DNA of 64,000 nucleotides from Swaminathania salitolerans (GTDB lineage Bacteria; Pseudomonadota; Alphaproteobacteria; Acetobacterales; Acetobacteraceae). The notes under the pieces were generated by a model that did not search any database, was not told the origin of the DNA, and saw only the letters and a program-made list of their open reading frames with translations. The stretch is taken from assembly GCF_007988945.1 (NCBI RefSeq), contig NZ_BJVC01000001.1, positions 372,001 through 436,000 of the forward strand, read 5' to 3'. The position numbers were made by a program, and so were the translations under genes. Shown in pieces: positions 1 to 64,000 of the stretch. Position 1 is the first letter of the stretch. Each line of letters opens with the position of its first letter.

Positions 1-395
1 GGGATGAAATATTTCTTCGATCCGAGAATGGTGCAGGGGCCGGCATCGGCGGCGTAAAGGCAGACCTTGCGTTCGATGTCGGTCAGGGTCACGTGCCAGC
101 GCCCCTCCGGCAGGAGGACGCGCGCGCCGTTATTGAAGTCGAACGCGATGCCTCTGGCGGCAGCCTGTGTCGGAACTTCCGGCGGGAGCGGAAAATTCCC
201 GCGCGTTGCAGGCAAGGGAGGAGACGAGGCCGCGAAGGCGCCCGTCGAATCCTGCGCCGTATCGACCGCGCCGCTCCGGGCCGCATCACCGGTGCCTGCG
301 CCGCCGGATTGCGCGCGTGGCGTGGCTTCCTCGCTTCCGGGTGCGGGTGCGCTGAAATTGAGGATCGAATCGATTATGGAGTCGATGTCGCTCAT
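1..395 (-). CDS. Second autotransporter-type O-heptosyltransferase (BAHT family), partial at window edge
   Basis: An open frame starts at ATG 395 and runs off the left edge with no stop. It begins MSDIDSIIDSILNF, followed by a low-complexity Ala/Gly/Ser/Pro stretch of about 60 residues. After that comes a segment that parallels the N-terminus of the neighbouring heptosyltransferase: GIAFDFNNGARVLLPEGRWH here against GIRYDFQDGCRVSLPPGKWH there, then an SKKY motif in both. It is therefore a tandem paralogue of the gene at 397-1548. Its ATG lies one base beyond that gene's TGA (TGA-A-ATG), so translation is probably coupled. The family transfers heptose to serines of strand-loop-strand repeats in surface proteins. 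Only about 131 residues are visible, so the catalytic part and the metal-binding cysteines cannot be checked. The disordered N-terminal extension is absent from the neighbour. Confidence 0.72.
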   Translation of the reverse strand, partial: MSDIDSIIDSILNFSAPAPGSEEATPRAQSGGAGTGDAARSGAVDTAQDSTGAFAASSPPLPATRGNFPLPPEVPTQAAARGIAFDFNNGARVLLPEGRWHVTLTDIERKVCLYAADAGPCTILGSKKYFI

Positions 396-396
396 T

Positions 397-1548
397 TCAG
401 CACGCTATTCCCTGCCCGGCGAGCAATTCTTCGATGACCTGTTCCACATGCGCCGAGGAGATCATTTTCGTACATTCGAAATCCCGCTCGGTGTTCGCGT
501 GGCGAGGGCACCAGAAATAATTCTGCCGCTCGAATTCGATCGTGACATCGTTCGAGCATCCGTTGCAGACATTGCGGTTGATCACCCGATACGGCGTCTC
601 GAATTCGTTGAACGGTTCGGTGAATCCGCTGATCATGACCACCGGGCAGCCTGCGGCCCAGGCGAGCCAGGACAATCCGCTCGAAAGCCCGATGAAGAAA
701 GCCGCATGTTTCAGCCAGCGTGCCCGCTCGCTGAGGGGGAGGGAGCCGGTCATGTCCTCGGCGCCGTGCGGGATATGATGCCAGATCGTGCCGTTTCCCT
801 GCACACGGTCGCGGTCGATACAGACGACGCGAAAACCGCGTTTTTTCAGGTACGGAATGATTTCCGCCCAGCCGAAGGGGTTGTTCCAGTATTTGTTGTG
901 ACCTGTTGCCTGTGTGGCGATACAGACATAAGGCTCCTCCATGGGAGGACCGCCTGGAGCGATCGCGATGGAGGGGCGCCGGTCTTTGGGAGGAAGCCCG
1001 AGAATATAGGCGCCTGAGACGCCAAGTCCCACCTGGCGATAATCGGTTGGCTGATGGTCGCGATTCGTGTCGTTGAAGAAGATCAGGACCTTGTACCGCG
1101 CGTAATAATCCTCTTCCAGACACGACACGTCGTCGGTGATCGTGATCGCCTCGTTGCAGCCTGCGAAGAGCGCCGCCATGCCGGGGCGTACGAGGCACAG
1201 AACATGACACCCGTGAAGCGCAGCGAAGGCCTCGACATGACCCATCCAGGCGAGGTGATCGCCGATACCGCCGAGATGCATGTCGATCAGAACGGTATGT
1301 CCGCGCAATGCCATGTCGTGGGCGAAGACCGTCTGTCCCTCGCGGGTTATTCTGAAACTGAAAGGGACATGATATTTCTTCGTGCTGCATACGAGACCGC
1401 CCTCGTTCGCGCCGGCGAAAATGACGGTCTGGGTCAGGCGATCCCTGAGCTCGATATGCCATTTCCCGGGGGGAAGACTGACGCGACACCCGTCCTGGAA
1501 GTCGTAGCGTATTCCTTCCGGGCCGATCTGGCTTGGCGTCTCGTTCAT
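397..1548 (-). CDS. Autotransporter strand-loop-strand O-heptosyltransferase (Aah/TibC-like, BAHT family)
   Basis: 383 residues, ATG 1548 with AGGAG about 7 nt upstream. The N-terminal part (about 1-65) is a small beta domain (YDFQDGCRVSLPPGKWH). The rest is a GT-B fold with GGIGDHLAWMGHVEA and a nucleotide-sugar site of the GT9 type (IGLSSGLSWLAWAAGCPVVM). The C-terminus carries four cysteines, C328-x2-C331-x15-C347-x11-C359, matching the Fe-binding finger known in TibC and Aah. Family knowledge: these cytoplasmic enzymes use ADP-heptose to modify serines in the AIDA-like repeats of autotransporter passengers before export. The only AIDA-like proteins nearby are the divergent Hint-domain proteins that start at 3245 and 5907, which makes them the likely substrates (inference). 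The gene lies 17 bp after the GT4-like gene and is coupled to the next paralogue at 395. Confidence 0.85.
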   Translation of the reverse strand: MNETPSQIGPEGIRYDFQDGCRVSLPPGKWHIELRDRLTQTVIFAGANEGGLVCSTKKYHVPFSFRITREGQTVFAHDMALRGHTVLIDMHLGGIGDHLAWMGHVEAFAALHGCHVLCLVRPGMAALFAGCNEAITITDDVSCLEEDYYARYKVLIFFNDTNRDHQPTDYRQVGLGVSGAYILGLPPKDRRPSIAIAPGGPPMEEPYVCIATQATGHNKYWNNPFGWAEIIPYLKKRGFRVVCIDRDRVQGNGTIWHHIPHGAEDMTGSLPLSERARWLKHAAFFIGLSSGLSWLAWAAGCPVVMISGFTEPFNEFETPYRVINRNVCNGCSNDVTIEFERQNYFWCPRHANTERDFECTKMISSAHVEQVIEELLAGQGIAC

Positions 1549-1565
1549 CGGCTCCTGCTCGCGAT

Positions 1566-2546
1566 TCAGAGAGATAGGGACGCCCGGCCGGATTGCGACA
1601 TGATCAGACCGTATACTTGCGCGAGCGCATTCCGCGTCTCGTCTATAGTATAGCGCCGCGCAGTCTTTTCCGCCTCGTCGAGCATCATGTCAATGCTCGG
1701 GTCGCCATGCTCGAACCCGAAGAGCAGCGAGGCGAGCCGATCGACGATCTCCTCGCATTGTTCGGGCGAGAACCAGTGACCGTTCCGGTGGGTGGCGTAA
1801 TCCTTCCCGCCAGTGCCGTGAAACCCGACGAGCGCGCAACGTGACGCCATCGCCTCCAATGGGGTGAGCGGGGCAGCCTCCTGACGCGAAAGGGCAAGAA
1901 AGATCGTGGACCGCCCCATATGCTCGGCGACCTCGTGCTGGGGCATGTTCTCGAGATAGATCCAGGGGAAGCGCCGGGTTTCGGGATATTTGAGATGAAG
2001 CATGTTCATGATCAGATGCGCGAGCGCGGGATTTCCGTTCTGGAACGGCCATTTTTTCGGATTCGTGGCGATCCTGTTTTCCTTGGCGCGCGGATAGAAC
2101 ATTTGCGAGTCGATCGAGATCGGCACGACATGCACCTGGTCGAGGCCGAGAACGGTCGTGAGGGAGCGTGCGATTTCCTGTCCGGGCACGATGAAATGCG
2201 TGAACCCCATCCGGACGAGATCGGAGCGCTCGATGCCGTAGCTATAGAGATAATACTGGTTCTGACAGAACATGATTTTGGTGGCGCCGAGCGGCGTGCG
2301 CGCGAAATCGAGCAGCCAGTCGCGCATGACTTCGGGGAAGACGAGCACCGTTTCCTCGTCGACGGGAAACTGGTCGCAGACCCTGACATCGTCGCCCACA
2401 TCGAGCCATGGCGGCGCACCAGCGGGCTGATAGACGGAAACGTCATAGCCCAGCGCCCCCAGCATCGAAGCGTGCTGATAAACGACCTTCACGCCGCCAC
2501 TGACGGATCCCGGTACGAAGGGATTGAGGAAGACGATTTTCTTCAT
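1566..2546 (-). CDS. GT4-like glycosyltransferase
   Basis: About 326 residues from ATG 2546 (MKKIVFLNPFVPG). A GTG at 2570 is in frame, but the product begins naturally at MKK. The N-terminal half contains a glycine-rich SGGVKVVYQHASMLGALGYDV stretch typical of GT-B retaining enzymes. The C-terminal half has the E-x7-E nucleotide-sugar motif of family GT4 (EAAPLTPLEAMA), followed by GTGGKDYATHRNGHW. Donor and acceptor cannot be read from sequence. It is the first gene of a minus-strand operon with two O-heptosyltransferases and is divergent from the AIDA-Hint genes. It could extend the heptose added to those proteins, or act on LPS. No transmembrane segment is evident, so it is probably cytoplasmic. 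Confidence 0.75.
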   Translation of the reverse strand: MKKIVFLNPFVPGSVSGGVKVVYQHASMLGALGYDVSVYQPAGAPPWLDVGDDVRVCDQFPVDEETVLVFPEVMRDWLLDFARTPLGATKIMFCQNQYYLYSYGIERSDLVRMGFTHFIVPGQEIARSLTTVLGLDQVHVVPISIDSQMFYPRAKENRIATNPKKWPFQNGNPALAHLIMNMLHLKYPETRRFPWIYLENMPQHEVAEHMGRSTIFLALSRQEAAPLTPLEAMASRCALVGFHGTGGKDYATHRNGHWFSPEQCEEIVDRLASLLFGFEHGDPSIDMMLDEAEKTARRYTIDETRNALAQVYGLIMSQSGRASLSL

Positions 2547-3244
2547 GTGCGTTGTCCGATCGGCAAGCACGCACAGAAGTCACCGGCGCACGTGGATGCG
2601 ACGGTCTGTTCCGTCCCCGCCCGCAGCTCTGCCCGGTTTCCGGTCCTCTGCCACGATGTCTGCCCACGCTCCGGGCAGGGAGGGCAAATCGCGTTCCGCA
2701 AGGATGACAGGGATGATGGAAAACCCGGTTTTCCGCCTTCTCCAGTCGGGTTCCCGCCCTTCTCCCGTCCACCATGCGTGGAGAGACGTGCGGCAAATCC
2801 CGGGTTTCTGCCCCGCAGCATCAAAGATCCATCAAACATCGTTTGCCTGCGCTAATTCCCGGTTAAAGAAAGGAAAAGACATGATCGTGAACCATTTGTG
2901 AACATTGTGTCAGTTTGTAAAATTATAACGAAACGAGGGGCACAAAAGGTTAACGAACTATTAAAACAAAACTTTGTATTATATAAATAAAGTTTTCCGT
3001 AAATATAGTTTACGACATATTTCGTTCCATGTCGTTGACGTATATCGATAAAACGCCAAGCGCCAGAGCCTCTCTGTTGATCGCGGGTTCTTTCTGTTTT
3101 ATTTGTGTTGTCAAGTTACAAACACACAACCGCATTCGAGATGCGTGGAGCAGCACCCAGGCGGTTCAAGGCCGATCTTGCGTTTCGGCTATACTGTCGC
3201 AATGCTGCGGCACATTCGAGAAATCGATTCCGGGGGAAATATAC
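2547..3244. promoter_or_regulatory. Divergent intergenic region with AT-rich island upstream of AIDA-Hint gene 1
   Basis: This 698-bp non-coding stretch separates the minus-strand glycosyltransferase operon from the plus-strand AIDA-Hint gene. The part nearest the glycosyltransferases (2550-2830) is GC-rich, while about 2850-3030 is strikingly AT-rich. The AT-rich part must hold the promoter of the Hint gene, although I cannot assign one -35/-10 pair with confidence. The reading frame of the Hint gene stays open upstream to 3029, so a longer protein starting there is formally possible. Confidence 0.5.
2950..2961 (+). promoter_or_regulatory. TTAACGAACNAT motif in AIDA-Hint 1 leader
   Basis: TTAACGAACTAT lies in the AT-rich island 295 bp before the start of AIDA-Hint gene 1. 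Its near-identical partner, TTAACGAACGAT, lies at 33544-33555, 350 bp before AIDA-Hint gene 3, also in an AT-rich island. A weaker relative (GGTTAACACAAAATGAACGG) lies at about 5770 upstream of gene 2. This may be a shared regulator site or promoter element. The evidence is only the matching sequence and position. Confidence 0.3.
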
Positions 3245-5488
3245 ATGGCGATTACTTCGAGCGGCACCGCGAGTGGCGGCACGATCACCAGTAGCGGGGG
3301 GCAGTACTCGATCCTGAGCGGGGCGACCCTTGTCGTCGAAAACAGCCCTTATGTCGTCTCGGGCGCCATCGTTTCCGGGTTCGGTCAGGGGCCTGACAAT
3401 TCCGGTGCCCTTCCGGGCCAGTCGGGCGGCACGAATTATCCCGCGCTTCTGCTCGCCTCCGCTGGCGGCGTCGCCTCCAACGCCCAGGTCGGGTTCGGCG
3501 GTGTTGTCATGGGGGCCAATGGTGGGCGCGTCGAGGGCGGCTATGCGACCGATAGCGGGTCCTTCGCCGCCGTGAACAGCGGAACGGTCAATAACGTGAC
3601 CATCGGCTCGGATGGTGGTGTGCTCGCCAGTATGATGCCGGGTTATGGCGGCGCGGCAGGTCTCGTCACCAACGCGCATGTGCAGGCCGGAGGCTATGGA
3701 CTGGCCGGAGGCGGCTTCACGATCAAGGGACAGGAATTCGCAGGGTCGGGGATCATCTCGGGAGGGACGTTCGATGTCGGCTCCACCGAGATTCTCGTCT
3801 CGGCGGGCACGGATATAGGCAGCCTGATCGGCGGCACGCAGGTCATCTCCTCTGCCGGGTATTCGCTGAGTTCCATTTTCAGCGCCGGAACGCAGTTGAT
3901 CAGTGCCGGCGGTGTTGCAAGCGCCAACACGGCCTATGCAGGCGGGTCCATCCATGTCCTTTCCGGCGGCGTGTCCTATCGCACGACGGTCGGCTCGGGC
4001 GGCAGTGTCGAGGTCGCGGCTGGCGGTATGGTCAACGGTCTCACGCTCCAGGCTGCCGCGGCGGCAACAGCGCGCCCAGCGGCCGTGATCTCGAACGCGA
4101 CGGTCAATGGCGGTGGAACGCTCACGATCGATTCCGGTGCAACCCTTGCTGGCGGAACCATTCAGGGGACGACCTCCGATGGCGGTGCGGCAGGTCTGCT
4201 GATCGTGCAATCGGGCGCGGTACTGAACGGTCTGAGCATCGGATGGAAGGGGCGTATCGACGTCGATACGCTCAGCTATACGTCCGGACAGTCGATCCGG
4301 TATGCGAATGGCCAGATCAGCATCGTCGACAGTCAGGGGAATGTTCTCTGGAGTGCGGGAGTCACGGGCTCCGGAAGCAATACGGCTGCGGATTATCACC
4401 TCGAGCAGGACGCCGACGGAAGCACGATCATCGTCTATGACAAATGCTTCCTGAAGGGGACCATGATCCGTACTCCCGGGGGCGAGCGCGCCGTCGAGGA
4501 TATCAAGGTGGGCGACCATGTCTCGACTCTCGTCGATGGTGAGGTCGTCCAGCGTGAGGTCATCTGGGTCGGGCGCCGCTCCGCAACCGTAAGAGACTGG
4601 ATGACGGATGACGAGGCCGGGTATCCCGTGCGGATCCGCAAGGGCGCGCTCGGAGACAACGTTCCCTACAAGGATCTTCTCGTCACGCCGGAGCATGCGA
4701 TCTATCTCGATGGAGGGTTCGTGCCCGCACGTATGCTCGTGAACGGACGCAGCATCCTGTACGATCATAAGCAGACGCATTTCGATTATTTTCATATCGA
4801 GACGGATATCCATTCGATCCTCTGGTCGGATGGCGCCTTGAGCGAGAGCTATCTGGATACCGGAGACCGTACGGCATTTTCGCAGGACGGCCAGGTGGTC
4901 CGGCTGCTGAATGCCAAGGCGCAATGCTGGGAACAGGATGCTGCCGCACCTCTCAGGATCGCGCGCGATTTTGTCGAGCCGCTCTTTCGCAAGCTGGAAG
5001 CGCGCGCGGATATGCTCGCCTATGCTCCGGTCGAGCAGGACATCGAAGTCACGGAAGATCCCGATCTGCATCTTCTCGACGAGCGCGGGCGGGTCATTCG
5101 CCAGATGCGCGTGGTCGACCGGGCGCGTGTTTTCATGGTGCCGCCGGGAACGCGGGAAGTGCGGATCATGTCGCGCATCTCCCGTCCGGTCGATGTCGTG
5201 GGGCCGTTCCTCGACGACCGGCGTCATCTCGGCGTTCTGATCGCCGGGATCCAGATCTGGGAGGCAGAGGAAACGCATCGTCTCGAGGCTTATCTGACCG
5301 ACGAGACGCTCGAGGGTTGGGCCGAGCCGGAGGGTGGGCGATCGCGCTGGACGGCTGGCGCGGCATGTCTGCCCCTGGATGGCGGCAACGCCGAAACGGT
5401 GCGTCTGCTCTCCATAGAGGTCATCGCGGGCGGTCCGTACAGGGTCGAGCGAGACTCCGAGAGGGCAGAAAGCGCTCTGGCGTCCTGA
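3245..5488 (+). CDS. AIDA-repeat / Hint-domain protein 1
   Basis: About 747 residues from ATG 3245, preceded by GGGGGA. The start is chosen because three paralogues in this window begin in the same way just before the repeats. Residues about 1-385 are Gly/Ser/Ala/Val-rich strand-loop-strand repeats of the AIDA type (SGGTFDVGSTE, VLSGGV, VQSGAVLNGLSIGWKG). A Hint_2 domain follows, starting at C401 (CFLKGTMIRT) with the TPEH block at 481-484. The last roughly 190 residues form a module shared by all four paralogues (ISRPVDVVGPFLDDRRHLGV; RWTAGAACLPL). Family knowledge: Hint domains catalyse an N-S acyl shift at the first Cys and cleave or transesterify the chain. There is no signal peptide and no autotransporter barrel, so the export route is unknown. 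It is the likely substrate of the divergent heptosyltransferases (inference). Confidence 0.85.
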   Translation: MAITSSGTASGGTITSSGGQYSILSGATLVVENSPYVVSGAIVSGFGQGPDNSGALPGQSGGTNYPALLLASAGGVASNAQVGFGGVVMGANGGRVEGGYATDSGSFAAVNSGTVNNVTIGSDGGVLASMMPGYGGAAGLVTNAHVQAGGYGLAGGGFTIKGQEFAGSGIISGGTFDVGSTEILVSAGTDIGSLIGGTQVISSAGYSLSSIFSAGTQLISAGGVASANTAYAGGSIHVLSGGVSYRTTVGSGGSVEVAAGGMVNGLTLQAAAAATARPAAVISNATVNGGGTLTIDSGATLAGGTIQGTTSDGGAAGLLIVQSGAVLNGLSIGWKGRIDVDTLSYTSGQSIRYANGQISIVDSQGNVLWSAGVTGSGSNTAADYHLEQDADGSTIIVYDKCFLKGTMIRTPGGERAVEDIKVGDHVSTLVDGEVVQREVIWVGRRSATVRDWMTDDEAGYPVRIRKGALGDNVPYKDLLVTPEHAIYLDGGFVPARMLVNGRSILYDHKQTHFDYFHIETDIHSILWSDGALSESYLDTGDRTAFSQDGQVVRLLNAKAQCWEQDAAAPLRIARDFVEPLFRKLEARADMLAYAPVEQDIEVTEDPDLHLLDERGRVIRQMRVVDRARVFMVPPGTREVRIMSRISRPVDVVGPFLDDRRHLGVLIAGIQIWEAEETHRLEAYLTDETLEGWAEPEGGRSRWTAGAACLPLDGGNAETVRLLSIEVIAGGPYRVERDSERAESALAS

Positions 5489-5906
5489 CAGCGCCGGATA
5501 ATCTCTTGCAGGGGGCGGTTTCGGGTAGATCGCGCTCCCTGCCGGACGGGGCCGTTCGGGAGGCATTGTTTGTGAAGCGAAAATCACAGGAATGTGAGGT
5601 TTGACCCCCTCCGGTTCGGGGTATCGACCCGATATGTGGTAAAACCATGGAAAACAACAGAAAAAATATATATTTATCAATCTATGAAAAAACTACTCAA
5701 GAAAAACGCATGAACTTCTAACAACAGGAATCATTGCGCATGGAAAATCTCTGTGTCAGGGAAGAATTGGTTAACACAAAATGAACGGAACGATGTGGCC
5801 GAGCGTCGCAGGGCCGTGCTTCTGGCGGGCGGAGCTTTTCCGTTTCTCAGGAGCGTCTGTCCGGTCGGGCCGCATGGTGACGTGTATCCCGGCAGGAGAC
5901 TGAGAC
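5489..5906 (+). promoter_or_regulatory. Intergenic region between AIDA-Hint genes 1 and 2
   Basis: This stretch of 418 bp has no gene. It has an AT-rich core (about 5640-5790, with runs such as AAAAAATATATATTTATC) flanked by GC-rich DNA, like the islands before the other three Hint genes. This suggests gene 2 has its own promoter and is not simply read through from gene 1. A good Shine-Dalgarno (AGGAG) lies 9 nt before ATG 5907. I do not see a convincing T-tailed terminator for gene 1. Confidence 0.4.
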
Positions 5907-8126
5907 ATGGCATTTGAATCGAGTGGTTTGGGATCGTCGGGCGCGACGATCTATCAGACAGCCGCGAATAGCTGGCGTGTGCTCAGCGGCGCGACCCTCA
6001 CCGTCATGGGTGCGGGGACCTCCGTCGTCGGTGCCTATATCGAAGGGCTCGGCATGGGAGGAACGACCAACCCTGCAATGCTTCTGATGCGTGGCTCTTC
6101 TGTCGCTTCGGGAGCGACGGTCGTATCGGCGGGCGTCGTCATCGCGGCCGACGGCGCGACCGCAATCGGCGGAACCGCCTATGAGAGCGGTTCGTTCGCC
6201 GCCATCAATGACGGTGTCGTCAGTGGGGTGACGGTCGGCCCCGGAGGGGGCGTTCTCGCGAGCAAGATTCCCGAACAGGGCGGGGGTGACGGTCTCGTGC
6301 TGGATCCGCATGTCCTTGCGGGAGGCTATGGGCTGGCCGGTGGCGGCTTTACGATCAAGGGACAGTTCTTCATCGGCCCGGGCACCATCTCGGGCGGGAC
6401 ATTCGACGTCGGCTCCACAGAAGGGCTGGCGAGCGGCGGCACGGATATAGGCAGCATCATCGGGGGCACCCAGGTCGTTACCTATTCCGGTCATTCCATC
6501 AGTTCGATCTTCAGTGCGGGCACCCAGTTGCTGGGCGCCGGAGGATTTGCGGAATACAGCGTCGTTTCCGATGGAGGCCTGATCGAGGTTTCCGGGAGCG
6601 GCGCCATTTCCTACCGCGCCAGGGCCGGATCCGGAGGGAGCGTGCGGGTTCTCGAGAGCGGTCAGGCCCTGTACCTTCAGGTCCAGGCTGCGGCCGCGGC
6701 AACCGTCGAGGCAGGCGGCACGATGTCCAAGGCGATCATCGAGGGCGGCGGAACCATGACGGTCAATTCCGGAGCGACGCTGGCGAGTGCGACGATTTCC
6801 GGTATCGATGCCTCGGGATCGGGAACCGGAGGGCTGCTTATCGTCCAGTCGGGAGCGGTGCTGAGAAAACTGACCATCGGCTGGAAGGGGCGCATCGATG
6901 TCGATACGCTCAGCTACGACCAGACGCAGAAGATCGTTTACGGAGACAATACGATCAGCATCGTGGATCAGTACGGCGCGGTGTTGTGGAGCGCCGATGT
7001 CAAGGGAACGGACAGCAACGCAGCGAGCGATTATCACCTCGAACGCGATCCGGCCGATGGCAGCTCGATCATCGTCTACGACAAGTGCTTCCTGGCTGGG
7101 ACGATGATCCGGACCGACCGGGGAGAGGTCAGGGTCGAGGATCTCGCGGTCGGCGATCGGGTGGTCGCCTGTGTCGATGGCGGGGAGGAATATCGCGAGA
7201 TCCGCTGGATCGGCCATCGCTCCACGGTCGTCAGGTCCTGGCTCGAGGATGACGAGGCCGGATTCCCCGTGCGTATCCTGCGCAATGCGCTGGGCGACAA
7301 TCTTCCGCACAAGGATCTGCTCGTTACCCCCGAACATGCGCTCTATCTCGAAGGCGCGTTCGTGCCTGCGCGCATGCTGGTCAATGGTCGCAGCATCTTC
7401 TACGACCGGACCCTGACCCATTTCGACTATTATCATATCGAAACGGAAAAACACTCGATCATCTGGTCCGATGGCGTTCCGAGCGAAAGCTATCTCGATA
7501 CCGGCGATCGCAGACGGTTCTCGCAGGAGAGCGCCGTCGTTCATATCCTGAACGGTGCCGCCCTCAGCTGGGAGCACGATGCAGCGGCGCCCCTGAGGAC
7601 CGATCGCGCGTTCGTGCAGCCTTTGCACATGACATTTGCCGGTCGTGCGGCGCATCTGGGTATCGGTTCCCTGGTCGAGACGCCATCCGTTACCGACGAC
7701 CCCGATCTGCATCTCGTCGACGATGAGGGGCGCACGATCCGCATGATGCGTTCCGTCAATCGCTGCGCTATTTTCATGGTGCCACCCGGGATCCGGTCGG
7801 TTCGTCTCGTTTCGCGGGTTTCGCGCCCGGTCGATGTCGTCGGGGCCTATCACGACGACCGGCGGCATCTCGGCGTTCTGGTCGGTGCAATCCAGATATG
7901 GGAGGCGAACGAGACCCGTCATATCGACGCGCATCTGAGCGATGCGGGTCTTGAGGGCTGGGCGAATATCGAGGATGGTCGTCAACGCTGGACGACCGGC
8001 GATGCCCGGCTCGATCTGAGTGACCGCGTTTCGGGAGCGGTCAGCATTCTCTCAGTGGAAATACGTGCAGGCGGTCCTTATCTTGCGAGGCCCGCCGAAC
8101 TCTCCTGCGGGGCTCAGGCTGGCTGA
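5907..8126 (+). CDS. AIDA-repeat / Hint-domain protein 2
   Basis: 739 residues, ATG 5907 with AGGAG upstream. This is a close tandem paralogue of protein 1. The passenger (about 1-385) keeps landmark segments such as AGGYGLAGGGFTIKGQ and SGGTFDVGSTE in the same order. The Hint domain starts at C394 (CFLAGTMIRTDRGEVRVEDL), with TPEH about 80 residues later. The C-terminal module contains SRPVDVVGAYHDDRRHLGV and RWTTGDARLDL. Residue pairs expected for hedgehog-type self-cleavage (first Cys, T-x-x-H) are present; the C-terminal Asn of inteins is absent. No signal peptide or membrane segment is visible. The ligase-like gene begins only 83 bp downstream on the same strand, so co-transcription with the polyketide synthase is possible. 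Confidence 0.85.
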   Translation: MAFESSGLGSSGATIYQTAANSWRVLSGATLTVMGAGTSVVGAYIEGLGMGGTTNPAMLLMRGSSVASGATVVSAGVVIAADGATAIGGTAYESGSFAAINDGVVSGVTVGPGGGVLASKIPEQGGGDGLVLDPHVLAGGYGLAGGGFTIKGQFFIGPGTISGGTFDVGSTEGLASGGTDIGSIIGGTQVVTYSGHSISSIFSAGTQLLGAGGFAEYSVVSDGGLIEVSGSGAISYRARAGSGGSVRVLESGQALYLQVQAAAAATVEAGGTMSKAIIEGGGTMTVNSGATLASATISGIDASGSGTGGLLIVQSGAVLRKLTIGWKGRIDVDTLSYDQTQKIVYGDNTISIVDQYGAVLWSADVKGTDSNAASDYHLERDPADGSSIIVYDKCFLAGTMIRTDRGEVRVEDLAVGDRVVACVDGGEEYREIRWIGHRSTVVRSWLEDDEAGFPVRILRNALGDNLPHKDLLVTPEHALYLEGAFVPARMLVNGRSIFYDRTLTHFDYYHIETEKHSIIWSDGVPSESYLDTGDRRRFSQESAVVHILNGAALSWEHDAAAPLRTDRAFVQPLHMTFAGRAAHLGIGSLVETPSVTDDPDLHLVDDEGRTIRMMRSVNRCAIFMVPPGIRSVRLVSRVSRPVDVVGAYHDDRRHLGVLVGAIQIWEANETRHIDAHLSDAGLEGWANIEDGRQRWTTGDARLDLSDRVSGAVSILSVEIRAGGPYLARPAELSCGAQAG

Positions 8127-8209
8127 GCCCCCTCACGACCGGTTTCCCCGCATCCTGGGGATTCCGGGGCGATGAAATGGCATCGCTGGATTATCGGGAT
8201 TGATCGTTT

Positions 8210-9673
8210 ATGTTTCATGTCATGGCTTTGCAGCACGCAAGGCAAAATCCTCAATCCCTCGCTTTCGACAGTCTGGCGCAGGACTGGAGTTTCGCACGGC
8301 TGGAGCAGGATGTGCTCGCGGTTAGCCGTGCGCTGGAAAGGCTGCGAGAGGCCGAGCCGAGAATGGTCGGCATCCATTGCAGCAATCTCTACTGGCACTG
8401 GGTCCTGATTCTCTCCCTGGCGTCTCTGGGGCTTGCGAGTGCCTCTCTTCCGGAAAGTGCCAGCCCGTCCTTTCTCAGGGATGTCCAGCTTCTCCAGCCG
8501 GAGCTCGTGATCTCCTTCGGCGGTCTTTCGCTTCAGGACGTGCAGGTTCTCGTGATCGACGAAGCCTGGCTGGGGCGCATCGGCAAGATTTCCGGCCCTC
8601 CTGTCGAGGTCTCCCTTTCCTGTGACGCGATCTGCCGGTACGCGATCGCGTCCGGCACGGATGCCGAACGGGGCGTTCTGTCCATGACCTATCGTCAGGC
8701 AGAAACGGCCATCATGCATCTGATGCTCCAGGACCGCATCGTCGGAACCGGACCGGTGGAGCCGTCTCATGTGCTTTCGACCATAGGTCTGATTTCCCTG
8801 ACGGGCTTCATCATCGGCTGCAGTGCCCTGTGTTCGGGATCGCCGCTGAATTTCGTAAGCCATACCGATATCGGCATCCTGATCGCGCGCAGGGTGCCCA
8901 CCGTCGCCGTCGTGACGCCGGAGCATCTCGCCCATATCGTCGAGGTTCTCCCACCCGGAATGACGCCGCTCGAAACGCTCACACTGGTCGTGACGGGCGG
9001 GCGCCTGAACGATGCCCTGCGCGACAAGGCGCATGCCCGTCTCACAAGCGCGCTTTCCATCGTTTACGGTGCGGATGAATGCGGTGCCCTGGCACTTGGC
9101 AGGGCAGGGTCAATGCCGACCGACGATATGGTCGGCTCGGTCCTGCCCTGGGTGACGCTCCAGCTCGTCGATGCGACCGGAACGCAGGTCGCGCAGGGCG
9201 AGGAGGGCATCGTGCGGGTCAGCGGCACGGGGGTTCTTTCGGGCTATGTCGGTGCCAGCGAGAAACGGTCGCGTCATTTTTCCGGCGCGTGGTTCTATCC
9301 GGGCGATCGCGGCATTCTGGATCGGTCCAACATTCTGCGTATCACCGGACGTGTGGACGATCTCGTATCGCTTGGCGGCGACAAGTTCGATCTGGGGGTG
9401 ATCGACGATATCGCCCGGTCGATACTCGCAACCCGCGAGCTCGGGAGTTTTCTCGCAGTCGACGAGTCCGGGCGCACGCGGCTCAATATGGCGCTCGCCT
9501 CGGGGCGCGACTTCGATGGCGAGCAGCTGGCCCAGGCCTTGAGGGCGTTCTACCCATCGCTCCCACCGGTATGCGTGATGAAGACGGATTATATTCCGTG
9601 GTCGCTCGACGGACGTGTCGACCGGGAGCGCCTCGCAGGCGCTTTCTCGCGCGCCGCCGTCGTCATGCGCTGA
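8210..9673 (+). CDS. AMP-dependent ligase-like protein (ANL superfamily), degenerate catalytic motifs
   Basis: 487 residues from ATG 8210 (alternative ATG 8222). It has the overall ANL layout: a P-loop-like segment at about 143-160 (ASGTDAERGVLSMTYRQ), YGADECG near 285 (normally YGxTE), YPGDRG near 363, and the hinge ITGRVDDLVSLGGDKF at about 375-392. Two catalytic lysines are replaced. The P-loop PKG reads ERG and is one residue short, and the A10 motif reads DGRVDR with Arg469 where GK is expected. Family members adenylate a carboxylate and load it on CoA or a carrier protein. This one may be impaired, or may only bind an acyl group. It lies about 96 bp before the polyketide synthase on the same strand and could have supplied its starter unit. 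No substrate can be named. Confidence 0.72.
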   Translation: MFHVMALQHARQNPQSLAFDSLAQDWSFARLEQDVLAVSRALERLREAEPRMVGIHCSNLYWHWVLILSLASLGLASASLPESASPSFLRDVQLLQPELVISFGGLSLQDVQVLVIDEAWLGRIGKISGPPVEVSLSCDAICRYAIASGTDAERGVLSMTYRQAETAIMHLMLQDRIVGTGPVEPSHVLSTIGLISLTGFIIGCSALCSGSPLNFVSHTDIGILIARRVPTVAVVTPEHLAHIVEVLPPGMTPLETLTLVVTGGRLNDALRDKAHARLTSALSIVYGADECGALALGRAGSMPTDDMVGSVLPWVTLQLVDATGTQVAQGEEGIVRVSGTGVLSGYVGASEKRSRHFSGAWFYPGDRGILDRSNILRITGRVDDLVSLGGDKFDLGVIDDIARSILATRELGSFLAVDESGRTRLNMALASGRDFDGEQLAQALRAFYPSLPPVCVMKTDYIPWSLDGRVDRERLAGAFSRAAVVMR

Positions 9674-9769
9674 CGCAGCGCCGGTTCCGAAAAGCTGTCG
9701 TCCCCGGAGAACATGCGACGCGTGCCGCTTTTGCCTCGCTTCTACCAGATTTAGGGTTTGTCTCTCGTC

Positions 9770-12700
9770 ATGTCGCGCAAGAAAACTACAGATATTGCCA
9801 TTGTCGGTATTGGCTGCCGCCTCGCTCCGGATATCGGAAACGCCGCAGAGCTGTGGCGTTTCCTGTGCGCGGGAAACGAGGCCGTGACCGATATTCCCGA
9901 GGACCGCTGGAGCGTCAGCCGGTTCTATGCGGAGGATATCGAAGCGCCATCCAAGACCTATATGCGTCGCGGCAGCTTTCTCCGGCGCGATATTCACGCG
10001 TTCGAGCCGCTGTTTTTCGGGATCTCGCCGCGCGAGGCCCAGATCATGGATCCTCAACAGAAGCTCCTTCTCGAGGTGACATGGGAGGCCATGGAAAATG
10101 CCCGCATGGTACCGGCTTCGCTCTCGGGGGCCAGAACGGGGGTGTTCATCGGTATCTTTGCGGTCGACGCCCATGGGCATCACGCCAGTCCGTACAATCT
10201 CCCGATCATCCGCGATCACTTCGCTGCCACGGCGACCCCTTCGACGATGCTCTCGGCGCGTCTGGCGCATGTCTACGATTTCCAGGGGCCGTGCATGTCC
10301 ATCGACACGGCCTGTTCCTCGTCGCTCGTCGCGCTTCATCAGGCCTGTCGCAGTCTGAGCGAAGGGGAGACCGATGTCGCCGTGACCGGTGGCGTGAGCC
10401 TCATGTACTGCCCCCAGACATCCATCTTCATGTCGAAAGGCCATTTCATCGCGCGTGACGGGCGGTCCAAGAGTTTCAGCGCGGATGCCGATGGGTACGG
10501 CCGTGGCGAGGGCAGCGTCGTCTTCATCCTCAAGCGTCTGGAGGATGCCGAGCGTGACGGCGATACGATCCATGCGGTCGTGAGCGGAACGGGCGTCAAT
10601 CAGGACGGGCGCACGCAATTCCTGACATCGCCCGATGCAGGCGCGCAGTCGCGGCTCATGTCCGAGGTGCTCGAGGCCGCGCATATCGACCCGCGCGATG
10701 TGGATTATGTCGAGACCCATGGAACAGGAACCCCGGCGGGCGACCCGATCGAAACCTATGCCCTGTCCCGGTCCATCGCCCGATTCCGTGACGAACCGCT
10801 CGTCATCGGCGCGATCAAGGCCAATCTCGGACATACCGAGGCCGCCGCAGGCGCGCTCGGAACGCTCAAGGCCGCGCTTTGTCTGCGTCATCAGGCCGTA
10901 CCTCCGCAGCCGGCACTCGAAACCATCAACCCCTCCATAAAGATGGAGGAATGGAATCTCGAAATTCCACGCCGCGGGGTCCACGCGCTCGGTGGGGCGC
11001 GTCCTGCGCGTCATGCCGGCGTGAATTCCTTCGGCTATGGCGGGACGAATGCGATCGCCGTGCTGCGGCGTCACGAGGCAGCGGAGAAACCGCTAGTTTC
11101 CCCGCCCGAAGGGCGTCGTATCGACGGCAGGATCCCGGTCCTTCTGACGGCCTTCTCCAGACCGTCCCTGCCGATGATGGCGGCGGCCTGTCGCGAGATG
11201 CTGGCGGGCGATCGTCCTCCCGCTCTGGGCGATCTCGCCTTCAGCCTCGCCACGACCCGTACGCTTTTCCGGAACCGGTTGCTCGTCCTTGCAAAAGACG
11301 AAGTGGAACTCCGCGAGCGGCTCGGTGCCTTTCTGCAGGAGCAGCGCAGCGAAGGCGTGTATCAGGCGAGCATCGAGGCGCAGGACGGCAAGGGGATCGT
11401 GTTCGTCTATTCCGGTGTCGGGCCGCAATGGTGGGGGATGGGGCGCCATCTCCTGAAAGAGGCATCCGACGCGGTGCGCGATCTGGCGCGGCGTTGCGAC
11501 GCACGCTTCTCCAAGCTCGCCGGTTATTCCATCCTCGACGAGATCCTCCGCGAGGAGGCGCACAGCCGGATCGATGCGACCGAGATCCTCCAGCCAGCCA
11601 TTTTCGTCATCCAGATCCTGGTGACGGCCTATCTGGCCGAACAGGGGATCGTGCCCGACGCGGTGCTCGGTCACAGCATGGGAGAGGTCGCCGCGGCCTA
11701 TGTGGCCGGTGCGCTCGAGCTGGACGATGCCGTGACGGTCATCTTCCATCGTTCGCGCCTTCAGTCCGGGCTGAACGGCACCGGGCGGATGCTGGCGGTC
11801 GGTCTCTCCGCCGAGGCTGCCGAAGCACTGATCGAAGCCGAGGCGCCCGGTCTGTGCGTGGCGGCAATCAATGCGCCGAGCAGTTGCACGCTCGCGGGGC
11901 CTGAAGAGGCCATACGTGCCATGGCGGCGCATCTGGCGGGCAAGGGATTGTTCAACCGCATACTCAATGTCGATGTGCCGTTTCACAGCCCGGCCATGGA
12001 TCGCATCGAGTCGGCGCTGCACCAGGCCCTTGCCGGAATTGCCCCGGTGGCACCGTCGATACCCTTCTTCTCGACCGTGACCGGGGCCGCGCTCCCGCCG
12101 ACGCAGGCGCTCGATGCGGCATACTGGTTTGCCAATGCGCGTCAGGCGGTGCGTTTTGCCGGGGCGGTCGAGGCCGCTCTTGCAGAGGGATTCACGCAGT
12201 TCGTCGAAATAGCGCCGCATCCGGTGCTCGGACGCTCCATCAAGGCTGTGGGCGAGAAGAACCAGACGAAACTCGGCGTCATCGCGACGCTCAATCGTCA
12301 GGAAGAAGAAGCACGCTGCCTCCGGAATGCGGTGGCCCATATCATTCTCCAGACGGCGCGCCTCGACTGGCCCGCGATCACGGGCGGACAGCCGATCGAT
12401 CTGCCCGCCTATCGCTGGGCGCGCGAAGCCTGCTGGATCGAGAACGAGCGGGAAAGGCGGTTCCGTCTCGGAGGAGGGGGGCACCCGCTACTCGGATTCG
12501 GCGCGATGACGCCCGGCAAGGCCTGGATCGCCGATCTGACGGCGCTTTCCGTCCCCTGGCTCAAGGATCACTGCATCGACAACGTGGTCCTGCTTCCCGC
12601 ATCGGGCTTTATCGAGAGCGCGCTGGCTGTCGCCGGAGAAGTGGAAGGGCAGGCGGGCGTCATCCTCGAGAATTTCGAGATCCTGGCACCTCTGGTTGTC

Positions 12701-15700
12701 CAGCCGGGCGACAATCCGGTGCTCCAGCTCAGCTATGACGAAACGCGCGGTTCGTTGCGGTTCTTCAGCGCGCGCGAGGAATTCAGCGAGATGTGGATCG
12801 ATCACGGTCGGGTCGATATTCTCTCGGCTCTTCCCTGGGAGGCGCCCGCTCTGGATCGTGACGAGGCGACGCAATGGCTGTCGATGGGCGTCGATGGCGA
12901 CCGGCTTTACGAACGGATAAGACCGCAGGGATTCCATTACGGACCGCGCTTCCGGACCTTGCGGCGTCTGGCCGTGCAGGAGCAGGTTGCCTATGCGGAG
13001 CTGGCCCTGACGGAGGAAGAGAAGGATTCTGTCGAAACCTATCATCTCCATCCCGCTCTGCTCGACGGGGCCATGCATGCCCTGATCGCCCTGGTGCCGG
13101 AGCGCTTTGCGGATCACATGTATGTGCCGGTCGGTTTCGAGCGACTGAGTTTCTACGGCAAGGCCCCGGCAGAATTGCTCGTCAGGGTCGAGCTCCTCTC
13201 GGTCAGCCACGCTCAGATCGAGGCGTCGCTTCGGCTCTACACCCATGAAGGCATTCCGGTGGCCGAGATGCGTGCGCTTCGCCTTGCCGAAGTGCCCAGA
13301 TCGCGCGACGACGAAACGACCCGCGCAATCCAGCGGCGCGACTACTACACCAGATGGACGCAGACCGAGGCGGCCATTCTCTTCTCCGAGCCGAAAACCG
13401 TTTGTCTCGCAGGCGAGGCGGGGCCGGTCCGCAAGCGGCTGAAAGCCCTGCTGGAAGAAAACGGGGTGACCGTCGTGGTCCCGCCGGCACGTTCGTCCAT
13501 CACCCCCGAGACCCTGAAGCTCGAGCCGGGATCCGTGCCCGATGCCGTGGTCTATCTCGGCCTTTCGAAGGCGCAGGAGACGCAGGAGGCGCTCGCGGCG
13601 CGTATCGATGCGCTCGTTGCGTTCGGCGAGCGTCTTCATATCCCGCAATCCGATCCGGCACCCCGGCTGATCCTGGTGACCGAGGGCGCTCTTTTCCTCG
13701 ACCGGGAGGAGGCGCTTCTTCCGGCGCGCTGTGCCATACGCCCTGATAATGCGGCCCTTGCCGGTTTCTTCCAGGGGCTCGTCGATGAACGGCCGGAGTT
13801 CCGGGGCAAGATCATCGACGTGACGGATCTGGCCAGCCAGGGCGCTCTGGGCGCACTTGCTGCCGAAATCCTTCATGACGATGCGGAGACCGAGGTCGCC
13901 TTGTGCGATGACCGGCGTTTCGTGCCCCGTTTCGTTCCGGTCGAGGGACAGCCGGAACGAAGCCTGGAGCAACTCCCGTCCGGCTCGGGAATCAGGCTCG
14001 AAAAGAGCCGCACGGGAACCCTGGACGGTCTGCGTTACCGGGCCTTCGACGTGCGGCCTCCCGGGCGCGGCGAGATCACCATCCGTATCCTCGCGACCTC
14101 TCTCAATTTCAAGGACATGCTCAAGGGCATATCGGTCCTGCCCGAGAAATTCCTGCGCGATACCTATCACGGCACAGAAATGGGCATGGAGTGCTGTTTC
14201 GAGGTCGTGGCGGTCGGTCGCGGTGTGAAGCGGTTCAGGGTCGGCGAGCGCTATCTGACCTGTCATCCGGGGTGTTTTGCATCCCACATGACATTGCCGG
14301 TCAAGGGGTTCCGCGTCATGGCGCTCGACCTGTTCGAGACATCGGGACGGCCGGTCACCGTTGCCGAGGCAACTGGCCTGCCGATTGCGATCGCGACCGC
14401 GCTCTACACGCTGCACGATCTCGCCCGCCTGAAAAAAGGCGAGACGCTGCTCATTCATTCTGCTGCAGGCGGGGTCGGCCTCGCGGCGATCGAGATCGCC
14501 AGAATCATCGGCGCACGCGTCTTTGCGACCGCAGGCAACGAGGAAAAGCGGCAGATGCTGCTCGATCGCGGCTGCGAGGCGGTGTGGGATTCCCGCTCGC
14601 TGGCGTTTTACGAGGGGATTCTGGAGAAGACGGGCGACAAGGGCGTCGATGTGGTCCTCAACAGTCTGCCCGGCGAGATACAGAAACACAGCGTGGCGCT
14701 ACTGCGCAACGAAGGGCGTTTCGTCGAGATCGGCAAGAAGGACATCTGGGAAAAACGCGATCTCTCGCTGTTCGATTTCAACGGCAATGTGGCGTTCTAC
14801 AGCTTCGATCTCGACCTCATGATGGCACGGGATCATCGCAAGGCGACCGCGATATTCGAGCGTATTCCCCATCTTTCCAGACGGTTCGACACGGTCATCC
14901 TGCCTCATGTCGTCTATCCCGCAGCAGAGGTGCGGGACGCGTTCAAATTCATGTCGTCCTCGCGGCATATCGGCAAGATTCTCGTTTCCTACGAGGATCT
15001 CGCTGGCGTGCGCGCCCAGCGTCAGCCGGCCCGATCCGTGGATCCCGACGGTGCCTATCTGATTACCGGAGGGCAGGGCGGGCTCGGCCTCGCCACGGCT
15101 GAGTGGCTCATCGGGCAGGGCGCGCGCCATATCCATCTCATGGGGCGCGCACCGAGGAAGGAGGCCGATGCGAAGGCGCGGATTGCGGCGCTGAAGCGCA
15201 AGGGCGTGAAAATCGCCCTGCATTTCGGCGATGTCGCACAGGAGGCGGATGTCAGCCGCATTCTGTCAGCGATCCGCGATACGGGACGGGCGATCCGCGG
15301 TATATTCCACGCAGCCGGTGTTCTGGATGACCGGCTCGTCTCGAATTATACGGGGGAGAGCCTGCGTCGTGTGCTCGCACCCAAGGTCGAGGGAGGGCGA
15401 CTTCTCGATCGCCTCTCCCGACAGGACAGGCTCGATTACTTCGTGCTCTATTCCTCGATCGTCACCGTTACGGGCAATATCGGTCAGAGCAACTACCGCG
15501 CCGCCAATGCGTGGCTCGATGCCCTGGCGAGTGCAAGACGGCAGGAAGGGCTCGCGGCGCTTTCCGTCCAGTGGGGACCGATCGCCGGGACAGGTATGCT
15601 CGCGCAGGAGGAAAGCGTGGTGCAGTTTTTCGAGAAGGCCGGTTTCCGCCTGCAATCTGCCGGCGATGCCCTGTCCGATCTCAAGGCGCTTCTGGACCGG

Positions 15701-16123
15701 GATCGCGATACGGTGGCCAGTATGGCGATCGACTGGGAGACCTGCTTCGAGCATCACGGACAGATCGAACGGAATCCGAAATTCGCGCTCATACGCCGCG
15801 AGAAGACGATCAGGAACAGCTCCGCCCAGAAGCTCGCCCATCTCCAGACGCTGACGCCGGAGGAGCGGTACGACTTCATTCTGGACAACGTGAAAACGAT
15901 TCTGGGCAAGGTGCTCAGAATGGAGCCGGACAGTATCGATCCGGGCGCGCGACCGAACGAGCTTGGGGTCGATTCTCTTGCCGGGGTCGAGATCCAGACG
16001 GCGATCAAGACGGAATTCAACGTCGAGATCTCTCTTCTCGTCCTCTCCCGCAACGAGCCGATCCGCGAAATCGCGCGGAATGTCCTGCGTCAGATCAGCC
16101 TGAACACGATGGCCGCCATCTGA
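9770..16123 (+). CDS. Highly reducing type I polyketide synthase, KS-AT-DH-ER-KR-ACP
   Basis: 2117 residues from ATG 9770 (an in-frame TTG at 9758 is less likely). Domains in order: ketosynthase about 5-430 with DTACSSS (~177), THGTGT (~313) and KANLGHTE (~352); acyltransferase about 530-850 with GHSMGE (~633) and VPFHSP in the specificity region (extender uncertain); dehydratase about 905-1190, His in WLKDHCIDN (~934; the usual Gly of HxxxG is Asn) and a downstream HPALLDGA; a structural linker with no methyltransferase; enoylreductase about 1400-1715 with SAAGGVGLAA; ketoreductase about 1745-1930 with TGGQGGLG, the LDD marker of B-type stereochemistry and an active Ser/Tyr pair; ACP with GVDSL, Ser ~2069. 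All reductive domains are present, so a saturated, lipid-like chain made iteratively is expected. There is no thioesterase domain and no PPTase nearby. Confidence 0.93.
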   Translation: MSRKKTTDIAIVGIGCRLAPDIGNAAELWRFLCAGNEAVTDIPEDRWSVSRFYAEDIEAPSKTYMRRGSFLRRDIHAFEPLFFGISPREAQIMDPQQKLLLEVTWEAMENARMVPASLSGARTGVFIGIFAVDAHGHHASPYNLPIIRDHFAATATPSTMLSARLAHVYDFQGPCMSIDTACSSSLVALHQACRSLSEGETDVAVTGGVSLMYCPQTSIFMSKGHFIARDGRSKSFSADADGYGRGEGSVVFILKRLEDAERDGDTIHAVVSGTGVNQDGRTQFLTSPDAGAQSRLMSEVLEAAHIDPRDVDYVETHGTGTPAGDPIETYALSRSIARFRDEPLVIGAIKANLGHTEAAAGALGTLKAALCLRHQAVPPQPALETINPSIKMEEWNLEIPRRGVHALGGARPARHAGVNSFGYGGTNAIAVLRRHEAAEKPLVSPPEGRRIDGRIPVLLTAFSRPSLPMMAAACREMLAGDRPPALGDLAFSLATTRTLFRNRLLVLAKDEVELRERLGAFLQEQRSEGVYQASIEAQDGKGIVFVYSGVGPQWWGMGRHLLKEASDAVRDLARRCDARFSKLAGYSILDEILREEAHSRIDATEILQPAIFVIQILVTAYLAEQGIVPDAVLGHSMGEVAAAYVAGALELDDAVTVIFHRSRLQSGLNGTGRMLAVGLSAEAAEALIEAEAPGLCVAAINAPSSCTLAGPEEAIRAMAAHLAGKGLFNRILNVDVPFHSPAMDRIESALHQALAGIAPVAPSIPFFSTVTGAALPPTQALDAAYWFANARQAVRFAGAVEAALAEGFTQFVEIAPHPVLGRSIKAVGEKNQTKLGVIATLNRQEEEARCLRNAVAHIILQTARLDWPAITGGQPIDLPAYRWAREACWIENERERRFRLGGGGHPLLGFGAMTPGKAWIADLTALSVPWLKDHCIDNVVLLPASGFIESALAVAGEVEGQAGVILENFEILAPLVVQPGDNPVLQLSYDETRGSLRFFSAREEFSEMWIDHGRVDILSALPWEAPALDRDEATQWLSMGVDGDRLYERIRPQGFHYGPRFRTLRRLAVQEQVAYAELALTEEEKDSVETYHLHPALLDGAMHALIALVPERFADHMYVPVGFERLSFYGKAPAELLVRVELLSVSHAQIEASLRLYTHEGIPVAEMRALRLAEVPRSRDDETTRAIQRRDYYTRWTQTEAAILFSEPKTVCLAGEAGPVRKRLKALLEENGVTVVVPPARSSITPETLKLEPGSVPDAVVYLGLSKAQETQEALAARIDALVAFGERLHIPQSDPAPRLILVTEGALFLDREEALLPARCAIRPDNAALAGFFQGLVDERPEFRGKIIDVTDLASQGALGALAAEILHDDAETEVALCDDRRFVPRFVPVEGQPERSLEQLPSGSGIRLEKSRTGTLDGLRYRAFDVRPPGRGEITIRILATSLNFKDMLKGISVLPEKFLRDTYHGTEMGMECCFEVVAVGRGVKRFRVGERYLTCHPGCFASHMTLPVKGFRVMALDLFETSGRPVTVAEATGLPIAIATALYTLHDLARLKKGETLLIHSAAGGVGLAAIEIARIIGARVFATAGNEEKRQMLLDRGCEAVWDSRSLAFYEGILEKTGDKGVDVVLNSLPGEIQKHSVALLRNEGRFVEIGKKDIWEKRDLSLFDFNGNVAFYSFDLDLMMARDHRKATAIFERIPHLSRRFDTVILPHVVYPAAEVRDAFKFMSSSRHIGKILVSYEDLAGVRAQRQPARSVDPDGAYLITGGQGGLGLATAEWLIGQGARHIHLMGRAPRKEADAKARIAALKRKGVKIALHFGDVAQEADVSRILSAIRDTGRAIRGIFHAAGVLDDRLVSNYTGESLRRVLAPKVEGGRLLDRLSRQDRLDYFVLYSSIVTVTGNIGQSNYRAANAWLDALASARRQEGLAALSVQWGPIAGTGMLAQEESVVQFFEKAGFRLQSAGDALSDLKALLDRDRDTVASMAIDWETCFEHHGQIERNPKFALIRREKTIRNSSAQKLAHLQTLTPEERYDFILDNVKTILGKVLRMEPDSIDPGARPNELGVDSLAGVEIQTAIKTEFNVEISLLVLSRNEPIREIARNVLRQISLNTMAAI

Positions 16124-16135
16124 TCCGTTGCGTGT

Positions 16136-16190
16136 CCTTTCCCCTTCCGCAGGTCGGCGGATGGGGAAAGGCGGCGCCGTTCCCGGCGCC
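16136..16190. terminator. Two hairpins between convergent PKS and MFS genes
   Basis: The first stem is CCTTTCCCC (16136-16144) with GGGGAAAGG (16163-16171), with a further partly paired inner stem. A second short stem GGCGCCG/CGGCGCC (16173-16190) follows. They sit between the ends of two convergent genes, so a bidirectional terminator is likely, although no T-run follows. Confidence 0.5.
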
Positions 16191-16199
16191 GTATCGCTC

Positions 16200-17465
16200 T
16201 CAGTGTTCGGTTTCCATGGTCTCGCCCGGCAGTTCGGCGGGTCTGATCAGGGCAATCGCCCCGACCACCACGCTCGAGGCGATGACGAAAATCTGCGCGG
16301 AGGCGGACAGGCCGACCGTGCGGCCGAGCACGGGCACGAGCTTGCCGGCCAGTCCCTGGCCGAGCGACCCGATGGCATAGCTCAGCCCCATCCCGAAGCT
16401 GCGTGTATCGGAAGGAAAGCGCTTGGCGAGATAATGCGGCACGAGGGCGAAGACGCCCGATGCGGCCAGCCCCATGATCGCCGCCGAGACGAGAAGAACC
16501 GGATAGGCCTCGGCGCTCAGGAAGGGATAGATGGTCAGCACGACGACGGCGAGAGTGCCGAGGATCACGCGCAGATCCCCGAAACGGCTCGCCAGGGCAC
16601 CGCAGCCCAGCTTGCCCACGAGGGAACCGATGCAGAAACATCCGATGGGCCAGAAGATCAGAGCGGGCGTCAGATGGTGCACGCTCCGCAGGATGGTCGG
16701 ATAGAGGCTGTAGATGGCCGCTTTCTGGAACTCCAGGAACGACATCAGCGCGATGGCCTGGATCGCCGCGAGGGTCAGCACGAATTTCGCATGCGGAGCC
16801 CGGTCGTCCTGGGGAGAAATGCGCTTTTTCTCCTGCGTCAGCGCCCAGACGGGGCTCTCCTTCACGCCCCAGCGGATAAAGAGCGCGAGAAGCGCGGGAG
16901 CGAGCCCGATAAAAAAGAGCAGGCGCCATGAATAATGGGGAAGGATGAGCGCCTGTGCTGCCGTCGCGGCCAGAAAGCCCAGCTCGTACCCCGACATCAT
17001 GATGGCAGACGCCATCGCCCGGCTGGAGGCAGGAACGCTCTCCATGAGCAAGGCGGCCGAGGCCGTCCATTCCCCTCCGAATCCGATCCCGAAAAGAAAC
17101 TGGATGACGATCAGGGAAACCAGACCGTGCGACAGACCGGTCGCCGCCGAGAAGAAGCCGAACCAGAGAACGCCGATCAGAAAGGCGAGCCGTCTGCCGT
17201 AACGATCGGCAAGCCATCCCCATCCGGTATTGCCGATGGCGCGGCCTATGCTCTGGGCGAGCAGGACCGTGCCCATGGCGCTCAGGGTGACCCCGAATTC
17301 ATGCGAGATATCGGGCAGGGTGAGAAGAAGCGCAGTCTGGTCGAACGCGTCGAGAAACCAGCCGAGGAACGCGGCGATCGTGACGCGCCAATAGGGGCGC
17401 AGGGCTATGAGGGGAGGGTAGGCAAGCGCCTTCGACAGGGCTGAGGGGCGGGCGGAGGCCGACAT
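16200..17465 (-). CDS. MFS transporter, metabolite:H+ symporter type
   Basis: About 421 residues. ATG 17465 (MSASARPSALS) is preferred because AAGGAC lies just upstream; the frame extends to a TTG at 17480. Twelve hydrophobic segments are recognisable. The first carries GWFLDAFDQTALLLTLPDIS, followed by the MFS signature GWLADRYGRR between segments 2 and 3, then a long central loop (EKKRISPQDDRAPHAK) between segments 6 and 7. The acidic FLDAFD motif in helix 1 is typical of the sialate/lactate (SHS) and aromatic-acid (AAHS) symporter families, which import organic acids with protons at the inner membrane. The substrate is not predictable. It is convergent with the polyketide synthase and divergent from the EAL-like gene, and may be unrelated to the polyketide. 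Confidence 0.82.
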   Translation of the reverse strand: MSASARPSALSKALAYPPLIALRPYWRVTIAAFLGWFLDAFDQTALLLTLPDISHEFGVTLSAMGTVLLAQSIGRAIGNTGWGWLADRYGRRLAFLIGVLWFGFFSAATGLSHGLVSLIVIQFLFGIGFGGEWTASAALLMESVPASSRAMASAIMMSGYELGFLAATAAQALILPHYSWRLLFFIGLAPALLALFIRWGVKESPVWALTQEKKRISPQDDRAPHAKFVLTLAAIQAIALMSFLEFQKAAIYSLYPTILRSVHHLTPALIFWPIGCFCIGSLVGKLGCGALASRFGDLRVILGTLAVVVLTIYPFLSAEAYPVLLVSAAIMGLAASGVFALVPHYLAKRFPSDTRSFGMGLSYAIGSLGQGLAGKLVPVLGRTVGLSASAQIFVIASSVVVGAIALIRPAELPGETMETEH

Positions 17466-17706
17466 GGTCTCGTCCTTCAACTGGGTGGAGGCGGAGGATT
17501 GGGGGAAGTAAAGCCTGATGCGATAGAATGTGGACAGGTTTCCTCCTCATTCTGGACCCTGTGACGGCTCGCGTCGAGTCCCGCGACGATACCGGAACGA
17601 AAAAGACACGATTAACCCGATGTTAGCCCGGGGCTGGTAGAGCTTGCCCCTCCAGACCGGGAGGACGGGGATTTTGCAGGAAGCAGAGGGATCCCCTCGA
17701 TTATCG

Positions 17707-18510
17707 ATGCGGCGCAAGCCGCGCCGTGCCGCGGCGCGCCAGCGTGAAGAGACGGCGTCGCTCGATACGCAATACCGCTACGAGGTGCGGCAGGGGCTCG
17801 TTTCCACCATCGGGTGGGATCTGAGTCCGGCGCTCTCCAAACTGGTGCGCGAGCGTGGGCAGTCCAACCCCCGCAGCCGCCCGCCACGCCTCGAGGAGGG
17901 TCCCGATCTGCTCATGATGCGTCAGATCTGCGCGCGTTTCGTGCAGATACCGGGGCGCCATGTCGTATGCGTCACCCTTGCGGACAGGAAGGCGCCGGAT
18001 GCGTCTTTCGTCGAGGGATTGCAGCGTATATTTTCCGAAACGGGTTTCCCTCCCGGATGCCTCAAGCTGATGATTTATGAGGATCGTTTGATGGAGGAGC
18101 GCTGCGAGCGGGCGTATCAGCTCGCTCTTCTGCGCGACTGGGGGGTGGAACTGTGGCTGACCCGGTTCGGTCAGGACCAGTCGAGCCTCAGTCTGGTCCG
18201 CGAGCGCGCCGCATCGGGGCTGATCAACGGTGTGAGCTTCGATGCCTCTCTCGTTCTCATGCCCAATGCGGTATGGCATCCGATGGAGGAGCGGATGGAG
18301 AATACGGATGCGTTTCTCGACCCGGTCGCGATGCAGTTCGTGGCGGCGTCCTGCGCCGCGATCCGGGCTCTGGGGCTCAAGACCCATCTCGGTCGTATCG
18401 CCTCCTCAAGCCAGTGCGCTTTCGGCCTCGATGCCGAATTCGACGAGATTTCCGGCAGGTGCAGCGAGCTCGAGGGCATTGCGCAGAGCGACGGCCTGCC
18501 CTGCTGGTAA
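17707..18510 (+). CDS. Degenerate EAL-domain protein
   Basis: About 267 residues from ATG 17707 (an in-frame TTG at 17644 would add 21 residues). After a basic N-terminus (MRRKPRRAAARQR), the middle follows the EAL phosphodiesterase pattern. LKLMIYEDRLMEERC matches the segment before the dimer loop; GVELWLTRFGQDQSSLSLV matches the loop whose consensus is LDDFGTGYSSL; GLINGVSFDASLV stands where KIDRSFV is expected; and IRALGLKTHLGRI stands where the domain ends in AEGVE. The EAL signature, the DDFG acidic pair (here TRFG), the catalytic Lys and the final Glu are all missing. Hydrolysis of cyclic di-GMP is therefore very unlikely. It may bind the nucleotide, or act as a protein-interaction domain. 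It is soluble and lies upstream of hemA. Confidence 0.6.
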   Translation: MRRKPRRAAARQREETASLDTQYRYEVRQGLVSTIGWDLSPALSKLVRERGQSNPRSRPPRLEEGPDLLMMRQICARFVQIPGRHVVCVTLADRKAPDASFVEGLQRIFSETGFPPGCLKLMIYEDRLMEERCERAYQLALLRDWGVELWLTRFGQDQSSLSLVRERAASGLINGVSFDASLVLMPNAVWHPMEERMENTDAFLDPVAMQFVAASCAAIRALGLKTHLGRIASSSQCAFGLDAEFDEISGRCSELEGIAQSDGLPCW

Positions 18511-18651
18511 TGCAGGGCACTACCCCCGGGGACGGGGCGGTTGCACCGTGTCGGCAACGGGGACGGCCTTCCATCGATACGCTTAACGCGAGTTTAACTT
18601 GCTCTGGAACGTCCGGTGCTGTTCTGCGCTATGGGACCGAAGGAAAGGATC

Positions 18652-19878
18652 ATGTCGATGGCGAACGCCGAAGCGGTCTATGACCGGTTTTTCCAGACAG
18701 CGCTGGACGGTCTGAAAGCGGATGGGAGTTACAGGCATTTTGCCGAGCTCGAGCGGCATGCGGGCCAGTTCCCGCACGCCTATCACCATGGTCTTGGCCG
18801 GGACATCACGGTCTGGTGCTCGAACGACTATCTCGGCATGGGGCAGAATGCGGCCGTGCTCGAAGCGATGCATCAGAGCCTCGACCGCAGCGGCGCCGGC
18901 GCCGGAGGAACGCGCAACATCTCGGGGACGAATCACGAGCATGTCGCGCTTGAGCGGGAACTGGCGGCGCTTCACGGCAAGGAAGCGGCATTGCTCTTCA
19001 ACTCCGGCTATCTGTCGAACTGGGCGACTCTGGGCACGATCGCGGCACGCATGAAGGGATGCGTCGTCCTCTCGGACGCAGCCAATCATGCCTCGATGAT
19101 CGAGGGGATCCGTCATTCCCGCGCCGAGAAGATGATATTCCGTCACAACGACGTGGCCGATCTCGAGGAGAAACTGAAGGCGCTTCCGATCGATGCTCCC
19201 AAGATCATCGCCTTCGAATCGGTCTACTCGATGGATGGGGATATCGCGCCGATCGAGGAGATCTGCGATCTGGCCGATCGCTACAACGCGCTGACCTATC
19301 TCGATGAGGTGCATGCGGTGGGGCTCTATGGCCATCAGGGCGGCGGTGTTGCCGAGGAGCGCGGCATCGCCCATCGCCTGTCGGTCATCGAAGGGACGCT
19401 CGGCAAGGGCTTCGGCGTCGTGGGCGGCTATATCACGGGCAGCGCGGCCTTGTGCGACTTCGTCCGCTCCTTCGCATCCGGCTTCATCTTCTCCACCGCC
19501 CTGCCGCCCATGATCGCCGCGGGCGCGCTTGCGAGCATTCGTCATCTTCGCCAGAGCCAGAGCGAGCGGGCTGCGCATCGTCAGGCCGTTTCCTGGCTTC
19601 GGGAAAGCCTGGATCGGGCCGGAATCCCGCATCTCGCCAACCCGTCTCATATCGTGCCGGTCATGGTTGGCGATGCAGCGCAATGCCGGGCGCTGTCCGA
19701 CGCCCTCCTCCGGCGCTTCGGCCATTACATCCAGCCGATCAATTACCCGACCGTGCCCCGTGGTACCGAGCGCCTGCGCATCACGCCCGGGCCGATGCAC
19801 AAACGCGAGGATATCGCCTCGCTCGTGGATGCGCTCGCCGTGCTCTGGCGTGAGCACCGGCTGGCCGAAGCTGCCTGA
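18652..19878 (+). CDS. hemA: 5-aminolevulinate synthase
   Basis: 408 residues. ATG 18652 has GAAAGGA just upstream; ATG 18658 is a possible alternative. This PLP enzyme condenses glycine and succinyl-CoA to 5-aminolevulinate, the first step of tetrapyrrole synthesis in Alphaproteobacteria. The start, YDRFFQTALDGLKADGSYR, is typical of HemA and distinguishes it from the related 8-amino-7-oxononanoate and 2-amino-3-ketobutyrate enzymes. Other landmarks are WCSNDYLGMG, the glycine-rich GAGAGGTRNISGT, YLDEVHAVGLYG, and the PLP lysine in GTLGKGFG (about residue 251). Length fits the family. Its product feeds the siroheme synthase encoded 8 kb away. I see no sign that it is part of the polyketide pathway, although ALAS paralogues do occur in some such pathways. 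Confidence 0.93.
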   Translation: MSMANAEAVYDRFFQTALDGLKADGSYRHFAELERHAGQFPHAYHHGLGRDITVWCSNDYLGMGQNAAVLEAMHQSLDRSGAGAGGTRNISGTNHEHVALERELAALHGKEAALLFNSGYLSNWATLGTIAARMKGCVVLSDAANHASMIEGIRHSRAEKMIFRHNDVADLEEKLKALPIDAPKIIAFESVYSMDGDIAPIEEICDLADRYNALTYLDEVHAVGLYGHQGGGVAEERGIAHRLSVIEGTLGKGFGVVGGYITGSAALCDFVRSFASGFIFSTALPPMIAAGALASIRHLRQSQSERAAHRQAVSWLRESLDRAGIPHLANPSHIVPVMVGDAAQCRALSDALLRRFGHYIQPINYPTVPRGTERLRITPGPMHKREDIASLVDALAVLWREHRLAEAA

Positions 19879-20023
19879 GAGCCGAGGTCGCCCGAAAGCC
19901 GAAGCCGCCTGAGACAAGGCAGGCGCGACCGAGGGAAAACATGTCCTGCACATTGCCTCGGAGGAGAGGTTCGTTATAGGCATTCGGGCATAGCCCTCCC
20001 CCTTCACAGCGAGGAAGTGCCTC

Positions 20024-22513
20024 ATGACCCTCTGCCTCCAGGCGTTGTCACGGTGTTGCAGGATCGTTTTCCTGTCGCTGTTCGCGCTCGGTCTCTCCGT
20101 TTTCCTTCCGCCCGCAGCCCATGCGCAATCGGGCGATCCGGCATCGGCGCCGCATATTACGGCTGCCCAGGCGAAACAGCTCGCCTCGGTGCTGAATAAC
20201 GAGGCGAAGCGACGCGAATTTCTCACGACACTGCAGAACCTCACCCAGGCGCAGCAGGGAGGCACGCCCCCTGCCGCAGAGGGCGGAGCAGGCCCCAAGC
20301 TGAAGCCCGACGGTCTCGGCGCCGAGCTGCTCGGCAGCGCCGCGGATTGGGGGCAGGCGGCGAGCAAGCAGGCCCATACCCTGCTGCGGACCGTCGTGGA
20401 TGTCAGGGCGATCGGGCCCTGGTGGCGCCATATGAGAACCAATCCGGCAGACAGGGCGGAGTCGCTCAAGCTTCTGACGCGCGCCGTTCTGCTCGCTGTG
20501 ATCGCCACGCTTCTCTTTCTGGGGCTACGTCTGGCCCTGCGCGCGCCGCGCCATCGCATCGAGGCGATGGCCAGGGTCAGCGGACGCACGGCATTCGTCG
20601 AGGGTGAGGAAGATCGCGAGGCGGCCAGGGAAGCCGCTGACGAGGCGCATGAGGAAGGGCCAGCCCCCACCGCGCAGGAGGAGGAGGCGCAGGAGAAACA
20701 GCGCCTGTCCCGTCTGCGTCATCAGGGTGCTCTGGCACGACTGATGCTCGTTCTGCGCAGGCTGCCTTACGCGGCGCTGTGCTTCCTGCTCGATTGCCTG
20801 CCGATCCTCGCCGTCCCTTTCGTTGCGTTCGTCATGGTGCTGCTCGACCCCGACGGAGATGCGTTCACCACAGCGCTTCTGCGGGCGCTCAGCCTCACCG
20901 CGCTGATCGGCGGAGGGCTCATCATCGTCACGCGCGCCGTGCTCGCGCCCCGTCGTCCGTGGCTGCGTCTTGCGCTGCTGTCGGATTCTGCCGCGCTGTT
21001 TCTCTATGACTGGCTGAAGCTTCTGGTCATGACGACCTGTATCTCGGCTGCCGTACTCGAGACTCTCGACGATTGCGGTCTGCCCGGACGGGTGATCGAG
21101 GCCCTTCTCAAGATCCTGACGCTCGTCCTGCATCTGATGGTCGCGGTGATGATCGTACGCAGCCGTCCCCGGGTCATGCGTTTCTGCCACAGGGGCGACC
21201 GCAAGGGCTTCGGTGCCACCCTGCTGCATCTCTTCGGACGCGTCTGGTGGATCGTGGCCCTGTTCTTCGACATGGGATTGTGGCTGGTCTGGGCGGCGGA
21301 AATCCATCACGGCTATGCGGCCATCTGGACGCTTTTCCTGCGGAGTGCCGCAGCGCTCATCATCATGCGCCTCGTCAGTATCGTCCTGTACGGGCTGCTC
21401 GAGCGTCTTTTCAGAACCGCCCCGGACTGGGTGGCCCTGAGCGACGAGGCCCAGAAGCGTTTCACGCGCTATTACGGTCCGGCACAGCGTGTCACGGCGG
21501 TGGTCGTGACCGTTCTGACCCTGTTCGCTCTGGCGAGCGCCTGGGGAGCTCCGATCCGGGATCTGTTCGGTGCCGGCGGTGTCGGGTACAGGCTCGTTTC
21601 CTCGTCGATGACGGTTCTGGTGGCCTGTTTCCTGGGCGTTCTGGTCTGGGAAGCGACCAATATCATGGTCGAGCGCTATGCCCGGAAGGTCGCCGCCCTC
21701 GACGATGGCGAGACACGGGTGGCGCGGGTGCGCACCTTGCAGCCGATGATCCGCATCGTGCTCATGGTGGTGCTGGTGGCCGTGATCGGTCTGACCATTC
21801 TGAGCGAGATCGGTGTGAATGTGGCCCCGCTCCTTGCAGGCGCCTCCATTTTCGGCGTGGCGCTCGGATTCGGTTCCCAGAAACTCGTTCAGGACTTCAT
21901 CAACGGCATTTTCCTGCTGATGGAAAATGCCCTGACCGTCGGCGATGCCGTGACGCTCAACGGAACATACGGTGTCGTCGAGCATCTCTCCCTGCGCACG
22001 GTTCACGTGCGCGGGACGGACGGATCGATGAATATCTTCCCGTTCAGCGCGTTGGGCCAGATCATCAATTACAATCGTGATTTCGCACGCGCCATGATCG
22101 TGACCGAGACAGGATACGAGACGGATACGGACGATGTCGTGAAGGCCATCAACGATATCACGGCCGAGCTGCGCGCCGACGAGACGTTCGGCAAGCTCAT
22201 CATCGACGACTTCCAGCTCTGGGGCGTCGACTCGCTCAACCAGACCTCGGTTACCATCCGTGGCACCATTCCGACCATCACCTCCGGGCGTTGGCCGGTG
22301 CAGCGCGAATTCTATCGTCGTCTCAAGAAGACACTCGAGGCGAGAGGGATGCAGCTGCCTTATCCGACCCGTTATGTCGAACTCACGGGACTATCCGGTG
22401 CGATGCCCGGGAGCGGCGCAAGACAGAGTGCCGGTACGCGGTCGGAACCAGGGGAGGGCGCCCGTGCCGTCTCTCCGCCCGGCGGCAAGGAAACCGGCGA
22501 TCCGGAGGGATGA
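20024..22513 (+). CDS. MscS-family mechanosensitive ion channel
   Basis: 829 residues. The N-terminus is a signal peptide (hydrophobic core to about residue 30, cleavage near AHAQ). A periplasmic, partly charged region follows. There are then several transmembrane segments, interrupted by an acidic cytoplasmic loop around residues 185-225 (EGEEDREAAREAADEAHEE). The MscS core is at about 590-640: VNVAPLLAGASIFGVALGFG, then SQKLVQDFINGIFLLMENAL, followed by the beta domain (VGDAVTLNGTYGVVEHLSLR) and an alpha/beta end. The C-terminal tail is Gly/Pro-rich and low complexity. The channel would release small osmolytes on hypo-osmotic shock. Length is that of the large MscM/YbdG-like members. It is convergent with the histidine kinase, which ends 57 bp away. 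Confidence 0.9.
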   Translation: MTLCLQALSRCCRIVFLSLFALGLSVFLPPAAHAQSGDPASAPHITAAQAKQLASVLNNEAKRREFLTTLQNLTQAQQGGTPPAAEGGAGPKLKPDGLGAELLGSAADWGQAASKQAHTLLRTVVDVRAIGPWWRHMRTNPADRAESLKLLTRAVLLAVIATLLFLGLRLALRAPRHRIEAMARVSGRTAFVEGEEDREAAREAADEAHEEGPAPTAQEEEAQEKQRLSRLRHQGALARLMLVLRRLPYAALCFLLDCLPILAVPFVAFVMVLLDPDGDAFTTALLRALSLTALIGGGLIIVTRAVLAPRRPWLRLALLSDSAALFLYDWLKLLVMTTCISAAVLETLDDCGLPGRVIEALLKILTLVLHLMVAVMIVRSRPRVMRFCHRGDRKGFGATLLHLFGRVWWIVALFFDMGLWLVWAAEIHHGYAAIWTLFLRSAAALIIMRLVSIVLYGLLERLFRTAPDWVALSDEAQKRFTRYYGPAQRVTAVVVTVLTLFALASAWGAPIRDLFGAGGVGYRLVSSSMTVLVACFLGVLVWEATNIMVERYARKVAALDDGETRVARVRTLQPMIRIVLMVVLVAVIGLTILSEIGVNVAPLLAGASIFGVALGFGSQKLVQDFINGIFLLMENALTVGDAVTLNGTYGVVEHLSLRTVHVRGTDGSMNIFPFSALGQIINYNRDFARAMIVTETGYETDTDDVVKAINDITAELRADETFGKLIIDDFQLWGVDSLNQTSVTIRGTIPTITSGRWPVQREFYRRLKKTLEARGMQLPYPTRYVELTGLSGAMPGSGARQSAGTRSEPGEGARAVSPPGGKETGDPEG

Positions 22514-22569
22514 CCCCCGGCCCGCGGGCATGAGGCAGGGCGCCCGTCGCGCGGGCAATGTCTCCTGCG

Positions 22570-25500
22570 TCAGCCGCCTGCGCGCAGGGCGCCGCGCAGC
22601 TTTTCATCGAGCATTTGCGGCGTGAAGGGTTTCGGCAGGATATGGATCTTCTCCGGGATACCCTCCCGGTCGAAGATCGCCTGTTCGGCATATCCGGTGA
22701 TGAACAGCACGGCCAGACCGGGCCGGAGGCTGCGGGCCGCATCGGCGAGCTGCCGTCCGTTGAGCCCTCCCGGAAGGCCGACATCGGTAATCAGAAGGTC
22801 AAACAGGCGTTCCCGGTCGTTGAGCATGGCGAGCGCCGTCGCGCCGTCGGCCGCGTCCTGAACCACAGCCCCCCAGTCCTGCAACGTTTCCCGCACGGTA
22901 AATCGCAGGGTTTCCTCGTCATCCACCAGAAGAATCTGCAGCCTGTTCAGGTTCTCGTCGTTGCACGGGCGACGCGCCATGTCCTGTGGCGGTGCGATCG
23001 CGGCTTCATGACCGGGAAGCCATATCTGCACGGTCGTGCCCTCGCCGGGAGTTGAGGCGATACCGACGCGGCCGCCGGATTGCTGGGCAAAACCGTAGAT
23101 CATGCTCAGGCCGAGGCCCGTTCCCTTGCCGATGGGCTTGGTCGTGAAAAACGGATCGAACGCCCGGTCCATGATGTCGCTGCTCATCCCGACCCCCGTA
23201 TCGGTTACGGTCAGAACGAGATAGCGGCCCGCACGGAGCCCCCATTCCCGTGCCTGTCTCGCGCCGAGCAGGACCGCTGAGGTCGCGATCTGGAGATGCC
23301 CCCCATCGGGCATGGCATCCCGCGCATTGATCGAGAGATTCAGCAAGGCATTTTCGAGCTGGTTCGTATCGACGAGTGTGAGGCCGATTTCCGGGGCGAG
23401 TGCCAGCTCCAGAACGATGGCCGGTCCGACCGTGCCCTCGATCAGATCCTCCATTCCGACGATCAGCGTATTGATATCGGCAGGCTGGGGATCCAGCGTC
23501 TGTCGTCGGGAAAAGGCGAGAAGGCGGTGGGTGAGGGCCGCCGCCCGGTCCGTCGCAGCCTGTGCGGCCGAGATGTAGCGATCGAGACCGGAGAGGCGCC
23601 CCTGCTCGATCCTGCGCGACAGGAGGCCGAGTGCGCCGCCGATCCCGGCGAGGATATTGTTGAAATCATGGGCGAGCCCGCCCGTCAGCTGGCCGACCGC
23701 CTCCATTTTCTGCGACTGGCGGAGCTGCTCCTCGAGCGCGATACGGTCTGTGATATCCCGACCGATCAGATAGATATCGTCCCCCTCGCGCGATCCCGAC
23801 CAGTTGAAAATGTGCCAGGTTCCGTTCTGGTGAAGGAACCGCAGATCGACGCCCTGATCGAGGCGGTTCTCCCGCAGGAGACGCAGCGCCTCGGCCGCGC
23901 GGGGGCGATCCGCGGGATGAACGAAAAGCTCGAACTTGCTTCCGCTCCACTCCTGGACCTTGCGGCCGAAGCTTCTCTCCCAGCTCGGGTTGAGATAGCG
24001 CAGTCGGCCGTCCTGATCCGTCAGGGCGAGCAGATCGGCGCTGATGGCCCAGAGGCGATCGCGTTCGCGCGTGCGCCGTATGGCAAGCTCCTCGAGCGTC
24101 TCGTTCATGAGACGCAATGCTTCCTGCGCCCGCACCTGCCGTATGGCGGCCCAGCTCCGGTCGGCGACGGTCCGGACGAAGGCGAGCGTGATCTCGTCCC
24201 AGCGATGGCGATGGTCGAAATGGACGATCGCCACGGCCTGGAGTGCGCCGTTTTCCATGAGCGGCAGGTTCAGGAGTGCGGCGATGCCGAGTTTCGCGAA
24301 GGACTCCGCCTGTCGCGACGTCAGGGGATGGGTGGCGACATCCGCGATCGCGACGATTTCGCCCCGTTTGAGAGTGTCGATATAATCGCCGAAGGCGCGG
24401 AAGGCGTAGAGCCCCGAGATATCCGCCATCGAAGCGTCGCGTCTCCAGGCGTCGACCACATGGGCGAGTTCGCGGCCGCAATCCACATCGGCAAACCCCG
24501 CGCGGTCGGCTTCGATCGTTTCGCCCAGGATCTTCGCACAGAGGGAGAGGATCTCGGACTCGCTGTCGAGCGCACGCAGTCCCTCGCCGAGCTGGACGAG
24601 CGCTTCGCGCTTCAAAGTCTGGCGTTTATGCGCGTCGATATCGAGCAGAATGCCTGGAAAATGGCTGATATGTCCGCTTTTGTCGTAGGTACAGGCTCCG
24701 TTCGCCTCGACCCAGTGGCTGGCGCGCGCATCGTCGTCGAGAAGCCGGAACTCGCAGTGAAAACGGGTTCGATCCCTGAGGGCGCGGGAGAGTGCGGAGC
24801 GGACCCTGTTTCTGTCTTCCGGATCGATCCGACGCAACAGCGCCGTGAGGTCGATGCCATTGTTCAGACCGGCTGGAGAAATACCGAGTGTCAATGCCAT
24901 GCGCGCATCGCCGGTGATCCGCCGGATCCGCGGATCCCAGAGCCACATGCCGACGATCGTCCCGGCCTGGAGCGCGAGTTCGAGGCGTTCGTGTTCCTGA
25001 TTGGCGATCGTCATGTCGCGCGATACGCCGAGTATGCGCTCCGGTCTGCCATCGGCACCGAAAATCGGAGTGACGATCACGTCCCACAGGCGCATCCGCC
25101 CGTCCCGCGTTTCCAGATAGCTCTGGAAATGACTCGTCTCGCCGTTCCGGGCGGCGGCGATCGCATCCAGGCTCAGGGCGCGTCCACGTTCCTGCCAGAC
25201 ATCGGGCCAGAAAATGCCGACCATCTCCGCTGTCGAGCAGAGATCGAGCACGAGAAGAGCTCCCTGATTGACAAAGGTTATGATCCCTTCGAGATCGAGA
25301 ATCTTGACGCAGTCATTCGCGCTGACGAGCATCGAGTTGAGAAAGGCCTGGCTCGTCCGCAGGGCGAGACGGTCCTCATGCCCGAGATCGACCAGATTGC
25401 CCGTGCAGTTCTCGCCATGAGGCTGAACGCGCATGTTCACATGGACGATGCGGCCATCGGCGTGAACGAGACGCAGGCCCGAGGGGCCGATTCCGGTCAT

Positions 25501-26199
25501 CCAGCCGACGGCCGAAACATCCGGCCCGGGTCTTTCGTCCCTGTGGATCAGCTGGCGGAAATCACTCCAGGAAATCCCCTCGCGCAGGGCCGCGCGGTCG
25601 AGACCGCAAAGCGTCGCCATATGCGGGTCCCCCGTCATCCGGCCGCGCCGCTGATCCCAGAGAAAGAAACCCAGATTGGCGCGCTCGGGATCGAGAGGGG
25701 GGGCGTATTTGGGATAGGTAACGCTCAGACTGTCCCGGGCCACACCGCCTTGTGCCAGAGTGCCAGGCGCCAAAGTGCCGAGCGCCAGAGTGCCCTGGGC
25801 GCGAAGGATCCTGCATTGTCGAAGCGAGAGCGTGTCCGGCGGAGTGTCGATCGCGATCGCTCCCGCGATCTGGCCTGCGCTGCGGTCTTTCGCCTCTTCG
25901 TGGCACGGGAGGAGCGACCACCCCGCGCAGGGTTCGATCGCACAGGGTTCGATCGGGCAGGGTTCGATCGGCACATGCGACGCCGTTATATCGGCATTCA
26001 GCCGGGTCAGTGCGGCGGGAATAGGCTGGCCGGCAGATACGGGGACGGGAACCAGAGCGCTTCCTTCCGTCACGAACACGCAGAAGGTTCGCCCCGGAAA
26101 ACAGCATTCGAGCGTGTCGCGGATCGCAGCAGGAAACGGATTATCCGTCACCTCCTCGATCGTTCGGGCAGAGTCCCTGAGCGTCACCACGATTGCCAC
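22570..26199 (-). CDS. Multi-PAS/GAF hybrid sensor histidine kinase with receiver domain
   Basis: 1209 residues from GTG 26199, the only start available below an upstream in-frame stop. The N-terminal ~190 residues are poorly conserved and contain two short peptide repeats (IEPC units, GTLA units). They are followed by three PAS domains (about 190-290, 295-420, 425-550), a GAF domain (about 555-710), a fourth PAS (about 735-840), HisKA with the phosphoacceptor in GGLAHDFNN (His ~845), HATPase ([30 protein letters not shown]) and a C-terminal receiver (VDDEE, Asp ~1137 in LLITDVG, KPF). No transmembrane helix is visible, so it is probably cytoplasmic. The ligand is unknown. gno is 114 bp upstream on the same strand. 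No separate output regulator is adjacent, so the partner is elsewhere. Confidence 0.9.
25750..25800 (-). repeat. 15-bp-type coding repeats (GTLA units) in kinase N-terminus
   Basis: Three or more imperfect units encode [18 protein letters not shown] within the histidine kinase. They lie between its N-terminal segment and the first PAS domain. Units vary by a few bases, which suggests old slippage or duplication. Confidence 0.6.
25931..25975 (-). repeat. 3 x 15-bp tandem repeat (IEPC units) in kinase N-terminus
   Basis: Three units starting GGTTCGATCG (25931-25945, 25946-25960, 25961-25975) encode a [15 protein letters not shown] series with regularly spaced cysteines. The first ten bases of each unit are identical, so the expansion is probably recent. 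Confidence 0.75.
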
Positions 26200-26312
26200 C
26201 CGTCGTTATGAGCCGGATCCTCGCTCTCGAAACAGGATGCCGGGAGAGCGGCCGATCAGAAGCTGTCATAACGTCCCGGCGGCGAGACGGTAAACAGGGA
26301 ATTTACTTTGTC

Positions 26313-27080
26313 TTAAACCGATGCCGTCAATCCGCCATCGACCGTCAGGATATGGCCGTTGACGAAGCTCGAGGCATCGGAAGCGAGAAAGAGCGCCGCG
26401 CCGATGAGTTCCTCGCTCCTGCCCCAGCGTGCGGCAGGGGTGCGCTTGCACAGCCATTCCGTGAATGCCGGATCGGCGACGAGGGCCGCATTCATCTCCG
26501 TCTCGAAATATCCCGGAGCGAGGCCGTTGATCTGCAACCCGTGTCGCGCCCAGTCGGTCGCCATTCCCTTCGTCAGCATTTTGACCGCGCCCTTCGTGGC
26601 GGTATAGGGCGCGATATTCGGTCGGGCGAGTTCGCTCTGGACCGAACAGATATTGATGATCTTGCCGCTCCCCCGGGAGATCATGCCTTTCGCGACCGCC
26701 TGGGCCACGAAGAACACGGCGTCGAGATTGGTGCGGATGAGCCTGTCCCATTCGGCGCGCGGAAAGCTTTCCAGCGGCGCTCGATGCTGTATCCCCGCAT
26801 TGTTGATGAGGATATCGATCGGCCCCTCCTGCGTCAGCCTGTCGATGCCGCTTCGTACGGCGTCCTGATCGGTGACGTCGAACGCGCAAGTCGAGGCTGC
26901 GATGCCCGACCCGCGCAATCCGGAACAGGCCTTCTCGAGTGCGTCCGGCGTCCTGCCATTGAGGATCACATGCGCCCCCGCTTCTCCCAGCCCCCGGGCG
27001 AGGGTCAGACCGAGCCCGCGTGAGGCGCCGGTGATCAGGGCGCGTCGCCCAGCGAGGGAAAACAGGGCCGGGTTGGACAT
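26313..27080 (-). CDS. gno: Gluconate 5-dehydrogenase / 5-keto-D-gluconate 5-reductase (SDR family)
   Basis: 255 residues, ATG 27080. This is a classical short-chain dehydrogenase with the NAD(P) motif TGASRGLG near residue 20, NNAG (INNAGIQHRAPLE), a catalytic Ser in ICSVQSELARP and YTATK. It ends with the family C-terminus SFVNGHILTVDGGLTASV. Long segments (ICSVQSELARPNIAPYTATKG, GMATDWARHGLQINGLAPGY) match my recollection of the Gluconobacter oxydans Gno enzyme almost word for word. That enzyme interconverts D-gluconate and 5-ketogluconate with NADP(H) in the cytoplasm. No dedicated transporter is adjacent. The histidine kinase follows on the same strand; cysG is divergent. Confidence 0.88.
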   Translation of the reverse strand: MSNPALFSLAGRRALITGASRGLGLTLARGLGEAGAHVILNGRTPDALEKACSGLRGSGIAASTCAFDVTDQDAVRSGIDRLTQEGPIDILINNAGIQHRAPLESFPRAEWDRLIRTNLDAVFFVAQAVAKGMISRGSGKIINICSVQSELARPNIAPYTATKGAVKMLTKGMATDWARHGLQINGLAPGYFETEMNAALVADPAFTEWLCKRTPAARWGRSEELIGAALFLASDASSFVNGHILTVDGGLTASV

Positions 27081-27176
27081 CGTGATGTTCCATCGTCTCG
27101 TTGCGGGAGGGCACGACCCTAACAGGGTGCATCGTTATGGCCATCCGACGTTTTCGTGTGAACTCTTGCAACGCCT

Positions 27177-27220
27177 CCCGACGCGACCCGACTGCCCCGG
27201 GGGAGTCGGGTCGCGTCGGG
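27177..27220 (+). promoter_or_regulatory. 17-bp perfect inverted repeat upstream of cysG
   Basis: CCCGACGCGACCCGACT (27177-27193) pairs exactly with AGTCGGGTCGCGTCGGG (27204-27220) around a 10-nt loop that can itself pair. It lies 115 bp before the cysG start, in the gno/cysG divergent region. No T-run follows, so it is not a standard terminator. It could be a leader attenuator or an operator for the sulfur-assimilation operon. Confidence 0.55.
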
Positions 27221-27227
27221 CGTGGCC

Positions 27228-27287
27228 CCCGGGGAGAAAGTCACCCGGGAAGAAAGTCGCCGGGGGAGAAAGTCACCGGGAGGAGGG
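27228..27287 (+). repeat. 16-bp tandem repeat, about 3.7 copies, before cysG
   Basis: The units are 27228-27243, 27244-27259 and 27260-27275 (each close to CCCGGGGAGAAAGTCA), followed by a decayed partial copy. They begin 7 bp after the 17-bp hairpin and end about 50 bp before cysG, so they are probably in its 5' leader or promoter. Each contains a purine-rich GGGGAGAAAG core. Confidence 0.7.
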
Positions 27288-27335
27288 ACGTCGTCCGGAC
27301 TTGGCGCGCGCGAAACGGCGCGTCATACAGACTCC

Positions 27336-28736
27336 ATGAAGAGCGAAGCGACCTATCTCCCCATCTCCCTGCGTCTCGACGACGCCCGCGCCCTCGTGGT
27401 GGGGGGCGGGCAGGTCGCCTCGAACAAGCTCCGCCTCCTTCTCGGTCGCTGTCCCGACATTGCCGTGCTCGGCCCGGTTCACGACCCGGAGATCGTCTCT
27501 GCTATCGAGGCAGGACAGGTCACCCATCTGGGCGATGCGATCGTGCCCGATGCGCTTGCCCCCCTGCTGGAAAAGATGCGCATCGTCTTCGCTGCGACCG
27601 ATGACGCCGCGCTCAACCGGGAGATCGCGGCACTCGGGCGGAAGATGCGCGTCAATCTCTGCGTCGTCGACGATCCGGCGCCCTCGACCTTCATCACCCC
27701 GGCGATCATAGACCGGACCCCGGTGCAGATCGCCATTTCGACTGACGGCGCCGCGCCCGTTCTCGCCCGGCGTCTGCGGACCCGGATCGAGGCCCTGCTT
27801 CCCGACGGGATATCGCGACTGGCCCGCTTCATGCGGGCACAACGGGAATGGATCCGGGAGGTCCAGCCGGATACGACCGCAAGACGCCGGGCCTGGGAGG
27901 CCTTCGTCGATGGCGCCGGTGCAGAGCAGGCGCTGCGGGGAGACGAACCGGCAGCCCGCGCCAGCCTCGAAAAGGCGCTCGCAGGCGTTCCGGTCTCAGG
28001 TGAGGTCTGGCTCGTCGGGGCGGGGCCGGGCGATCCGGATCTGCTGACTCTCGCTGCGTTGCGCCTCATGCAGAATGCCGATTCCGTTCTTTACGATCAG
28101 CTTATCCCGCCCGCTATCATGGATCGGGTGCGACGCGATGCCGAGCGGGTCTTCGTCGGTAAGAGGAAGAACCACCATACCCTGCCCCAGGACCGGATCA
28201 ACGAGGAGCTGGTCCGGCGCGCCAGACAGGGCGAACGTGTCCTGCGTCTGAAAGGGGGCGATCCGTTCATCTTCGGTCGCGGGGGAGAAGAGATGGAGGC
28301 GCTGGTCGAGGCAGGCGTCACGGTGCGCGTCATCCCGGGGATTACCGCAGCGAGCGGCTGCGGTGCGGCGGCCGGTATCCCGCTGACCCATCGCGATTGC
28401 GCCCAGACCTGTGTCTTCGTCACCGGCCATGCGCGTGCCGACGGCACACTCGCGCTCGACTGGCCCAGTCTTGCGCGCAAGGGGCAGACGCTCGCCATCT
28501 ATATGGGACTCGCCCCTCTGGCGGATCTCTGCGCCCAGCTTCAGGCGCATGGCCTGCCCGGCAACTGGCCTGCAGCGATCGTCGAGCATGGAACCCGACA
28601 CGATCAGCGGGTGCATGTCGCAACGCTCGCAACGCTTCCCGCGTTGGTGAAGGAACGCCGCGTGGTCAGCCCGGCCCTGACGCTCGTGGGAGAGGTCGTG
28701 GAACATAGACGCGAGATCCACAGGGATAACTTGTAA
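27336..28736 (+). CDS. cysG: Siroheme synthase (trifunctional)
   Basis: 466 residues from ATG 27336. The N-terminal half is the precorrin-2 dehydrogenase/sirohydrochlorin ferrochelatase, with the NAD-binding VVGGGQVASNK at about 25 and VDDPAPSTFITPAIIDR. The C-terminal half (from about 225) is uroporphyrinogen-III C-methyltransferase, with VWLVGAGPGDPDLLTLAAL, YDQL, GKRKNHHTLPQDRIN, LKGGDPFIFGRGGEE and GITAASG. Both halves are complete, so one protein can convert uroporphyrinogen III to siroheme, the cofactor of sulfite reductase. It leads the operon cysG-cysH-cysD-cysNC. The sulfite reductase itself is not in the window. The region just upstream holds an unusual hairpin and tandem repeats. 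Confidence 0.95.
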   Translation: MKSEATYLPISLRLDDARALVVGGGQVASNKLRLLLGRCPDIAVLGPVHDPEIVSAIEAGQVTHLGDAIVPDALAPLLEKMRIVFAATDDAALNREIAALGRKMRVNLCVVDDPAPSTFITPAIIDRTPVQIAISTDGAAPVLARRLRTRIEALLPDGISRLARFMRAQREWIREVQPDTTARRRAWEAFVDGAGAEQALRGDEPAARASLEKALAGVPVSGEVWLVGAGPGDPDLLTLAALRLMQNADSVLYDQLIPPAIMDRVRRDAERVFVGKRKNHHTLPQDRINEELVRRARQGERVLRLKGGDPFIFGRGGEEMEALVEAGVTVRVIPGITAASGCGAAAGIPLTHRDCAQTCVFVTGHARADGTLALDWPSLARKGQTLAIYMGLAPLADLCAQLQAHGLPGNWPAAIVEHGTRHDQRVHVATLATLPALVKERRVVSPALTLVGEVVEHRREIHRDNL

Positions 28737-28830
28737 AGATCGTGCATTCCCCATTGCACGTTCGTGTTTGAGGCATTATGTCGAGACTGGTTCTTCAAAC
28801 AGCGATCTTGAATAGTGGATTGGTTCGGTC

Positions 28831-29514
28831 ATGGCCCTGACAGAGACAGAACGGCAGATCCTCACGCCGCTCCCCGAAGAGGAAATCCTCCCTCGCGCCG
28901 TCTCCCTTCTCAGGGGGCGTATTGCGCTGGTCTCGTCTTTCGGTGCGGAATCGGCCTTGCTTCTTGCCATGCTGGCCGATCTCGATCCCGCCTTTCCGGT
29001 CCTTTTTCTCGACACGCGGCGTCATTTTCCGGAAACCCTGACCTATCGCGACGATCTGGTGGCTTCGCTCGGGCTGACGAATGTCCGTTCGATCGCCCCG
29101 GCCGATGCTGCCCTGCGGGATCGCGATCCACAGGATCAGCTCGCGGATTTCGATCCGGATGCCTGTTGCGCCCTGCGCAAGGTCGAGCCGATGGATGCCG
29201 CGCTGGCGGGGTACGATGCCTGGATAACGGGACGCAAGCGCGGTCAGGCCGCCACGCGCGCCGCCATGCCTGTTTTCGAGCCGCTCGGGGACGGGCGCGC
29301 CAAGATCAACCCGCTCGCATCCTGGACCCCGGCGCAGATCGAGGCTGAAATGATCCGCAGGGCTCTGCCGCGTCACCCCCTGACTGCCCTCGGATTCCGG
29401 TCGATCGGCTGCGCTCCGTGCACCCGGGCGGTCGGGGAAGGCGAAGACCCCCGTGCCGGACGTTGGGCCGGACACAACAAAACCGAATGCGGCATTCATG
29501 TGCCGGCGCGATAA
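28831..29514 (+). CDS. cysH: Adenylyl-sulfate (APS/PAPS) reductase, 4Fe-4S type
   Basis: 227 residues, ATG 28831. It reduces activated sulfate to sulfite with thioredoxin. The PP-loop-like start is SSFGAESALLL, and LDTRRHFPETL and TGRKRGQA bind the nucleotide. Two cysteine pairs, C112-C113 (DACCALRKVEP) and C194-x2-C197 (GCAPC), mark the 4Fe-4S form that normally uses APS. The catalytic Cys lies in the C-terminal KTECGIH (about C220). The E. coli-type PAPS reductase lacks the cysteine pairs. The next-but-one gene carries an APS kinase domain, so the cell may also make PAPS. Its stop codon (TAA) overlaps by one base an ATG in the cysD frame. It is the second gene of the sulfate-assimilation operon. 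Confidence 0.93.
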   Translation: MALTETERQILTPLPEEEILPRAVSLLRGRIALVSSFGAESALLLAMLADLDPAFPVLFLDTRRHFPETLTYRDDLVASLGLTNVRSIAPADAALRDRDPQDQLADFDPDACCALRKVEPMDAALAGYDAWITGRKRGQAATRAAMPVFEPLGDGRAKINPLASWTPAQIEAEMIRRALPRHPLTALGFRSIGCAPCTRAVGEGEDPRAGRWAGHNKTECGIHVPAR

Positions 29515-29525
29515 TGGAGCATAAC

Positions 29526-30359
29526 ATGAGTTTGGCGACCCCCGGCGTGGTAAGCCCGCGTGCCATGGACGATCTCGACCAGCTCGAGGCCCAGAGCATC
29601 TTCGTCCTGCGCGAAGCCTATCGCAAGCTGCGCCCGCTCTCTCTGCTGTGGTCGCTCGGCAAGGACAGCAATGTCATGGTCTGGCTGGCCCGCAAGGCAT
29701 TCATGGGCCGAGTGCCGTTTCCGGTCATGCATGTGGATACGGGCAAGAAATTTCCGGAAATGTATGCCTTTCGCGAGGAATACACCAGGAAGTGGAACCT
29801 CGATCTCATGCTCGGCGATTGTCCGCCGGTCGAGGAGATCGATCCCTCCCTCCCGCCCGCTGCCCGTTCCGCGGCCCGCAAGACTGCCGGTCTCGCCAGC
29901 CTGATCGAGAAGCACAAGCTCCGTGGCGTGATTGCCGGTATCCGGCGCGACGAGCAGGCGACGCGTGCCAAGGAGCGCGTGTTCAGCCCGCGCGGCGCCG
30001 GGCATCGCTGGGATGTGCGCAACCAGCCTCCGGAATTCTGGGATCAGTACGCCACCCCCTATGAAGACGGGATGCATATCCGTGTGCATCCGCTGCTGTC
30101 ATGGCGCGAGATCGATATCTGGCGCTATATCGAGCGCGAGAACATTCCTCTGGTCGATCTGTATTTCGCGAAGAACGGCAAGCGTTACCGGTCTCTGGGC
30201 GATCAGGACATCACGAGCCCGATCGACAGCGATGCCTCCACCCTGGCCGAGGTGATCGCCGAGCTGGAGGCGAGCAAGACCTCCGAGCGCGCCGGTCGCG
30301 CCATGGATCACGAATCCGAAGATGCTTTCGAGCGTCTGCGCGTTGCGGGTTATCTCTGA
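29526..30359 (+). CDS. cysD: Sulfate adenylyltransferase subunit 2
   Basis: 277 residues from ATG 29526, which has GGAG at a good distance. An ATG at 29514 overlaps the cysH stop and would add four residues. This is the ATP-sulfurylase catalytic subunit: it makes APS from ATP and sulfate, driven by the CysN GTPase. Key motifs are the PP-loop SLGKDSNVM, HVDTGKKFPEMYAFR, GIRRDEQATRAKER, HPLLSWREIDIWRYI, and the typical end of the family (RAGRAMDHESEDAFERLRVAGYL region). The bases before 29526 encode no conserved residues, which supports that start. It is co-transcribed with cysH upstream and cysNC downstream (3-bp gap). Confidence 0.95.
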   Translation: MSLATPGVVSPRAMDDLDQLEAQSIFVLREAYRKLRPLSLLWSLGKDSNVMVWLARKAFMGRVPFPVMHVDTGKKFPEMYAFREEYTRKWNLDLMLGDCPPVEEIDPSLPPAARSAARKTAGLASLIEKHKLRGVIAGIRRDEQATRAKERVFSPRGAGHRWDVRNQPPEFWDQYATPYEDGMHIRVHPLLSWREIDIWRYIERENIPLVDLYFAKNGKRYRSLGDQDITSPIDSDASTLAEVIAELEASKTSERAGRAMDHESEDAFERLRVAGYL

Positions 30360-30362
30360 GTT

Positions 30363-32240
30363 ATGGGCGACAACATGACAACCAACGACCTTCCCCCCTC
30401 GCTGCGCGCGGCTGCCACCCCCATCGTCATCGTCGGCCATGTCGACCATGGCAAGTCGACCCTGATCGGACGCCTGCTCTATGACACGGACAGCCTTCAG
30501 GACGGCAAGCTGGCCCAGATCGTCGAAAGCAGCCGCAAACGCGGTCTGACCGTCGAATGGAGCTTCCTGCTCGACTCCCTCCAGATCGAACGCGATCAGG
30601 GTGTCACGGTCGATTCCACCCGCATTCCCTTCCATCTCGGCGGGCGTGAGTTCGTCATCGTCGATGCGCCGGGCCACCGGCAGTTCCTGCGGAACATGAT
30701 CACGGGGGCGGCCGATGCCGAGGCCGCCGTGCTGGTCGTCGATGCGCTCGAAGGAGCGCAGGAACAGACGCGACGCCATGCCATGCTGCTGCGTCTGATC
30801 GGCATCCGTCATGTGATCGTTCTGCTGAACAAATCCGACCTGCTCGACTTCGATCAGGAAAGAATAGCCCAGGCCGAAACCGATGTGCGCGCCCTTCTGG
30901 GCCGTCTCGAGATCACGGTCGAGGCATTCGTTCCGGCTTCTGCCCGTGACGGAGACAATATCGCGAGCCGTTCGGAGCGCGCCCCCTGGTACACGGGCCC
31001 GACCCTGGTCGAGGCCCTGGCCGCCGTGCCTGCGCCGGCCTCGCGTCTCGCGCTCGATTTCCGCATGCCGGTGCAGGATGTGTATCGCTTCGATGACGTG
31101 CGCTATGTCGCCGGGCGTATCGATCGCGGGGTGATCCGCGCGGGCGACCGGATCATGATCGGCGTTCAGGGGCAACAGGCGACGGTTGCCGAGATCTGCC
31201 GGTGGCATGCCCCCGAAACGCCGGTGGCCGGGGCGGGCGAGTCGATCGCCCTGCGTCTCGAGCCCGATCTCGTTCCGGATCGGGGCGATCTTCTCTTCCC
31301 GGTTTCGGGTGCGGGCGAGCCCCCCCTGAAAACGGCGCGGATCCGCACCCGGCTCTTCTGGCTGCGGAGCGAGCCGCTCCGGGTGGGGGAAAGCTTCACG
31401 CTGCGCCTCTCCACCGCAGAACACGACGTGACCGTGGCGTCCATCGATGCGGTCGTCGATCTCGACGATCTGACCCTCGCCCCGGGCGAGGAGGTGCCGC
31501 CGGACGGATTTGCCGAAGTCACGCTGGTAGCGGCCCATGCGATCCTGTTCGATCCGTTCGCTCCCGGCTATAGCGACGGGCGCGGCGTTCTGGTCGACCG
31601 TTTCCAGCGCATCGTCGGAGGCGCGCCGCTTCTCGGCGAGGCGGAGCTTCCGGAAGGCACGCATGCCATCCATCCCACGGCGAGCCGTGTGACCGCGCTC
31701 CAGAGGCGCGCCCTGCAGGGCCATGAGGGCGCCGTGTTCTGGCTGACGGGGCTTCCCGGATCGGGCAAGAGCACCATTGCCCGTCTGGTCGAGAAGGATC
31801 TGGTGGCTTCGGGCGTCAGGGCATCCGTTCTCGATGGCGATACGCTGCGTGCCGGTCTGTGCGCGGATCTCGGGTTCTCTCCCGAAGATCGCAGGGAGAA
31901 TATCCGTCGTGCCGCGCATGTCGCGCGTATCCTGGCCGAAAGCGGTCAGGTGGTGATCGTGGCGCTGGTCTCGCCTCTGGCCGAAGATCGCGCTCTGGCC
32001 AGCCAGATCGTGGGAGAGGGATTCCACGAGATTCATGTGGATGCCTCGCTCGCATTATGCGAGACGCGCGACCCCAAGGGATTGTACGCCGCGGCGCGTG
32101 CGGGCCGTATCCCCGATTTCACGGGGGTGAGCGCACCCTATGACGCGCCTGCCGCGCCCCGGCTCAGGATCGACGCAACCGGATCGCCCGAGAGCGCGGC
32201 CGAGGCGCTCGGCTCCTTCATCACGACCCGGATCGCCTGA
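30363..32240 (+). CDS. cysNC: Bifunctional sulfate adenylyltransferase subunit 1 / APS kinase
   Basis: 625 residues from ATG 30363 (ATG 30375 is an alternative). The N-terminal two thirds are an EF-Tu-like GTPase: GHVDHGKST (about 25), [35 protein letters not shown], followed by beta-barrel domains. The C-terminal ~180 residues are an APS kinase with P-loop [36 protein letters not shown] and the [14 protein letters not shown] lid. The first half powers CysD; the second phosphorylates APS to PAPS. The fusion is common in Alphaproteobacteria. The gene ends the operon and is followed by a strong rho-independent terminator at 32267. Confidence 0.95.
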
Positions 32241-32266
32241 GCCGGACCGCACGCAATGGCTTCCTG

Positions 32267-32307
32267 TGCCTGCCGGAACCCTCGATGTTCCGGCAGGCAT
32301 TTTTTTT
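32267..32307 (+). terminator. Rho-independent terminator after cysNC
   Basis: A perfect 13-bp stem, TGCCTGCCGGAAC (32267-32279) with GTTCCGGCAGGCA (32287-32299), has a 7-nt loop and a run of eight Ts (32300-32307). Confidence 0.95.
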
Positions 32308-32455
32308 GGGAGGAATGCGTCGTGGCAGTCCGTGAAAACCGGGCGGGTCCGGTTGCCCGGACCTCTCGCCTCGCACGGGGCGTGTCCCGGATCCGAACCC
32401 GGGAAAGAACCGACCGCGATATCCCGGCTACAAGATCGGGCGCGGCGGGATCGGG

Positions 32456-33304
32456 TCAATGCTCCGGGGAAACCGGGGCGGTGAACGGCGAATGCGCTGC
32501 GGCATCGGCTTCTGCGGCACAACGCGCGGCGTCCGGCTTGTCTCCCTTCTTCTGCATCGCCAGCAGCTCGGCGCGTGCCGCAGGCATGAGCGCACGAATG
32601 GCCGGATTCTGCAGCGTGGCGACGGCAAAGGCGCCGGCAGCCTGATATCCGGCAGCGACATCCGACGCCCAGTGGACCCCGCAAACGATCCGGCTCTCAC
32701 CGATGACGCGGCCGCGCTGCAGAAGCTCGGCCTTGCGTTCGGGCAGCAGCGCGGAAAGGACGAGCGCGGTCGAGTAACCGGCGATCGTGTGGCCGGAGGG
32801 ATAAGCAGGGCTCTGCGCCAGATGCGCGTCCCTGGGGACGCAGATCGGCGATTCGTTTCCTATGAACGGACGCGGCCGAGACCAGAAATGCTTCTCTTCG
32901 GAGGTACGCACCGACTCGGCTTTTCCCATCAGGGTGAGAAGCTGCACCAGATGGGGCGCTTCGGAAGCGTCAATCCGGAATCCCGAAGCGCAGGAAAAAC
33001 CCCGGAGGAACGGACCGGGTCTCAGATCGGCATCCAGCGTTGCCAGGGTCCAGCGTGGGCTTCCCTCGAGCGCGCGCGTCTGCCGGAAGATCCGGTCGTC
33101 TGCCTCCTGCATGGCGCTCTTCCTCTGCGGCGGCGTGGCGAGGGAGAGGCGTTCATCCGGCAGATCCCGGGCGGTCAGGTCGGGGGTCGTCTTGTCGGGG
33201 GCAGCCAGATCCCGGGAGGCCGGATGACTGCACGCTGCGAGCAGGGCAGGAACTGCAAGAAGAACGTGTCTCAGGCGCAGGAGAGGCGGGGATCGCATCG
33301 ACAT
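32456..33304 (-). CDS. Class A acid phosphatase (PAP2 family), lipoprotein
   Basis: 282 residues from ATG 33304, with AAAGGA just upstream. Longer in-frame starts exist but lack a Shine-Dalgarno. A lipoprotein signal peptide is visible (MSMRSPPLLRLRHVLLAVPALL, lipobox LAAC with Cys25), so it should sit in the periplasm, attached to a membrane. The PAP2 phosphatase signature is complete in three parts: KHFWSRPRPF (K-x6-RP), PSGHT, and SRIVCGVHWASD (SR-x5-H-x3-D). A catalytic His is in the last two. Such enzymes release phosphate from a broad range of monoesters. It is convergent with the cysteine operon and divergent from AIDA-Hint gene 3. Class A enzymes are usually not lipoproteins, so that point deserves note. 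Confidence 0.87.
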   Translation of the reverse strand: MSMRSPPLLRLRHVLLAVPALLAACSHPASRDLAAPDKTTPDLTARDLPDERLSLATPPQRKSAMQEADDRIFRQTRALEGSPRWTLATLDADLRPGPFLRGFSCASGFRIDASEAPHLVQLLTLMGKAESVRTSEEKHFWSRPRPFIGNESPICVPRDAHLAQSPAYPSGHTIAGYSTALVLSALLPERKAELLQRGRVIGESRIVCGVHWASDVAAGYQAAGAFAVATLQNPAIRALMPAARAELLAMQKKGDKPDAARCAAEADAAAHSPFTAPVSPEH

Positions 33305-33893
33305 ATGTCCTTTCGGTCGGCGCCTGGAGCTGGCGCAGTTCTGGGGCTGCGCCAGTCTAGGCGCGCGCGCGCGTTTTGACAGCCTCGCATCGAAAGGACG
33401 TGTGTCGGGCGGAAGGTGCTGGATGAAGCAGGAAGCAGACCGGGGTCTTTCCGGATTCAGGGTGGCCGGAGCCGGAACAGCATCGAAACGATCGGGCGCA
33501 GTATTACCCGATGCGTGATCCTGTTCGTCTCTTCGGACAAAAATTAACGAACGATGATACTTGGTATTTCGCAAACACGTTGTTCGACTTGCTAACAAAA
33601 AGTTAAAGCCAAGTACTCATAAAGAAAATCCAAAGTGGACCTGTAGGGTATTCATATAGAGTTCGTTTGTATCGCAATGTGTTCAGGGAGGATAATGTGT
33701 CATATGATGATAAATAACGTTTTTCAATTGCCTGCCTCCGGGTGGAGGCGTAGGGAGTTTCCGATGGTTACTTCGTCCGTCAGGTTTTTCCCGACGGACA
33801 GGCAATATTCAAAATATGTCTGAATCGCAGGTGATCCGCTCGCGGCGGTAGTGCCTGCCCGGGGCCTTAGGGCGTCATGGGGGAATAGTCGGA
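33305..33893 (+). promoter_or_regulatory. AT-rich leader upstream of AIDA-Hint gene 3
   Basis: This stretch of 589 bp has no convincing gene. About 33530-33720 is AT-rich and holds repeated TTAA-type words (CTAACAAAAAGTTAAAG) and the TTAACGAACGAT motif at 33544-33555 shared with gene 1. Downstream, the sequence returns to high GC. GGGGGAA lies about 10 nt before ATG 33894. The promoter of gene 3 should be here, but I cannot fix it precisely. Confidence 0.45.
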
Positions 33894-36563
33894 ATGGCGA
33901 CGACACTTAACGGAACCTGGTCTGCCGTGAATGTCAGCGGAACCACGCTGTTTCAAAGCGGTAGCGTGTTTGCTGAGCAGCCGGTCACCTTCGCGAATAA
34001 CGCAAGCCTTGTGGTCACGAGCGGAGCGCTTGTTTCCGGTATCACGGGATCCGGCCTGAATATCACGATAAGCGCGGGTGGAGACCTGACGGATGCCGCC
34101 CTGACAGGCGGGCGCGTCAATGTGCTCTCCGGCGGAATGACCACGGGCAACAGCTTTAACGGCGTGACGACCACGCTCAATGGCGGGGCGAGCTCGCTGA
34201 ACGATACCTGGCTGACGAGCGGGACCGGGGGAACCTGGAGTTATGCCTATTCCGGCGCGACCGTGACAGGGGCGACAGTCGGAACGAGCGGTTTTCTGCA
34301 GATCCAGACCGGTGCCACCGCGACCGATCTCACCGCGACCAGCGGCGGTTCGGCTGTAATAGCCGCGGGAACGACATCGGGCATCCATGCGACGGATGGC
34401 GGTTACGTTCAGTCCGGCGCTCTGGTGTTCTCGGGATATGCGGGCAATGGCGAGGTCGTCGATACCGGCGCGATCCTCACGGGAACCTGGTCCGCCAAGA
34501 ACGAGAACGGGCAAACCGTTTACACGAACGGCTCCGTCACCGTGCACGATCCGGTCATTCTCAACGGTGCGACCCTCGTCGTCATGAGCGGTGCGGTCGT
34601 CTCGGGGCTTACCTGCTTCAAGGACTCGATTCCGACCATCAGCGTCCTGAACGGTGCCACGCTGACCGATTCGCACGTCACGCGTACCTATGTGCGCGTC
34701 GATGGCGGCGGCCTGCTGAGCAACAACCAGTTTCTCGGATGCGACACGACGCTCAATACGGGTGCGGCCTCGATCGGCGACAGCTTCGGCTGGTATGGCT
34801 ATGCGGTCCAGTCCGTCAAGGTCGCCAGCGGGGCCACGGTCAGCGATGTCACCGTGCTGTCCAGCACGACGATCTCGGCTGCGACCGGTGCCGTGGTCGA
34901 TGGGGCCAATGTGGCATCCGGCGGTTCGGCGATCATCGCAAAGGACGTCGATCTCAACGGATTGAACGTCTCTGCGGGCGGCTATCTTGCAACCTACACC
35001 TCGATCGGCGGGACCATCACGATCCCGACCACCCCCGGAACCCCGGAAGGAACCGTGCTGAACGGCACCTGGAGTGCTGTGCTGTCGAACGGTGCAACCA
35101 TCTACACCAACGGCGTCAGCTCCTATGCCGAGCCGGTCACGCTCGGCAACGGCGCGGCGCTCTATGTGCAGAACGGTGCGGTCGCTTCCGGTCTTTCCGG
35201 GTACGGCGTCACGATTTATGTGCAGGCCGGGGGCACTCTTGCCGATTCCTATATCGCGCAGGGCAATGTGACGGTCAGTGCAGGCGGTGTGACGAGCGGA
35301 AACAAGTTCAACTCGGACCCGGTCAATCTGCTGTCCGGAGCGAGCTCGATCAACGATCTGTGGTACAATAGCGGGTACGACATCAACTGGAGCACCGTCA
35401 ACAGCGGCGCATCGGTCACGAACCCGCAATTCGGATCGGGCGCCTATGTCTCGGCTTTTCCGGGCTCGGTCGTCGAGGGGCCGTCCGTTTCGGACGGGGC
35501 TTATCTCGTGGTGGACAAGGCAGCGACCGATACCTGCTTCCTGGCAGGGACGATGATCCTCACCGATCGGGGGGAGATTGCCGTCGAAACCCTGCGCGTG
35601 GGCGATCAGGTGGTCTGCCATGTCGATGGCCAGGATCGTCTCCGGGCCGTGATCTGGGTCGGTCAGAGGCAGAACCGTTTCGAGCCGTGGCAACCCGAGG
35701 ACATGGCGGGTTATCCCGTGCGTATCCGCGCAGGGGCGTTCGGCGAAGGGCAGCCTCACAGCGACCTTCTCGTTACCGCAGAGCATTGCTTCCTGTTCGA
35801 CGGGCGCTTCGTGCCGGTGCGGATGCTCGTGAACGGCGAGAGCATCGCCTATGATCGCTCGATGCCGATCTACGATTACTATCATGTCGAGCTTTCGCAG
35901 CATTCGATCATCTATGCCAATGGCGTGAAGACCGAGAGCTATCTGGATAGCGGCAATCGTCAGGGCTTCCGGACGCGGGAAGGGGTTGCCACTCTCATGC
36001 CCGTTCCCGGGGCGGCCAGCTGGGAAAAGGATGCGGCTGCGCCGCTTTGTGTCGAGCGCGGGTTTGTCGAGGGGCTCTACAGGCGCTTCGCCGGCCAGTG
36101 TGCCGACAAGGGGTCCGATAATGTCGCTCTGACCGACGATCCGGCGCTCATGCTCGTCGATGACAGGGGAACGCGCTATCTGCCGGTCCGCAAGGGAGGG
36201 GACAGGGTGACCTTCCATGTCCCGCCGGGAATCTCGGCGCTGCGTCTGGTGTCGCGCACCATGCGGCCCTGTGACGTCATCGGCCCGTTCGTGGACGATC
36301 GTCGTCGTCTGGGTGTTCTGGTGGGCGAAGTCACGCAGTTCGGAGCGCATGGCGCACACGCCCTGCTGACCCATCTGACCGTTCCGGAGCTGGCGGGGTG
36401 GCATGACGGTTCGGGCGCTTGCCGCTGGACCGACGGCGCGGGGCTGCTGCTGCTCAACCGGGCGGCGACGGCATCGGAAAGCATGATCAGCGTCCAGATC
36501 GTTTCGGCCGGTCCTTACAGGATGGCGCTCGAGCCGGATCGGTCGCAGCCGGTCGCGGCCTGA
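33894..36563 (+). CDS. AIDA-repeat / Hint-domain protein 3
   Basis: 889 residues, ATG 33894. It has a longer passenger (about 1-540) than the pair at 3245 and 5907. A module recurs about three times: a variant of LNGTWSA..GxTxYTNG, then a segment on the pattern VxSGAVVSGL, then SGGxxxGNxF. Each repeat spans roughly 190 residues (starting near 3, 198 and 390). The Hint domain starts at C548 (CFLAGTMILTDRGEIAVETL), with TAEH about 82 residues later. The C-terminal module has RTMRPCDVIGPFVDDRRRLG and CRWTDGAGLLLL. There is no signal peptide and no barrel. Heptosylation by the distant BAHT genes is possible because the repeat type is similar. A terminator follows at 36641, so gene 4 is expressed separately. 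Confidence 0.85.
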   Translation: MATTLNGTWSAVNVSGTTLFQSGSVFAEQPVTFANNASLVVTSGALVSGITGSGLNITISAGGDLTDAALTGGRVNVLSGGMTTGNSFNGVTTTLNGGASSLNDTWLTSGTGGTWSYAYSGATVTGATVGTSGFLQIQTGATATDLTATSGGSAVIAAGTTSGIHATDGGYVQSGALVFSGYAGNGEVVDTGAILTGTWSAKNENGQTVYTNGSVTVHDPVILNGATLVVMSGAVVSGLTCFKDSIPTISVLNGATLTDSHVTRTYVRVDGGGLLSNNQFLGCDTTLNTGAASIGDSFGWYGYAVQSVKVASGATVSDVTVLSSTTISAATGAVVDGANVASGGSAIIAKDVDLNGLNVSAGGYLATYTSIGGTITIPTTPGTPEGTVLNGTWSAVLSNGATIYTNGVSSYAEPVTLGNGAALYVQNGAVASGLSGYGVTIYVQAGGTLADSYIAQGNVTVSAGGVTSGNKFNSDPVNLLSGASSINDLWYNSGYDINWSTVNSGASVTNPQFGSGAYVSAFPGSVVEGPSVSDGAYLVVDKAATDTCFLAGTMILTDRGEIAVETLRVGDQVVCHVDGQDRLRAVIWVGQRQNRFEPWQPEDMAGYPVRIRAGAFGEGQPHSDLLVTAEHCFLFDGRFVPVRMLVNGESIAYDRSMPIYDYYHVELSQHSIIYANGVKTESYLDSGNRQGFRTREGVATLMPVPGAASWEKDAAAPLCVERGFVEGLYRRFAGQCADKGSDNVALTDDPALMLVDDRGTRYLPVRKGGDRVTFHVPPGISALRLVSRTMRPCDVIGPFVDDRRRLGVLVGEVTQFGAHGAHALLTHLTVPELAGWHDGSGACRWTDGAGLLLLNRAATASESMISVQIVSAGPYRMALEPDRSQPVAA

Positions 36564-36640
36564 GGGCACGATCTCCCTCTTCGCGGAACCTGCGATGTTC
36601 TCGCGAAGGACAGGGAACGCAAACCGGATGATATCCCGGA

Positions 36641-36667
36641 AAAGGCAGGCCTCGAGCCTGCCTTTTT
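36641..36667 (+). terminator. Rho-independent terminator after AIDA-Hint gene 3
   Basis: The stem AAAGGCAGGC (36641-36650) pairs with GCCTGCCTTT (36656-36665) around a 5-nt loop. The T-run extends to 36667. Confidence 0.88.
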
Positions 36668-36852
36668 GCGTTGCTGCGTTCGGTGCGAGTGGCCTCCATT
36701 CGTCAAATAGTCATTACAATATTGATGTTTCAAATTATCTTATCTATTCCGTATCGTTGATGTGTTCCTGTTCACAGACTACTATATCCATGTATTTGTT
36801 CAATAAAATAAATAAATGCATGGTTCCTGATCGTCATATCCTCGCAGAGTGA
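36668..36852 (+). promoter_or_regulatory. AT-rich promoter region of AIDA-Hint gene 4
   Basis: About 36710-36840 is AT-rich between two GC-rich blocks and follows directly after a terminator, so a promoter for gene 4 must be here. It matches the pattern of an AT-rich island before each of the four Hint genes. Confidence 0.45.
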
Positions 36853-39261
36853 GTGGCGATCCGGTTCGATGTCCTGAACGGAAAGGGCAGAGCGATGGTC
36901 GGCACCGAGGGCGTGGCATTATCTTCGGGGGAGCGCGTGAGCGCCCCGGAAAACGTTTCTGGAAACGTTTCTGGAAGCGTTTCTGGAAGTGCCTCTGGAA
37001 GCGCCTCCGGGGGCGTTCCGGGGCGTGACACGGATGCCGATATCGATACGCGGGTAAGCGCCTATGCCGGTGCAGGTACGAGGCCGTATTCCGGTCCTGT
37101 CATTCTCACCGGCGATTGCTCTGCCGTGATGCGGGACGGGCAGCTCCGGTATCTTCAGGACGGACAGCTCTACGACCCTCCTGTCAGTTTCGGATCGGGG
37201 GCGTCCCTCCTCGTGACGAGCGGCGTCACGCTCTCCGCCATCGACGCATTGCCGGACTCGTATCTTCATGTCTCGATCGCCTCGGGCGGGAGGGTGAGCG
37301 GCGCTACCCTGGAAGAGACGGATATGCGCGTGAGCGTCCTGTCCGGAGGGGTGACCGAGGGAAACAGATTCACCGGGTCGGTCGATTTCGAGGAAGGCGC
37401 TGTTTCCCGCGACGACACGTTCATGCGGAGCGAAGGCGGATATGGCTATGCCTCGGTCATGAGCGGCGCGGTTGTCAGCAATCTCACGATGGAAGAGACG
37501 ACCTCGCTTCATTGTGCGGGCGGCTCGGTCATCGACGGTCTGACCCTGTCCTCTGGTGCGGCAGGCTATATCGATCGCGGCGTTGCGCTCGATGCCGTCA
37601 TGATCAGGGCAGGTGCAGACTTCACGACCCACTCCCCCCTCAACGAAGCGTTCGGGATTCCGGCCAGGCCTGCATCCGGCCCGAACATGGTTGCGGGGAA
37701 TGTCTGGCGTGCGGAGCCGGGCCCCGACGGGAAGACGCGCTATGTTGCTGAGGACAGGGGAGAGGGCGAGGAAATATTTACGGGTGTGCCGGTTTTCCCG
37801 CCGGGCGGGTCCCTGCTCTACGTGACCAGCGGCGCCGTCGTTTCCGGACTGGTCGGTGACGATGTCTATATCCATGTTCAGGACGGAGGGATACTGACGG
37901 GCTGCTATATCGCTTCCGGCGGTCTGACCGTGCAGGACGGAGGAGTTTCGCGGGGCAATGTCTTGCGCGCCTGTCCGACCTTGATCGAGCCGGGGGGTGT
38001 TTCGGAAGACGATCTCTGGGAAGGGTCGGAGAGTCCCTTCATGGTCATGATCCAGAAAGGGGCGCGTGTCGATCGTCCCGGTTTCGGTAACTATGTCATG
38101 GTCGAAGCCTACAGGGGCTGCGCGATTACGGCGCCGCGCGTCGCCGAGGGCGGGTCACTCTATATCATGGGCGCTTCTACCGATGCGTGTTTCCTGCCGG
38201 GAACCCTTATCCGCTGCGAGATCGGAGATATGCCGGTCGAGAGAGTCGCGCGAGGAGACCGGGTCTGGTGTCTTGAAGGCGGTCGTGAGGTCCTGCGCCG
38301 GGTCACGCGCGTGGTGCAGCGCCCCAGAACGGTCGCGCCCACCCTTTCCGACGACTGCGCCGGTTACGCCGTGCGTATTCTCGCCGGGGCTTTCGGAGAC
38401 AGCATTCCGCAAAGCGATCTCTGCGTGACCTCCGAGCATTGCTTCCTGTTCGAAGGCCGTTTCATACCCATACGGATGCTCGTCAATGGCAGGAGCATCG
38501 CTTACGACCGCGCCCGCGTTTCTTATGTCCATCATCATATCGAGCTCGAGCGACATGCGGTGATCTTTGCCAACGGCGCGCCCACGGAGAGCTATCTGGA
38601 TACAGCCTCCCGGCGGCTTTTGCCCGGTGCCGGAAATGTCATCGCCCTCTCCCCCTGCGTGCCGCGTAGCTGGGAACGGGATTCGGCTGCGCCGCTTTGC
38701 GTCCTTCGCGACTTCGTTGAGCCGGTCTATCGGCGTCTTGCGGATATCGCCGACAGGATGGGCTTGCCGGTGGCGGAGGCGCTGCCCGAGTGCGATAGCG
38801 ATCCGGCGCTTTCGCTGGTCGATGACAGGGGGCGTCAGCTTCCGGTGTTGCGCCGCTCGGGAGACAGGATCACGTTCTCGGTTCCGCGCAGGGCGCGTCA
38901 TGTCCGGCTGCGATCGCGCACGTCGCGCCCGTTCGATACCATCGGTCCGTTTGTCGATGACAGGCGCGCGCTCGGGGTGCTTGTGGGGGAAATCAGACAA
39001 TTCGGGAGCCGGCGCGATTATCTGCTGACAACGCATCTGACCGGCGAGGCGCTTGCCGGATGGCACGATCCCGAGCACGCCTCCTGCCGCTGGACGGCAG
39101 GAGATGCCCTCATCGTCCTGACGGATGACCCGCAGGAAATGGAGACGCTCCTGACGATCGAGATTCTCGCTGGCGGACCTTATGTCGTGGCGTCCCGGTC
39201 TGCCGCTCCTCTGGCGGTTCTTCCGGCCGCTCTTCGGGTGACATCAACCGCGGCAGCCTGA
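36853..39261 (+). CDS. AIDA-repeat / Hint-domain protein 4
   Basis: 802 residues if started at GTG 36853 (MAIRFDVLNG); an ATG at 36895 with AGGG upstream would give 788. The N-terminus contains a 4-residue repeat series (NVSG, NVSG, SVSG, SASG, SASG). Two AIDA-like modules follow, each with a VTSGxxxSxxxxD segment and a GGVxxGNxxxxxP segment. The Hint domain starts at C446 (CFLPGTLIRCEIGDMPVERV) with TSEH about 82 residues later. The C-terminal module has RTSRPFDTIGPFVDDRRALG and CRWTAGDALIVL. The Hint part is clearly a sister of protein 3. It is the most diverged passenger of the four. No signal peptide is apparent. Confidence 0.82.
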   Translation: MAIRFDVLNGKGRAMVGTEGVALSSGERVSAPENVSGNVSGSVSGSASGSASGGVPGRDTDADIDTRVSAYAGAGTRPYSGPVILTGDCSAVMRDGQLRYLQDGQLYDPPVSFGSGASLLVTSGVTLSAIDALPDSYLHVSIASGGRVSGATLEETDMRVSVLSGGVTEGNRFTGSVDFEEGAVSRDDTFMRSEGGYGYASVMSGAVVSNLTMEETTSLHCAGGSVIDGLTLSSGAAGYIDRGVALDAVMIRAGADFTTHSPLNEAFGIPARPASGPNMVAGNVWRAEPGPDGKTRYVAEDRGEGEEIFTGVPVFPPGGSLLYVTSGAVVSGLVGDDVYIHVQDGGILTGCYIASGGLTVQDGGVSRGNVLRACPTLIEPGGVSEDDLWEGSESPFMVMIQKGARVDRPGFGNYVMVEAYRGCAITAPRVAEGGSLYIMGASTDACFLPGTLIRCEIGDMPVERVARGDRVWCLEGGREVLRRVTRVVQRPRTVAPTLSDDCAGYAVRILAGAFGDSIPQSDLCVTSEHCFLFEGRFIPIRMLVNGRSIAYDRARVSYVHHHIELERHAVIFANGAPTESYLDTASRRLLPGAGNVIALSPCVPRSWERDSAAPLCVLRDFVEPVYRRLADIADRMGLPVAEALPECDSDPALSLVDDRGRQLPVLRRSGDRITFSVPRRARHVRLRSRTSRPFDTIGPFVDDRRALGVLVGEIRQFGSRRDYLLTTHLTGEALAGWHDPEHASCRWTAGDALIVLTDDPQEMETLLTIEILAGGPYVVASRSAAPLAVLPAALRVTSTAAA
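36949..37008 (+). repeat. 5 x 12-bp tandem repeat in AIDA-Hint gene 4
   Basis: The units are 36949-36960, 36961-36972, 36973-36984, 36985-36996 and 36997-37008, near GGAAACGTTTCT and drifting toward GGAAGCGCCTCC. They encode the xVSG/xASG series near the N-terminus. In-frame gain or loss of units would alter only linker length. Confidence 0.8.
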
Positions 39262-39287
39262 ACACAGCCCTGCCTCCCCTATGCCCC

Positions 39288-39319
39288 GTCTTCACCGCAT
39301 CCTGTCTTCACCGCGTCCT
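39288..39319. repeat. 2 x 16-bp tandem repeat between AIDA-Hint gene 4 and arsR-type gene
   Basis: GTCTTCACCGCATCCT (39288-39303) and GTCTTCACCGCGTCCT (39304-39319) differ at one base. They lie in the 150-bp space between two convergent genes, which otherwise shows nothing I can name. Confidence 0.65.
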
Positions 39320-39411
39320 GTCCGGGTGGTCTCGCCCGTTCGGGGATGCGGCTTGCGGGTCTCGAGTGCTCCCCGGTATCGAGTGCTTGCGGGATGGAGG
39401 CGTCTCCGGCG

Positions 39412-39783
39412 CTATTCGGGGAGGATCGCGGCGAAATGGGCGCCCTGGCTCGGCGGGGCGGAAAGGCCGGGCACCGGGAGCGAAGGCGTGGAGGGCGGGT
39501 CGAGCAGGGAGAGCACGGCCATCGCCCGCGCGCGTTCCACCGGGTCTGCATAGGCGTAGAACACCTCTCTCGCTTCGCGTCTGGAGGCGATCAGCCCGGC
39601 GCGCCGCAGCTCGCCGAGCTGTTGGGAGAGTGCCGGCTGGCCGATCCCGGTCGTGGCCTCGAGATCCGAGACGCTTCTCTGACGGTCGATGAGCGCCGTC
39701 AGTATGGCCAGACGCTGGGGCTGACCGTAGAGGCGGAGCCGTTCGAGCAGGGGAGACTGGTTTCTGGCGACGGGCGATGTCAT
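39412..39783 (-). CDS. ArsR/SmtB-family transcriptional regulator without cysteines
   Basis: 123 residues from ATG 39783, which overlaps the peroxiredoxin stop by four bases (ATGA), so the two are translationally coupled. It is a winged-helix protein: LERLRLYGQPQRLAILTALI, recognition helix GIGQPALSQQLGELRRAGLI, wing ASRREAREVFYAY. It has a Pro/Ser-rich C-terminal tail (PSTPSLPVPGLSAPPSQ). The context (peroxiredoxin, persulfide dioxygenase, SQR) matches that of the sulfide/persulfide sensors BigR and SqrR, which use two conserved cysteines. This protein has no cysteine at all, so it must sense otherwise or act constitutively. The 8-11-8 inverted repeat at 40503-40529 is a candidate operator. 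Confidence 0.85.
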   Translation of the reverse strand: MTSPVARNQSPLLERLRLYGQPQRLAILTALIDRQRSVSDLEATTGIGQPALSQQLGELRRAGLIASRREAREVFYAYADPVERARAMAVLSLLDPPSTPSLPVPGLSAPPSQGAHFAAILPE

Positions 39784-40472
39784 GCGGCATCGTCCGCCTG
39801 CAGGCGGTGATACCAGGGCTGGTCTTCCTGGCCTTCCGTATCGCCGGACGCGTGCAGCCTGCAGGTTTCCGTGGGCGGCGGCAGGAAGACGGGGTCGCCC
39901 GGATGCCAGTTTTCCGGCGTGAGCCGTGTCCCGTCTGCCGTATGTTGCAGTGCCCTCACCGTCCTTTCTATCTCGGCGACGCAGCGCCCGACCGAGAGGG
40001 GATAGGTCAGGATCGCCCGGATCGTGCCGTCCGGTGCGATGATGAAGGTAGAGCGGACCGTGCTGCTGTTCTGTGCCGTTTCGTCGAGCATCCCGTAAGC
40101 CCGGGCAATCGTCATCGAAGGGTCTTCTATGATCGGGAAGCGGATTTCGACCCCGAGATCCCGGTGGATCGCATCGACCCAGGCCAGATGGGCGGGAAGA
40201 CTGTCCACCGAGAGGCCGAGCAGCGCGCACCCCAGGGCTTCGAAGCGCGGCTGCGCCTTGGCGAAGGCCAGGAATTCGCTCGTGCAGACGGGTGTGAAAT
40301 CCGCCGGATGGGAAAAGAGAACGACCCAGCCGCCACGATAGTCGCTCAGGGTGACCGTCCCGCGTGTCGAACGTGCCCGGAAATTCGGAGCGGATCTTCC
40401 CAGAACAGGGGCACCGCCGGTCTGGTGTGCCTCGGTCTGGCGTGTTTCTCTTGTCTCGACCTTCAGATCCAT
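39780..40472 (-). CDS. Peroxiredoxin (AhpC/TSA, Prx6-like)
   Basis: 230 residues from ATG 40472, which has TTGAGG five bases upstream. An ATG at 40514 without a Shine-Dalgarno is possible but would place the proposed operator inside the gene. The peroxidatic cysteine is in HPADFTPVCTSE (about C63), with R and T of the catalytic triad present (STVRSTFII). Another Cys is near 164 (SVGRCVAE). The C-terminal extension (TPENWHPGDPVFLPPP) is typical of Prx6 enzymes, which reduce H2O2, organic peroxides and possibly persulfides in the cytoplasm. It is in an operon with the ArsR-type regulator downstream and divergent from the persulfide dioxygenase. Confidence 0.88.
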   Translation of the reverse strand: MDLKVETRETRQTEAHQTGGAPVLGRSAPNFRARSTRGTVTLSDYRGGWVVLFSHPADFTPVCTSEFLAFAKAQPRFEALGCALLGLSVDSLPAHLAWVDAIHRDLGVEIRFPIIEDPSMTIARAYGMLDETAQNSSTVRSTFIIAPDGTIRAILTYPLSVGRCVAEIERTVRALQHTADGTRLTPENWHPGDPVFLPPPTETCRLHASGDTEGQEDQPWYHRLQADDAA

Positions 40473-40494
40473 GTCCTCAATCCTGAAACTGTCC

Positions 40495-40529
40495 TTGACG
40501 CTGTCGTTTATCATATTTACATAAACGAC
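40495..40529 (+). promoter_or_regulatory. Promoter of persulfide dioxygenase gene with overlapping inverted repeat (candidate operator)
   Basis: TTGACG (40495-40500) and TACATA (40518-40523) with a 17-bp spacer form a plausible sigma-70 promoter reading toward 40641. GTCGTTTA (40503-40510) and TAAACGAC (40522-40529) form a perfect inverted repeat with an 11-bp spacer that covers the -10 region. The same element lies within the divergent peroxiredoxin promoter. It is a likely operator for the ArsR-type repressor encoded downstream of the peroxiredoxin. Confidence 0.6.
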
Positions 40530-40640
40530 GAAACATCACATTCGCGAAATATGAAACCCGCGAAACGCGCATGAACCGCCAGCGAACCACCCACGAACCG
40601 CCATGGATCCCGCTCTTGCGGGAAAAGGGGAGTCACACCG

Positions 40641-41567
40641 ATGGATGACGTCACGATCGAAAGAGCCGCCGCGCTCGTGAAGGCCACCTGCGCCGGGAAA
40701 GCGCGGCGCCCCGTCATTCGCAGTTTCTTCGACGAGCCGACTTTCACGGCCTCGCATGTCGTTTACGACCCGGAGACGCGCGAGGCAGCGATCATCGACA
40801 GCGTGCTCGATTACGATCCCGCCTCGGGTCGCACCTCCTCCGCCAGTGCGCAGGCGATCCTCGATTTCGTTAAATCCGAAAGTCTCGAAATCGTCTGGCA
40901 GCTCGAGACCCACGCGCATGCCGATCATCTCTCTGCCGCGCCCTGGCTGCAGGAGAAGCTCGGGGGCAAGCTTGCGATCGGCTCCGGGATTCTCGAGGTG
41001 CAGGATGTCTTCGGCAAGATCTTCAATGCGGGTACGCGTTTCGCGCGGGATGGATCGCAATTCGACAGGCTCTTCACCGATGGCGACAGTTTCCGTATCG
41101 GCGGGATAGACGCCATCGCCGTTCATGTGCCCGGTCATACTCCCGCCGACATGGCATTCGTCATCGGCGATGCCGCCTTTATCGGCGATACCCTGTTCAT
41201 GCCCGATTTCGGTACGGCCCGGGCGGATTTCCCGGGCGGGGATGCGCATCGGCTCTATCGCTCGATCCGCAGGCTTCTCTCGCTGCCCGATGAGACGCGG
41301 CTTTTCCTCTGTCACGACTACAAGGCACCCGGACGGGATGTCTATGCCTGGGAGACGACCGTCGGTGCGCAGCGCGCCTCCAACATCCATGTGCATGACG
41401 GGGTGACGGAAGACGCCTTCGTCACCATGCGCACCCGTCGCGATGCGACCCTGACATTGCCGAACCTCATCATGCCTTCTGTCCAGATCAACATGCGCGG
41501 TGGAAAACTGCCGGAACCGGAAGAAAACGGAACGCGCTATATAAAGATACCGCTCGATACCCTGTGA
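40641..41567 (+). CDS. blh: Persulfide dioxygenase (metallo-beta-lactamase fold, ETHE1/Blh type)
   Basis: 308 residues, ATG 40641. It oxidises glutathione persulfide to sulfite with O2 and uses a single iron. The MBL metal motif is THAHADH (with LETHAHADHLSAAPW), followed by the second metal His in HVPGHTPADM, FIGDTLFMPDFGTARADFPGG and the C-terminal FLCHDY. DFGTARADFPGG is diagnostic of the Blh/persulfide dioxygenase group and distinguishes it from glyoxalase II. It lies next to a regulator, a peroxiredoxin and SQR, as in the bigR-blh clusters known from plant-associated bacteria. A T-tailed hairpin separates it from the SQR gene. Confidence 0.9.
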   Translation: MDDVTIERAAALVKATCAGKARRPVIRSFFDEPTFTASHVVYDPETREAAIIDSVLDYDPASGRTSSASAQAILDFVKSESLEIVWQLETHAHADHLSAAPWLQEKLGGKLAIGSGILEVQDVFGKIFNAGTRFARDGSQFDRLFTDGDSFRIGGIDAIAVHVPGHTPADMAFVIGDAAFIGDTLFMPDFGTARADFPGGDAHRLYRSIRRLLSLPDETRLFLCHDYKAPGRDVYAWETTVGAQRASNIHVHDGVTEDAFVTMRTRRDATLTLPNLIMPSVQINMRGGKLPEPEENGTRYIKIPLDTL

Positions 41568-41579
41568 GCTTCGGTGCGG

Positions 41580-41642
41580 CCGTCATCTGTGCGAGGCATG
41601 GCGTGCGAGGCATGGCCCCGCCCGGATGACGGAGTTTTTTTT
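41580..41642 (+). terminator. Probable terminator between blh and SQR gene
   Basis: The stem CCGTCATC (41580-41587) pairs with GATGACGG (41625-41632), followed two bases later by eight Ts (41635-41642). The 37-nt loop is unusually long and contains a duplicated 14-bp sequence (GTGCGAGGCATGGC at 41589 and 41603). It may be a weak or partial terminator. Confidence 0.6.
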
Positions 41643-41738
41643 CAGGCGGACGATCCGCCCGTTCATGATGCCCCTGCCGGATCGGAAGCGCTCTGCGTCC
41701 GGGCATCTCAGCCAGAGTGATCAGAGAAAGGCACGACA

Positions 41739-43340
41739 ATGTCCCTTCGTTTCCTGACGGCCCATTACGCGATTTCCCCCCAGATCAAGGCAGAGGATAT
41801 GCCGGGGCTCGCCGAGCAGGGCTTCACCGGCATCGTCTGCGTACGCCCCGACGGGGAGGAGAACGACCAGCCCGATGTTGCCACGCTCGGCGTGGCCGCC
41901 GAAAAATCGGGGCTGGCATTCGCCTATATTCCGGTCCGTTCCGGAACGACTCCGGATGCGCACAGCGTCTCGGTCATGCGCCGTACCCTTGCGGAGATGC
42001 TGGGGCCGGACCGGACCGGAAAAGTACTTGCCTATTGCCGTTCGGGGCGACGCGCTGCCGATCTGTTCGAGCTGGCCAATGCGCCGACGGAAGAGGCGCC
42101 CGCGTCGCCGCGTCGTTTCGACGTCGTCGTCGTCGGGGGCGGTGCGGGCGGTCTGGCTGCGGCGTCCAGCCTGTTGCGTCGTCGTCCCGATCTTCTGGTT
42201 GCGATCGTCGAACCCTCGACCGAGCATTACTACCAGCCCGGCTGGACGCTCGTCGGAGGGGGCGTGTTCGAGGCGCAGCAGACCAGACGCTCCGAAGTGG
42301 GCCTCATACCGCGCAATGCGAACTGGATCCGTCAGGCTGTCACGGCGTTTCATCCCGATCGGAACCGGGTCGAGCTGGGCGATGGCAGCATGATCGAATA
42401 CAGCGCCCTCGTGGTCGCGACCGGGCTCAAGCTCGACTGGGCAGCCATCCCCGGACTGGTGGAGACGCTCGGCAAGAACGGCGTTACCTCCAATTACCGG
42501 TACGATCTCGCGCCTTATACCTGGGAGCTGGTGCAGCAATTGCGGGAGGGAACGGCCCTCTTCACCCAGCCGCCGATGCCGATCAAATGCGCCGGAGCGC
42601 CGCAAAAGGCGATGTATCTGGCCTGCGACGCCTGGCGCCGCGCGGATGTACTGGACCGGATCGAGGTGGAGTTCGATGCTGCCGCACCGGCCCTGTTCGG
42701 CGTCGCCGCCTTCGTGCCTGCGCTGATGGAGTATGTGCGGGGATACGGTATCGATCTCCAGCTCAAATCGCGTCTCGTCTCGGTGGATGGCGAGCGCAGG
42801 ATCGCGACCTTCGAGCGGACCACCGAGGCCGGGGTCGAGACGGTCGAACGTGCCTTCGACATGCTTCACGTCGTGCCGCCCCAGACCGCGCCCGATGTCA
42901 TCCGGAACAGCCCGCTTGCGGGGCAGAGCGGATTTGTGGACGTTCATCCGGACACCATGAAGCACACCGCCTTTGCCAATGTTTTCGCAATCGGCGACGT
43001 TGCAGGCACGAGCAACGCGAAGACGGCCGCCGCCGCGCGCAAGCAGGCCCCGGTCGTGGCGGAGAATATCCTGTCGCAGCTTTCCGGCCGGATGCCGGAT
43101 GCGGCCTATGACGGTTATGGCGGATGTCCGCTGACCGTCGAGCGTGGCCGGATCGTTCTGGCCGAGTTCGGCTATGGGGGGAAATTGCTGCCGACCCTGC
43201 CGAAATGGCTGCTCGACGGCGAAAAGCCGAGCCGACTGGCCTGGTTCCTGAAAGAGAAGATCATGCCACGTCTGTACTGGGACTTCATGCTGCGCGGGCG
43301 CGAACTCATGGTGAAGCCGGACCGGAAGGGACAGGGCTGA
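41739..43340 (+). CDS. Sulfurtransferase (DUF442/TIGR01244)-sulfide:quinone oxidoreductase fusion
   Basis: 533 residues; AAAGG precedes ATG 41739. Residues 1-115 are a DUF442-type domain with the phosphatase/rhodanese-like loop LAYCRSGRRAAD (Cys100). The rest is a type II SQR flavoprotein: VVVVGGGAGGLAAA, VEPSTEHYYQPGWTLVGGG, IKCAGAPQKAMY (Cys284), FAIGDVAGTSNAKTAAAARKQ, and GYGGCPLTV (Cys463). The two cysteines sit in the same motifs as the catalytic pair of mitochondrial SQOR. The SQR part oxidises H2S at the inner membrane, passing electrons to quinone. The fused domain may pass the persulfide on to a thiol such as glutathione, the substrate of the dioxygenase encoded upstream. TauE-family exporter follows 11 bp downstream. 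Confidence 0.92.
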   Translation: MSLRFLTAHYAISPQIKAEDMPGLAEQGFTGIVCVRPDGEENDQPDVATLGVAAEKSGLAFAYIPVRSGTTPDAHSVSVMRRTLAEMLGPDRTGKVLAYCRSGRRAADLFELANAPTEEAPASPRRFDVVVVGGGAGGLAAASSLLRRRPDLLVAIVEPSTEHYYQPGWTLVGGGVFEAQQTRRSEVGLIPRNANWIRQAVTAFHPDRNRVELGDGSMIEYSALVVATGLKLDWAAIPGLVETLGKNGVTSNYRYDLAPYTWELVQQLREGTALFTQPPMPIKCAGAPQKAMYLACDAWRRADVLDRIEVEFDAAAPALFGVAAFVPALMEYVRGYGIDLQLKSRLVSVDGERRIATFERTTEAGVETVERAFDMLHVVPPQTAPDVIRNSPLAGQSGFVDVHPDTMKHTAFANVFAIGDVAGTSNAKTAAAARKQAPVVAENILSQLSGRMPDAAYDGYGGCPLTVERGRIVLAEFGYGGKLLPTLPKWLLDGEKPSRLAWFLKEKIMPRLYWDFMLRGRELMVKPDRKGQG

Positions 43341-43350
43341 TCCAGCGGCC

Positions 43351-44136
43351 ATGATATCGGGCTCACTCGCCTGGTCGAGCGTCCTGCCTGCCCTCGGATC
43401 GGGTGGGCTGGTCGGATTGACGCTCGGGCTGGTCGGTGGCGGCGGGTCCATACTCGCCGTCCCGCTTCTCGTTTATCTGGTCGGTGTGCGCAATCCGCAT
43501 GTCGCGATCGGAACGAGCGCCTTCGCCGTCGCGATCAACGCTCTGGCCGGGCTCGTGAGCCATGCGCGCGAGCACACCGTCAAATGGCGCTGCGCGGGTT
43601 TCTTCGCGCCTGCCGGCATGATCGGCGCCGCGCTCGGCGCGCAGGTCGGAAAGGCGGTGGACGGACAGAAGCTCCTGCTGTTCTTCGCCCTGCTCATGAT
43701 CCTGGTCGGTATCAACATGATCCGCGGGCGGCATGACGAGGGGATTGCAGGCGCCGCATGCAACCGGGACAATGTCTGGAAAGTCGGCCTTTTCGGTTTG
43801 TGCACCGGAGGGCTATCGGGATTTTTCGGGATCGGGGGCGGGTTTCTCATCGTTCCGGCCCTCATGGCCGCGACCCATATGCCGGTGCTGAACGCCGTGG
43901 GAACCTCGCTGGTCGCGGTCGCGGCATTCGGGGTCACGACCGCGATCAGCTATGCCGCTTCCGGCTTCGTGGACTGGTCCCTCGCCGGATGGTTCATCCT
44001 CGGGGGCGTGGCAGGCAGTCTTGCGGGCACGCGCCTGGCAGGCACGCTCTGCCGCGATTCCGGAGCCCGGCTCAAACTGATTTTCGCGGCTCTCATTTTC
44101 GTGGTTGCAGGCTATATCGTTTTCCGAAGCATCTGA
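43351..44136 (+). CDS. TauE/SafE-family sulfite/anion exporter
   Basis: 261 residues, ATG 43351. About eight transmembrane helices are arranged as two homologous halves. Each half contains a family signature: GLTLGLVGGGGSILAVPLLV near the N-terminus and GLSGFFGIGGGFLIVPALM near residue 160. A second conserved piece, GTSLVAVAAFG, parallels IGTSAFAVAINA in the first half. Family members export sulfite, sulfonates or take up sulfur anions. Directly after SQR and near the persulfide dioxygenase, which makes sulfite, export of sulfite (or thiosulfate) from the cytoplasm is the most reasonable role. It is co-transcribed with SQR and probably with the Met-sulfoxide reductase. Confidence 0.85.
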   Translation: MISGSLAWSSVLPALGSGGLVGLTLGLVGGGGSILAVPLLVYLVGVRNPHVAIGTSAFAVAINALAGLVSHAREHTVKWRCAGFFAPAGMIGAALGAQVGKAVDGQKLLLFFALLMILVGINMIRGRHDEGIAGAACNRDNVWKVGLFGLCTGGLSGFFGIGGGFLIVPALMAATHMPVLNAVGTSLVAVAAFGVTTAISYAASGFVDWSLAGWFILGGVAGSLAGTRLAGTLCRDSGARLKLIFAALIFVVAGYIVFRSI

Positions 44137-44149
44137 AAGCGAGATCCGA

Positions 44150-44611
44150 ATGAGTGCCTCCGAGCAGAAACTGACCGAATCCGATATCCTCTCCGCCGTG
44201 GAAGGGCTGGTATCCTCGGAGCGGGACCCGATCGCAAACATGGCCAATTGTGCGGCCGTGCTGTTCGAGGCGCTCGAGCGGATCAACTGGGCAGGGTTCT
44301 ACCTCCTGCGCGAAGGCGAGCTCGTTCTCGGGCCGTTTCAGGGGCGGGTCGCATGCACGCGCATTCCCCTGGGGCGCGGGGTCTGCGGTACGGCGGCGGC
44401 AGAACGCAGGACGATACGGGTGGACGACGTTCATGCCTTTCCGGGTCATATCGCCTGCGATTCCGCCTCGGCTTCGGAAATCGTCCTGCCCCTCATGCGT
44501 GACGGTGCGCTGATCGGCGTTCTCGATATCGACAGCCCCGTGCCCGCACGTTTCGGCGCGGCGGAGGAAGCGCTGCTCGAAGCGGTCGCCGCGCTCCTCA
44601 TGCGCGGCTGA
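44150..44611 (+). CDS. msrC: Free methionine-(R)-sulfoxide reductase (GAF-domain fRMsr)
   Basis: 153 residues from ATG 44150. A single GAF domain includes NWAGFYLLREGELVLGPFQG and ends with IDSPVPARF. Cysteines at 69, 79 and 103 (VACTRIPLGRGVCG and HIACDS) have the same 10- and 24-residue spacing as the catalytic set of E. coli fRMsr/YebR. The enzyme reduces free L-methionine-(R)-sulfoxide with thioredoxin in the cytoplasm. It lies 13 bp after the TauE gene and fits the oxidant/sulfur-defence theme of the cluster. A small hairpin (GACCCGC/GCGGGTT, about 44623-44640) lies between it and the convergent NUP gene. Confidence 0.92.
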   Translation: MSASEQKLTESDILSAVEGLVSSERDPIANMANCAAVLFEALERINWAGFYLLREGELVLGPFQGRVACTRIPLGRGVCGTAAAERRTIRVDDVHAFPGHIACDSASASEIVLPLMRDGALIGVLDIDSPVPARFGAAEEALLEAVAALLMRG

Positions 44612-44641
44612 GCCGATTGGGCGACCCGCCGGAGCGCGGGT

Positions 44642-45775
44642 TCAGTTCGCGCCGGGGATCGTCTTTTCGTAACGGGGCCAGTGCGTGGCGAGGGCCCTGA
44701 CGACCACGCTCCCGACCTGATAGGCGGCATTGACCGAGGGAATGAAGGCCGAATAGCCCTTTTCGCTGGACTCCGCGGCCAGGAAACCGGCTGCGGTCTC
44801 GCCGGGCGCCTGCATGTCGAAATTGCTCGTGCTGCGAAGCACGACCGCGCGCTCCGGATCGACCCGGCCAGCCTTTGCCTGAAGGGCGAGGGCCTGGCAG
44901 AAGGCGATATCCTCCTCGGCAGTCGTGGCCAGGACTCCCTTGTTGTCGGTCCAGTAGCGCACCCAGCGTTCGGCCCAGCGATTCATCCGCTTGCCCACCC
45001 AGAATGTCTCTCCCGAAATCGTGTCGCCGATCCCGACCGAAGGCGGCTTCAGCGCGGCCGGATAGCCGCGATAGCGGGCGCGGATGGTCTTCATGCCCTC
45101 GCTGTCGGGCAGGGTGAGGCCGCGCGTCAGCTCATAGGCCCAGCGCGTCAGGCCCGGGTTGAGGGTATAGACCATGTCGCCCGACAGGGAATGCAGAGGC
45201 GGTCGGGGCGTTTCGTCGGGACGGCTCCCCTGGACGGGGGTAAAACCGTCAGGCCAGTTTGCCGGGATCTCGCGCGGGTCGATCAGATGGGCCAGACCCC
45301 CGTTGATCACTCTCGGCGCCCATACGGCGCTGCCGATGGTCCCGAAGCCGGGATCCACGCCCGCAATTCCGGCAAGGACGAAATAGCTCTTTCGCAGATC
45401 GAAGCGTGGATCGAGAATCAGCGCGGTCATCGCCGAGGCCATATGCTCGGGGCCTTCGCCTGTGGCGATTCCGAGAACCTGCAATTCGGGGTTGTAATAC
45501 ATGACCCCATGATCGGTTCCCGGGGCGGCAATCTGGCGGGAGAGCGGGAATTTCTCGATCCAGTTCTGGAATTCGCCGGGTGTATCTCCCGTATCCTTGC
45601 CGATCTCGAAGGTGGTGACGACAACGACGCGCACGGGCAGATGCGCGGATGCCGTTTCCGCAGACAGGGCGGAAGGCGCGGCTGCGGGTGCATCTGCGGG
45701 TGCGGCCCGGGCCGGGGAGGGCGAGAGGAGGCCCGCAAGAGAGAGGGCGGAGAGGGAGAGAAGGATTTTTTTCAC
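44642..45775 (-). CDS. Purine nucleoside permease (NUP) family protein, exported
   Basis: 377 residues from GTG 45775, preceded by GAAGG about 10 nt upstream. This start gives a clear signal peptide (MKKILLSLSALSLAGLLSPSPARAA); longer in-frame starts do not. The mature protein follows the NUP family: VVVTTFEIGKDTGDTPGEFQ, TGEGPEHMASAMTAL, AGIAGVDPGFGTIGSAVWA, and a C-terminal FIPSVNAAYQVGSVVVRAL. The family is named after a Candida nucleoside transporter but resembles nucleoside phosphorylases in fold, so the bacterial periplasmic member may bind or cleave purine nucleosides rather than transport them. It lies 11 bp after the exported adenosine deaminase gene, presumably in one operon. Confidence 0.82.
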   Translation of the reverse strand: MKKILLSLSALSLAGLLSPSPARAAPADAPAAAPSALSAETASAHLPVRVVVVTTFEIGKDTGDTPGEFQNWIEKFPLSRQIAAPGTDHGVMYYNPELQVLGIATGEGPEHMASAMTALILDPRFDLRKSYFVLAGIAGVDPGFGTIGSAVWAPRVINGGLAHLIDPREIPANWPDGFTPVQGSRPDETPRPPLHSLSGDMVYTLNPGLTRWAYELTRGLTLPDSEGMKTIRARYRGYPAALKPPSVGIGDTISGETFWVGKRMNRWAERWVRYWTDNKGVLATTAEEDIAFCQALALQAKAGRVDPERAVVLRSTSNFDMQAPGETAAGFLAAESSEKGYSAFIPSVNAAYQVGSVVVRALATHWPRYEKTIPGAN

Positions 45776-45786
45776 GGTTCGGGCCT

Positions 45787-47298
45787 TCACTGGAAAAGGG
45801 GCTCGTGACTGACCATGGCTTCGAAAGCGGCAAGATTTCTCTCGAGCTGGAACTGGAGACGGGCCTTTTCGCTTTTTCGCAAAAAGTTTGCACAGGCGAA
45901 ACTCTGTGGGGCGCGACATAATGTGATCACGTGATCTCCGTCCCACAGGCTGGTGCCCGGAATGAAGGCATAGGTCAGGCTGTTGCGCGAGATCGCCTTG
46001 AGGTCGGCATAGCCGAGCCGTGCCGTGGCGATCGCCCGGCGATATTCCTGCGTCAGATTGCTGCGCGACACGCCCTGATCGTCCGTCGAGAGCGTGACCG
46101 GAACATGCGCGCGCCGATAGACGGAGAGCGGATGGCTCTTGCCGCTGACCCCGAGGATCTGGTCGTTGCTGGTCAGGTTGACCTCGACCGCAATGCGGCG
46201 TTGCGCCATCTCGTGCAGGAGGCCGGGCGCGTCGTGTTCCCAGAGTATGTCCACCCCGTGGCCGATGCGGCTGGCTCCCGCAATTTCCACCGCTTGCCGG
46301 ATGTGATTGTCCAGACCGTTGGCGGGCACCAGTGACGGCGTCAGCTCCCCCGCATGAAGGCTGAGCTTCACGTCCGGGTGACGGGCATTCTGGGCTGCGA
46401 AGATCTGCATATGCTGTGCGTAATCCTTCATCGCCACCGGATTGTCTTCCGGTGCGACGAAGTTCACGCCGACAAATCGCGGGTCCTCATGCACCAGCTG
46501 ATAAGCGGTATCGAGCTGCGCGAAGACCTGTGCGGGGGACATCGTCCGAATGGCCTGGAACAGATAACGCACCGTGACGCTGCATCCCGGATGTGCCTGG
46601 GGCGTATCGCAGTGAAGGATGTCCTGTGCGTCATGCTCCATCGTATCGGTCTCCTGACGGGCGAGGGAGACGAGATGCGCGCGATCCGTATCGAGGGCGC
46701 GATGGGCGGCATCGTAATCCGTGCCCGGAAGGGGATGCGCTTCGCCTGCCCTGGCCATGGCACCGAGCGCGGGCGAGATCATGAGCTCGAGATAGACGAT
46801 ATGATCGGCCGCAGCCTGATCGCGTGCCTGGGCGAGCATCTCGCCCTGATGGGTGGCCAGAACCGGTGCGAAGCGCCCGAATGTCGAGAAAAAGTGATCG
46901 TGACCGGAACGGTCCAGCGGTGTCGGCACGAAGTCGTGCATGGACAGGGAATCGATCATGACCTGTCTCGCCTCGTCATGCGCGGCCAGTTGCGTCGCAG
47001 GAAGATCGCCGGGCGTCGCCACGCGGCACTTGCCGGGCAGGATGCGCCCCTGGGGAAGGGAGACGCACAGACCGTCTTCTCCAGCCCAGCGCAGATAGTC
47101 TTCGGCCGGGATCGCACCGGCCAGATGGTTGTGAAGATCCCCGCCCTTGGGAAAGGCGCGCAGGAAGAGCGTCAGACGGGCGGGATCGTTGCGCAGACGG
47201 TCGAAGACATGCGCGGTCGTCTGACTGTCGGGCGTTTCCGCCCGGGCGGGAACGATAGACAGGGCGAAACCCGTCAGGATAAGGATACGGAAAAACAT
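45787..47298 (-). CDS. Exported adenosine deaminase-like protein
   Basis: 503 residues from ATG 47298, chosen because it opens a signal peptide (MFFRILILTGFALSIVPARAE). Metal- and substrate-binding motifs of adenosine deaminases are present: GGDLHNHLAGA (two metal His), LSLHAGE, ASRIGHGVDI and STDDQGVSRSNL. The insert of about 100 residues around positions 90-190 makes it longer than cytosolic enzymes and recalls the secreted ADGF/CECR1 group. It should deaminate adenosine or deoxyadenosine in the periplasm, upstream of the NUP-family protein encoded next. With adenine deaminase at 60829 and xanthine dehydrogenase at 48022, it suggests use of external purines. Confidence 0.86.
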   Translation of the reverse strand: MFFRILILTGFALSIVPARAETPDSQTTAHVFDRLRNDPARLTLFLRAFPKGGDLHNHLAGAIPAEDYLRWAGEDGLCVSLPQGRILPGKCRVATPGDLPATQLAAHDEARQVMIDSLSMHDFVPTPLDRSGHDHFFSTFGRFAPVLATHQGEMLAQARDQAAADHIVYLELMISPALGAMARAGEAHPLPGTDYDAAHRALDTDRAHLVSLARQETDTMEHDAQDILHCDTPQAHPGCSVTVRYLFQAIRTMSPAQVFAQLDTAYQLVHEDPRFVGVNFVAPEDNPVAMKDYAQHMQIFAAQNARHPDVKLSLHAGELTPSLVPANGLDNHIRQAVEIAGASRIGHGVDILWEHDAPGLLHEMAQRRIAVEVNLTSNDQILGVSGKSHPLSVYRRAHVPVTLSTDDQGVSRSNLTQEYRRAIATARLGYADLKAISRNSLTYAFIPGTSLWDGDHVITLCRAPQSFACANFLRKSEKARLQFQLERNLAAFEAMVSHEPLFQ

Positions 47299-47556
47299 GG
47301 TCCGGAACGTGACGAAGCCACAGGCATTTGGCAAGCGTTCCGTTATGGAAACAAGATGACCGGTCCTGCGGTGCAAGCGGCCCATCGAGGCGGGCTGGTC
47401 GGACGATCAGGTGCTGTCATGCTGTCATGAATGAAGGCCGTGCGATGCATCGCGGCCTGGGTCTGTCGTCTCTTCAGGGAAAACGAGCAGACCCGGGAGA
47501 GACGCCGTCCCGATGGCCCGGATCGTCACCGGGCGGGAGGGCGTCCGTCCAGCGGC

Positions 47557-47835
47557 TTACTTGCCTGCGAGCGCGTCCTTGACGTTCTTCGCGGCCGAGT
47601 AGCTCAGCTTCTTGGAAGCGGCGATCTCGATCGTTTCACCGGTCTTCGGGTTGCGGCCCTGACGCGCCGCGGTCGAACGGACCTGGAACTTGCCGAAGCC
47701 CGGGATGGAAACCTCGTCGCCCTTGGTGGCGGCTTCGATGATGCTCGCCCACACGGTGTCGAGGGCGGTTTTGGCGTCGGCCTTGGTGCCGCCGGTTGCG
47801 GCAGCGATGCGGTCGATCAGATCAGTGGATTTCAT
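47557..47835 (-). CDS. hup: Nucleoid protein HU
   Basis: 92 residues, ATG 47835 with AGAGGA upstream. This is a typical bacterial HU: helical dimer part MKSTDLIDRIAAATGGTKADAK, then the saddle and arm sequence VSIPGFGKFQVRSTAARQGRNPKTGETIEIAASK. The proline of the arm tip is in the expected RNPKTG motif. As an HU it binds and bends DNA without strict sequence preference. It lies alone between the adenosine deaminase gene and the divergent xdhA. No terminator is evident downstream in the GC-rich 250-bp gap. Confidence 0.96.
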   Translation of the reverse strand: MKSTDLIDRIAAATGGTKADAKTALDTVWASIIEAATKGDEVSIPGFGKFQVRSTAARQGRNPKTGETIEIAASKKLSYSAAKNVKDALAGK

Positions 47836-48021
47836 TGTGATCCTCTTGCGTTGGGAATGGCCGTGGAGCCATAGGCGCAGTTCGAAGGGAGAACAAGGCT
47901 GGAAATGCAATATTCCCGATTGTTCTCAGCCGACGAATCCCACAATCATACAAGAGTTTTGCGAATTGGCGAAGGGGCAGACCCCGCTCATTCTGCCAGT
48001 CCTGATTTTCGGGGGGTCTTC

Positions 48022-49602
48022 ATGCGTCACGCGATCCGGTTCTATCTCGGGGATACGCTTCATACGGTCGCGGGCGAAGCGTGCTCGATGACCCTGCTCG
48101 ACTGGCTGCGGCATCAGGGTCGCACCGGAACCAAGGAGGGATGCAACGAGGGCGATTGCGGTGCGTGTACCGTAATCGTCATCCGGCTTCGGCGCGGGCG
48201 TCTGGCTGTGCGGGCGGTCAATGCCTGTATCCAGCTGGTCGCCATGCTCGACGGGGCCTGTGTGATGACCGTCGAGGATGTCGGCGGGCCCGACGCGCTC
48301 CATCCTGTCCAGAAGGCGATGGTCGCCGCCAGCGGCTCGCAATGCGGGTTCTGCACGCCCGGTTTCGTGATGTCCATGATCGCCTATCGCTGCATGGACG
48401 GAGCCCCGGATGACGATGCGTCGATCGACGCCGCACTCGCGGGCAATCTGTGCCGCTGCACGGGTTATGCCCCGATCGTCCGTGCGATGAAGCAGGCGCT
48501 CTCCATACCCGGTGCCCCCGGAGGGGTTTCCGGTGGCGCCCCCGGTAACGCCCCCGGTAGCACCCCCGGTAGCACTGCCGGCGACGAAGACGGGGCGGGG
48601 GCAGCCTTCGAGGCGCGTATCGCCGCCTTGCAGCCGCGTCTTCTCGCACTCGCTGCCTCTGACGATGTCGAGATCGATACGGGAACCTCCAGTCTCTTCA
48701 TACCGGCTCATGCGGAGTCGCTCGCCGCGCGGCTCGTCGCTCATCCCGGGACCGTGATGGTTGCCGGGGCGACGGATGTGGGTCTGTGGATCACCAAGGG
48801 GATGCGCGCGCTGCCCCGTCTCGCCTTCATCGCACAATGCCCCGATCTCCTGCGTCTGGAGGAGACCCGATCCGGGCTTCATGTCGGGGCGGCGGTGACG
48901 TATGAGGAGGTCGCGGCTCCATTCGGACGCATGCTCCCGTCTTTCGGCGCCCTGATCGCCCGGATCGGTTCGACGCCTATCCGCAACAGTGCCACTCTAT
49001 GCGGCAACATTGCCAATGGCTCGCCCATTGGAGACGGGCCGCCCGCCCTGATCGCAGCGGATGCGGTGCTCCATCTGCGCCATGGCGACGCGCGGCGCGA
49101 TCTCCCGCTGGACGCCTATTTTCTTGCCTACGGAAAGCAGGATCTCGCGGCTGGGGAATTCGTCGAAGGGGTCACCATTCCGCGTCCCGCTCCGGATACG
49201 TTCTATCGCGTCTACAAGGTCTCCAAGCGTTTCGATCAGGATATTTCCGCCGTTTGCGGGGCCTTCGCGCTTCGTCGCGACGCGGAGGGACGTATCGTGC
49301 ATATCCGGATCGCGTTCGGCGGCATGGCGGCGACACCGTGCCGGGCGCGCGAGACCGAGGCGTTTCTGCTGGGCCGGGTCTGGAACGAGGAGACGCTTGC
49401 GAAATCCCGTGACATCCTGACGCGGGATTTCACACCGCTCAGCGACATGCGGGCGAGCGCGTGGTATCGCATGCGTGTCGCGGGCAATCTGCTCATACGC
49501 TTCTTCGAGGAGAGCCGGGAGGCGGCGGACGATCCGGACAATCCAAATGTCCCGGGGGCTCCGAACGTGCTGGAGAAGTCACGGGGGCTGAGCCATGTCT
49601 GA
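48022..49602 (+). CDS. xdhA: Xanthine dehydrogenase small subunit (2Fe-2S and FAD)
   Basis: 526 residues from ATG 48022, with GGGGGT before it. The N-terminal ferredoxin domain has GCNEGDCGACTV, and the second 2Fe-2S domain has SQCGFCTPGFVMSM and GNLCRCTGY. A linker of about 25 residues built from Gly/Ala/Pro/Ser repeats follows near 165-190. The FAD domain (from about 225) includes VAGATDVGLWITK, GAAVTYEEV and LCGNIANGSPIGDGPPAL. With XdhB it oxidises hypoxanthine to xanthine and urate. The gene's 3' end overlaps xdhB by 8 bp. The repeat linker is unusual for the family but lies between domains, so activity should be retained. Confidence 0.95.
   Translation: MRHAIRFYLGDTLHTVAGEACSMTLLDWLRHQGRTGTKEGCNEGDCGACTVIVIRLRRGRLAVRAVNACIQLVAMLDGACVMTVEDVGGPDALHPVQKAMVAASGSQCGFCTPGFVMSMIAYRCMDGAPDDDASIDAALAGNLCRCTGYAPIVRAMKQALSIPGAPGGVSGGAPGNAPGSTPGSTAGDEDGAGAAFEARIAALQPRLLALAASDDVEIDTGTSSLFIPAHAESLAARLVAHPGTVMVAGATDVGLWITKGMRALPRLAFIAQCPDLLRLEETRSGLHVGAAVTYEEVAAPFGRMLPSFGALIARIGSTPIRNSATLCGNIANGSPIGDGPPALIAADAVLHLRHGDARRDLPLDAYFLAYGKQDLAAGEFVEGVTIPRPAPDTFYRVYKVSKRFDQDISAVCGAFALRRDAEGRIVHIRIAFGGMAATPCRARETEAFLLGRVWNEETLAKSRDILTRDFTPLSDMRASAWYRMRVAGNLLIRFFEESREAADDPDNPNVPGAPNVLEKSRGLSHV
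48517..48576 (+). repeat. 12-bp tandem repeat in xdhA linker
   Basis: Five 12-bp units (48517, 48529, 48541, 48553, 48565) have the form CCCGGTAxCxCC. They encode GGVS, GGAP, GNAP, GSTP, GST-type tetrapeptides between the Fe-S and FAD domains. Confidence 0.72.
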
Positions 49603-51910
49603 GGCGCCCACGCATGAGCGCGGCAGGACCGTGAAGCATGAGAGCGCCACGCTCCATGTCACGGGGCGCGCCTCTTATATCGACGATCTCCCCGAGCCGA
49701 AATCCCTCCTCCATCTCGCCCCGGGGTTGAGCGCGCGCGCCCATGCCCGAGTGGTCTCCCTCGATTTTTCCGAAGTGCTGGCCGTGCCGGGCGTCGTAAG
49801 GGTTCTGACCTGCGCGGACATCGTCGGACAGAACCAGGTCAGCCCGGTTCATGCGGAAGACGAGCCGCTTCTGGCGGATGGCGTCGTGCATCATGTCGGC
49901 CAGATCGTGTTCGTCGTCGTCGCGACCGAGCGCGGCATAGCGCGCCGTGCCGCCCGCAAGGCCCGGATCACCTATGAGGATCTCCCTGCCGTGCTCGATA
50001 TCGCCACGGCGCAATCGGGGGAGGAGGATCTGGTCTGGCGCCCCCTGACCATGGAGCGCGGACAGGCGGAAGCGGCTCTGGAGGCATCGCCCCGTCGTCT
50101 TGGCGGATCGCTGACGCTCGGCGGTCAGGAGCATTTCTATCTCGAGGGACAGGTGGCTCTGGCCCAGCCCGGCGAGGCCGGGGAGATGCGGGTGTGGTCG
50201 TCGACCCAGCATCCGTCCGAGACGCAGCATCTGGTCGCGTCGGTTCTGGGACGACCGCATCATCTCGTGACGACCGAGGTCAGGCGTATGGGGGGCGGGT
50301 TCGGCGGAAAGGAAACGCAGGCCAATAGCTGTGCCTGTCTGGCCGCCCTTGCCGCAGAGCTGACCGGGCAAGCCGTCAAGATGCGTCTCGATCGTGACGA
50401 CGACATGATGACGACCGGAAAGCGACATGATTTCAGCATTGCCTATGAGGTCGGTTTCACGCCCCGGGGCGATATCCTTGCCGTGGACATGACCCTGTCG
50501 GCGCGTTGCGGATGGTCCGCGGATCTGTCGGGACCGGTGACCGACCGCGCCCTGTTCCATGCCGATAACGCCTATTACTATCCCGATGTCCGCCTGCACT
50601 CCCGGGCCTTCAGAACGAACACGCAATCCAATACCGCCTTTCGCGGCTTCGGTGGCCCGCAGGGGATCGTGGCCGCAGAAAGGCTGATCGAGGAGATCGC
50701 CTTCGCTACCGGGCAGGATCCGCTCGATATCCGGCTGCGCAATCTGTACGGCACGGGGCATCGCGACGTGACGCCCTATCACATGACGGTAGAGGATTCG
50801 ATCAGCGATCTCGTTCTCACCCGGCTGGCCGAACAGTGCGATTATCGCAAGCGCAGGGCTGCCCTGCGTGCCTTCAACGCACAAAGCCGGATCCTGCGGA
50901 AAGGGATCGCGATCACACCCGTCAAGTTCGGAATCTCGTTCACGGCGACCCATTACAATCAGGCCGGGGCGCTGGTTCATGTCTATACCGACGGGTCGGT
51001 GCAGGTGAATCATGGCGGCACCGAGATGGGGCAGGGGCTCCATACGAAAATGGTCCAGATCGTGATGCGGGAATTCGCGCTCCCGGCGGAGATGGTCCGT
51101 ATCACGGCCACGACGACGGGCAAGGTGCCGAATACCTCCGCGACCGCGGCCTCCTCGGGGGCGGATCTCAACGGTATGGCCGTGCTGGATGCCGTGACCC
51201 GGATCAAGTCCCGCATGATCGATTATGCCGCCGCGAAATGGCAGGTCTCGCCGCAGGATATCCGGTTCACGACCGATGGCGTGCGGATCGGTCACGAGAT
51301 CGTCCCTTTCCGTCAGCTCGCCTGGGAGGTCTATTTCGCGCGGATCTCGCTTTCGGCGAACGGATTCTATCGCACACCCAGGATCTCGTGGAACCCGGCG
51401 ACCGGGCGCGGGCGTCCCTTCTATTATTTCGCTTACGGCGCTGCGTGCGCCGAAGTCACGATCGATCGCCTGACCGGCGAGAACACGATCGACCGGGTCG
51501 ATATTCTTCACGATGCGGGAGAGTCGCTGAATCCGGAGATCGATATCGGACAGATCGAAGGGGGGTTCGTTCAGGGGGCGGGCTGGCTCACGACCGAGGA
51601 GCTCGTCTGGGATAAGGAAGGCGTGCTGAAAACCCATGCGCCGAGCACCTACAAGATCCCCGCCTGCTCCGACCGGCCGCGGATCTTCAATGTCTCCCTG
51701 CTCGAAAATGCGCCCAACCGGGAGGAGACGATCTATCGCTCCAAGGCCGTGGGCGAGCCGCCTTTCGTGCATGGCGTCGCGGTGCTCCATGCCTTGTCGG
51801 ATGCGATCGCGAGCGTGGACGATTACCGGCGCTGTCCGCGTCTCGATGCGCCTGCGACCCCCGAAGCCATTCTGCGCTGCCTCGCACGGCTCGAGGGAGA
51901 GCCGCTCTGA
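49595..51910 (+). CDS. xdhB: Xanthine dehydrogenase molybdopterin subunit
   Basis: 771 residues, ATG 49595, overlapping xdhA by 8 bp. This is the molybdenum cofactor subunit: RASYIDDLPEP near the start, GGQEHFYLEGQ, RRMGGGFGGKE, the substrate-site arginine region FRGFGGPQG, YTDGSVQVNHGGTEMGQGL and the catalytic Glu in KAVGEPPFVHG near the end. The VELARG variations are compatible with hypoxanthine/xanthine oxidation. It forms a heterotetramer with XdhA in the cytoplasm and needs XdhC for insertion of the sulfurated cofactor. Length is normal for the family. Confidence 0.95.
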   Translation: MSEAPTHERGRTVKHESATLHVTGRASYIDDLPEPKSLLHLAPGLSARAHARVVSLDFSEVLAVPGVVRVLTCADIVGQNQVSPVHAEDEPLLADGVVHHVGQIVFVVVATERGIARRAARKARITYEDLPAVLDIATAQSGEEDLVWRPLTMERGQAEAALEASPRRLGGSLTLGGQEHFYLEGQVALAQPGEAGEMRVWSSTQHPSETQHLVASVLGRPHHLVTTEVRRMGGGFGGKETQANSCACLAALAAELTGQAVKMRLDRDDDMMTTGKRHDFSIAYEVGFTPRGDILAVDMTLSARCGWSADLSGPVTDRALFHADNAYYYPDVRLHSRAFRTNTQSNTAFRGFGGPQGIVAAERLIEEIAFATGQDPLDIRLRNLYGTGHRDVTPYHMTVEDSISDLVLTRLAEQCDYRKRRAALRAFNAQSRILRKGIAITPVKFGISFTATHYNQAGALVHVYTDGSVQVNHGGTEMGQGLHTKMVQIVMREFALPAEMVRITATTTGKVPNTSATAASSGADLNGMAVLDAVTRIKSRMIDYAAAKWQVSPQDIRFTTDGVRIGHEIVPFRQLAWEVYFARISLSANGFYRTPRISWNPATGRGRPFYYFAYGAACAEVTIDRLTGENTIDRVDILHDAGESLNPEIDIGQIEGGFVQGAGWLTTEELVWDKEGVLKTHAPSTYKIPACSDRPRIFNVSLLENAPNREETIYRSKAVGEPPFVHGVAVLHALSDAIASVDDYRRCPRLDAPATPEAILRCLARLEGEPL

Positions 51911-51948
51911 TCGATCTCGCTCTGATCGGAGTCTGGCGGCGTGAGCAT

Positions 51949-52776
51949 GTGCCGGTCATGCGTGTCACCGTCCTTTCGGTGCAGGGATCGACCCCCCGGG
52001 AGGCGGGGGCATTCATGCTCGTCTCCCCAACCGGGCAGACCGGCACCATTGGCGGCGGCGATGTGGAATGGACATGCCTCTCTCTCGCGCGCGCGGCGCT
52101 CGCCAGCGGCACCGACGGGGAGGGGGCATGTCCCGGGGAGATGCGCTTCGTTCTCGGCCCGGAGACCGGCCAGTGCTGCGGAGGGGCGATGGTGGTACGC
52201 TTCTCGTTCGTCGGCGATCTCGCCGAGGAGGAAGAGGCAGAGCGATCGGCGCGCGGCGCCTGGCCCCGTCTTGCCGTGTTCGGGGCGGGACATGTGGGGC
52301 GCGCCTTGATGCGGTGTGCCTCGTTCCTCCCGCTTTCGCTGCGCTGGATCGATCCGAGGGAGGAGGAGTTCGGGCCGGTACCCCAGGGTGTCGAGACCCG
52401 GGTGAGCGATGCATGGGAAGAGGAGCTTGCGGCGCTGCGTGCCGGCGATGGCGTGCTTGTCATGACGCCCAGCCATCGTCTGGATGCCCTGATCGCCGCG
52501 GCCGCACTCGAGCGGGGCGATCTGGCCTATGTCGGGCTGATCGGTTCACGCACCAAACGTCGGCGATTCGAGGCGGCCTTCCTGCGCACAGGTCTGTCGC
52601 AGGCGCAGATCGCCCCCCTTGTCTGCCCGGTGGGCGATCGTGGCGTTCGGGACAAGCGTCCCGAGATCATCGCAGCTCTGATCGCAGCCGAGCTTGCCGT
52701 GACACTCGTCGCACGGGACGGATACCGGGCCCCGCTCCGGACGCGGAGGACCGAAACCGGCGACACGAACCCCTGA
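51949..52776 (+). CDS. xdhC: Xanthine dehydrogenase accessory protein
   Basis: 275 residues from GTG 51949; ATG 51958 is a further candidate. The same frame is open back into xdhB and encodes LIDLALIGVWRREHVPVMRV, which looks like the usual N-terminal helix of XdhC, so a true start at a rarer codon (CTG about 51907) is plausible. XdhC binds and sulfurates the molybdenum cofactor before insertion in XdhB. Landmarks: VTVLSVQGSTPREAGAFMLV, GTIGGGDVEW, GPETGQCCGGAM, the Rossmann motif VFGAGHVGRAL, LVMTPSHRLDALIAAAAL and YVGLIGSRTKRRRF. It is in an operon with xdhAB. Confidence 0.9.
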   Translation: MPVMRVTVLSVQGSTPREAGAFMLVSPTGQTGTIGGGDVEWTCLSLARAALASGTDGEGACPGEMRFVLGPETGQCCGGAMVVRFSFVGDLAEEEEAERSARGAWPRLAVFGAGHVGRALMRCASFLPLSLRWIDPREEEFGPVPQGVETRVSDAWEEELAALRAGDGVLVMTPSHRLDALIAAAALERGDLAYVGLIGSRTKRRRFEAAFLRTGLSQAQIAPLVCPVGDRGVRDKRPEIIAALIAAELAVTLVARDGYRAPLRTRRTETGDTNP

Positions 52777-52947
52777 GAGAGCCCTGTCGCCGGAACCCCC
52801 ATCCGGAACCGGGCGCGCGCGGCTGCGTCAGACGAACGGGTCCGACAGGATCCGTGCGGGCTGGAGACGCCCTGCGCATTTATCGAGAGCGGGCGTATGT
52901 GCGCCGAGCCGATTTCCGGCGGCCAGAGGTCCGGAGAGGAGTGCAGG

Positions 52948-53736
52948 ATGTCAGCGAAGACGACAGGGGCGTGTCGGCCCGCCCTGAGTACCGCCCAGAG
53001 TGCCGATCGGGGTGCCGTCCGGACGACCACGGACACGGACCACCTTGCCGGAGCGGGCGATCCCGCAGGCAGTCTCGGCCCGGTCAGAGGGGTCCTGTTC
53101 GATATGGACGGGCTGCTGCTCGACAGCGAGACACTCTCGCTCGATGCCTTCGCCCTTGCGGTCCGGGATTTCGGCCATGACATCCCCGCCAGCATCGCCC
53201 GACGCATGATCGGACTGCCGGGCGATGCCTGTATCGCGCTCGTTCTCGAAACCTGCGGTCGATCCTTTCCCGTGGAGGCGCTGTTTGCCGCCCAGGCCCG
53301 TCATATGAGCGATCTGGTCGAGGCCGGACGGCTCGTCCTCAAGAACGGGGTGCTTCCCCTGCTCGATGCGCTGGATGCGCGAAAGACGAAGCGCGCCATA
53401 GCGACGTCATCGGGTCGGGCGCGCACGCTCGCCCATCTCGATCATGTCGGGATCCGGGCGCGCTTCGATGCGATCGTCACGCGAGATGACGTGACGCGCG
53501 GCAAGCCCGATCCCGAGCCCTATCTCAGGGCGGCCGACGCGATCGGTGTGCCGCCCGCCGAATGTCTGGCGCTCGAGGATTCCCATAACGGGGCAAGGGC
53601 AGCCCATGCCGCCGGAATCAGGGTCATCGTGGTGCCCGATCTCATGGAGCCGGATGAGGAGATCAGGGCGAAGGCCCATGCGATCATGCATGATCTGCAC
53701 GAGGTGCGTGAGTTTCTGGATCGTTCGCCCGGCTGA
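52948..53736 (+). CDS. HAD-superfamily hydrolase (beta-phosphoglucomutase-like)
   Basis: 262 residues from ATG 52948, with AGGAG seven bases upstream; the preceding in-frame GTG/ATG starts have none. After a poorly conserved 45-residue N-terminus, the four HAD motifs are clear: I in FDMDGLLLDSE, II in IATSSGRA, III in RGKPDPEPYL and IV in LALEDSHNGARAA. The alpha-helical cap lies between motifs I and II. Members of this subfamily are sugar-phosphate phosphatases or phosphomutases. The substrate cannot be predicted. It starts about 170 bp after xdhC and might belong to the same transcript, but no functional link is obvious. Confidence 0.87.
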   Translation: MSAKTTGACRPALSTAQSADRGAVRTTTDTDHLAGAGDPAGSLGPVRGVLFDMDGLLLDSETLSLDAFALAVRDFGHDIPASIARRMIGLPGDACIALVLETCGRSFPVEALFAAQARHMSDLVEAGRLVLKNGVLPLLDALDARKTKRAIATSSGRARTLAHLDHVGIRARFDAIVTRDDVTRGKPDPEPYLRAADAIGVPPAECLALEDSHNGARAAHAAGIRVIVVPDLMEPDEEIRAKAHAIMHDLHEVREFLDRSPG

Positions 53737-53744
53737 GACGGGTT

Positions 53745-53763
53745 TGCGGGCATGATGCCCGCA
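53745..53763. terminator. Hairpin between convergent HAD and outer-membrane-protein genes
   Basis: TGCGGGCAT (53745-53753) and ATGCCCGCA (53755-53763) form a near-perfect palindrome just after the HAD stop. No T-run follows. A possible bidirectional terminator. Confidence 0.4.
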
Positions 53764-53838
53764 GGCGATTTCCGGTTGTCTTCCGGGGTGCTTTCCGTAC
53801 TTGTTCCCCGGGGCCGCTTTGCCGCGGTCGCGCCGCAG

Positions 53839-55209
53839 TCAGAGATAATAGCCGAAAATGATGAGAAACGAGGATTTGTACCGGTTGTCGCCCCCGAATC
53901 CGGCGCCGTTCGTGAACTGTCCGGCGCCGATATAGGGATCGTTGCGACCGAGATAATATTCCGACCAGACGCGGAAGCGATTGGTGGCCTTGTCGGACCA
54001 GAAGGCACCGACGCTCAGACGGTCGGTATCGGGGGCGTTATGGCCGATATCCTTCCAGACCCGGGCATAATTGACGAACATGTCGAGTTTCACCGGGAGC
54101 TTGCCCGTATCGATCGTGCGCGCGATTTCCGCGAAACCGATCGTTCCGCGCGCGGCGATGTTATAGGGGGAGTCGTAATCTCCCACGGTCACCACTTCGT
54201 TCGTCCCCGGATTCTTGAGATCCATATCCTGGCGCGCGCCCATCAGCTTGAAGCGCCAGGGCCCGCTCTTTCGCTTGAGACTGAGCGAAAAGGCCCGACG
54301 CTGGCCGTTGCGTCGGGTCGTGTAGTTGTGCACCGTCGAAACCCAGGCCGAGCCGGTGAGGACGAGCCCGTCAGCATCGTCGGGCAAAAGATGATAGCGG
54401 ACGCGCGCAACGCCGATATATCGCTCGTCATTGCTTGAACCGTATTGCAGCGCGGTCCCCCCTCTGACGAAGTTCACGGAATAGCGGGCGCTGTCGGCGC
54501 TCCTGCCGATCGCATTGGGAATGGTGGTCGGGAAGAACCCGGCATCGAACGACCAGCGTTTATGCACATGGCTGAAGACCGCCCCGACATCGTAGACTTC
54601 CTCGAGGCCGTAGACGAAACCGACACTGTTGAGAAAGGACGATCCCCACCAGCGATCGTCGAAGGGGACGGGCGCGAGGCCGAGGGTGATCTTGGTCGAT
54701 TTGTCGATCTTGGCGCCGACATAGCCGTACATCGGAAAGCTGATCTCTCCCGGATAGCCTTTGTATCCGGAGCTCGAGCCGTAAATGAAACTGCCGCCAT
54801 AGAAACGATATTGCAGCGATCCGAACAGGAAGGAGGAATCGTAATCCGCTGTCAGGATGATCGTGTCGTAGGAGAGATGACTCGAGGTTCGGCCCTGTCC
54901 GTTTTTGCCGACATCGTTGAAACGCAGATCGTAGCGTCCGCGAACGGCGATTCCGAGATCGAGCTTGCCATCTCCCTTGCCGTGCGATGCAGGAGGAGCC
55001 ACAGGCGCCTGTGTCTTCTTTCTCTGCACCGTTGGTTTGACGTCGACGGACTGGCTGGTCGCGCTGACCTTGCTGTCCTGGGCGGCGGGTCGCGCCTGCA
55101 TGGTCCCGACCGCGTCCCGCTGGGCTCGCTGTGAGGCTTCCTGAGGAGCCTCCTGAAAGGAAGGCTGGATGAGATTGGCGAGGGCGAACATCTGGAGCGC
55201 TGTCGTCAT
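53839..55209 (-). CDS. Putative outer-membrane beta-barrel protein
   Basis: 456 residues, ATG 55209; an upstream in-frame stop rules out a longer form. After about 75 Gln/Ala/Lys/Pro-rich residues comes a region of alternating polar and hydrophobic short strands with many aromatic residues (LDLGIAVRGRYDLRFNDVG, GSLQYRFYGGSFIYG, RFRVWSEYYLGRNDPYIG). The last residues (SFLIIFGYYL) resemble a barrel-terminal strand. These features point to a 16-18 stranded porin-like barrel. The N-terminus has a short hydrophobic stretch (LQMFALANLI) but not a textbook signal peptide. I do not recognise the family, and the transported substrate is unknown. The gene is not clearly linked to feo next to it. Confidence 0.6.
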   Translation of the reverse strand: MTTALQMFALANLIQPSFQEAPQEASQRAQRDAVGTMQARPAAQDSKVSATSQSVDVKPTVQRKKTQAPVAPPASHGKGDGKLDLGIAVRGRYDLRFNDVGKNGQGRTSSHLSYDTIILTADYDSSFLFGSLQYRFYGGSFIYGSSSGYKGYPGEISFPMYGYVGAKIDKSTKITLGLAPVPFDDRWWGSSFLNSVGFVYGLEEVYDVGAVFSHVHKRWSFDAGFFPTTIPNAIGRSADSARYSVNFVRGGTALQYGSSNDERYIGVARVRYHLLPDDADGLVLTGSAWVSTVHNYTTRRNGQRRAFSLSLKRKSGPWRFKLMGARQDMDLKNPGTNEVVTVGDYDSPYNIAARGTIGFAEIARTIDTGKLPVKLDMFVNYARVWKDIGHNAPDTDRLSVGAFWSDKATNRFRVWSEYYLGRNDPYIGAGQFTNGAGFGGDNRYKSSFLIIFGYYL

Positions 55210-55421
55210 GACAGGTTACCTGCCCTTAATTCATGGGTAAGTCTATATCGGGCAGGGGGAAACACGGCGCACACACAGTATTTGATCGTCAGAAAGCGTC
55301 AGCGGCTCCGTTTTTCATCAGGAATCCGGAAGGGTTGCAAGGCATTTCACTGCATTGCGGGGCGGGCACGACATCGCAATTCGTCGCAGGTCGTGCCGGT
55401 TGTGCCGCCTCGAGACGCGCT

Positions 55422-55610
55422 CTAGTGGCAGCCGCCGCCCTTGCAGCCGCGACAATTGTCACAGCCCTTGCGGATTTCTCCGGGCCCGGAGACGCGACTG
55501 CCCAGCCCGATCCGCGATCTGAACCCGGCCGCACCGGCCGGAAAGAGCCTGCCGAGCCAGAACAGCATGGCGGCAAGGACGATAAAGGCGACGATCAGTG
55601 TCTCGGTCAT
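55422..55610 (-). CDS. Small Cys-rich membrane protein associated with FeoB
   Basis: 62 residues, ATG 55610, starting 6 bp after the feoB stop. An N-terminal transmembrane helix (LIVAFIVLAAMLFWLGRLF) is followed by a basic linker and a cysteine-rich end, CDNCRGCKGGGCH. Short proteins of this make-up commonly follow feoB in Proteobacteria and are annotated as FeoB-associated Cys-rich membrane proteins. Binding of iron or a redox role is suspected from the cysteines, not proven. The tight operon position argues for a joint role in ferrous iron uptake. Confidence 0.8.
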   Translation of the reverse strand: MTETLIVAFIVLAAMLFWLGRLFPAGAAGFRSRIGLGSRVSGPGEIRKGCDNCRGCKGGGCH

Positions 55611-55616
55611 GGCTGG

Positions 55617-57479
55617 TTATCCGGTCAGAGCAAGAGTCGCATGATAGGTAAGAAACGCCGCCGCGTACGCAAGTCCGAAAAGATAGGCTGCGGCACCGAT
55701 CACGACTTTCAAGGAGCGTGTCTCGCGGCGCATGACCGCCAGTGTCGAGATGCATTGCGGCGCATAGACATACCAGGCCAGAAGGGCGAAGGCGGTGGCC
55801 ATGCTCCAATGGGCGCTCAGAAGCGGTGTCAGCTGCGTTGCGGCGCTGTCTTCCGTGGCCCCGAGGGCATAGACGGTGGCCAGTGCGCTGACAGCAACCT
55901 CGCGGGCGGCGAGCCCGGGGATCAGCGAGACGCAGATCTGCCAGTTGAAGCCGACCGGCGCGAAAACAGGCAGCATCCAGTGACCGATCATCCCGGCGAG
56001 GGAATAGTCGATGGCCGATCCCGTCGCCCCGGCGGGCGGGGCGGGGAAACTCGACAGGGCCCAGAGAAGCACGTTGAGAGAGACGATGATGGTTCCCACA
56101 CGGGAGAGGAACATGACCGCACGCTGCCACAGGCCGAGGGCCAGGCTGCGGAGATTGGGCCTGCGATAGGGAGGGAGTTCGAGCAGGAGCGGATGTTCGT
56201 CCGACGTGACCCCCCGTGTCATGAGCCGGGCCGCCACGATGCCGCTGACGATGGCCACGAAATACAGGGCGAACAGGACGAGGCCCTGCAAGCCGAATAT
56301 GCCGCCCACCGTCCGGTGCGGAACGAAGGCTGCGATCAGCAGCGTATAGACCGGCAACCGCGCCGAACAGGTCATCAGCGGCGCGATCAGGATGGTGACG
56401 AGGCGGTCTCTGGGGTTCTGGATCGTGCGTGCCGCCATGATTCCGGGAATGGCGCAGGCAAAGCTCGAGAGCAGCGGTATGAAGGATCGTCCGCTGAGAC
56501 CGGCGAGCGCCATGATCCGATCGAGCAGGAAGGCGGCGCGCGGCAGATAGCCGCTCTCTTCCAGAGCGAGAATCCACAGGAAGAGGATAAGGATCTGGGG
56601 GAGAAAAACGATGACGGTACCGGCCCCGGCAATGACGCCGTCGGCAAGAAGGCTGCGCAGCAGACCTTGCGGCAGGGGAGACAGCAGGATCTCGCCCAGG
56701 GCGGTGATGCCCGCCTCGAGCGCATCCATGACCGGCTGCGCCCAGGCGAACACTGTCTGGAACATGAAGAACAGGACGACGAGAAGAATGACCGGCCCCC
56801 AGACCGGATGCAGGAACCAGCGATCGAGCCGGTCCGCGAGACGATCTCCCCGGAGAGACAGGGCATTCGTGTAGCGACCGATCAGCGCCGCGACTTCCGC
56901 ATGCAGGTCGGCGCCTTCGGGAATCGGTGCGGGTGGCGGCGGATCGGGCCGGTCGAGCGCCTCGAGCAGATGGGTGACGCCACTGCGGCGCAGGCTGATC
57001 GCAGGAACGACCGGCAGACCGAGGGCAGAGGCGAGACCGGGCACATCGATGGTGAGCCCTATCCTTTCCGCCTCGTCCATCATGTTCAGAACCACCATGA
57101 TCGGCCGACCGATCTGACACAGCTCGAGCAGGAAGCGCAGATGCAGGGCGAGATTGGTGGCGGAGACGACGCAGATGATGAGATCGGGCCGGGGTTCCAC
57201 CGCATGGCGGCCGGTGCAGACATCGCGCGTGACGTCCTCATCCGGGCTGGTCGCGCTCAGACTATAGGCCCCGGGGAGGTCGAGCAGCCGTATCTTCCGG
57301 CCTCCCGGTGTGGTGAGAGCGCCTTCCTTGCGCTCGACCGTCACGCCGGCATAATTCGCGACCTTCTGCCTGCTTCCCGTCAGCTGGTTGAACAGCGAGG
57401 TCTTGCCACAATTCGGATTGCCCACGAGGGCGGCCCGCAACGGTTTCGTTGCAGGGTCGGGGGAGACGACCGCATCCAT
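55617..57479 (-). CDS. feoB: Ferrous iron transporter B
   Basis: 620 residues, ATG 57479. The N-terminal GTPase has GNPNCGKTS (G1), NYAGVTVERKEG (G2), DLPGAYSL (G3) and NMMDEAERIG (G4). The membrane part has the Gate-type segments with the conserved cysteines SSFACAIPGIM and TCSARLPVY, and later GLAAREVAVSALA. FeoB imports Fe(II) through the inner membrane and is powered by GTP. At 620 residues it is shorter than E. coli FeoB (about 770), because loops and the C-terminal region are compact. The core motifs are intact. It lies between feoA (6 bp upstream) and the Cys-rich protein gene. Confidence 0.93.
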   Translation of the reverse strand: MDAVVSPDPATKPLRAALVGNPNCGKTSLFNQLTGSRQKVANYAGVTVERKEGALTTPGGRKIRLLDLPGAYSLSATSPDEDVTRDVCTGRHAVEPRPDLIICVVSATNLALHLRFLLELCQIGRPIMVVLNMMDEAERIGLTIDVPGLASALGLPVVPAISLRRSGVTHLLEALDRPDPPPPAPIPEGADLHAEVAALIGRYTNALSLRGDRLADRLDRWFLHPVWGPVILLVVLFFMFQTVFAWAQPVMDALEAGITALGEILLSPLPQGLLRSLLADGVIAGAGTVIVFLPQILILFLWILALEESGYLPRAAFLLDRIMALAGLSGRSFIPLLSSFACAIPGIMAARTIQNPRDRLVTILIAPLMTCSARLPVYTLLIAAFVPHRTVGGIFGLQGLVLFALYFVAIVSGIVAARLMTRGVTSDEHPLLLELPPYRRPNLRSLALGLWQRAVMFLSRVGTIIVSLNVLLWALSSFPAPPAGATGSAIDYSLAGMIGHWMLPVFAPVGFNWQICVSLIPGLAAREVAVSALATVYALGATEDSAATQLTPLLSAHWSMATAFALLAWYVYAPQCISTLAVMRRETRSLKVVIGAAAYLFGLAYAAAFLTYHATLALTG

Positions 57480-57485
57480 GATGGA

Positions 57486-57725
57486 TCAGAAATCGTGTTT
57501 CAGTGCGATCCTCGACGCTTCTCCACGACGAAGGGCGAAGCGGGACGATCCGAGCCTGACGGCAATGGGATCGCGACCGACGGGGCCGGTCGCCACGATT
57601 TCGACCGAGGCACCGGGTATGAAGCCGAGCTCACCCAGACGGGTGGCTATGGGGTCGTTTTCCATGCGGGCCACGACCTGACTGACCACAGCCTGTGCCC
57701 CTTTCGGGAGTGTGTCGAGTGTCAT
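57486..57725 (-). CDS. feoA: Ferrous iron transport protein A
   Basis: 79 residues from ATG 57725; a longer in-frame start at 57821 would add non-conserved residues. This small SH3-like protein carries the FeoA pattern: MTLDTLPKGAQAVVSQV, then RLGELGFIPGASVEIVATGP and DPIAVRLGSSRFALRRGEASRI. It is thought to bind the GTPase part of FeoB and tune iron uptake. feoA-feoB-Cys-rich protein form a minus-strand operon with gaps of 6 bp. No Fur-like palindrome stands out to me upstream, though the region near 57770-57800 is less GC-rich. Confidence 0.92.
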   Translation of the reverse strand: MTLDTLPKGAQAVVSQVVARMENDPIATRLGELGFIPGASVEIVATGPVGRDPIAVRLGSSRFALRRGEASRIALKHDF

Positions 57726-57893
57726 GGATATACCCACCTGTGTCCGTACGCAGCATTCCCTGAGAACGCTTCTCAATCGCCTAGATAGTCCTTCAGCGCT
57801 TTTTAGGGAAGAGGGGAACACAGAGGAGCGTTCGGACGCCTTCCGGGCGACCGGCGGCGTGTCGGGGGCCTGGGACGGTCAGGCCAGGGACGG

Positions 57894-58409
57894 TCAGGCC
57901 GGGACGGGAGGGTCGAAAGCGAGACGGGCGAGCGGATGCCAGGGCCCGTTCTCGTATCGCCACAGACGCAGAGCCGCCGCATGGCTCTCTTCCGGACGGG
58001 GCGCTGAACGCAATGTCGCGAGAAGGGTTGAGGCGGTCTCGGCGGAGACCTTGTTCTGTACTGTCAGATGCGGTCGCCAGGGCGCGCGATCCTGTGGTTT
58101 GAGGCTGGCGGATGGGAACAGGGCCGCAATCCCCGAGCGGATGACAGCGATTTCAGGGCAGGAGAGCCGGAAAGCCACGCCGCCGCCGAGCGAGAACGGG
58201 GCCTCGATGCGTACACCGGGGGCCGGGCGGTTCGTAACGATGTGATCGAGCACTTGCGGGGCGCTATCGAAGGGCAGGGCATGAAAGAGCGTGACATGGG
58301 CAGGCACGATATTACGCGCCGGGGGAAAATGGGCCGTGCGCAGATCCTGTGCCCATTTCTGCGCTTGCGGCTCGAGTTCGACGGTCAGGACAAGGGGGGC
58401 ATTGCTCAT
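57894..58409 (-). CDS. 2'-5' RNA ligase/2H phosphoesterase family protein
   Basis: 171 residues from ATG 58409 (MSNAPLVLTVELEP). The paired histidine motifs of 2H phosphoesterases are seen as HVTLFH (about residue 38) and HLTVQN (about residue 113); the spacing is normal for this fold. Members hydrolyse cyclic phosphates or act on RNA ends; the substrate of this member is not evident. The gene is followed by feoA after 168 bp and is preceded by a 14-bp tandem repeat that lies right at its promoter. The upstream HhH-protein gene is on the same strand. Confidence 0.82.
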   Translation of the reverse strand: MSNAPLVLTVELEPQAQKWAQDLRTAHFPPARNIVPAHVTLFHALPFDSAPQVLDHIVTNRPAPGVRIEAPFSLGGGVAFRLSCPEIAVIRSGIAALFPSASLKPQDRAPWRPHLTVQNKVSAETASTLLATLRSAPRPEESHAAALRLWRYENGPWHPLARLAFDPPVPA

Positions 58410-58422
58410 GGCGCTCGATCCC

Positions 58423-58472
58423 GGGTGAGCCAGTCTGGGTGAGCCAGTCTGGGTGAGACAGTCTGGATGAGG
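58423..58472 (-). repeat. 14-bp tandem repeat, about 3.6 copies
   Basis: GGGTGAGCCAGTCT occurs at 58423-58436 and 58437-58450. One changed copy lies at 58451-58464 and a partial copy after that. It is located 14 bp before the 2H phosphoesterase start codon, so copy number could affect the leader or Shine-Dalgarno spacing. Confidence 0.8.
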
Positions 58473-58508
58473 CGCCACGATGCTCCCTTCCGGGCGCTGC
58501 GCCAAGGC

Positions 58509-58868
58509 TCACGATCCGGAAGAAGGCGGGGGCGGGCGGCTGGCCTCGCGGGCGATCCCGATCGCCGTTTCGATGGCCTGACGTGCCTGGGGGCTGTTTC
58601 TCCAGCAGGGTGCTGCAAGAGTCCGGCTTATGAGATCGCACAGTGTCCCGGCGGACCATCCTGCCAGAGCATCGAGACGGGTAATCCCGGCCTCCTCGAT
58701 CCGCCGGAGCACTGTCGGACCGATCCCCTTCCCTTCGAGGAGCAGGGCGCGCTCGGCTTCGGTAAACCCCGCTCCCGTTTCGTTCCCACCCGGGGGAGGC
58801 TTGCGTCGGGGTGAATGCGGTGCGCGCGGCACGGTATGCGAAGGCAGAGGTTTTCCGACCATGGTCAT
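58509..58868 (-). CDS. Helix-hairpin-helix domain protein
   Basis: 119 residues from ATG 58868 (MTMVGKP). ATG 58862 is an alternative. The first ~40 residues are basic and Pro-rich (PRAPHSPRRKPPPGG). The middle holds an HhH-like segment: LLLEGKGIGPTVLRRIEEAGITRLDALAGW, with a GxGPxxxxRIxEAGI pattern typical of DNA-binding HhH motifs, and a predicted helical C-terminal end. There is no catalytic motif. It may bind DNA or protein; the role is unknown. It is divergent from the halogenase-like gene; the space between (58869-59098) is AT-rich near 58870-58960. Confidence 0.6.
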   Translation of the reverse strand: MTMVGKPLPSHTVPRAPHSPRRKPPPGGNETGAGFTEAERALLLEGKGIGPTVLRRIEEAGITRLDALAGWSAGTLCDLISRTLAAPCWRNSPQARQAIETAIGIAREASRPPPPSSGS

Positions 58869-59098
58869 GTCCGTGTAAAGTTTTGTAATAATAGATCCGG
58901 ATCTCGTAAAAAGAACGAATTTTTGATCCCGGGCGCCGAACAGTCTATAATGAATGTTCTGCAAGGCAGGTATCACGAAATGTGATGGCCTCGTTCCGAT
59001 CGATTTCGTGCATTCCTCCCCGCTGCCACACGGATCGACGGTGCGGTTCCGGTGCGGATACCGGAATTGCCGCCAGGAAAGAAAAAAGAGCAAGCAAC

Positions 59099-60673
59099 AT
59101 GTCCACCAGTGAAAGCGCGACGCCGGTCTATGATGTGCTGATCGTCGGCGCGGGTCTTGCCGGCCTGACCCTGTCGCAGCAATTGCTGGACGCAGACCCC
59201 GCGCTCAGGATCTGTCTCGTCCATAATCGCCGCTTCCCGAATGCGGAGAAGGTTCACAAGGTCGGTGAATCCACGGTCGAGATCGGGGCCTATTATCTGC
59301 GGGAAATCGTCGGATGCGGACATCATCTCGAGGGGGATCATCTGCGCAAGATGGGTCTGCGTTTCATCCGGACATCGCAGACCGGTTATCGGGAAATGGG
59401 GCTTCCGACCTATCCCTATCATCGAACGTACCAGATCGATCGCGGGCGTCTCGAGAATCATCTTCATGAAAGGCTCATCGACCGGGTCACCTTGCTGGAG
59501 ACGATGAAGGCGGTCGATACGGTCCGTGAGGAAGATGCGTATCGCACCTGTGTCAGGGACCAGCGTGGGGCGCTTTCGACCCTGCGATCGCGCTGGATCG
59601 TCGATGCTTCGGGACGCGGCCGGATGCTGATGCGCAAATTCGGCCTCCAGACCGATACCGGGATCGATCATTCGGCGGTCTGGTTCCGTCTTGCGGGCAA
59701 GGTGGATATCAACGCGTTCATGACCTCGGAGCGCGATGACGATCCGTTCCGTGCGGTTCCGGATCGCTCGGCGAGTACGACGCATTTCGTCGGCAAGGGA
59801 TATTGGGTCTGGATCATCCGTCTCGACGAGACGGCGACGAGTATCGGGATCGTTTTCGACAATACCCTGCACGATCTTTCTGCGATGAGCAGCCATCCGC
59901 TCGCAATGGCATGGCTCGCCCGGCATGAGCCGAGGCTTCACGCCTATCTGGAAGGTGAGGAGTTCGAGCGGCTCGATTTCTCGATGATGCGGAATTACTC
60001 CTATCTGGCCTCGTGTTTTCTCTCGACGGATCAGTGGGCCGTGACCGGCGAAGCCGCCGGGTTCGTGGATCCGATGTATTCGAACGGGATCGATCTGATC
60101 GGCCTGACCAATACGATGATCACCAATGCGATCACCGGGCGATGCGATCGCGCCGAAATCACGCGCATGAACGATCTCCTGCGCGACGTTTATCATGGCT
60201 TCATCGCCACCCATCGCGATTCCCTGCGCCGCTTCGACGAGTGGGACTATCTCTTCGTCAAGTCGAACTGGGACACCACATTCTATTTCCTGTTCATGTG
60301 CGTTCTCTTCATGAACGGAAAATTCGCGACCCTCGATTTTCCGCACGGTATCTATGCCCTCATCAAGGAGCTTTATGCGCTCCACGATGAGGTCATGACC
60401 TGTCTGCGCGATCCCGAACGTATGGGGCGTTATGACGATCTTCCCGATTTCATCAGTCTCGTCGGGTCGATCCAGGATTACGCCAACAGGACCATCGTCT
60501 CGGCGGATCGGTCCGATGCGGCGATCATCGCCAAACTCGAGCACAACGCGGATATTTTGCGGCATCTGGCGGCCTCGATCCTCGAGCGCAAGGATTTCGA
60601 TGTGGAATTCCGCGCGGTGTTCGACCGTCTGGATGCGGGCATGGGCGCTGCCCCTGCGGTGCGGGCAGCGTGA
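59099..60673 (+). CDS. FAD-dependent halogenase-like oxidoreductase
   Basis: 524 residues from ATG 59099. An N-terminal Rossmann motif GAGLAGLTLSQQ is followed by KVGESTVEIGAYYLREIVG, the position of the VGExT/GES motif of flavin halogenases. YWVWIIRLDE stands where halogenases have WxWxIP; the two tryptophans are kept but the Pro is replaced by Arg. GEAAGFVDPMYSNGIDL is the second FAD-binding motif. The C-terminal 200 residues form a helical region (FDEWDYLFVKSNWDTTFYFLF). These traits place it in the tryptophan halogenase-like superfamily. With the missing Pro and no flavin reductase nearby, halogenation is not assured; hydroxylation or reduction is possible. The next gene, adenine deaminase, is on the same strand after 155 bp. 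Confidence 0.7.
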   Translation: MSTSESATPVYDVLIVGAGLAGLTLSQQLLDADPALRICLVHNRRFPNAEKVHKVGESTVEIGAYYLREIVGCGHHLEGDHLRKMGLRFIRTSQTGYREMGLPTYPYHRTYQIDRGRLENHLHERLIDRVTLLETMKAVDTVREEDAYRTCVRDQRGALSTLRSRWIVDASGRGRMLMRKFGLQTDTGIDHSAVWFRLAGKVDINAFMTSERDDDPFRAVPDRSASTTHFVGKGYWVWIIRLDETATSIGIVFDNTLHDLSAMSSHPLAMAWLARHEPRLHAYLEGEEFERLDFSMMRNYSYLASCFLSTDQWAVTGEAAGFVDPMYSNGIDLIGLTNTMITNAITGRCDRAEITRMNDLLRDVYHGFIATHRDSLRRFDEWDYLFVKSNWDTTFYFLFMCVLFMNGKFATLDFPHGIYALIKELYALHDEVMTCLRDPERMGRYDDLPDFISLVGSIQDYANRTIVSADRSDAAIIAKLEHNADILRHLAASILERKDFDVEFRAVFDRLDAGMGAAPAVRAA

Positions 60674-60715
60674 GACGCGTCGTGTCGTCGGAAACGCTTG
60701 CGGAAAGATCTTCCC

Positions 60716-60775
60716 GGAATATGTCTGGCGGGAACATGTCTGGCCGGAACATGTCGGGCCGGGGTATGTCGGGTT
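60716..60775 (+). repeat. 4 x 15-bp tandem repeat before ade
   Basis: Units at 60716, 60731, 60746 and 60761 follow GGAACATGTCxGGCC. They sit between the halogenase-like gene stop and ade, and end 53 bp before the ade start. Confidence 0.8.
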
Positions 60776-60828
60776 TGTAAGTGCCCGCACCCCGTCCTAT
60801 ATGGTGGGACGGTTCACAGCGGGAGCAG

Positions 60829-62553
60829 ATGATGCGCCATATACTCACCCAGCGGATCCGGCAGGGCGCGGGCGAAGAAAAAGCGGATCTCGTCATTCGC
60901 AATGTGCGGCTGTTCGATTTGGTGACGGGAGAGCTGCTCCCGACCGATATCGCGATCTCGGGCGATCGCGTGGTGGGTCTCTTCGAACATTATGAAGGCA
61001 AGGCGGAAATCGACGGTGGCGGGCGTATCGCGGTCCCGGGATTTATAGACACGCATCTTCATGTCGAATCCTCGCTCATCACGCCCTTCGAGTTCGATCG
61101 CTGCGTGCTGCCGCATGGTGTCACGACGGCGATATGCGATCCGCACGAGATGGCGAATGTTCTCGGCGGCGGAGCTTTCGACTATTTCCTGAATTGCGCC
61201 AATCGCATGATCATGGATCTGCGGATCAATCTCTCGAGCTGCGTTCCGGCTACGCCGATGGAGACATCGGGCGCCACGCTCTCGGCCGAGGATCTCGAGA
61301 TCTACCGGCTCAATCCCAAGGTGATCGGCCTTGCGGAATTCATGAATTTCCCGGGCGTGATTGCCTGTCAGCCCGAATGTCTGGACAAGCTCGTTGCCTT
61401 TGCCGACGGCCATATAGACGGTCATGCGCCGCTGCTGCGCGGACGAAGGCTCAACGGCTATCTCGCCGCAGGCATACTGACCGATCATGAGGCCACCACT
61501 GCGGATGAGGCGCTGGAAAAAATCCGCAAAGGGGTGACGATCCTCATTCGCGAAGGATCTGTCTGCAAGGATCTCGAAGCGCTCGCGCCGCTTCTGACAC
61601 CGGAGACATCGCAGTTCTTCGCATTCTGCACGGATGACAGAAATCCGCTCGAGATCGCGCATGAAGGTCATATCGACTTCCTGATACGCAAGGCCATCGG
61701 CCTCGGCGTCGCCCCCCTCGCAGCCTACAGAGCGGCATCCCTTTCGGCCGCGCGCGCCTTCGGGCTGCGCGATCGCGGTCAGATCGCGCCGGGTCAGCGG
61801 GCCGATATCGTGCTTCTCGACGATCTCGATCGATGCGACGTGGCGCAGGTCTTCTCGGCCGGGCGGCTCGTCGATGACAGGCTGTTCGGCAACCGCCATG
61901 TCGTGCCGCCTGTCGGCTACGGAAGCGTGCGGCTGGCAAAGGCCGTGAAGCCGGAGGATTTCCGGGTGGCGGGAGCGGGAGGCGAGGTTCCTGTCATCGG
62001 TATCGTGCCGGGGCAGATCATCACGGAACATCGTCGTTTCGAGCTGCCGGTCGAAGCAGGCATGATTCTTCCCGATCCGTCGCAGGATATCGCCAAGATA
62101 TGCGTGGTGGCGCGGCATGGCCGAAACGGCAATATCGGGCGCGGTTTCGTGCAGGGATTCGGTCTGGCAGAAGGCGCGCTGGCATCCTCGGTCGGACATG
62201 ACAGCCATAATATCTGCGTGGTCGGCATGAGTGACGACGACATGGCGCTCGCGGTCCGGCGGCTGAACGAGACGGGCGGCGGGTTCGTTGCCGTTCGCGG
62301 GGGGAAGGTTGTCGCCGAACTCGCCCTTCCGATCGCCGGGCTCATGAGCGATCAACCTTATGAGCGCGTCCGCGACGATCTGATCGCCCTGCGTGAGCAG
62401 GTAAGGCAGATGGGTGGAACGCTCGAGGAGCCGTTTCTCCAGCTCGCCTTTCTGCCTTTGCCGGTTATCCCCCATCTCAAGATAACGGATCTGGGGTTGA
62501 TCGACGTCGACACCATGACCCTGTTATCCTGGGCAGGCAGTGAGACTGCCTGA
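60829..62553 (+). CDS. ade: Adenine deaminase
   Basis: 574 residues from ATG 60829, with GGGAGC just upstream; a GTG at 60781 is in frame but less likely. This amidohydrolase converts adenine to hypoxanthine and ammonia. Metal ligands and family motifs are present: [70 protein letters not shown] and the DD of FCTDDRNP. The Ade C-terminal domain includes [17 protein letters not shown] and [15 protein letters not shown]. Hypoxanthine made here could feed the xanthine dehydrogenase at 48022. It is convergent with the oprB-like gene, separated by a hairpin. Confidence 0.94.
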
Positions 62554-62590
62554 AGCCCGGTCGCCTGATGTTCCGTTTCCGGAATTCGAT

Positions 62591-62610
62591 GCCCGACAGG
62601 TGCGTCGGGC
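62591..62610. terminator. Hairpin between convergent ade and oprB-like genes
   Basis: GCCCGAC (62591-62597) and GTCGGGC (62604-62610) pair around a 6-nt loop. No T-run follows. Possible bidirectional terminator. Confidence 0.45.
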
Positions 62611-62620
62611 AGATCATCTC

Positions 62621-64000
62621 CTAGAAATGGGTTGTGAATTGACCGCCCAGTATGGCCGCGTCGCCGAAGGTCGTGGTTGCGCCGGGATGTTGCAGGTACT
62701 GGAAATCGAATTGTAACGCCGTGGCGGGTGCCAGATGAACGCTGTAGAAAGCCTCATATACCTGTTCCCAGCGCTGCACGCCGTAAACGTCGCCCCACTG
62801 GTTCGAGACGAAGGGCAAGCCGAGCGCGACCGAGGATTCCTGTTGCAGTCGGATCGAGCGGCTCATGTTCATGTGCTGGAACATGATGCCGATCTGGTCC
62901 TGCGGGCGGTGCCAGGGGGCGCCGCTTTGCAGCAGGCCGATCCATTCGTGATCGCGCATGGCCACGACATTGCCCTGCGCGTACCCGACACCGCCGATGA
63001 GGATCAGACCGTTCGAAAGCCCTTCTCCGCTGCGCATCAGCATCTGGTCGAACATGAGCCAGCTCGACCAGACGCCGGATTGCATCCGGGCCGGCAAACC
63101 GCTCGCCTGATAGGAGCCTCCATAGCGATCCTCGTAGAGGTGAGGATAGCGCGAATTGTCGTACCAGGCGCCGATCTTGTAATGGCCGAGAAGCTTGTCC
63201 TTGCCGAAGGCCGGGTCCCAGCCGATTTCCACCTGGGAAGAAAGCTTGCCCAGCCCGTCCTGCGCGAGGGCCCAGCCCGAGATGCCGCCATTATAGGCAT
63301 GGGGACTCACCGCGAAGAGCCCGCCCATAATGTAGGTTCGCTCCGTCGGGCGTATGCGAAGAACGGCCCCGATATTGGCCGAGGGCCAGTCTCTGCCGCC
63401 CGGGACATATTTCCCCGGAGCGAAATTGCCGCAAACGCTCACATTCATGAAGGAACAGGCGAGGGCGTCGAAGTTGAAGAAGGTCCCTGTCGGGATGACG
63501 CCGGCCGAGACGATGATCCGGTCGTTCAGAAAGCTCTTGTCGGCATACATGGAAACGAGATGGGCCACCACATTGCCGCGTGACCCGTAGATCTGCTCCG
63601 GATTTGTGACGTAATCCCCGAGGGTGTGGCTGAAACTGTTTCCATGACCGTTCACGACCAGAAGATGAGTCCAGAACCCCTGGAGTCCGGCGAGTTTCTG
63701 CCAGTCGATATCCAGCTCGGCGGCGACCTGTCCGGCGAGGACGTGGTCGCGCGTGCGCCCTCCCGTGATGTTGCCCATGAATTGCTCGTTCACGGCGATA
63801 TTGAGGAAGATGCCGCGATCTTTCATCCAGCTTTGCGCGCCGCCCCAATCGCCGAAGAGGTGAGGGTTGCCATAGAGCGAAGGAACCAGCGGCCCGATCG
63901 GCACGGCCCCCTTGCCCGCAATCGGGAATCCCATGGCCTCGTAATCGCCCGCTTCGAGCGTTTTCGCCGTCTCGGACTGGGCCTGTGCGTTGCTCGTCGG
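62621..64000 (-). CDS. oprB: OprB-type carbohydrate-selective porin, 5' end cut by window
   Basis: The frame is open from the stop at 62621 to the window edge, so the start and signal peptide lie beyond 64000. The ATG at 63934 is internal: 22 further in-frame codons (PTSNAQAQSETAKTLEAGDY...) precede it. About 459 residues are visible. The OprB pattern includes LFGDWGGAQSWMKDRGIFLN near the start, LAGQVAAELDIDWQKLAGLQGF, and a C-terminal end on FTTHF with the terminal Phe of outer-membrane barrels. It is expected to let glucose and other sugars cross the outer membrane. Such porins are numerous in acetic acid bacteria. It is the last minus-strand gene here and is convergent with ade. Confidence 0.9.
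   Translation of the reverse strand, partial: PTSNAQAQSETAKTLEAGDYEAMGFPIAGKGAVPIGPLVPSLYGNPHLFGDWGGAQSWMKDRGIFLNIAVNEQFMGNITGGRTRDHVLAGQVAAELDIDWQKLAGLQGFWTHLLVVNGHGNSFSHTLGDYVTNPEQIYGSRGNVVAHLVSMYADKSFLNDRIIVSAGVIPTGTFFNFDALACSFMNVSVCGNFAPGKYVPGGRDWPSANIGAVLRIRPTERTYIMGGLFAVSPHAYNGGISGWALAQDGLGKLSSQVEIGWDPAFGKDKLLGHYKIGAWYDNSRYPHLYEDRYGGSYQASGLPARMQSGVWSSWLMFDQMLMRSGEGLSNGLILIGGVGYAQGNVVAMRDHEWIGLLQSGAPWHRPQDQIGIMFQHMNMSRSIRLQQESSVALGLPFVSNQWGDVYGVQRWEQVYEAFYSVHLAPATALQFDFQYLQHPGATTTFGDAAILGGQFTTHF

Follow-up and report, generated by a model that had tools for sequence, protein, structure and literature searches.

A conserved Hint, probable pseudo-ligase and polyketide synthase gene unit in acetic acid bacteria and its possible role in acylating AIDA-like Hint proteins

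The FadD28-MAS pathway comprises a fatty-acyl-AMP ligase (FAAL) and mycocerosic acid synthase (MAS). TibC-TibA and AAH-AIDA-I are presented as heptosylated autotransporters in the text of PMC4358343 on these systems. A gene cluster of the type studied here, with a polyketide synthase (PKS) flanked by acyl ligase genes, an O-heptosyltransferase, and, in Asaia, Hint-domain proteins, is described in a section of PMC8776678. That section mentions Hint for Asaia only and assumes that the cluster produces a metabolite. For a cellulose overproducer, the relevant part of PMC11999647 lists a mutated gene that encodes a Hint domain and has no assigned function. Among the titles listed, searches for the Hint domain with AIDA in Acetobacter, or with lipid, polyketide, or splicing, gave no on-topic literature, and those combining it with heptosyltransferase or polyketide synthase gave none of relevance (the spelling 'hint-domain', used in PMC8776678, evades such searches). 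Hint_2 proteins are common in the family: 156 of 200 genomes have them, in a search that counted at most 18 per genome. The literature searched assigns them no role, and no product is known for the type-1 PKSs carried by symbionts of bees and insects (Bombella, Commensalibacter, and Asaia). Linking the two would give a testable function for both and an alternative to the antifungal role that has been discussed for the PKS.

We analyzed a stretch of 64,000 nucleotides from Swaminathania salitolerans, hereafter the window (Table 1). A first-pass annotation had placed a Hint protein, an ANL protein, and a PKS one after another on the same strand, and the corresponding plus-strand ORFs were confirmed as consecutive (5907-8126, 8210-9673, and 9758-16123). 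The gap between Hint protein 2 and the ANL gene is 83 bp; that between the ANL gene and the PKS is 84 bp from TTG 9758 or 96 bp from ATG 9770. The ORF of Hint protein 1 is open from 3029, and its likely start, judged from the N-termini of relatives, is 3245, where an Asaia-like N-terminus (MAITS) begins. The TibC-type gene at 397..1548 matches the TibC structure 4rb4 (E 4.7e-110), and the remainder of the second one (L058:18859-19899) scored 461.6 bits with TIGR04414 (cut-off 200). Like the cluster in the PMC8776678 section, the unit combines a PKS with acyl ligase genes and an O-heptosyltransferase and has no thioesterase. The GT4-like glycosyltransferase is kept in Asaia, with more distant versions in several other units. 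In the stretches compared, close recurrence of an MFS gene near the unit was seen only in Asaia.

Table 1 Features of the window and of the adjoining FAAL gene in S. salitolerans.
Feature	Position	Strand	Evidence or remark
FAAL gene	G000:C1:369185-371044 (= L058:17085-18944), just left of the window, after the second TibC gene		match at C1:369275-370936
Second TibC-type O-heptosyltransferase gene, N-terminal part	3..395	-	open ORF 3-395; gene leaves the window leftward
TibC-type O-heptosyltransferase	397..1548	-	TIGR04414 hepto_Aah_TibC, 531.2 bits (cut-off 200)
GT4-like glycosyltransferase	1566..2570	-	Pfam Glycos_transf_1; neighbor comparison in relatives
Hint protein 1	3245..5488	+	Hint_2, E 1.3e-37
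Hint protein 2, AIDA-like passenger (aa 1-393)	5907..7085	+	weak O_hepto_targRPT match, below cut-off
Hint_2 domain of Hint protein 2 (aa 394-532), Cys394 first, TxxH present	7086..7502	+	Pfam; alignment; fold match
C-terminal domain after Hint, conserved (DDRRxLGV, RWTxG)	7503..8126	+	no Pfam match
ANL-fold protein, probable pseudo-ligase (A10 Lys to Arg, A3 loop eroded)	8210..9673	+	Pfam AMP-binding
Fully reducing single-module PKS, KS-AT-DH-ER-KR-ACP	9758..16123 (ATG alternative 9770)	+	Pfam, motifs

We examined the neighborhood of the ANL gene in 397 family genomes and obtained a clade of 42 ANL loci in 41 genomes of 10 genera, leaving out 22 of 64 ANL rows that all scored below 340 bits, a line chosen upon seeing the gap to 448. 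The distant ANL loci L106-L117 were viewed briefly for neighbors, and L118-L169 were scanned solely for the C-terminal domain. The first-pass annotation had let its proposed link depend on the PKS and Hint genes being neighbors in relatives too, and this neighborhood was retained: the PKS adjoins ANL in 40 of 42 loci, and in 28 of the 42, from 8 genera, ANL has a Hint_2 gene as its immediate neighbor, in the order Hint-ANL-PKS or Hint-ANL. Across the loci keeping the order, ANL identity to the window copy is 27-69%. Thirteen loci, all of g32 and g101 (Bombella and Saccharibacter groups), keep the lipid genes and have no Hint gene beside ANL; one locus was not judged. Relatives of the g61 unit's Hint are located elsewhere in the g32 and g101 genomes, and in both g61 genomes the unit's own Hint is the sole Hint_2 gene. 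Genome G285 has a second unit with a Hint gene of its own, and the nearest relatives of its Hint, ANL, PKS, and FAAL all come from one and the same set of g54 loci; no TibC gene was found in the stretch retrieved around it.

The 21 Hint_2 genes of the window genome (22 matches, one gene being split in two) and gaps of 83-96 bp, which are compatible with separate transcripts, would fit genes that are merely adjacent. However, the chance of a Hint gene neighboring a given gene was ca. 0.1-1.4% per genome in six genomes. Chance adjacency was ruled out, given this figure, the order kept in 28 of 42 loci, and the second unit with its own Hint. Because the PKS, ANL, and Hint genes form one conserved unit, plain adjacency is unlikely, and that the genes should have no functional link at all is scarcely credible with the order preserved in 8 genera at such divergence.

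The unit is wider than three genes and includes an intact FAAL and TibC-type O-heptosyltransferases. TibC-type genes stand beside 39 of 40 units. TibC_1st was detected in all 15 genomes with ANL and PKS versus 41 of 185 others; neither the P-values for this co-occurrence nor the permutation test on the loci were adjusted for shared ancestry. This set of 15 leaves outside 5 of 20 genomes, three of them as weak matches (G104, G109, and G110) and two as lacking a PKS (G063 and G138). In a PKS search at 1e-150, 63 of 200 genomes matched, mostly across the KS-AT part only; PKSs as such are thus common. Within the set, G115 was partial and G028 absent in that search, and their PKSs were counted from L040/L056 and L042/L057. 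Of the 200 genomes, the 15 with ANL and PKS, and no others, had a FAAL scoring above 320 bits. In 7 of 22 genomes the match reached 206-263 bits and was treated as another ligase; the 320-bit line was set once the gap was visible. Hint genes occurred in 5 of 17 hand-chosen TibC stretches, one per genus, versus 0.64 expected; three of the original 20 stretches (G055, G132, and G152) were excluded because a nearby Hint was already visible beforehand.

The PKS had been described as fully reducing, and this was borne out: Pfam gave KS-AT-DH-ER-KR-ACP, and the catalytic motifs are intact. No Pfam match to a thioesterase was found in the window PKS. Sixteen of the 18 compared PKSs are alike in domains and motifs, and two g29 PKSs have no AT motif and an irregular DH motif. 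The AT motif is VPFHS or VPYHS. Since the KR, DH, and ER motifs are intact, a saturated acyl-ACP without a hydroxyl is predicted.

The protein encoded at 8210-9673 had been called ligase-like. Its ANL fold is supported by profile comparison, and the Pfam AMP-binding match is partial (E 5.5e-18). However, it has Arg at A10 instead of the catalytic Lys, and the A3 loop is eroded. The A10 Lys was present in 0 of 40 PKS-linked ANL copies versus 36 of 36 FAALs; the ANL gene of L244 seems frame-disrupted at its end, so that its A10 residue is unsure. Judged by these residues, the protein is probably a pseudo-ligase rather than a working ligase. As a PKS starter ligase it was ruled out, the catalytic lysine being gone and an intact FAAL being at hand. 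The FAAL of the window genome retains the A10 lysine, and its best structure match is 7r7e (E 1.4e-78). The unit resembles FadD28-MAS in that its FAAL is close to the FadD28/FadD23 structures and the solved structure closest to its PKS is MAS (9d2y). In contrast to that pathway, it has no visible PapA-type acyltransferase and adjoins adhesin and heptosyltransferase genes. The PMC8776678 section does not mention that the ligase has lost its lysine, that passengers carry repeats, or a link between lipid and Hint protein such as is proposed here. Much of the gene content is published in that section; the pseudo-ligase and the conservation of gene order outside Asaia appear to be new.

In Hint protein 2, Hint_2 (PF13403) was matched at aa 394-532 (E 8.3e-39; 133.7 bits, cut-off 28.4); PF07591 had no match in the window genome. 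The Cys and TxEH of the Hint domain are invariant across 35 aligned sequences. The modelled fold was compared with the bacterial intein-like (BIL) domain 2lwy (Z 12.6, rmsd 2.1, 119 aligned) and hedgehog 1at0 (Z 10.2, rmsd 2.7, 118 aligned), the structure matches covering the Hint part only. As modelled, the window Hint domain resembles BIL domains, inteins, and hedgehog in fold and N-terminal catalytic residues, with the catalytic Cys and TxxH retained. It differs in the AIDA-like passenger and in a C-terminal domain that was not related here to the sterol-recognition region. A splicing intein would close with a C-terminal Asn; the domain ends in ESYLDT, without Asn, in the window and in ESYLNT or ESWLNT in several relatives, the end point being placed where the structural alignment stops, near residue 147 of the model.

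This resemblance, the invariant Cys and TxxH, and the conserved synteny fit a hedgehog-like joining, in which a hydroxyl- or amine-bearing lipid of the unit would attack the Lys393-Cys394 thioester to give an ester or amide at the passenger C-terminus. A residue count also fits: the Hint Cys follows directly on a Lys in 21 of the 29 Hints from units versus 4 of 46 other Hints. However, a fully reduced acyl-ACP and the Hint thioester are both electrophiles, so an attack in the manner of cholesterol would require a hydroxyl or amine, for which there is no sign here. The predicted product has no hydroxyl, the unit has no evident gene for a reductase or hydroxylase, and Hint proteins built in the same way are often found without a PKS. 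We consider this joining unlikely.

The 'AIDA' label of the first-pass annotation holds clearly for some relatives and weakly for the window. O_hepto_targRPT scored 17.1 bits in the passenger of Hint protein 2 and 22.8 bits in the other window passenger, versus a cut-off of 30, and Pfam AIDA was not matched in the window. The passengers of L032 and L095 scored 42.2 and 69.3 bits, and the profile search found no such repeat in that of L038. The unit is similar to the TibC-TibA and AAH-AIDA-I systems outlined in PMC4358343, with TibC-type enzymes above the curated cut-off and target repeats in some passengers; unlike there, its passengers end in Hint and a C-terminal domain, not a beta-barrel, and a lipid unit is attached. 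The Hint proteins have no evident signal peptide (hydropathy only) and no beta-barrel, so their export is unexplained.

The lipid link proposed earlier among the three genes gains from the conserved unit and the intact Hint Cys/TxxH and PKS motifs; its ANL protein, however, cannot be assumed to activate the lipid. We tentatively favor, as somewhat short of probable, that the three genes belong to one acetic acid bacteria unit whose product, a long saturated acyl chain, is meant for AIDA-like Hint proteins and ends on the passenger. The sequence itself shows which genes are present, their order and how far it is conserved, the state of the motifs, and the modelled fold; from these we infer every chemical step, the covalent link included. 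A fatty acid would be activated by the FAAL and loaded onto the PKS, which would extend and fully reduce it. Because there is no thioesterase, the chain would stay on the ACP. The ANL protein, its adenylation probably lost, may serve as a helper, perhaps at hand-over. Repeat passengers would be O-heptosylated by the TibC-type enzymes, and the Hint domain would sever the passenger from the C-terminal domain. The acyl chain would end on the passenger, more likely at heptose or side-chain groups than by attacking the thioester of the Hint domain. Several points speak against this favored reading: the 13 of 42 loci without Hint at ANL, the sub-threshold repeats in the window's own passengers and their absence in L038, the second G285 unit with no TibC gene in the stretch retrieved, the lack of an evident acyltransferase gene, and the unexplained export of the Hint proteins. 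Moreover, most genomes with Hint_2 are without this unit, which means that Hint proteins can do without it. A full protein-lipidation system, with a very long FAAL-PKS acyl lipid, hand-over by the pseudo-ligase, covalent attachment to O-heptosylated Hint adhesins, and Hint joining or releasing, would be a bacterial counterpart of hedgehog with a polyketide lipid; we regard this as unlikely.

The unit may instead make a free secondary metabolite or membrane glycolipid, with the Hint adhesins co-regulated and not acceptors, which is possible but on balance doubtful. The 13 loci without a Hint gene beside ANL agree with this. The pertinent part of PMC8262860 treats the T1PKS of Bombella apis as a candidate for antifungal activity and gives it two putative adenylation domains; these would fit ANL and FAAL, if, as we infer, it equates with this cluster. 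However, the antifungal role is unproven, and a bee-specific role of the T1PKS is doubted owing to its wide spread in the passage of PMC9147383 concerned. Moreover, the stretches compared share no conserved exporter gene in the unit, and the TibC and Hint neighbors suit a protein target better.

Searching 200 genomes of the family Acetobacteraceae with the ANL-fold, ligase-like protein (ANL) encoded between the Hint_2 and PKS genes gave matches in 20, and the stretches around these matches were then examined. In a second step, an ANL alignment was run against 397 genomes, where the scores break between 448 and 339 bits; 42 ANL loci lie above this break, in 41 genomes of 10 genera, and the neighbourhoods of all 42 were inspected. 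ANL and PKS adjoin in 40/42 loci, with a Hint gene intervening in two of these (genus-level group g29), and the two g64 loci carry ANL and Hint with no PKS nearby. A Hint_2 gene directly adjoins ANL in 28/42 loci, 27 by a domain within 300 bp and one (L242) by the C-terminal end of the Hint protein. It is missing beside ANL in 13/42, every one in g32 or g101 (the Bombella and Saccharibacter groups); L241 begins at a contig end. The first-pass annotation had made its proposed Hint–PKS link depend on these genes being neighbours in relatives, and on these counts the neighbourhood is kept. The MFS gene that borders the unit in the window has close counterparts beside the unit in Asaia only; thus, synteny outside the unit is lost while the unit persists. 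In the draft genomes of Asaia platycodi and A. astilbis (L091 and L093), the PKS is split over several ORFs, unlike in L029-L031.

Features of the Swaminathania salitolerans locus and its surroundings
Feature	Window position	Strand or orientation	Basis or remark
Window	G000:C1:372001-436000		in 2.9-Mb genome
AMP-ligase gene	directly outside, left of TibC-type genes	divergent
TibC-type gene	3-395	divergent, left	cut by window edge
TibC-type gene	397-1548	divergent, left
GT4-like gene	left of Hint genes	divergent
Second Hint_2 protein	3029-5488 (likely start 3245)		ORF, ahead of the three genes
Hint_2 protein	5907-8126	+	ORF and domain match
Domain C-terminal to Hint	7503-8126		motifs DDRRxLGV, RWTxG
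ANL-fold protein	8210-9673	+	ORF and domain match
Single-module PKS	9758-16123	+	ORF and domain matches, KS-AT-DH-ER-KR-ACP
Sulphate assimilation genes	27222-32240		sirohaem synthase, PAPS-reductase domains, GTPase with APS kinase; between two Hint gene pairs
Further Hint_2 gene	33894-36563
Further Hint_2 gene	36853-39261

The unit extends beyond these three genes. Of the 200 genomes, 15 have both ANL and PKS; these 15 and no others gave matches above 320 bits to the fatty-acyl-AMP ligase (FAAL), and TibC_1st was found in 15/15 of them versus 41/185 others. TibC adjoins 39/40 units, and the only TibC match of Commensalibacter G039 is the one beside its unit. The order in Acetobacter nitrogenifigens and A. 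sacchari (L095 and L098) is Hint–ANL–PKS–FAAL–TibC–TibC, with frames overlapping from PKS onward. The FAAL is similar to solved FAAL structures, the PKS to mycocerosic acid synthase, and both window TibC genes exceed the curated heptosyltransferase cut-off. Heptosylation of AIDA-I and TibA by TibC is described in PMC4358343. Among hand-picked TibC stretches outside the unit, 8/20 contain a Hint gene versus 0.8-1.0 expected, and 5/17 versus 0.64 when three stretches chosen with foreknowledge are left out. Two unit passengers (L032 and L095) carry the heptosylation target repeat with scores exceeding the cut-off, both window passengers score below it, and the L038 passenger had no such repeat in the profile search; the two further window Hint_2 genes had no NCBIfam repeat match.

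Hint_2 is common anyway (156/200 genomes), so its co-occurrence with the unit (p 0.045, not corrected for descent) is weak evidence and the argument rests on adjacency. Hint and ANL identities over 11 lineages correlate with r 0.79, which 0/10000 permutations reached, without correction for species descent. A tree of 75 Hint sequences, near-copies included, requires 5 label changes for the unit Hints versus 23 in shuffles. In each of the two g61 genomes, the sole Hint_2 match is the unit's Hint, relatives of which (support 97/95) lie elsewhere in the genomes of g32 and g101. Besides its own unit, the Asaia-group genome G285 carries a second, and for the Hint, ANL, PKS, and FAAL of this second unit alike the nearest relatives are those of the g54 loci L247 and L248 (identities of 54, 46, 54-58, and 49%, respectively); its PKS is in two frames, and no TibC gene lay within the stretch examined. 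In our judgement, the absence of any functional link between the Hint, ANL, and PKS genes is very improbable. Lysine precedes the Hint Cys (window residue 393) in 21/29 unit Hints versus 4/46 others, near-copies included; three of these four are g32 relatives of the unit Hint.

The ligase-like protein is probably not a ligase. In 40/40 PKS-linked ANLs, another residue stands in place of the A10 lysine (H, R, Q, F, M, E, G, T, or S, the last in L244, where the end of ANL appears frame-disrupted), and erosion of the A3 loop accompanies this. The two g64 copies retain both the lysine and the loop, and the lysine is present in 28/28 and 17/17 FAALs of two overlapping sets (36 different FAALs). Since residues that we take to line the pocket, such as D366 and R381, are invariant in 17 ANLs, it is conceivable from the sequences that this pseudo-ligase binds acyl-AMP without making it.

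We modelled the C-terminal 358 residues of the window Hint protein (pLDDT 86.8). The Hint part matched the bacterial intein-like domain 2lwy (Z 12.6, rmsd 2.1, 119 aligned) and hedgehog 1at0 (Z 10.2, rmsd 2.7, 118 aligned). All of 35 aligned sequences share the Hint Cys and TxxH, making a thioester at Lys393-Cys394 plausible. This fold and these residues would suit a lipid attacking the Hint thioester, as cholesterol does in hedgehog. However, the window PKS and 16/18 PKSs compared have intact catalytic motifs for complete reduction. The predicted product is thus a saturated acyl-ACP lacking a hydroxyl, an acyl donor and not the alcohol that hedgehog needs; we therefore consider the hedgehog mode improbable. 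In the two g29 PKSs (L040/L056 and L042/L057), the AT motif is missing and the DH motif is irregular, so their extender would need to come in trans.

The Pfam search of the window PKS gave no thioesterase match, nor is one found for this cluster type in what PMC8776678 presents, so the chain must be passed to something. As TibC is near-constant, the better fit is transfer of the acyl chain onto heptose or side chains, and we tentatively favour a non-hedgehog route that would deliver the chain to the adhesin. That the chain is a free lipid is a possible, though in our judgement rather doubtful, alternative; the T1PKS of Bombella apis has been proposed as one antifungal candidate (PMC8262860). 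In the unit Hint proteins, such as that encoded at 5907-8126, hydropathy gives no clear sign of a signal peptide and no beta-barrel was matched, so that neither feature accounts for export of these adhesin-like proteins.

According to PMC8776678, beta-group PKS clusters contain acyl ligases and O-heptosyltransferase, to which Asaia adds Hint-domain proteins; PMC9147383 reports the B. apis T1PKS from every Bombella genome as well as from Saccharibacter, Gluconacetobacter diazotrophicus, and Asaia bogorensis. Among the matches listed from open-licence PMC papers, none linked Hint proteins to the unit's lipid. The parts of the unit are already known; what appears to be new is the pseudo-ligase and that the link is conserved in genera other than Asaia.

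The S. salitolerans genome has 21 Hint_2 genes, which form a large paralogous family. The domain after Hint had no Pfam match; it is present in 35/35 aligned proteins and was found once without a Hint match among the loci examined (L179:3604-4143). Upstream of the unit, g61, g32, and g101 (L032-L037) have a DsbD-like gene, and L223 and L224 have one next to TibC genes that are not part of the unit.
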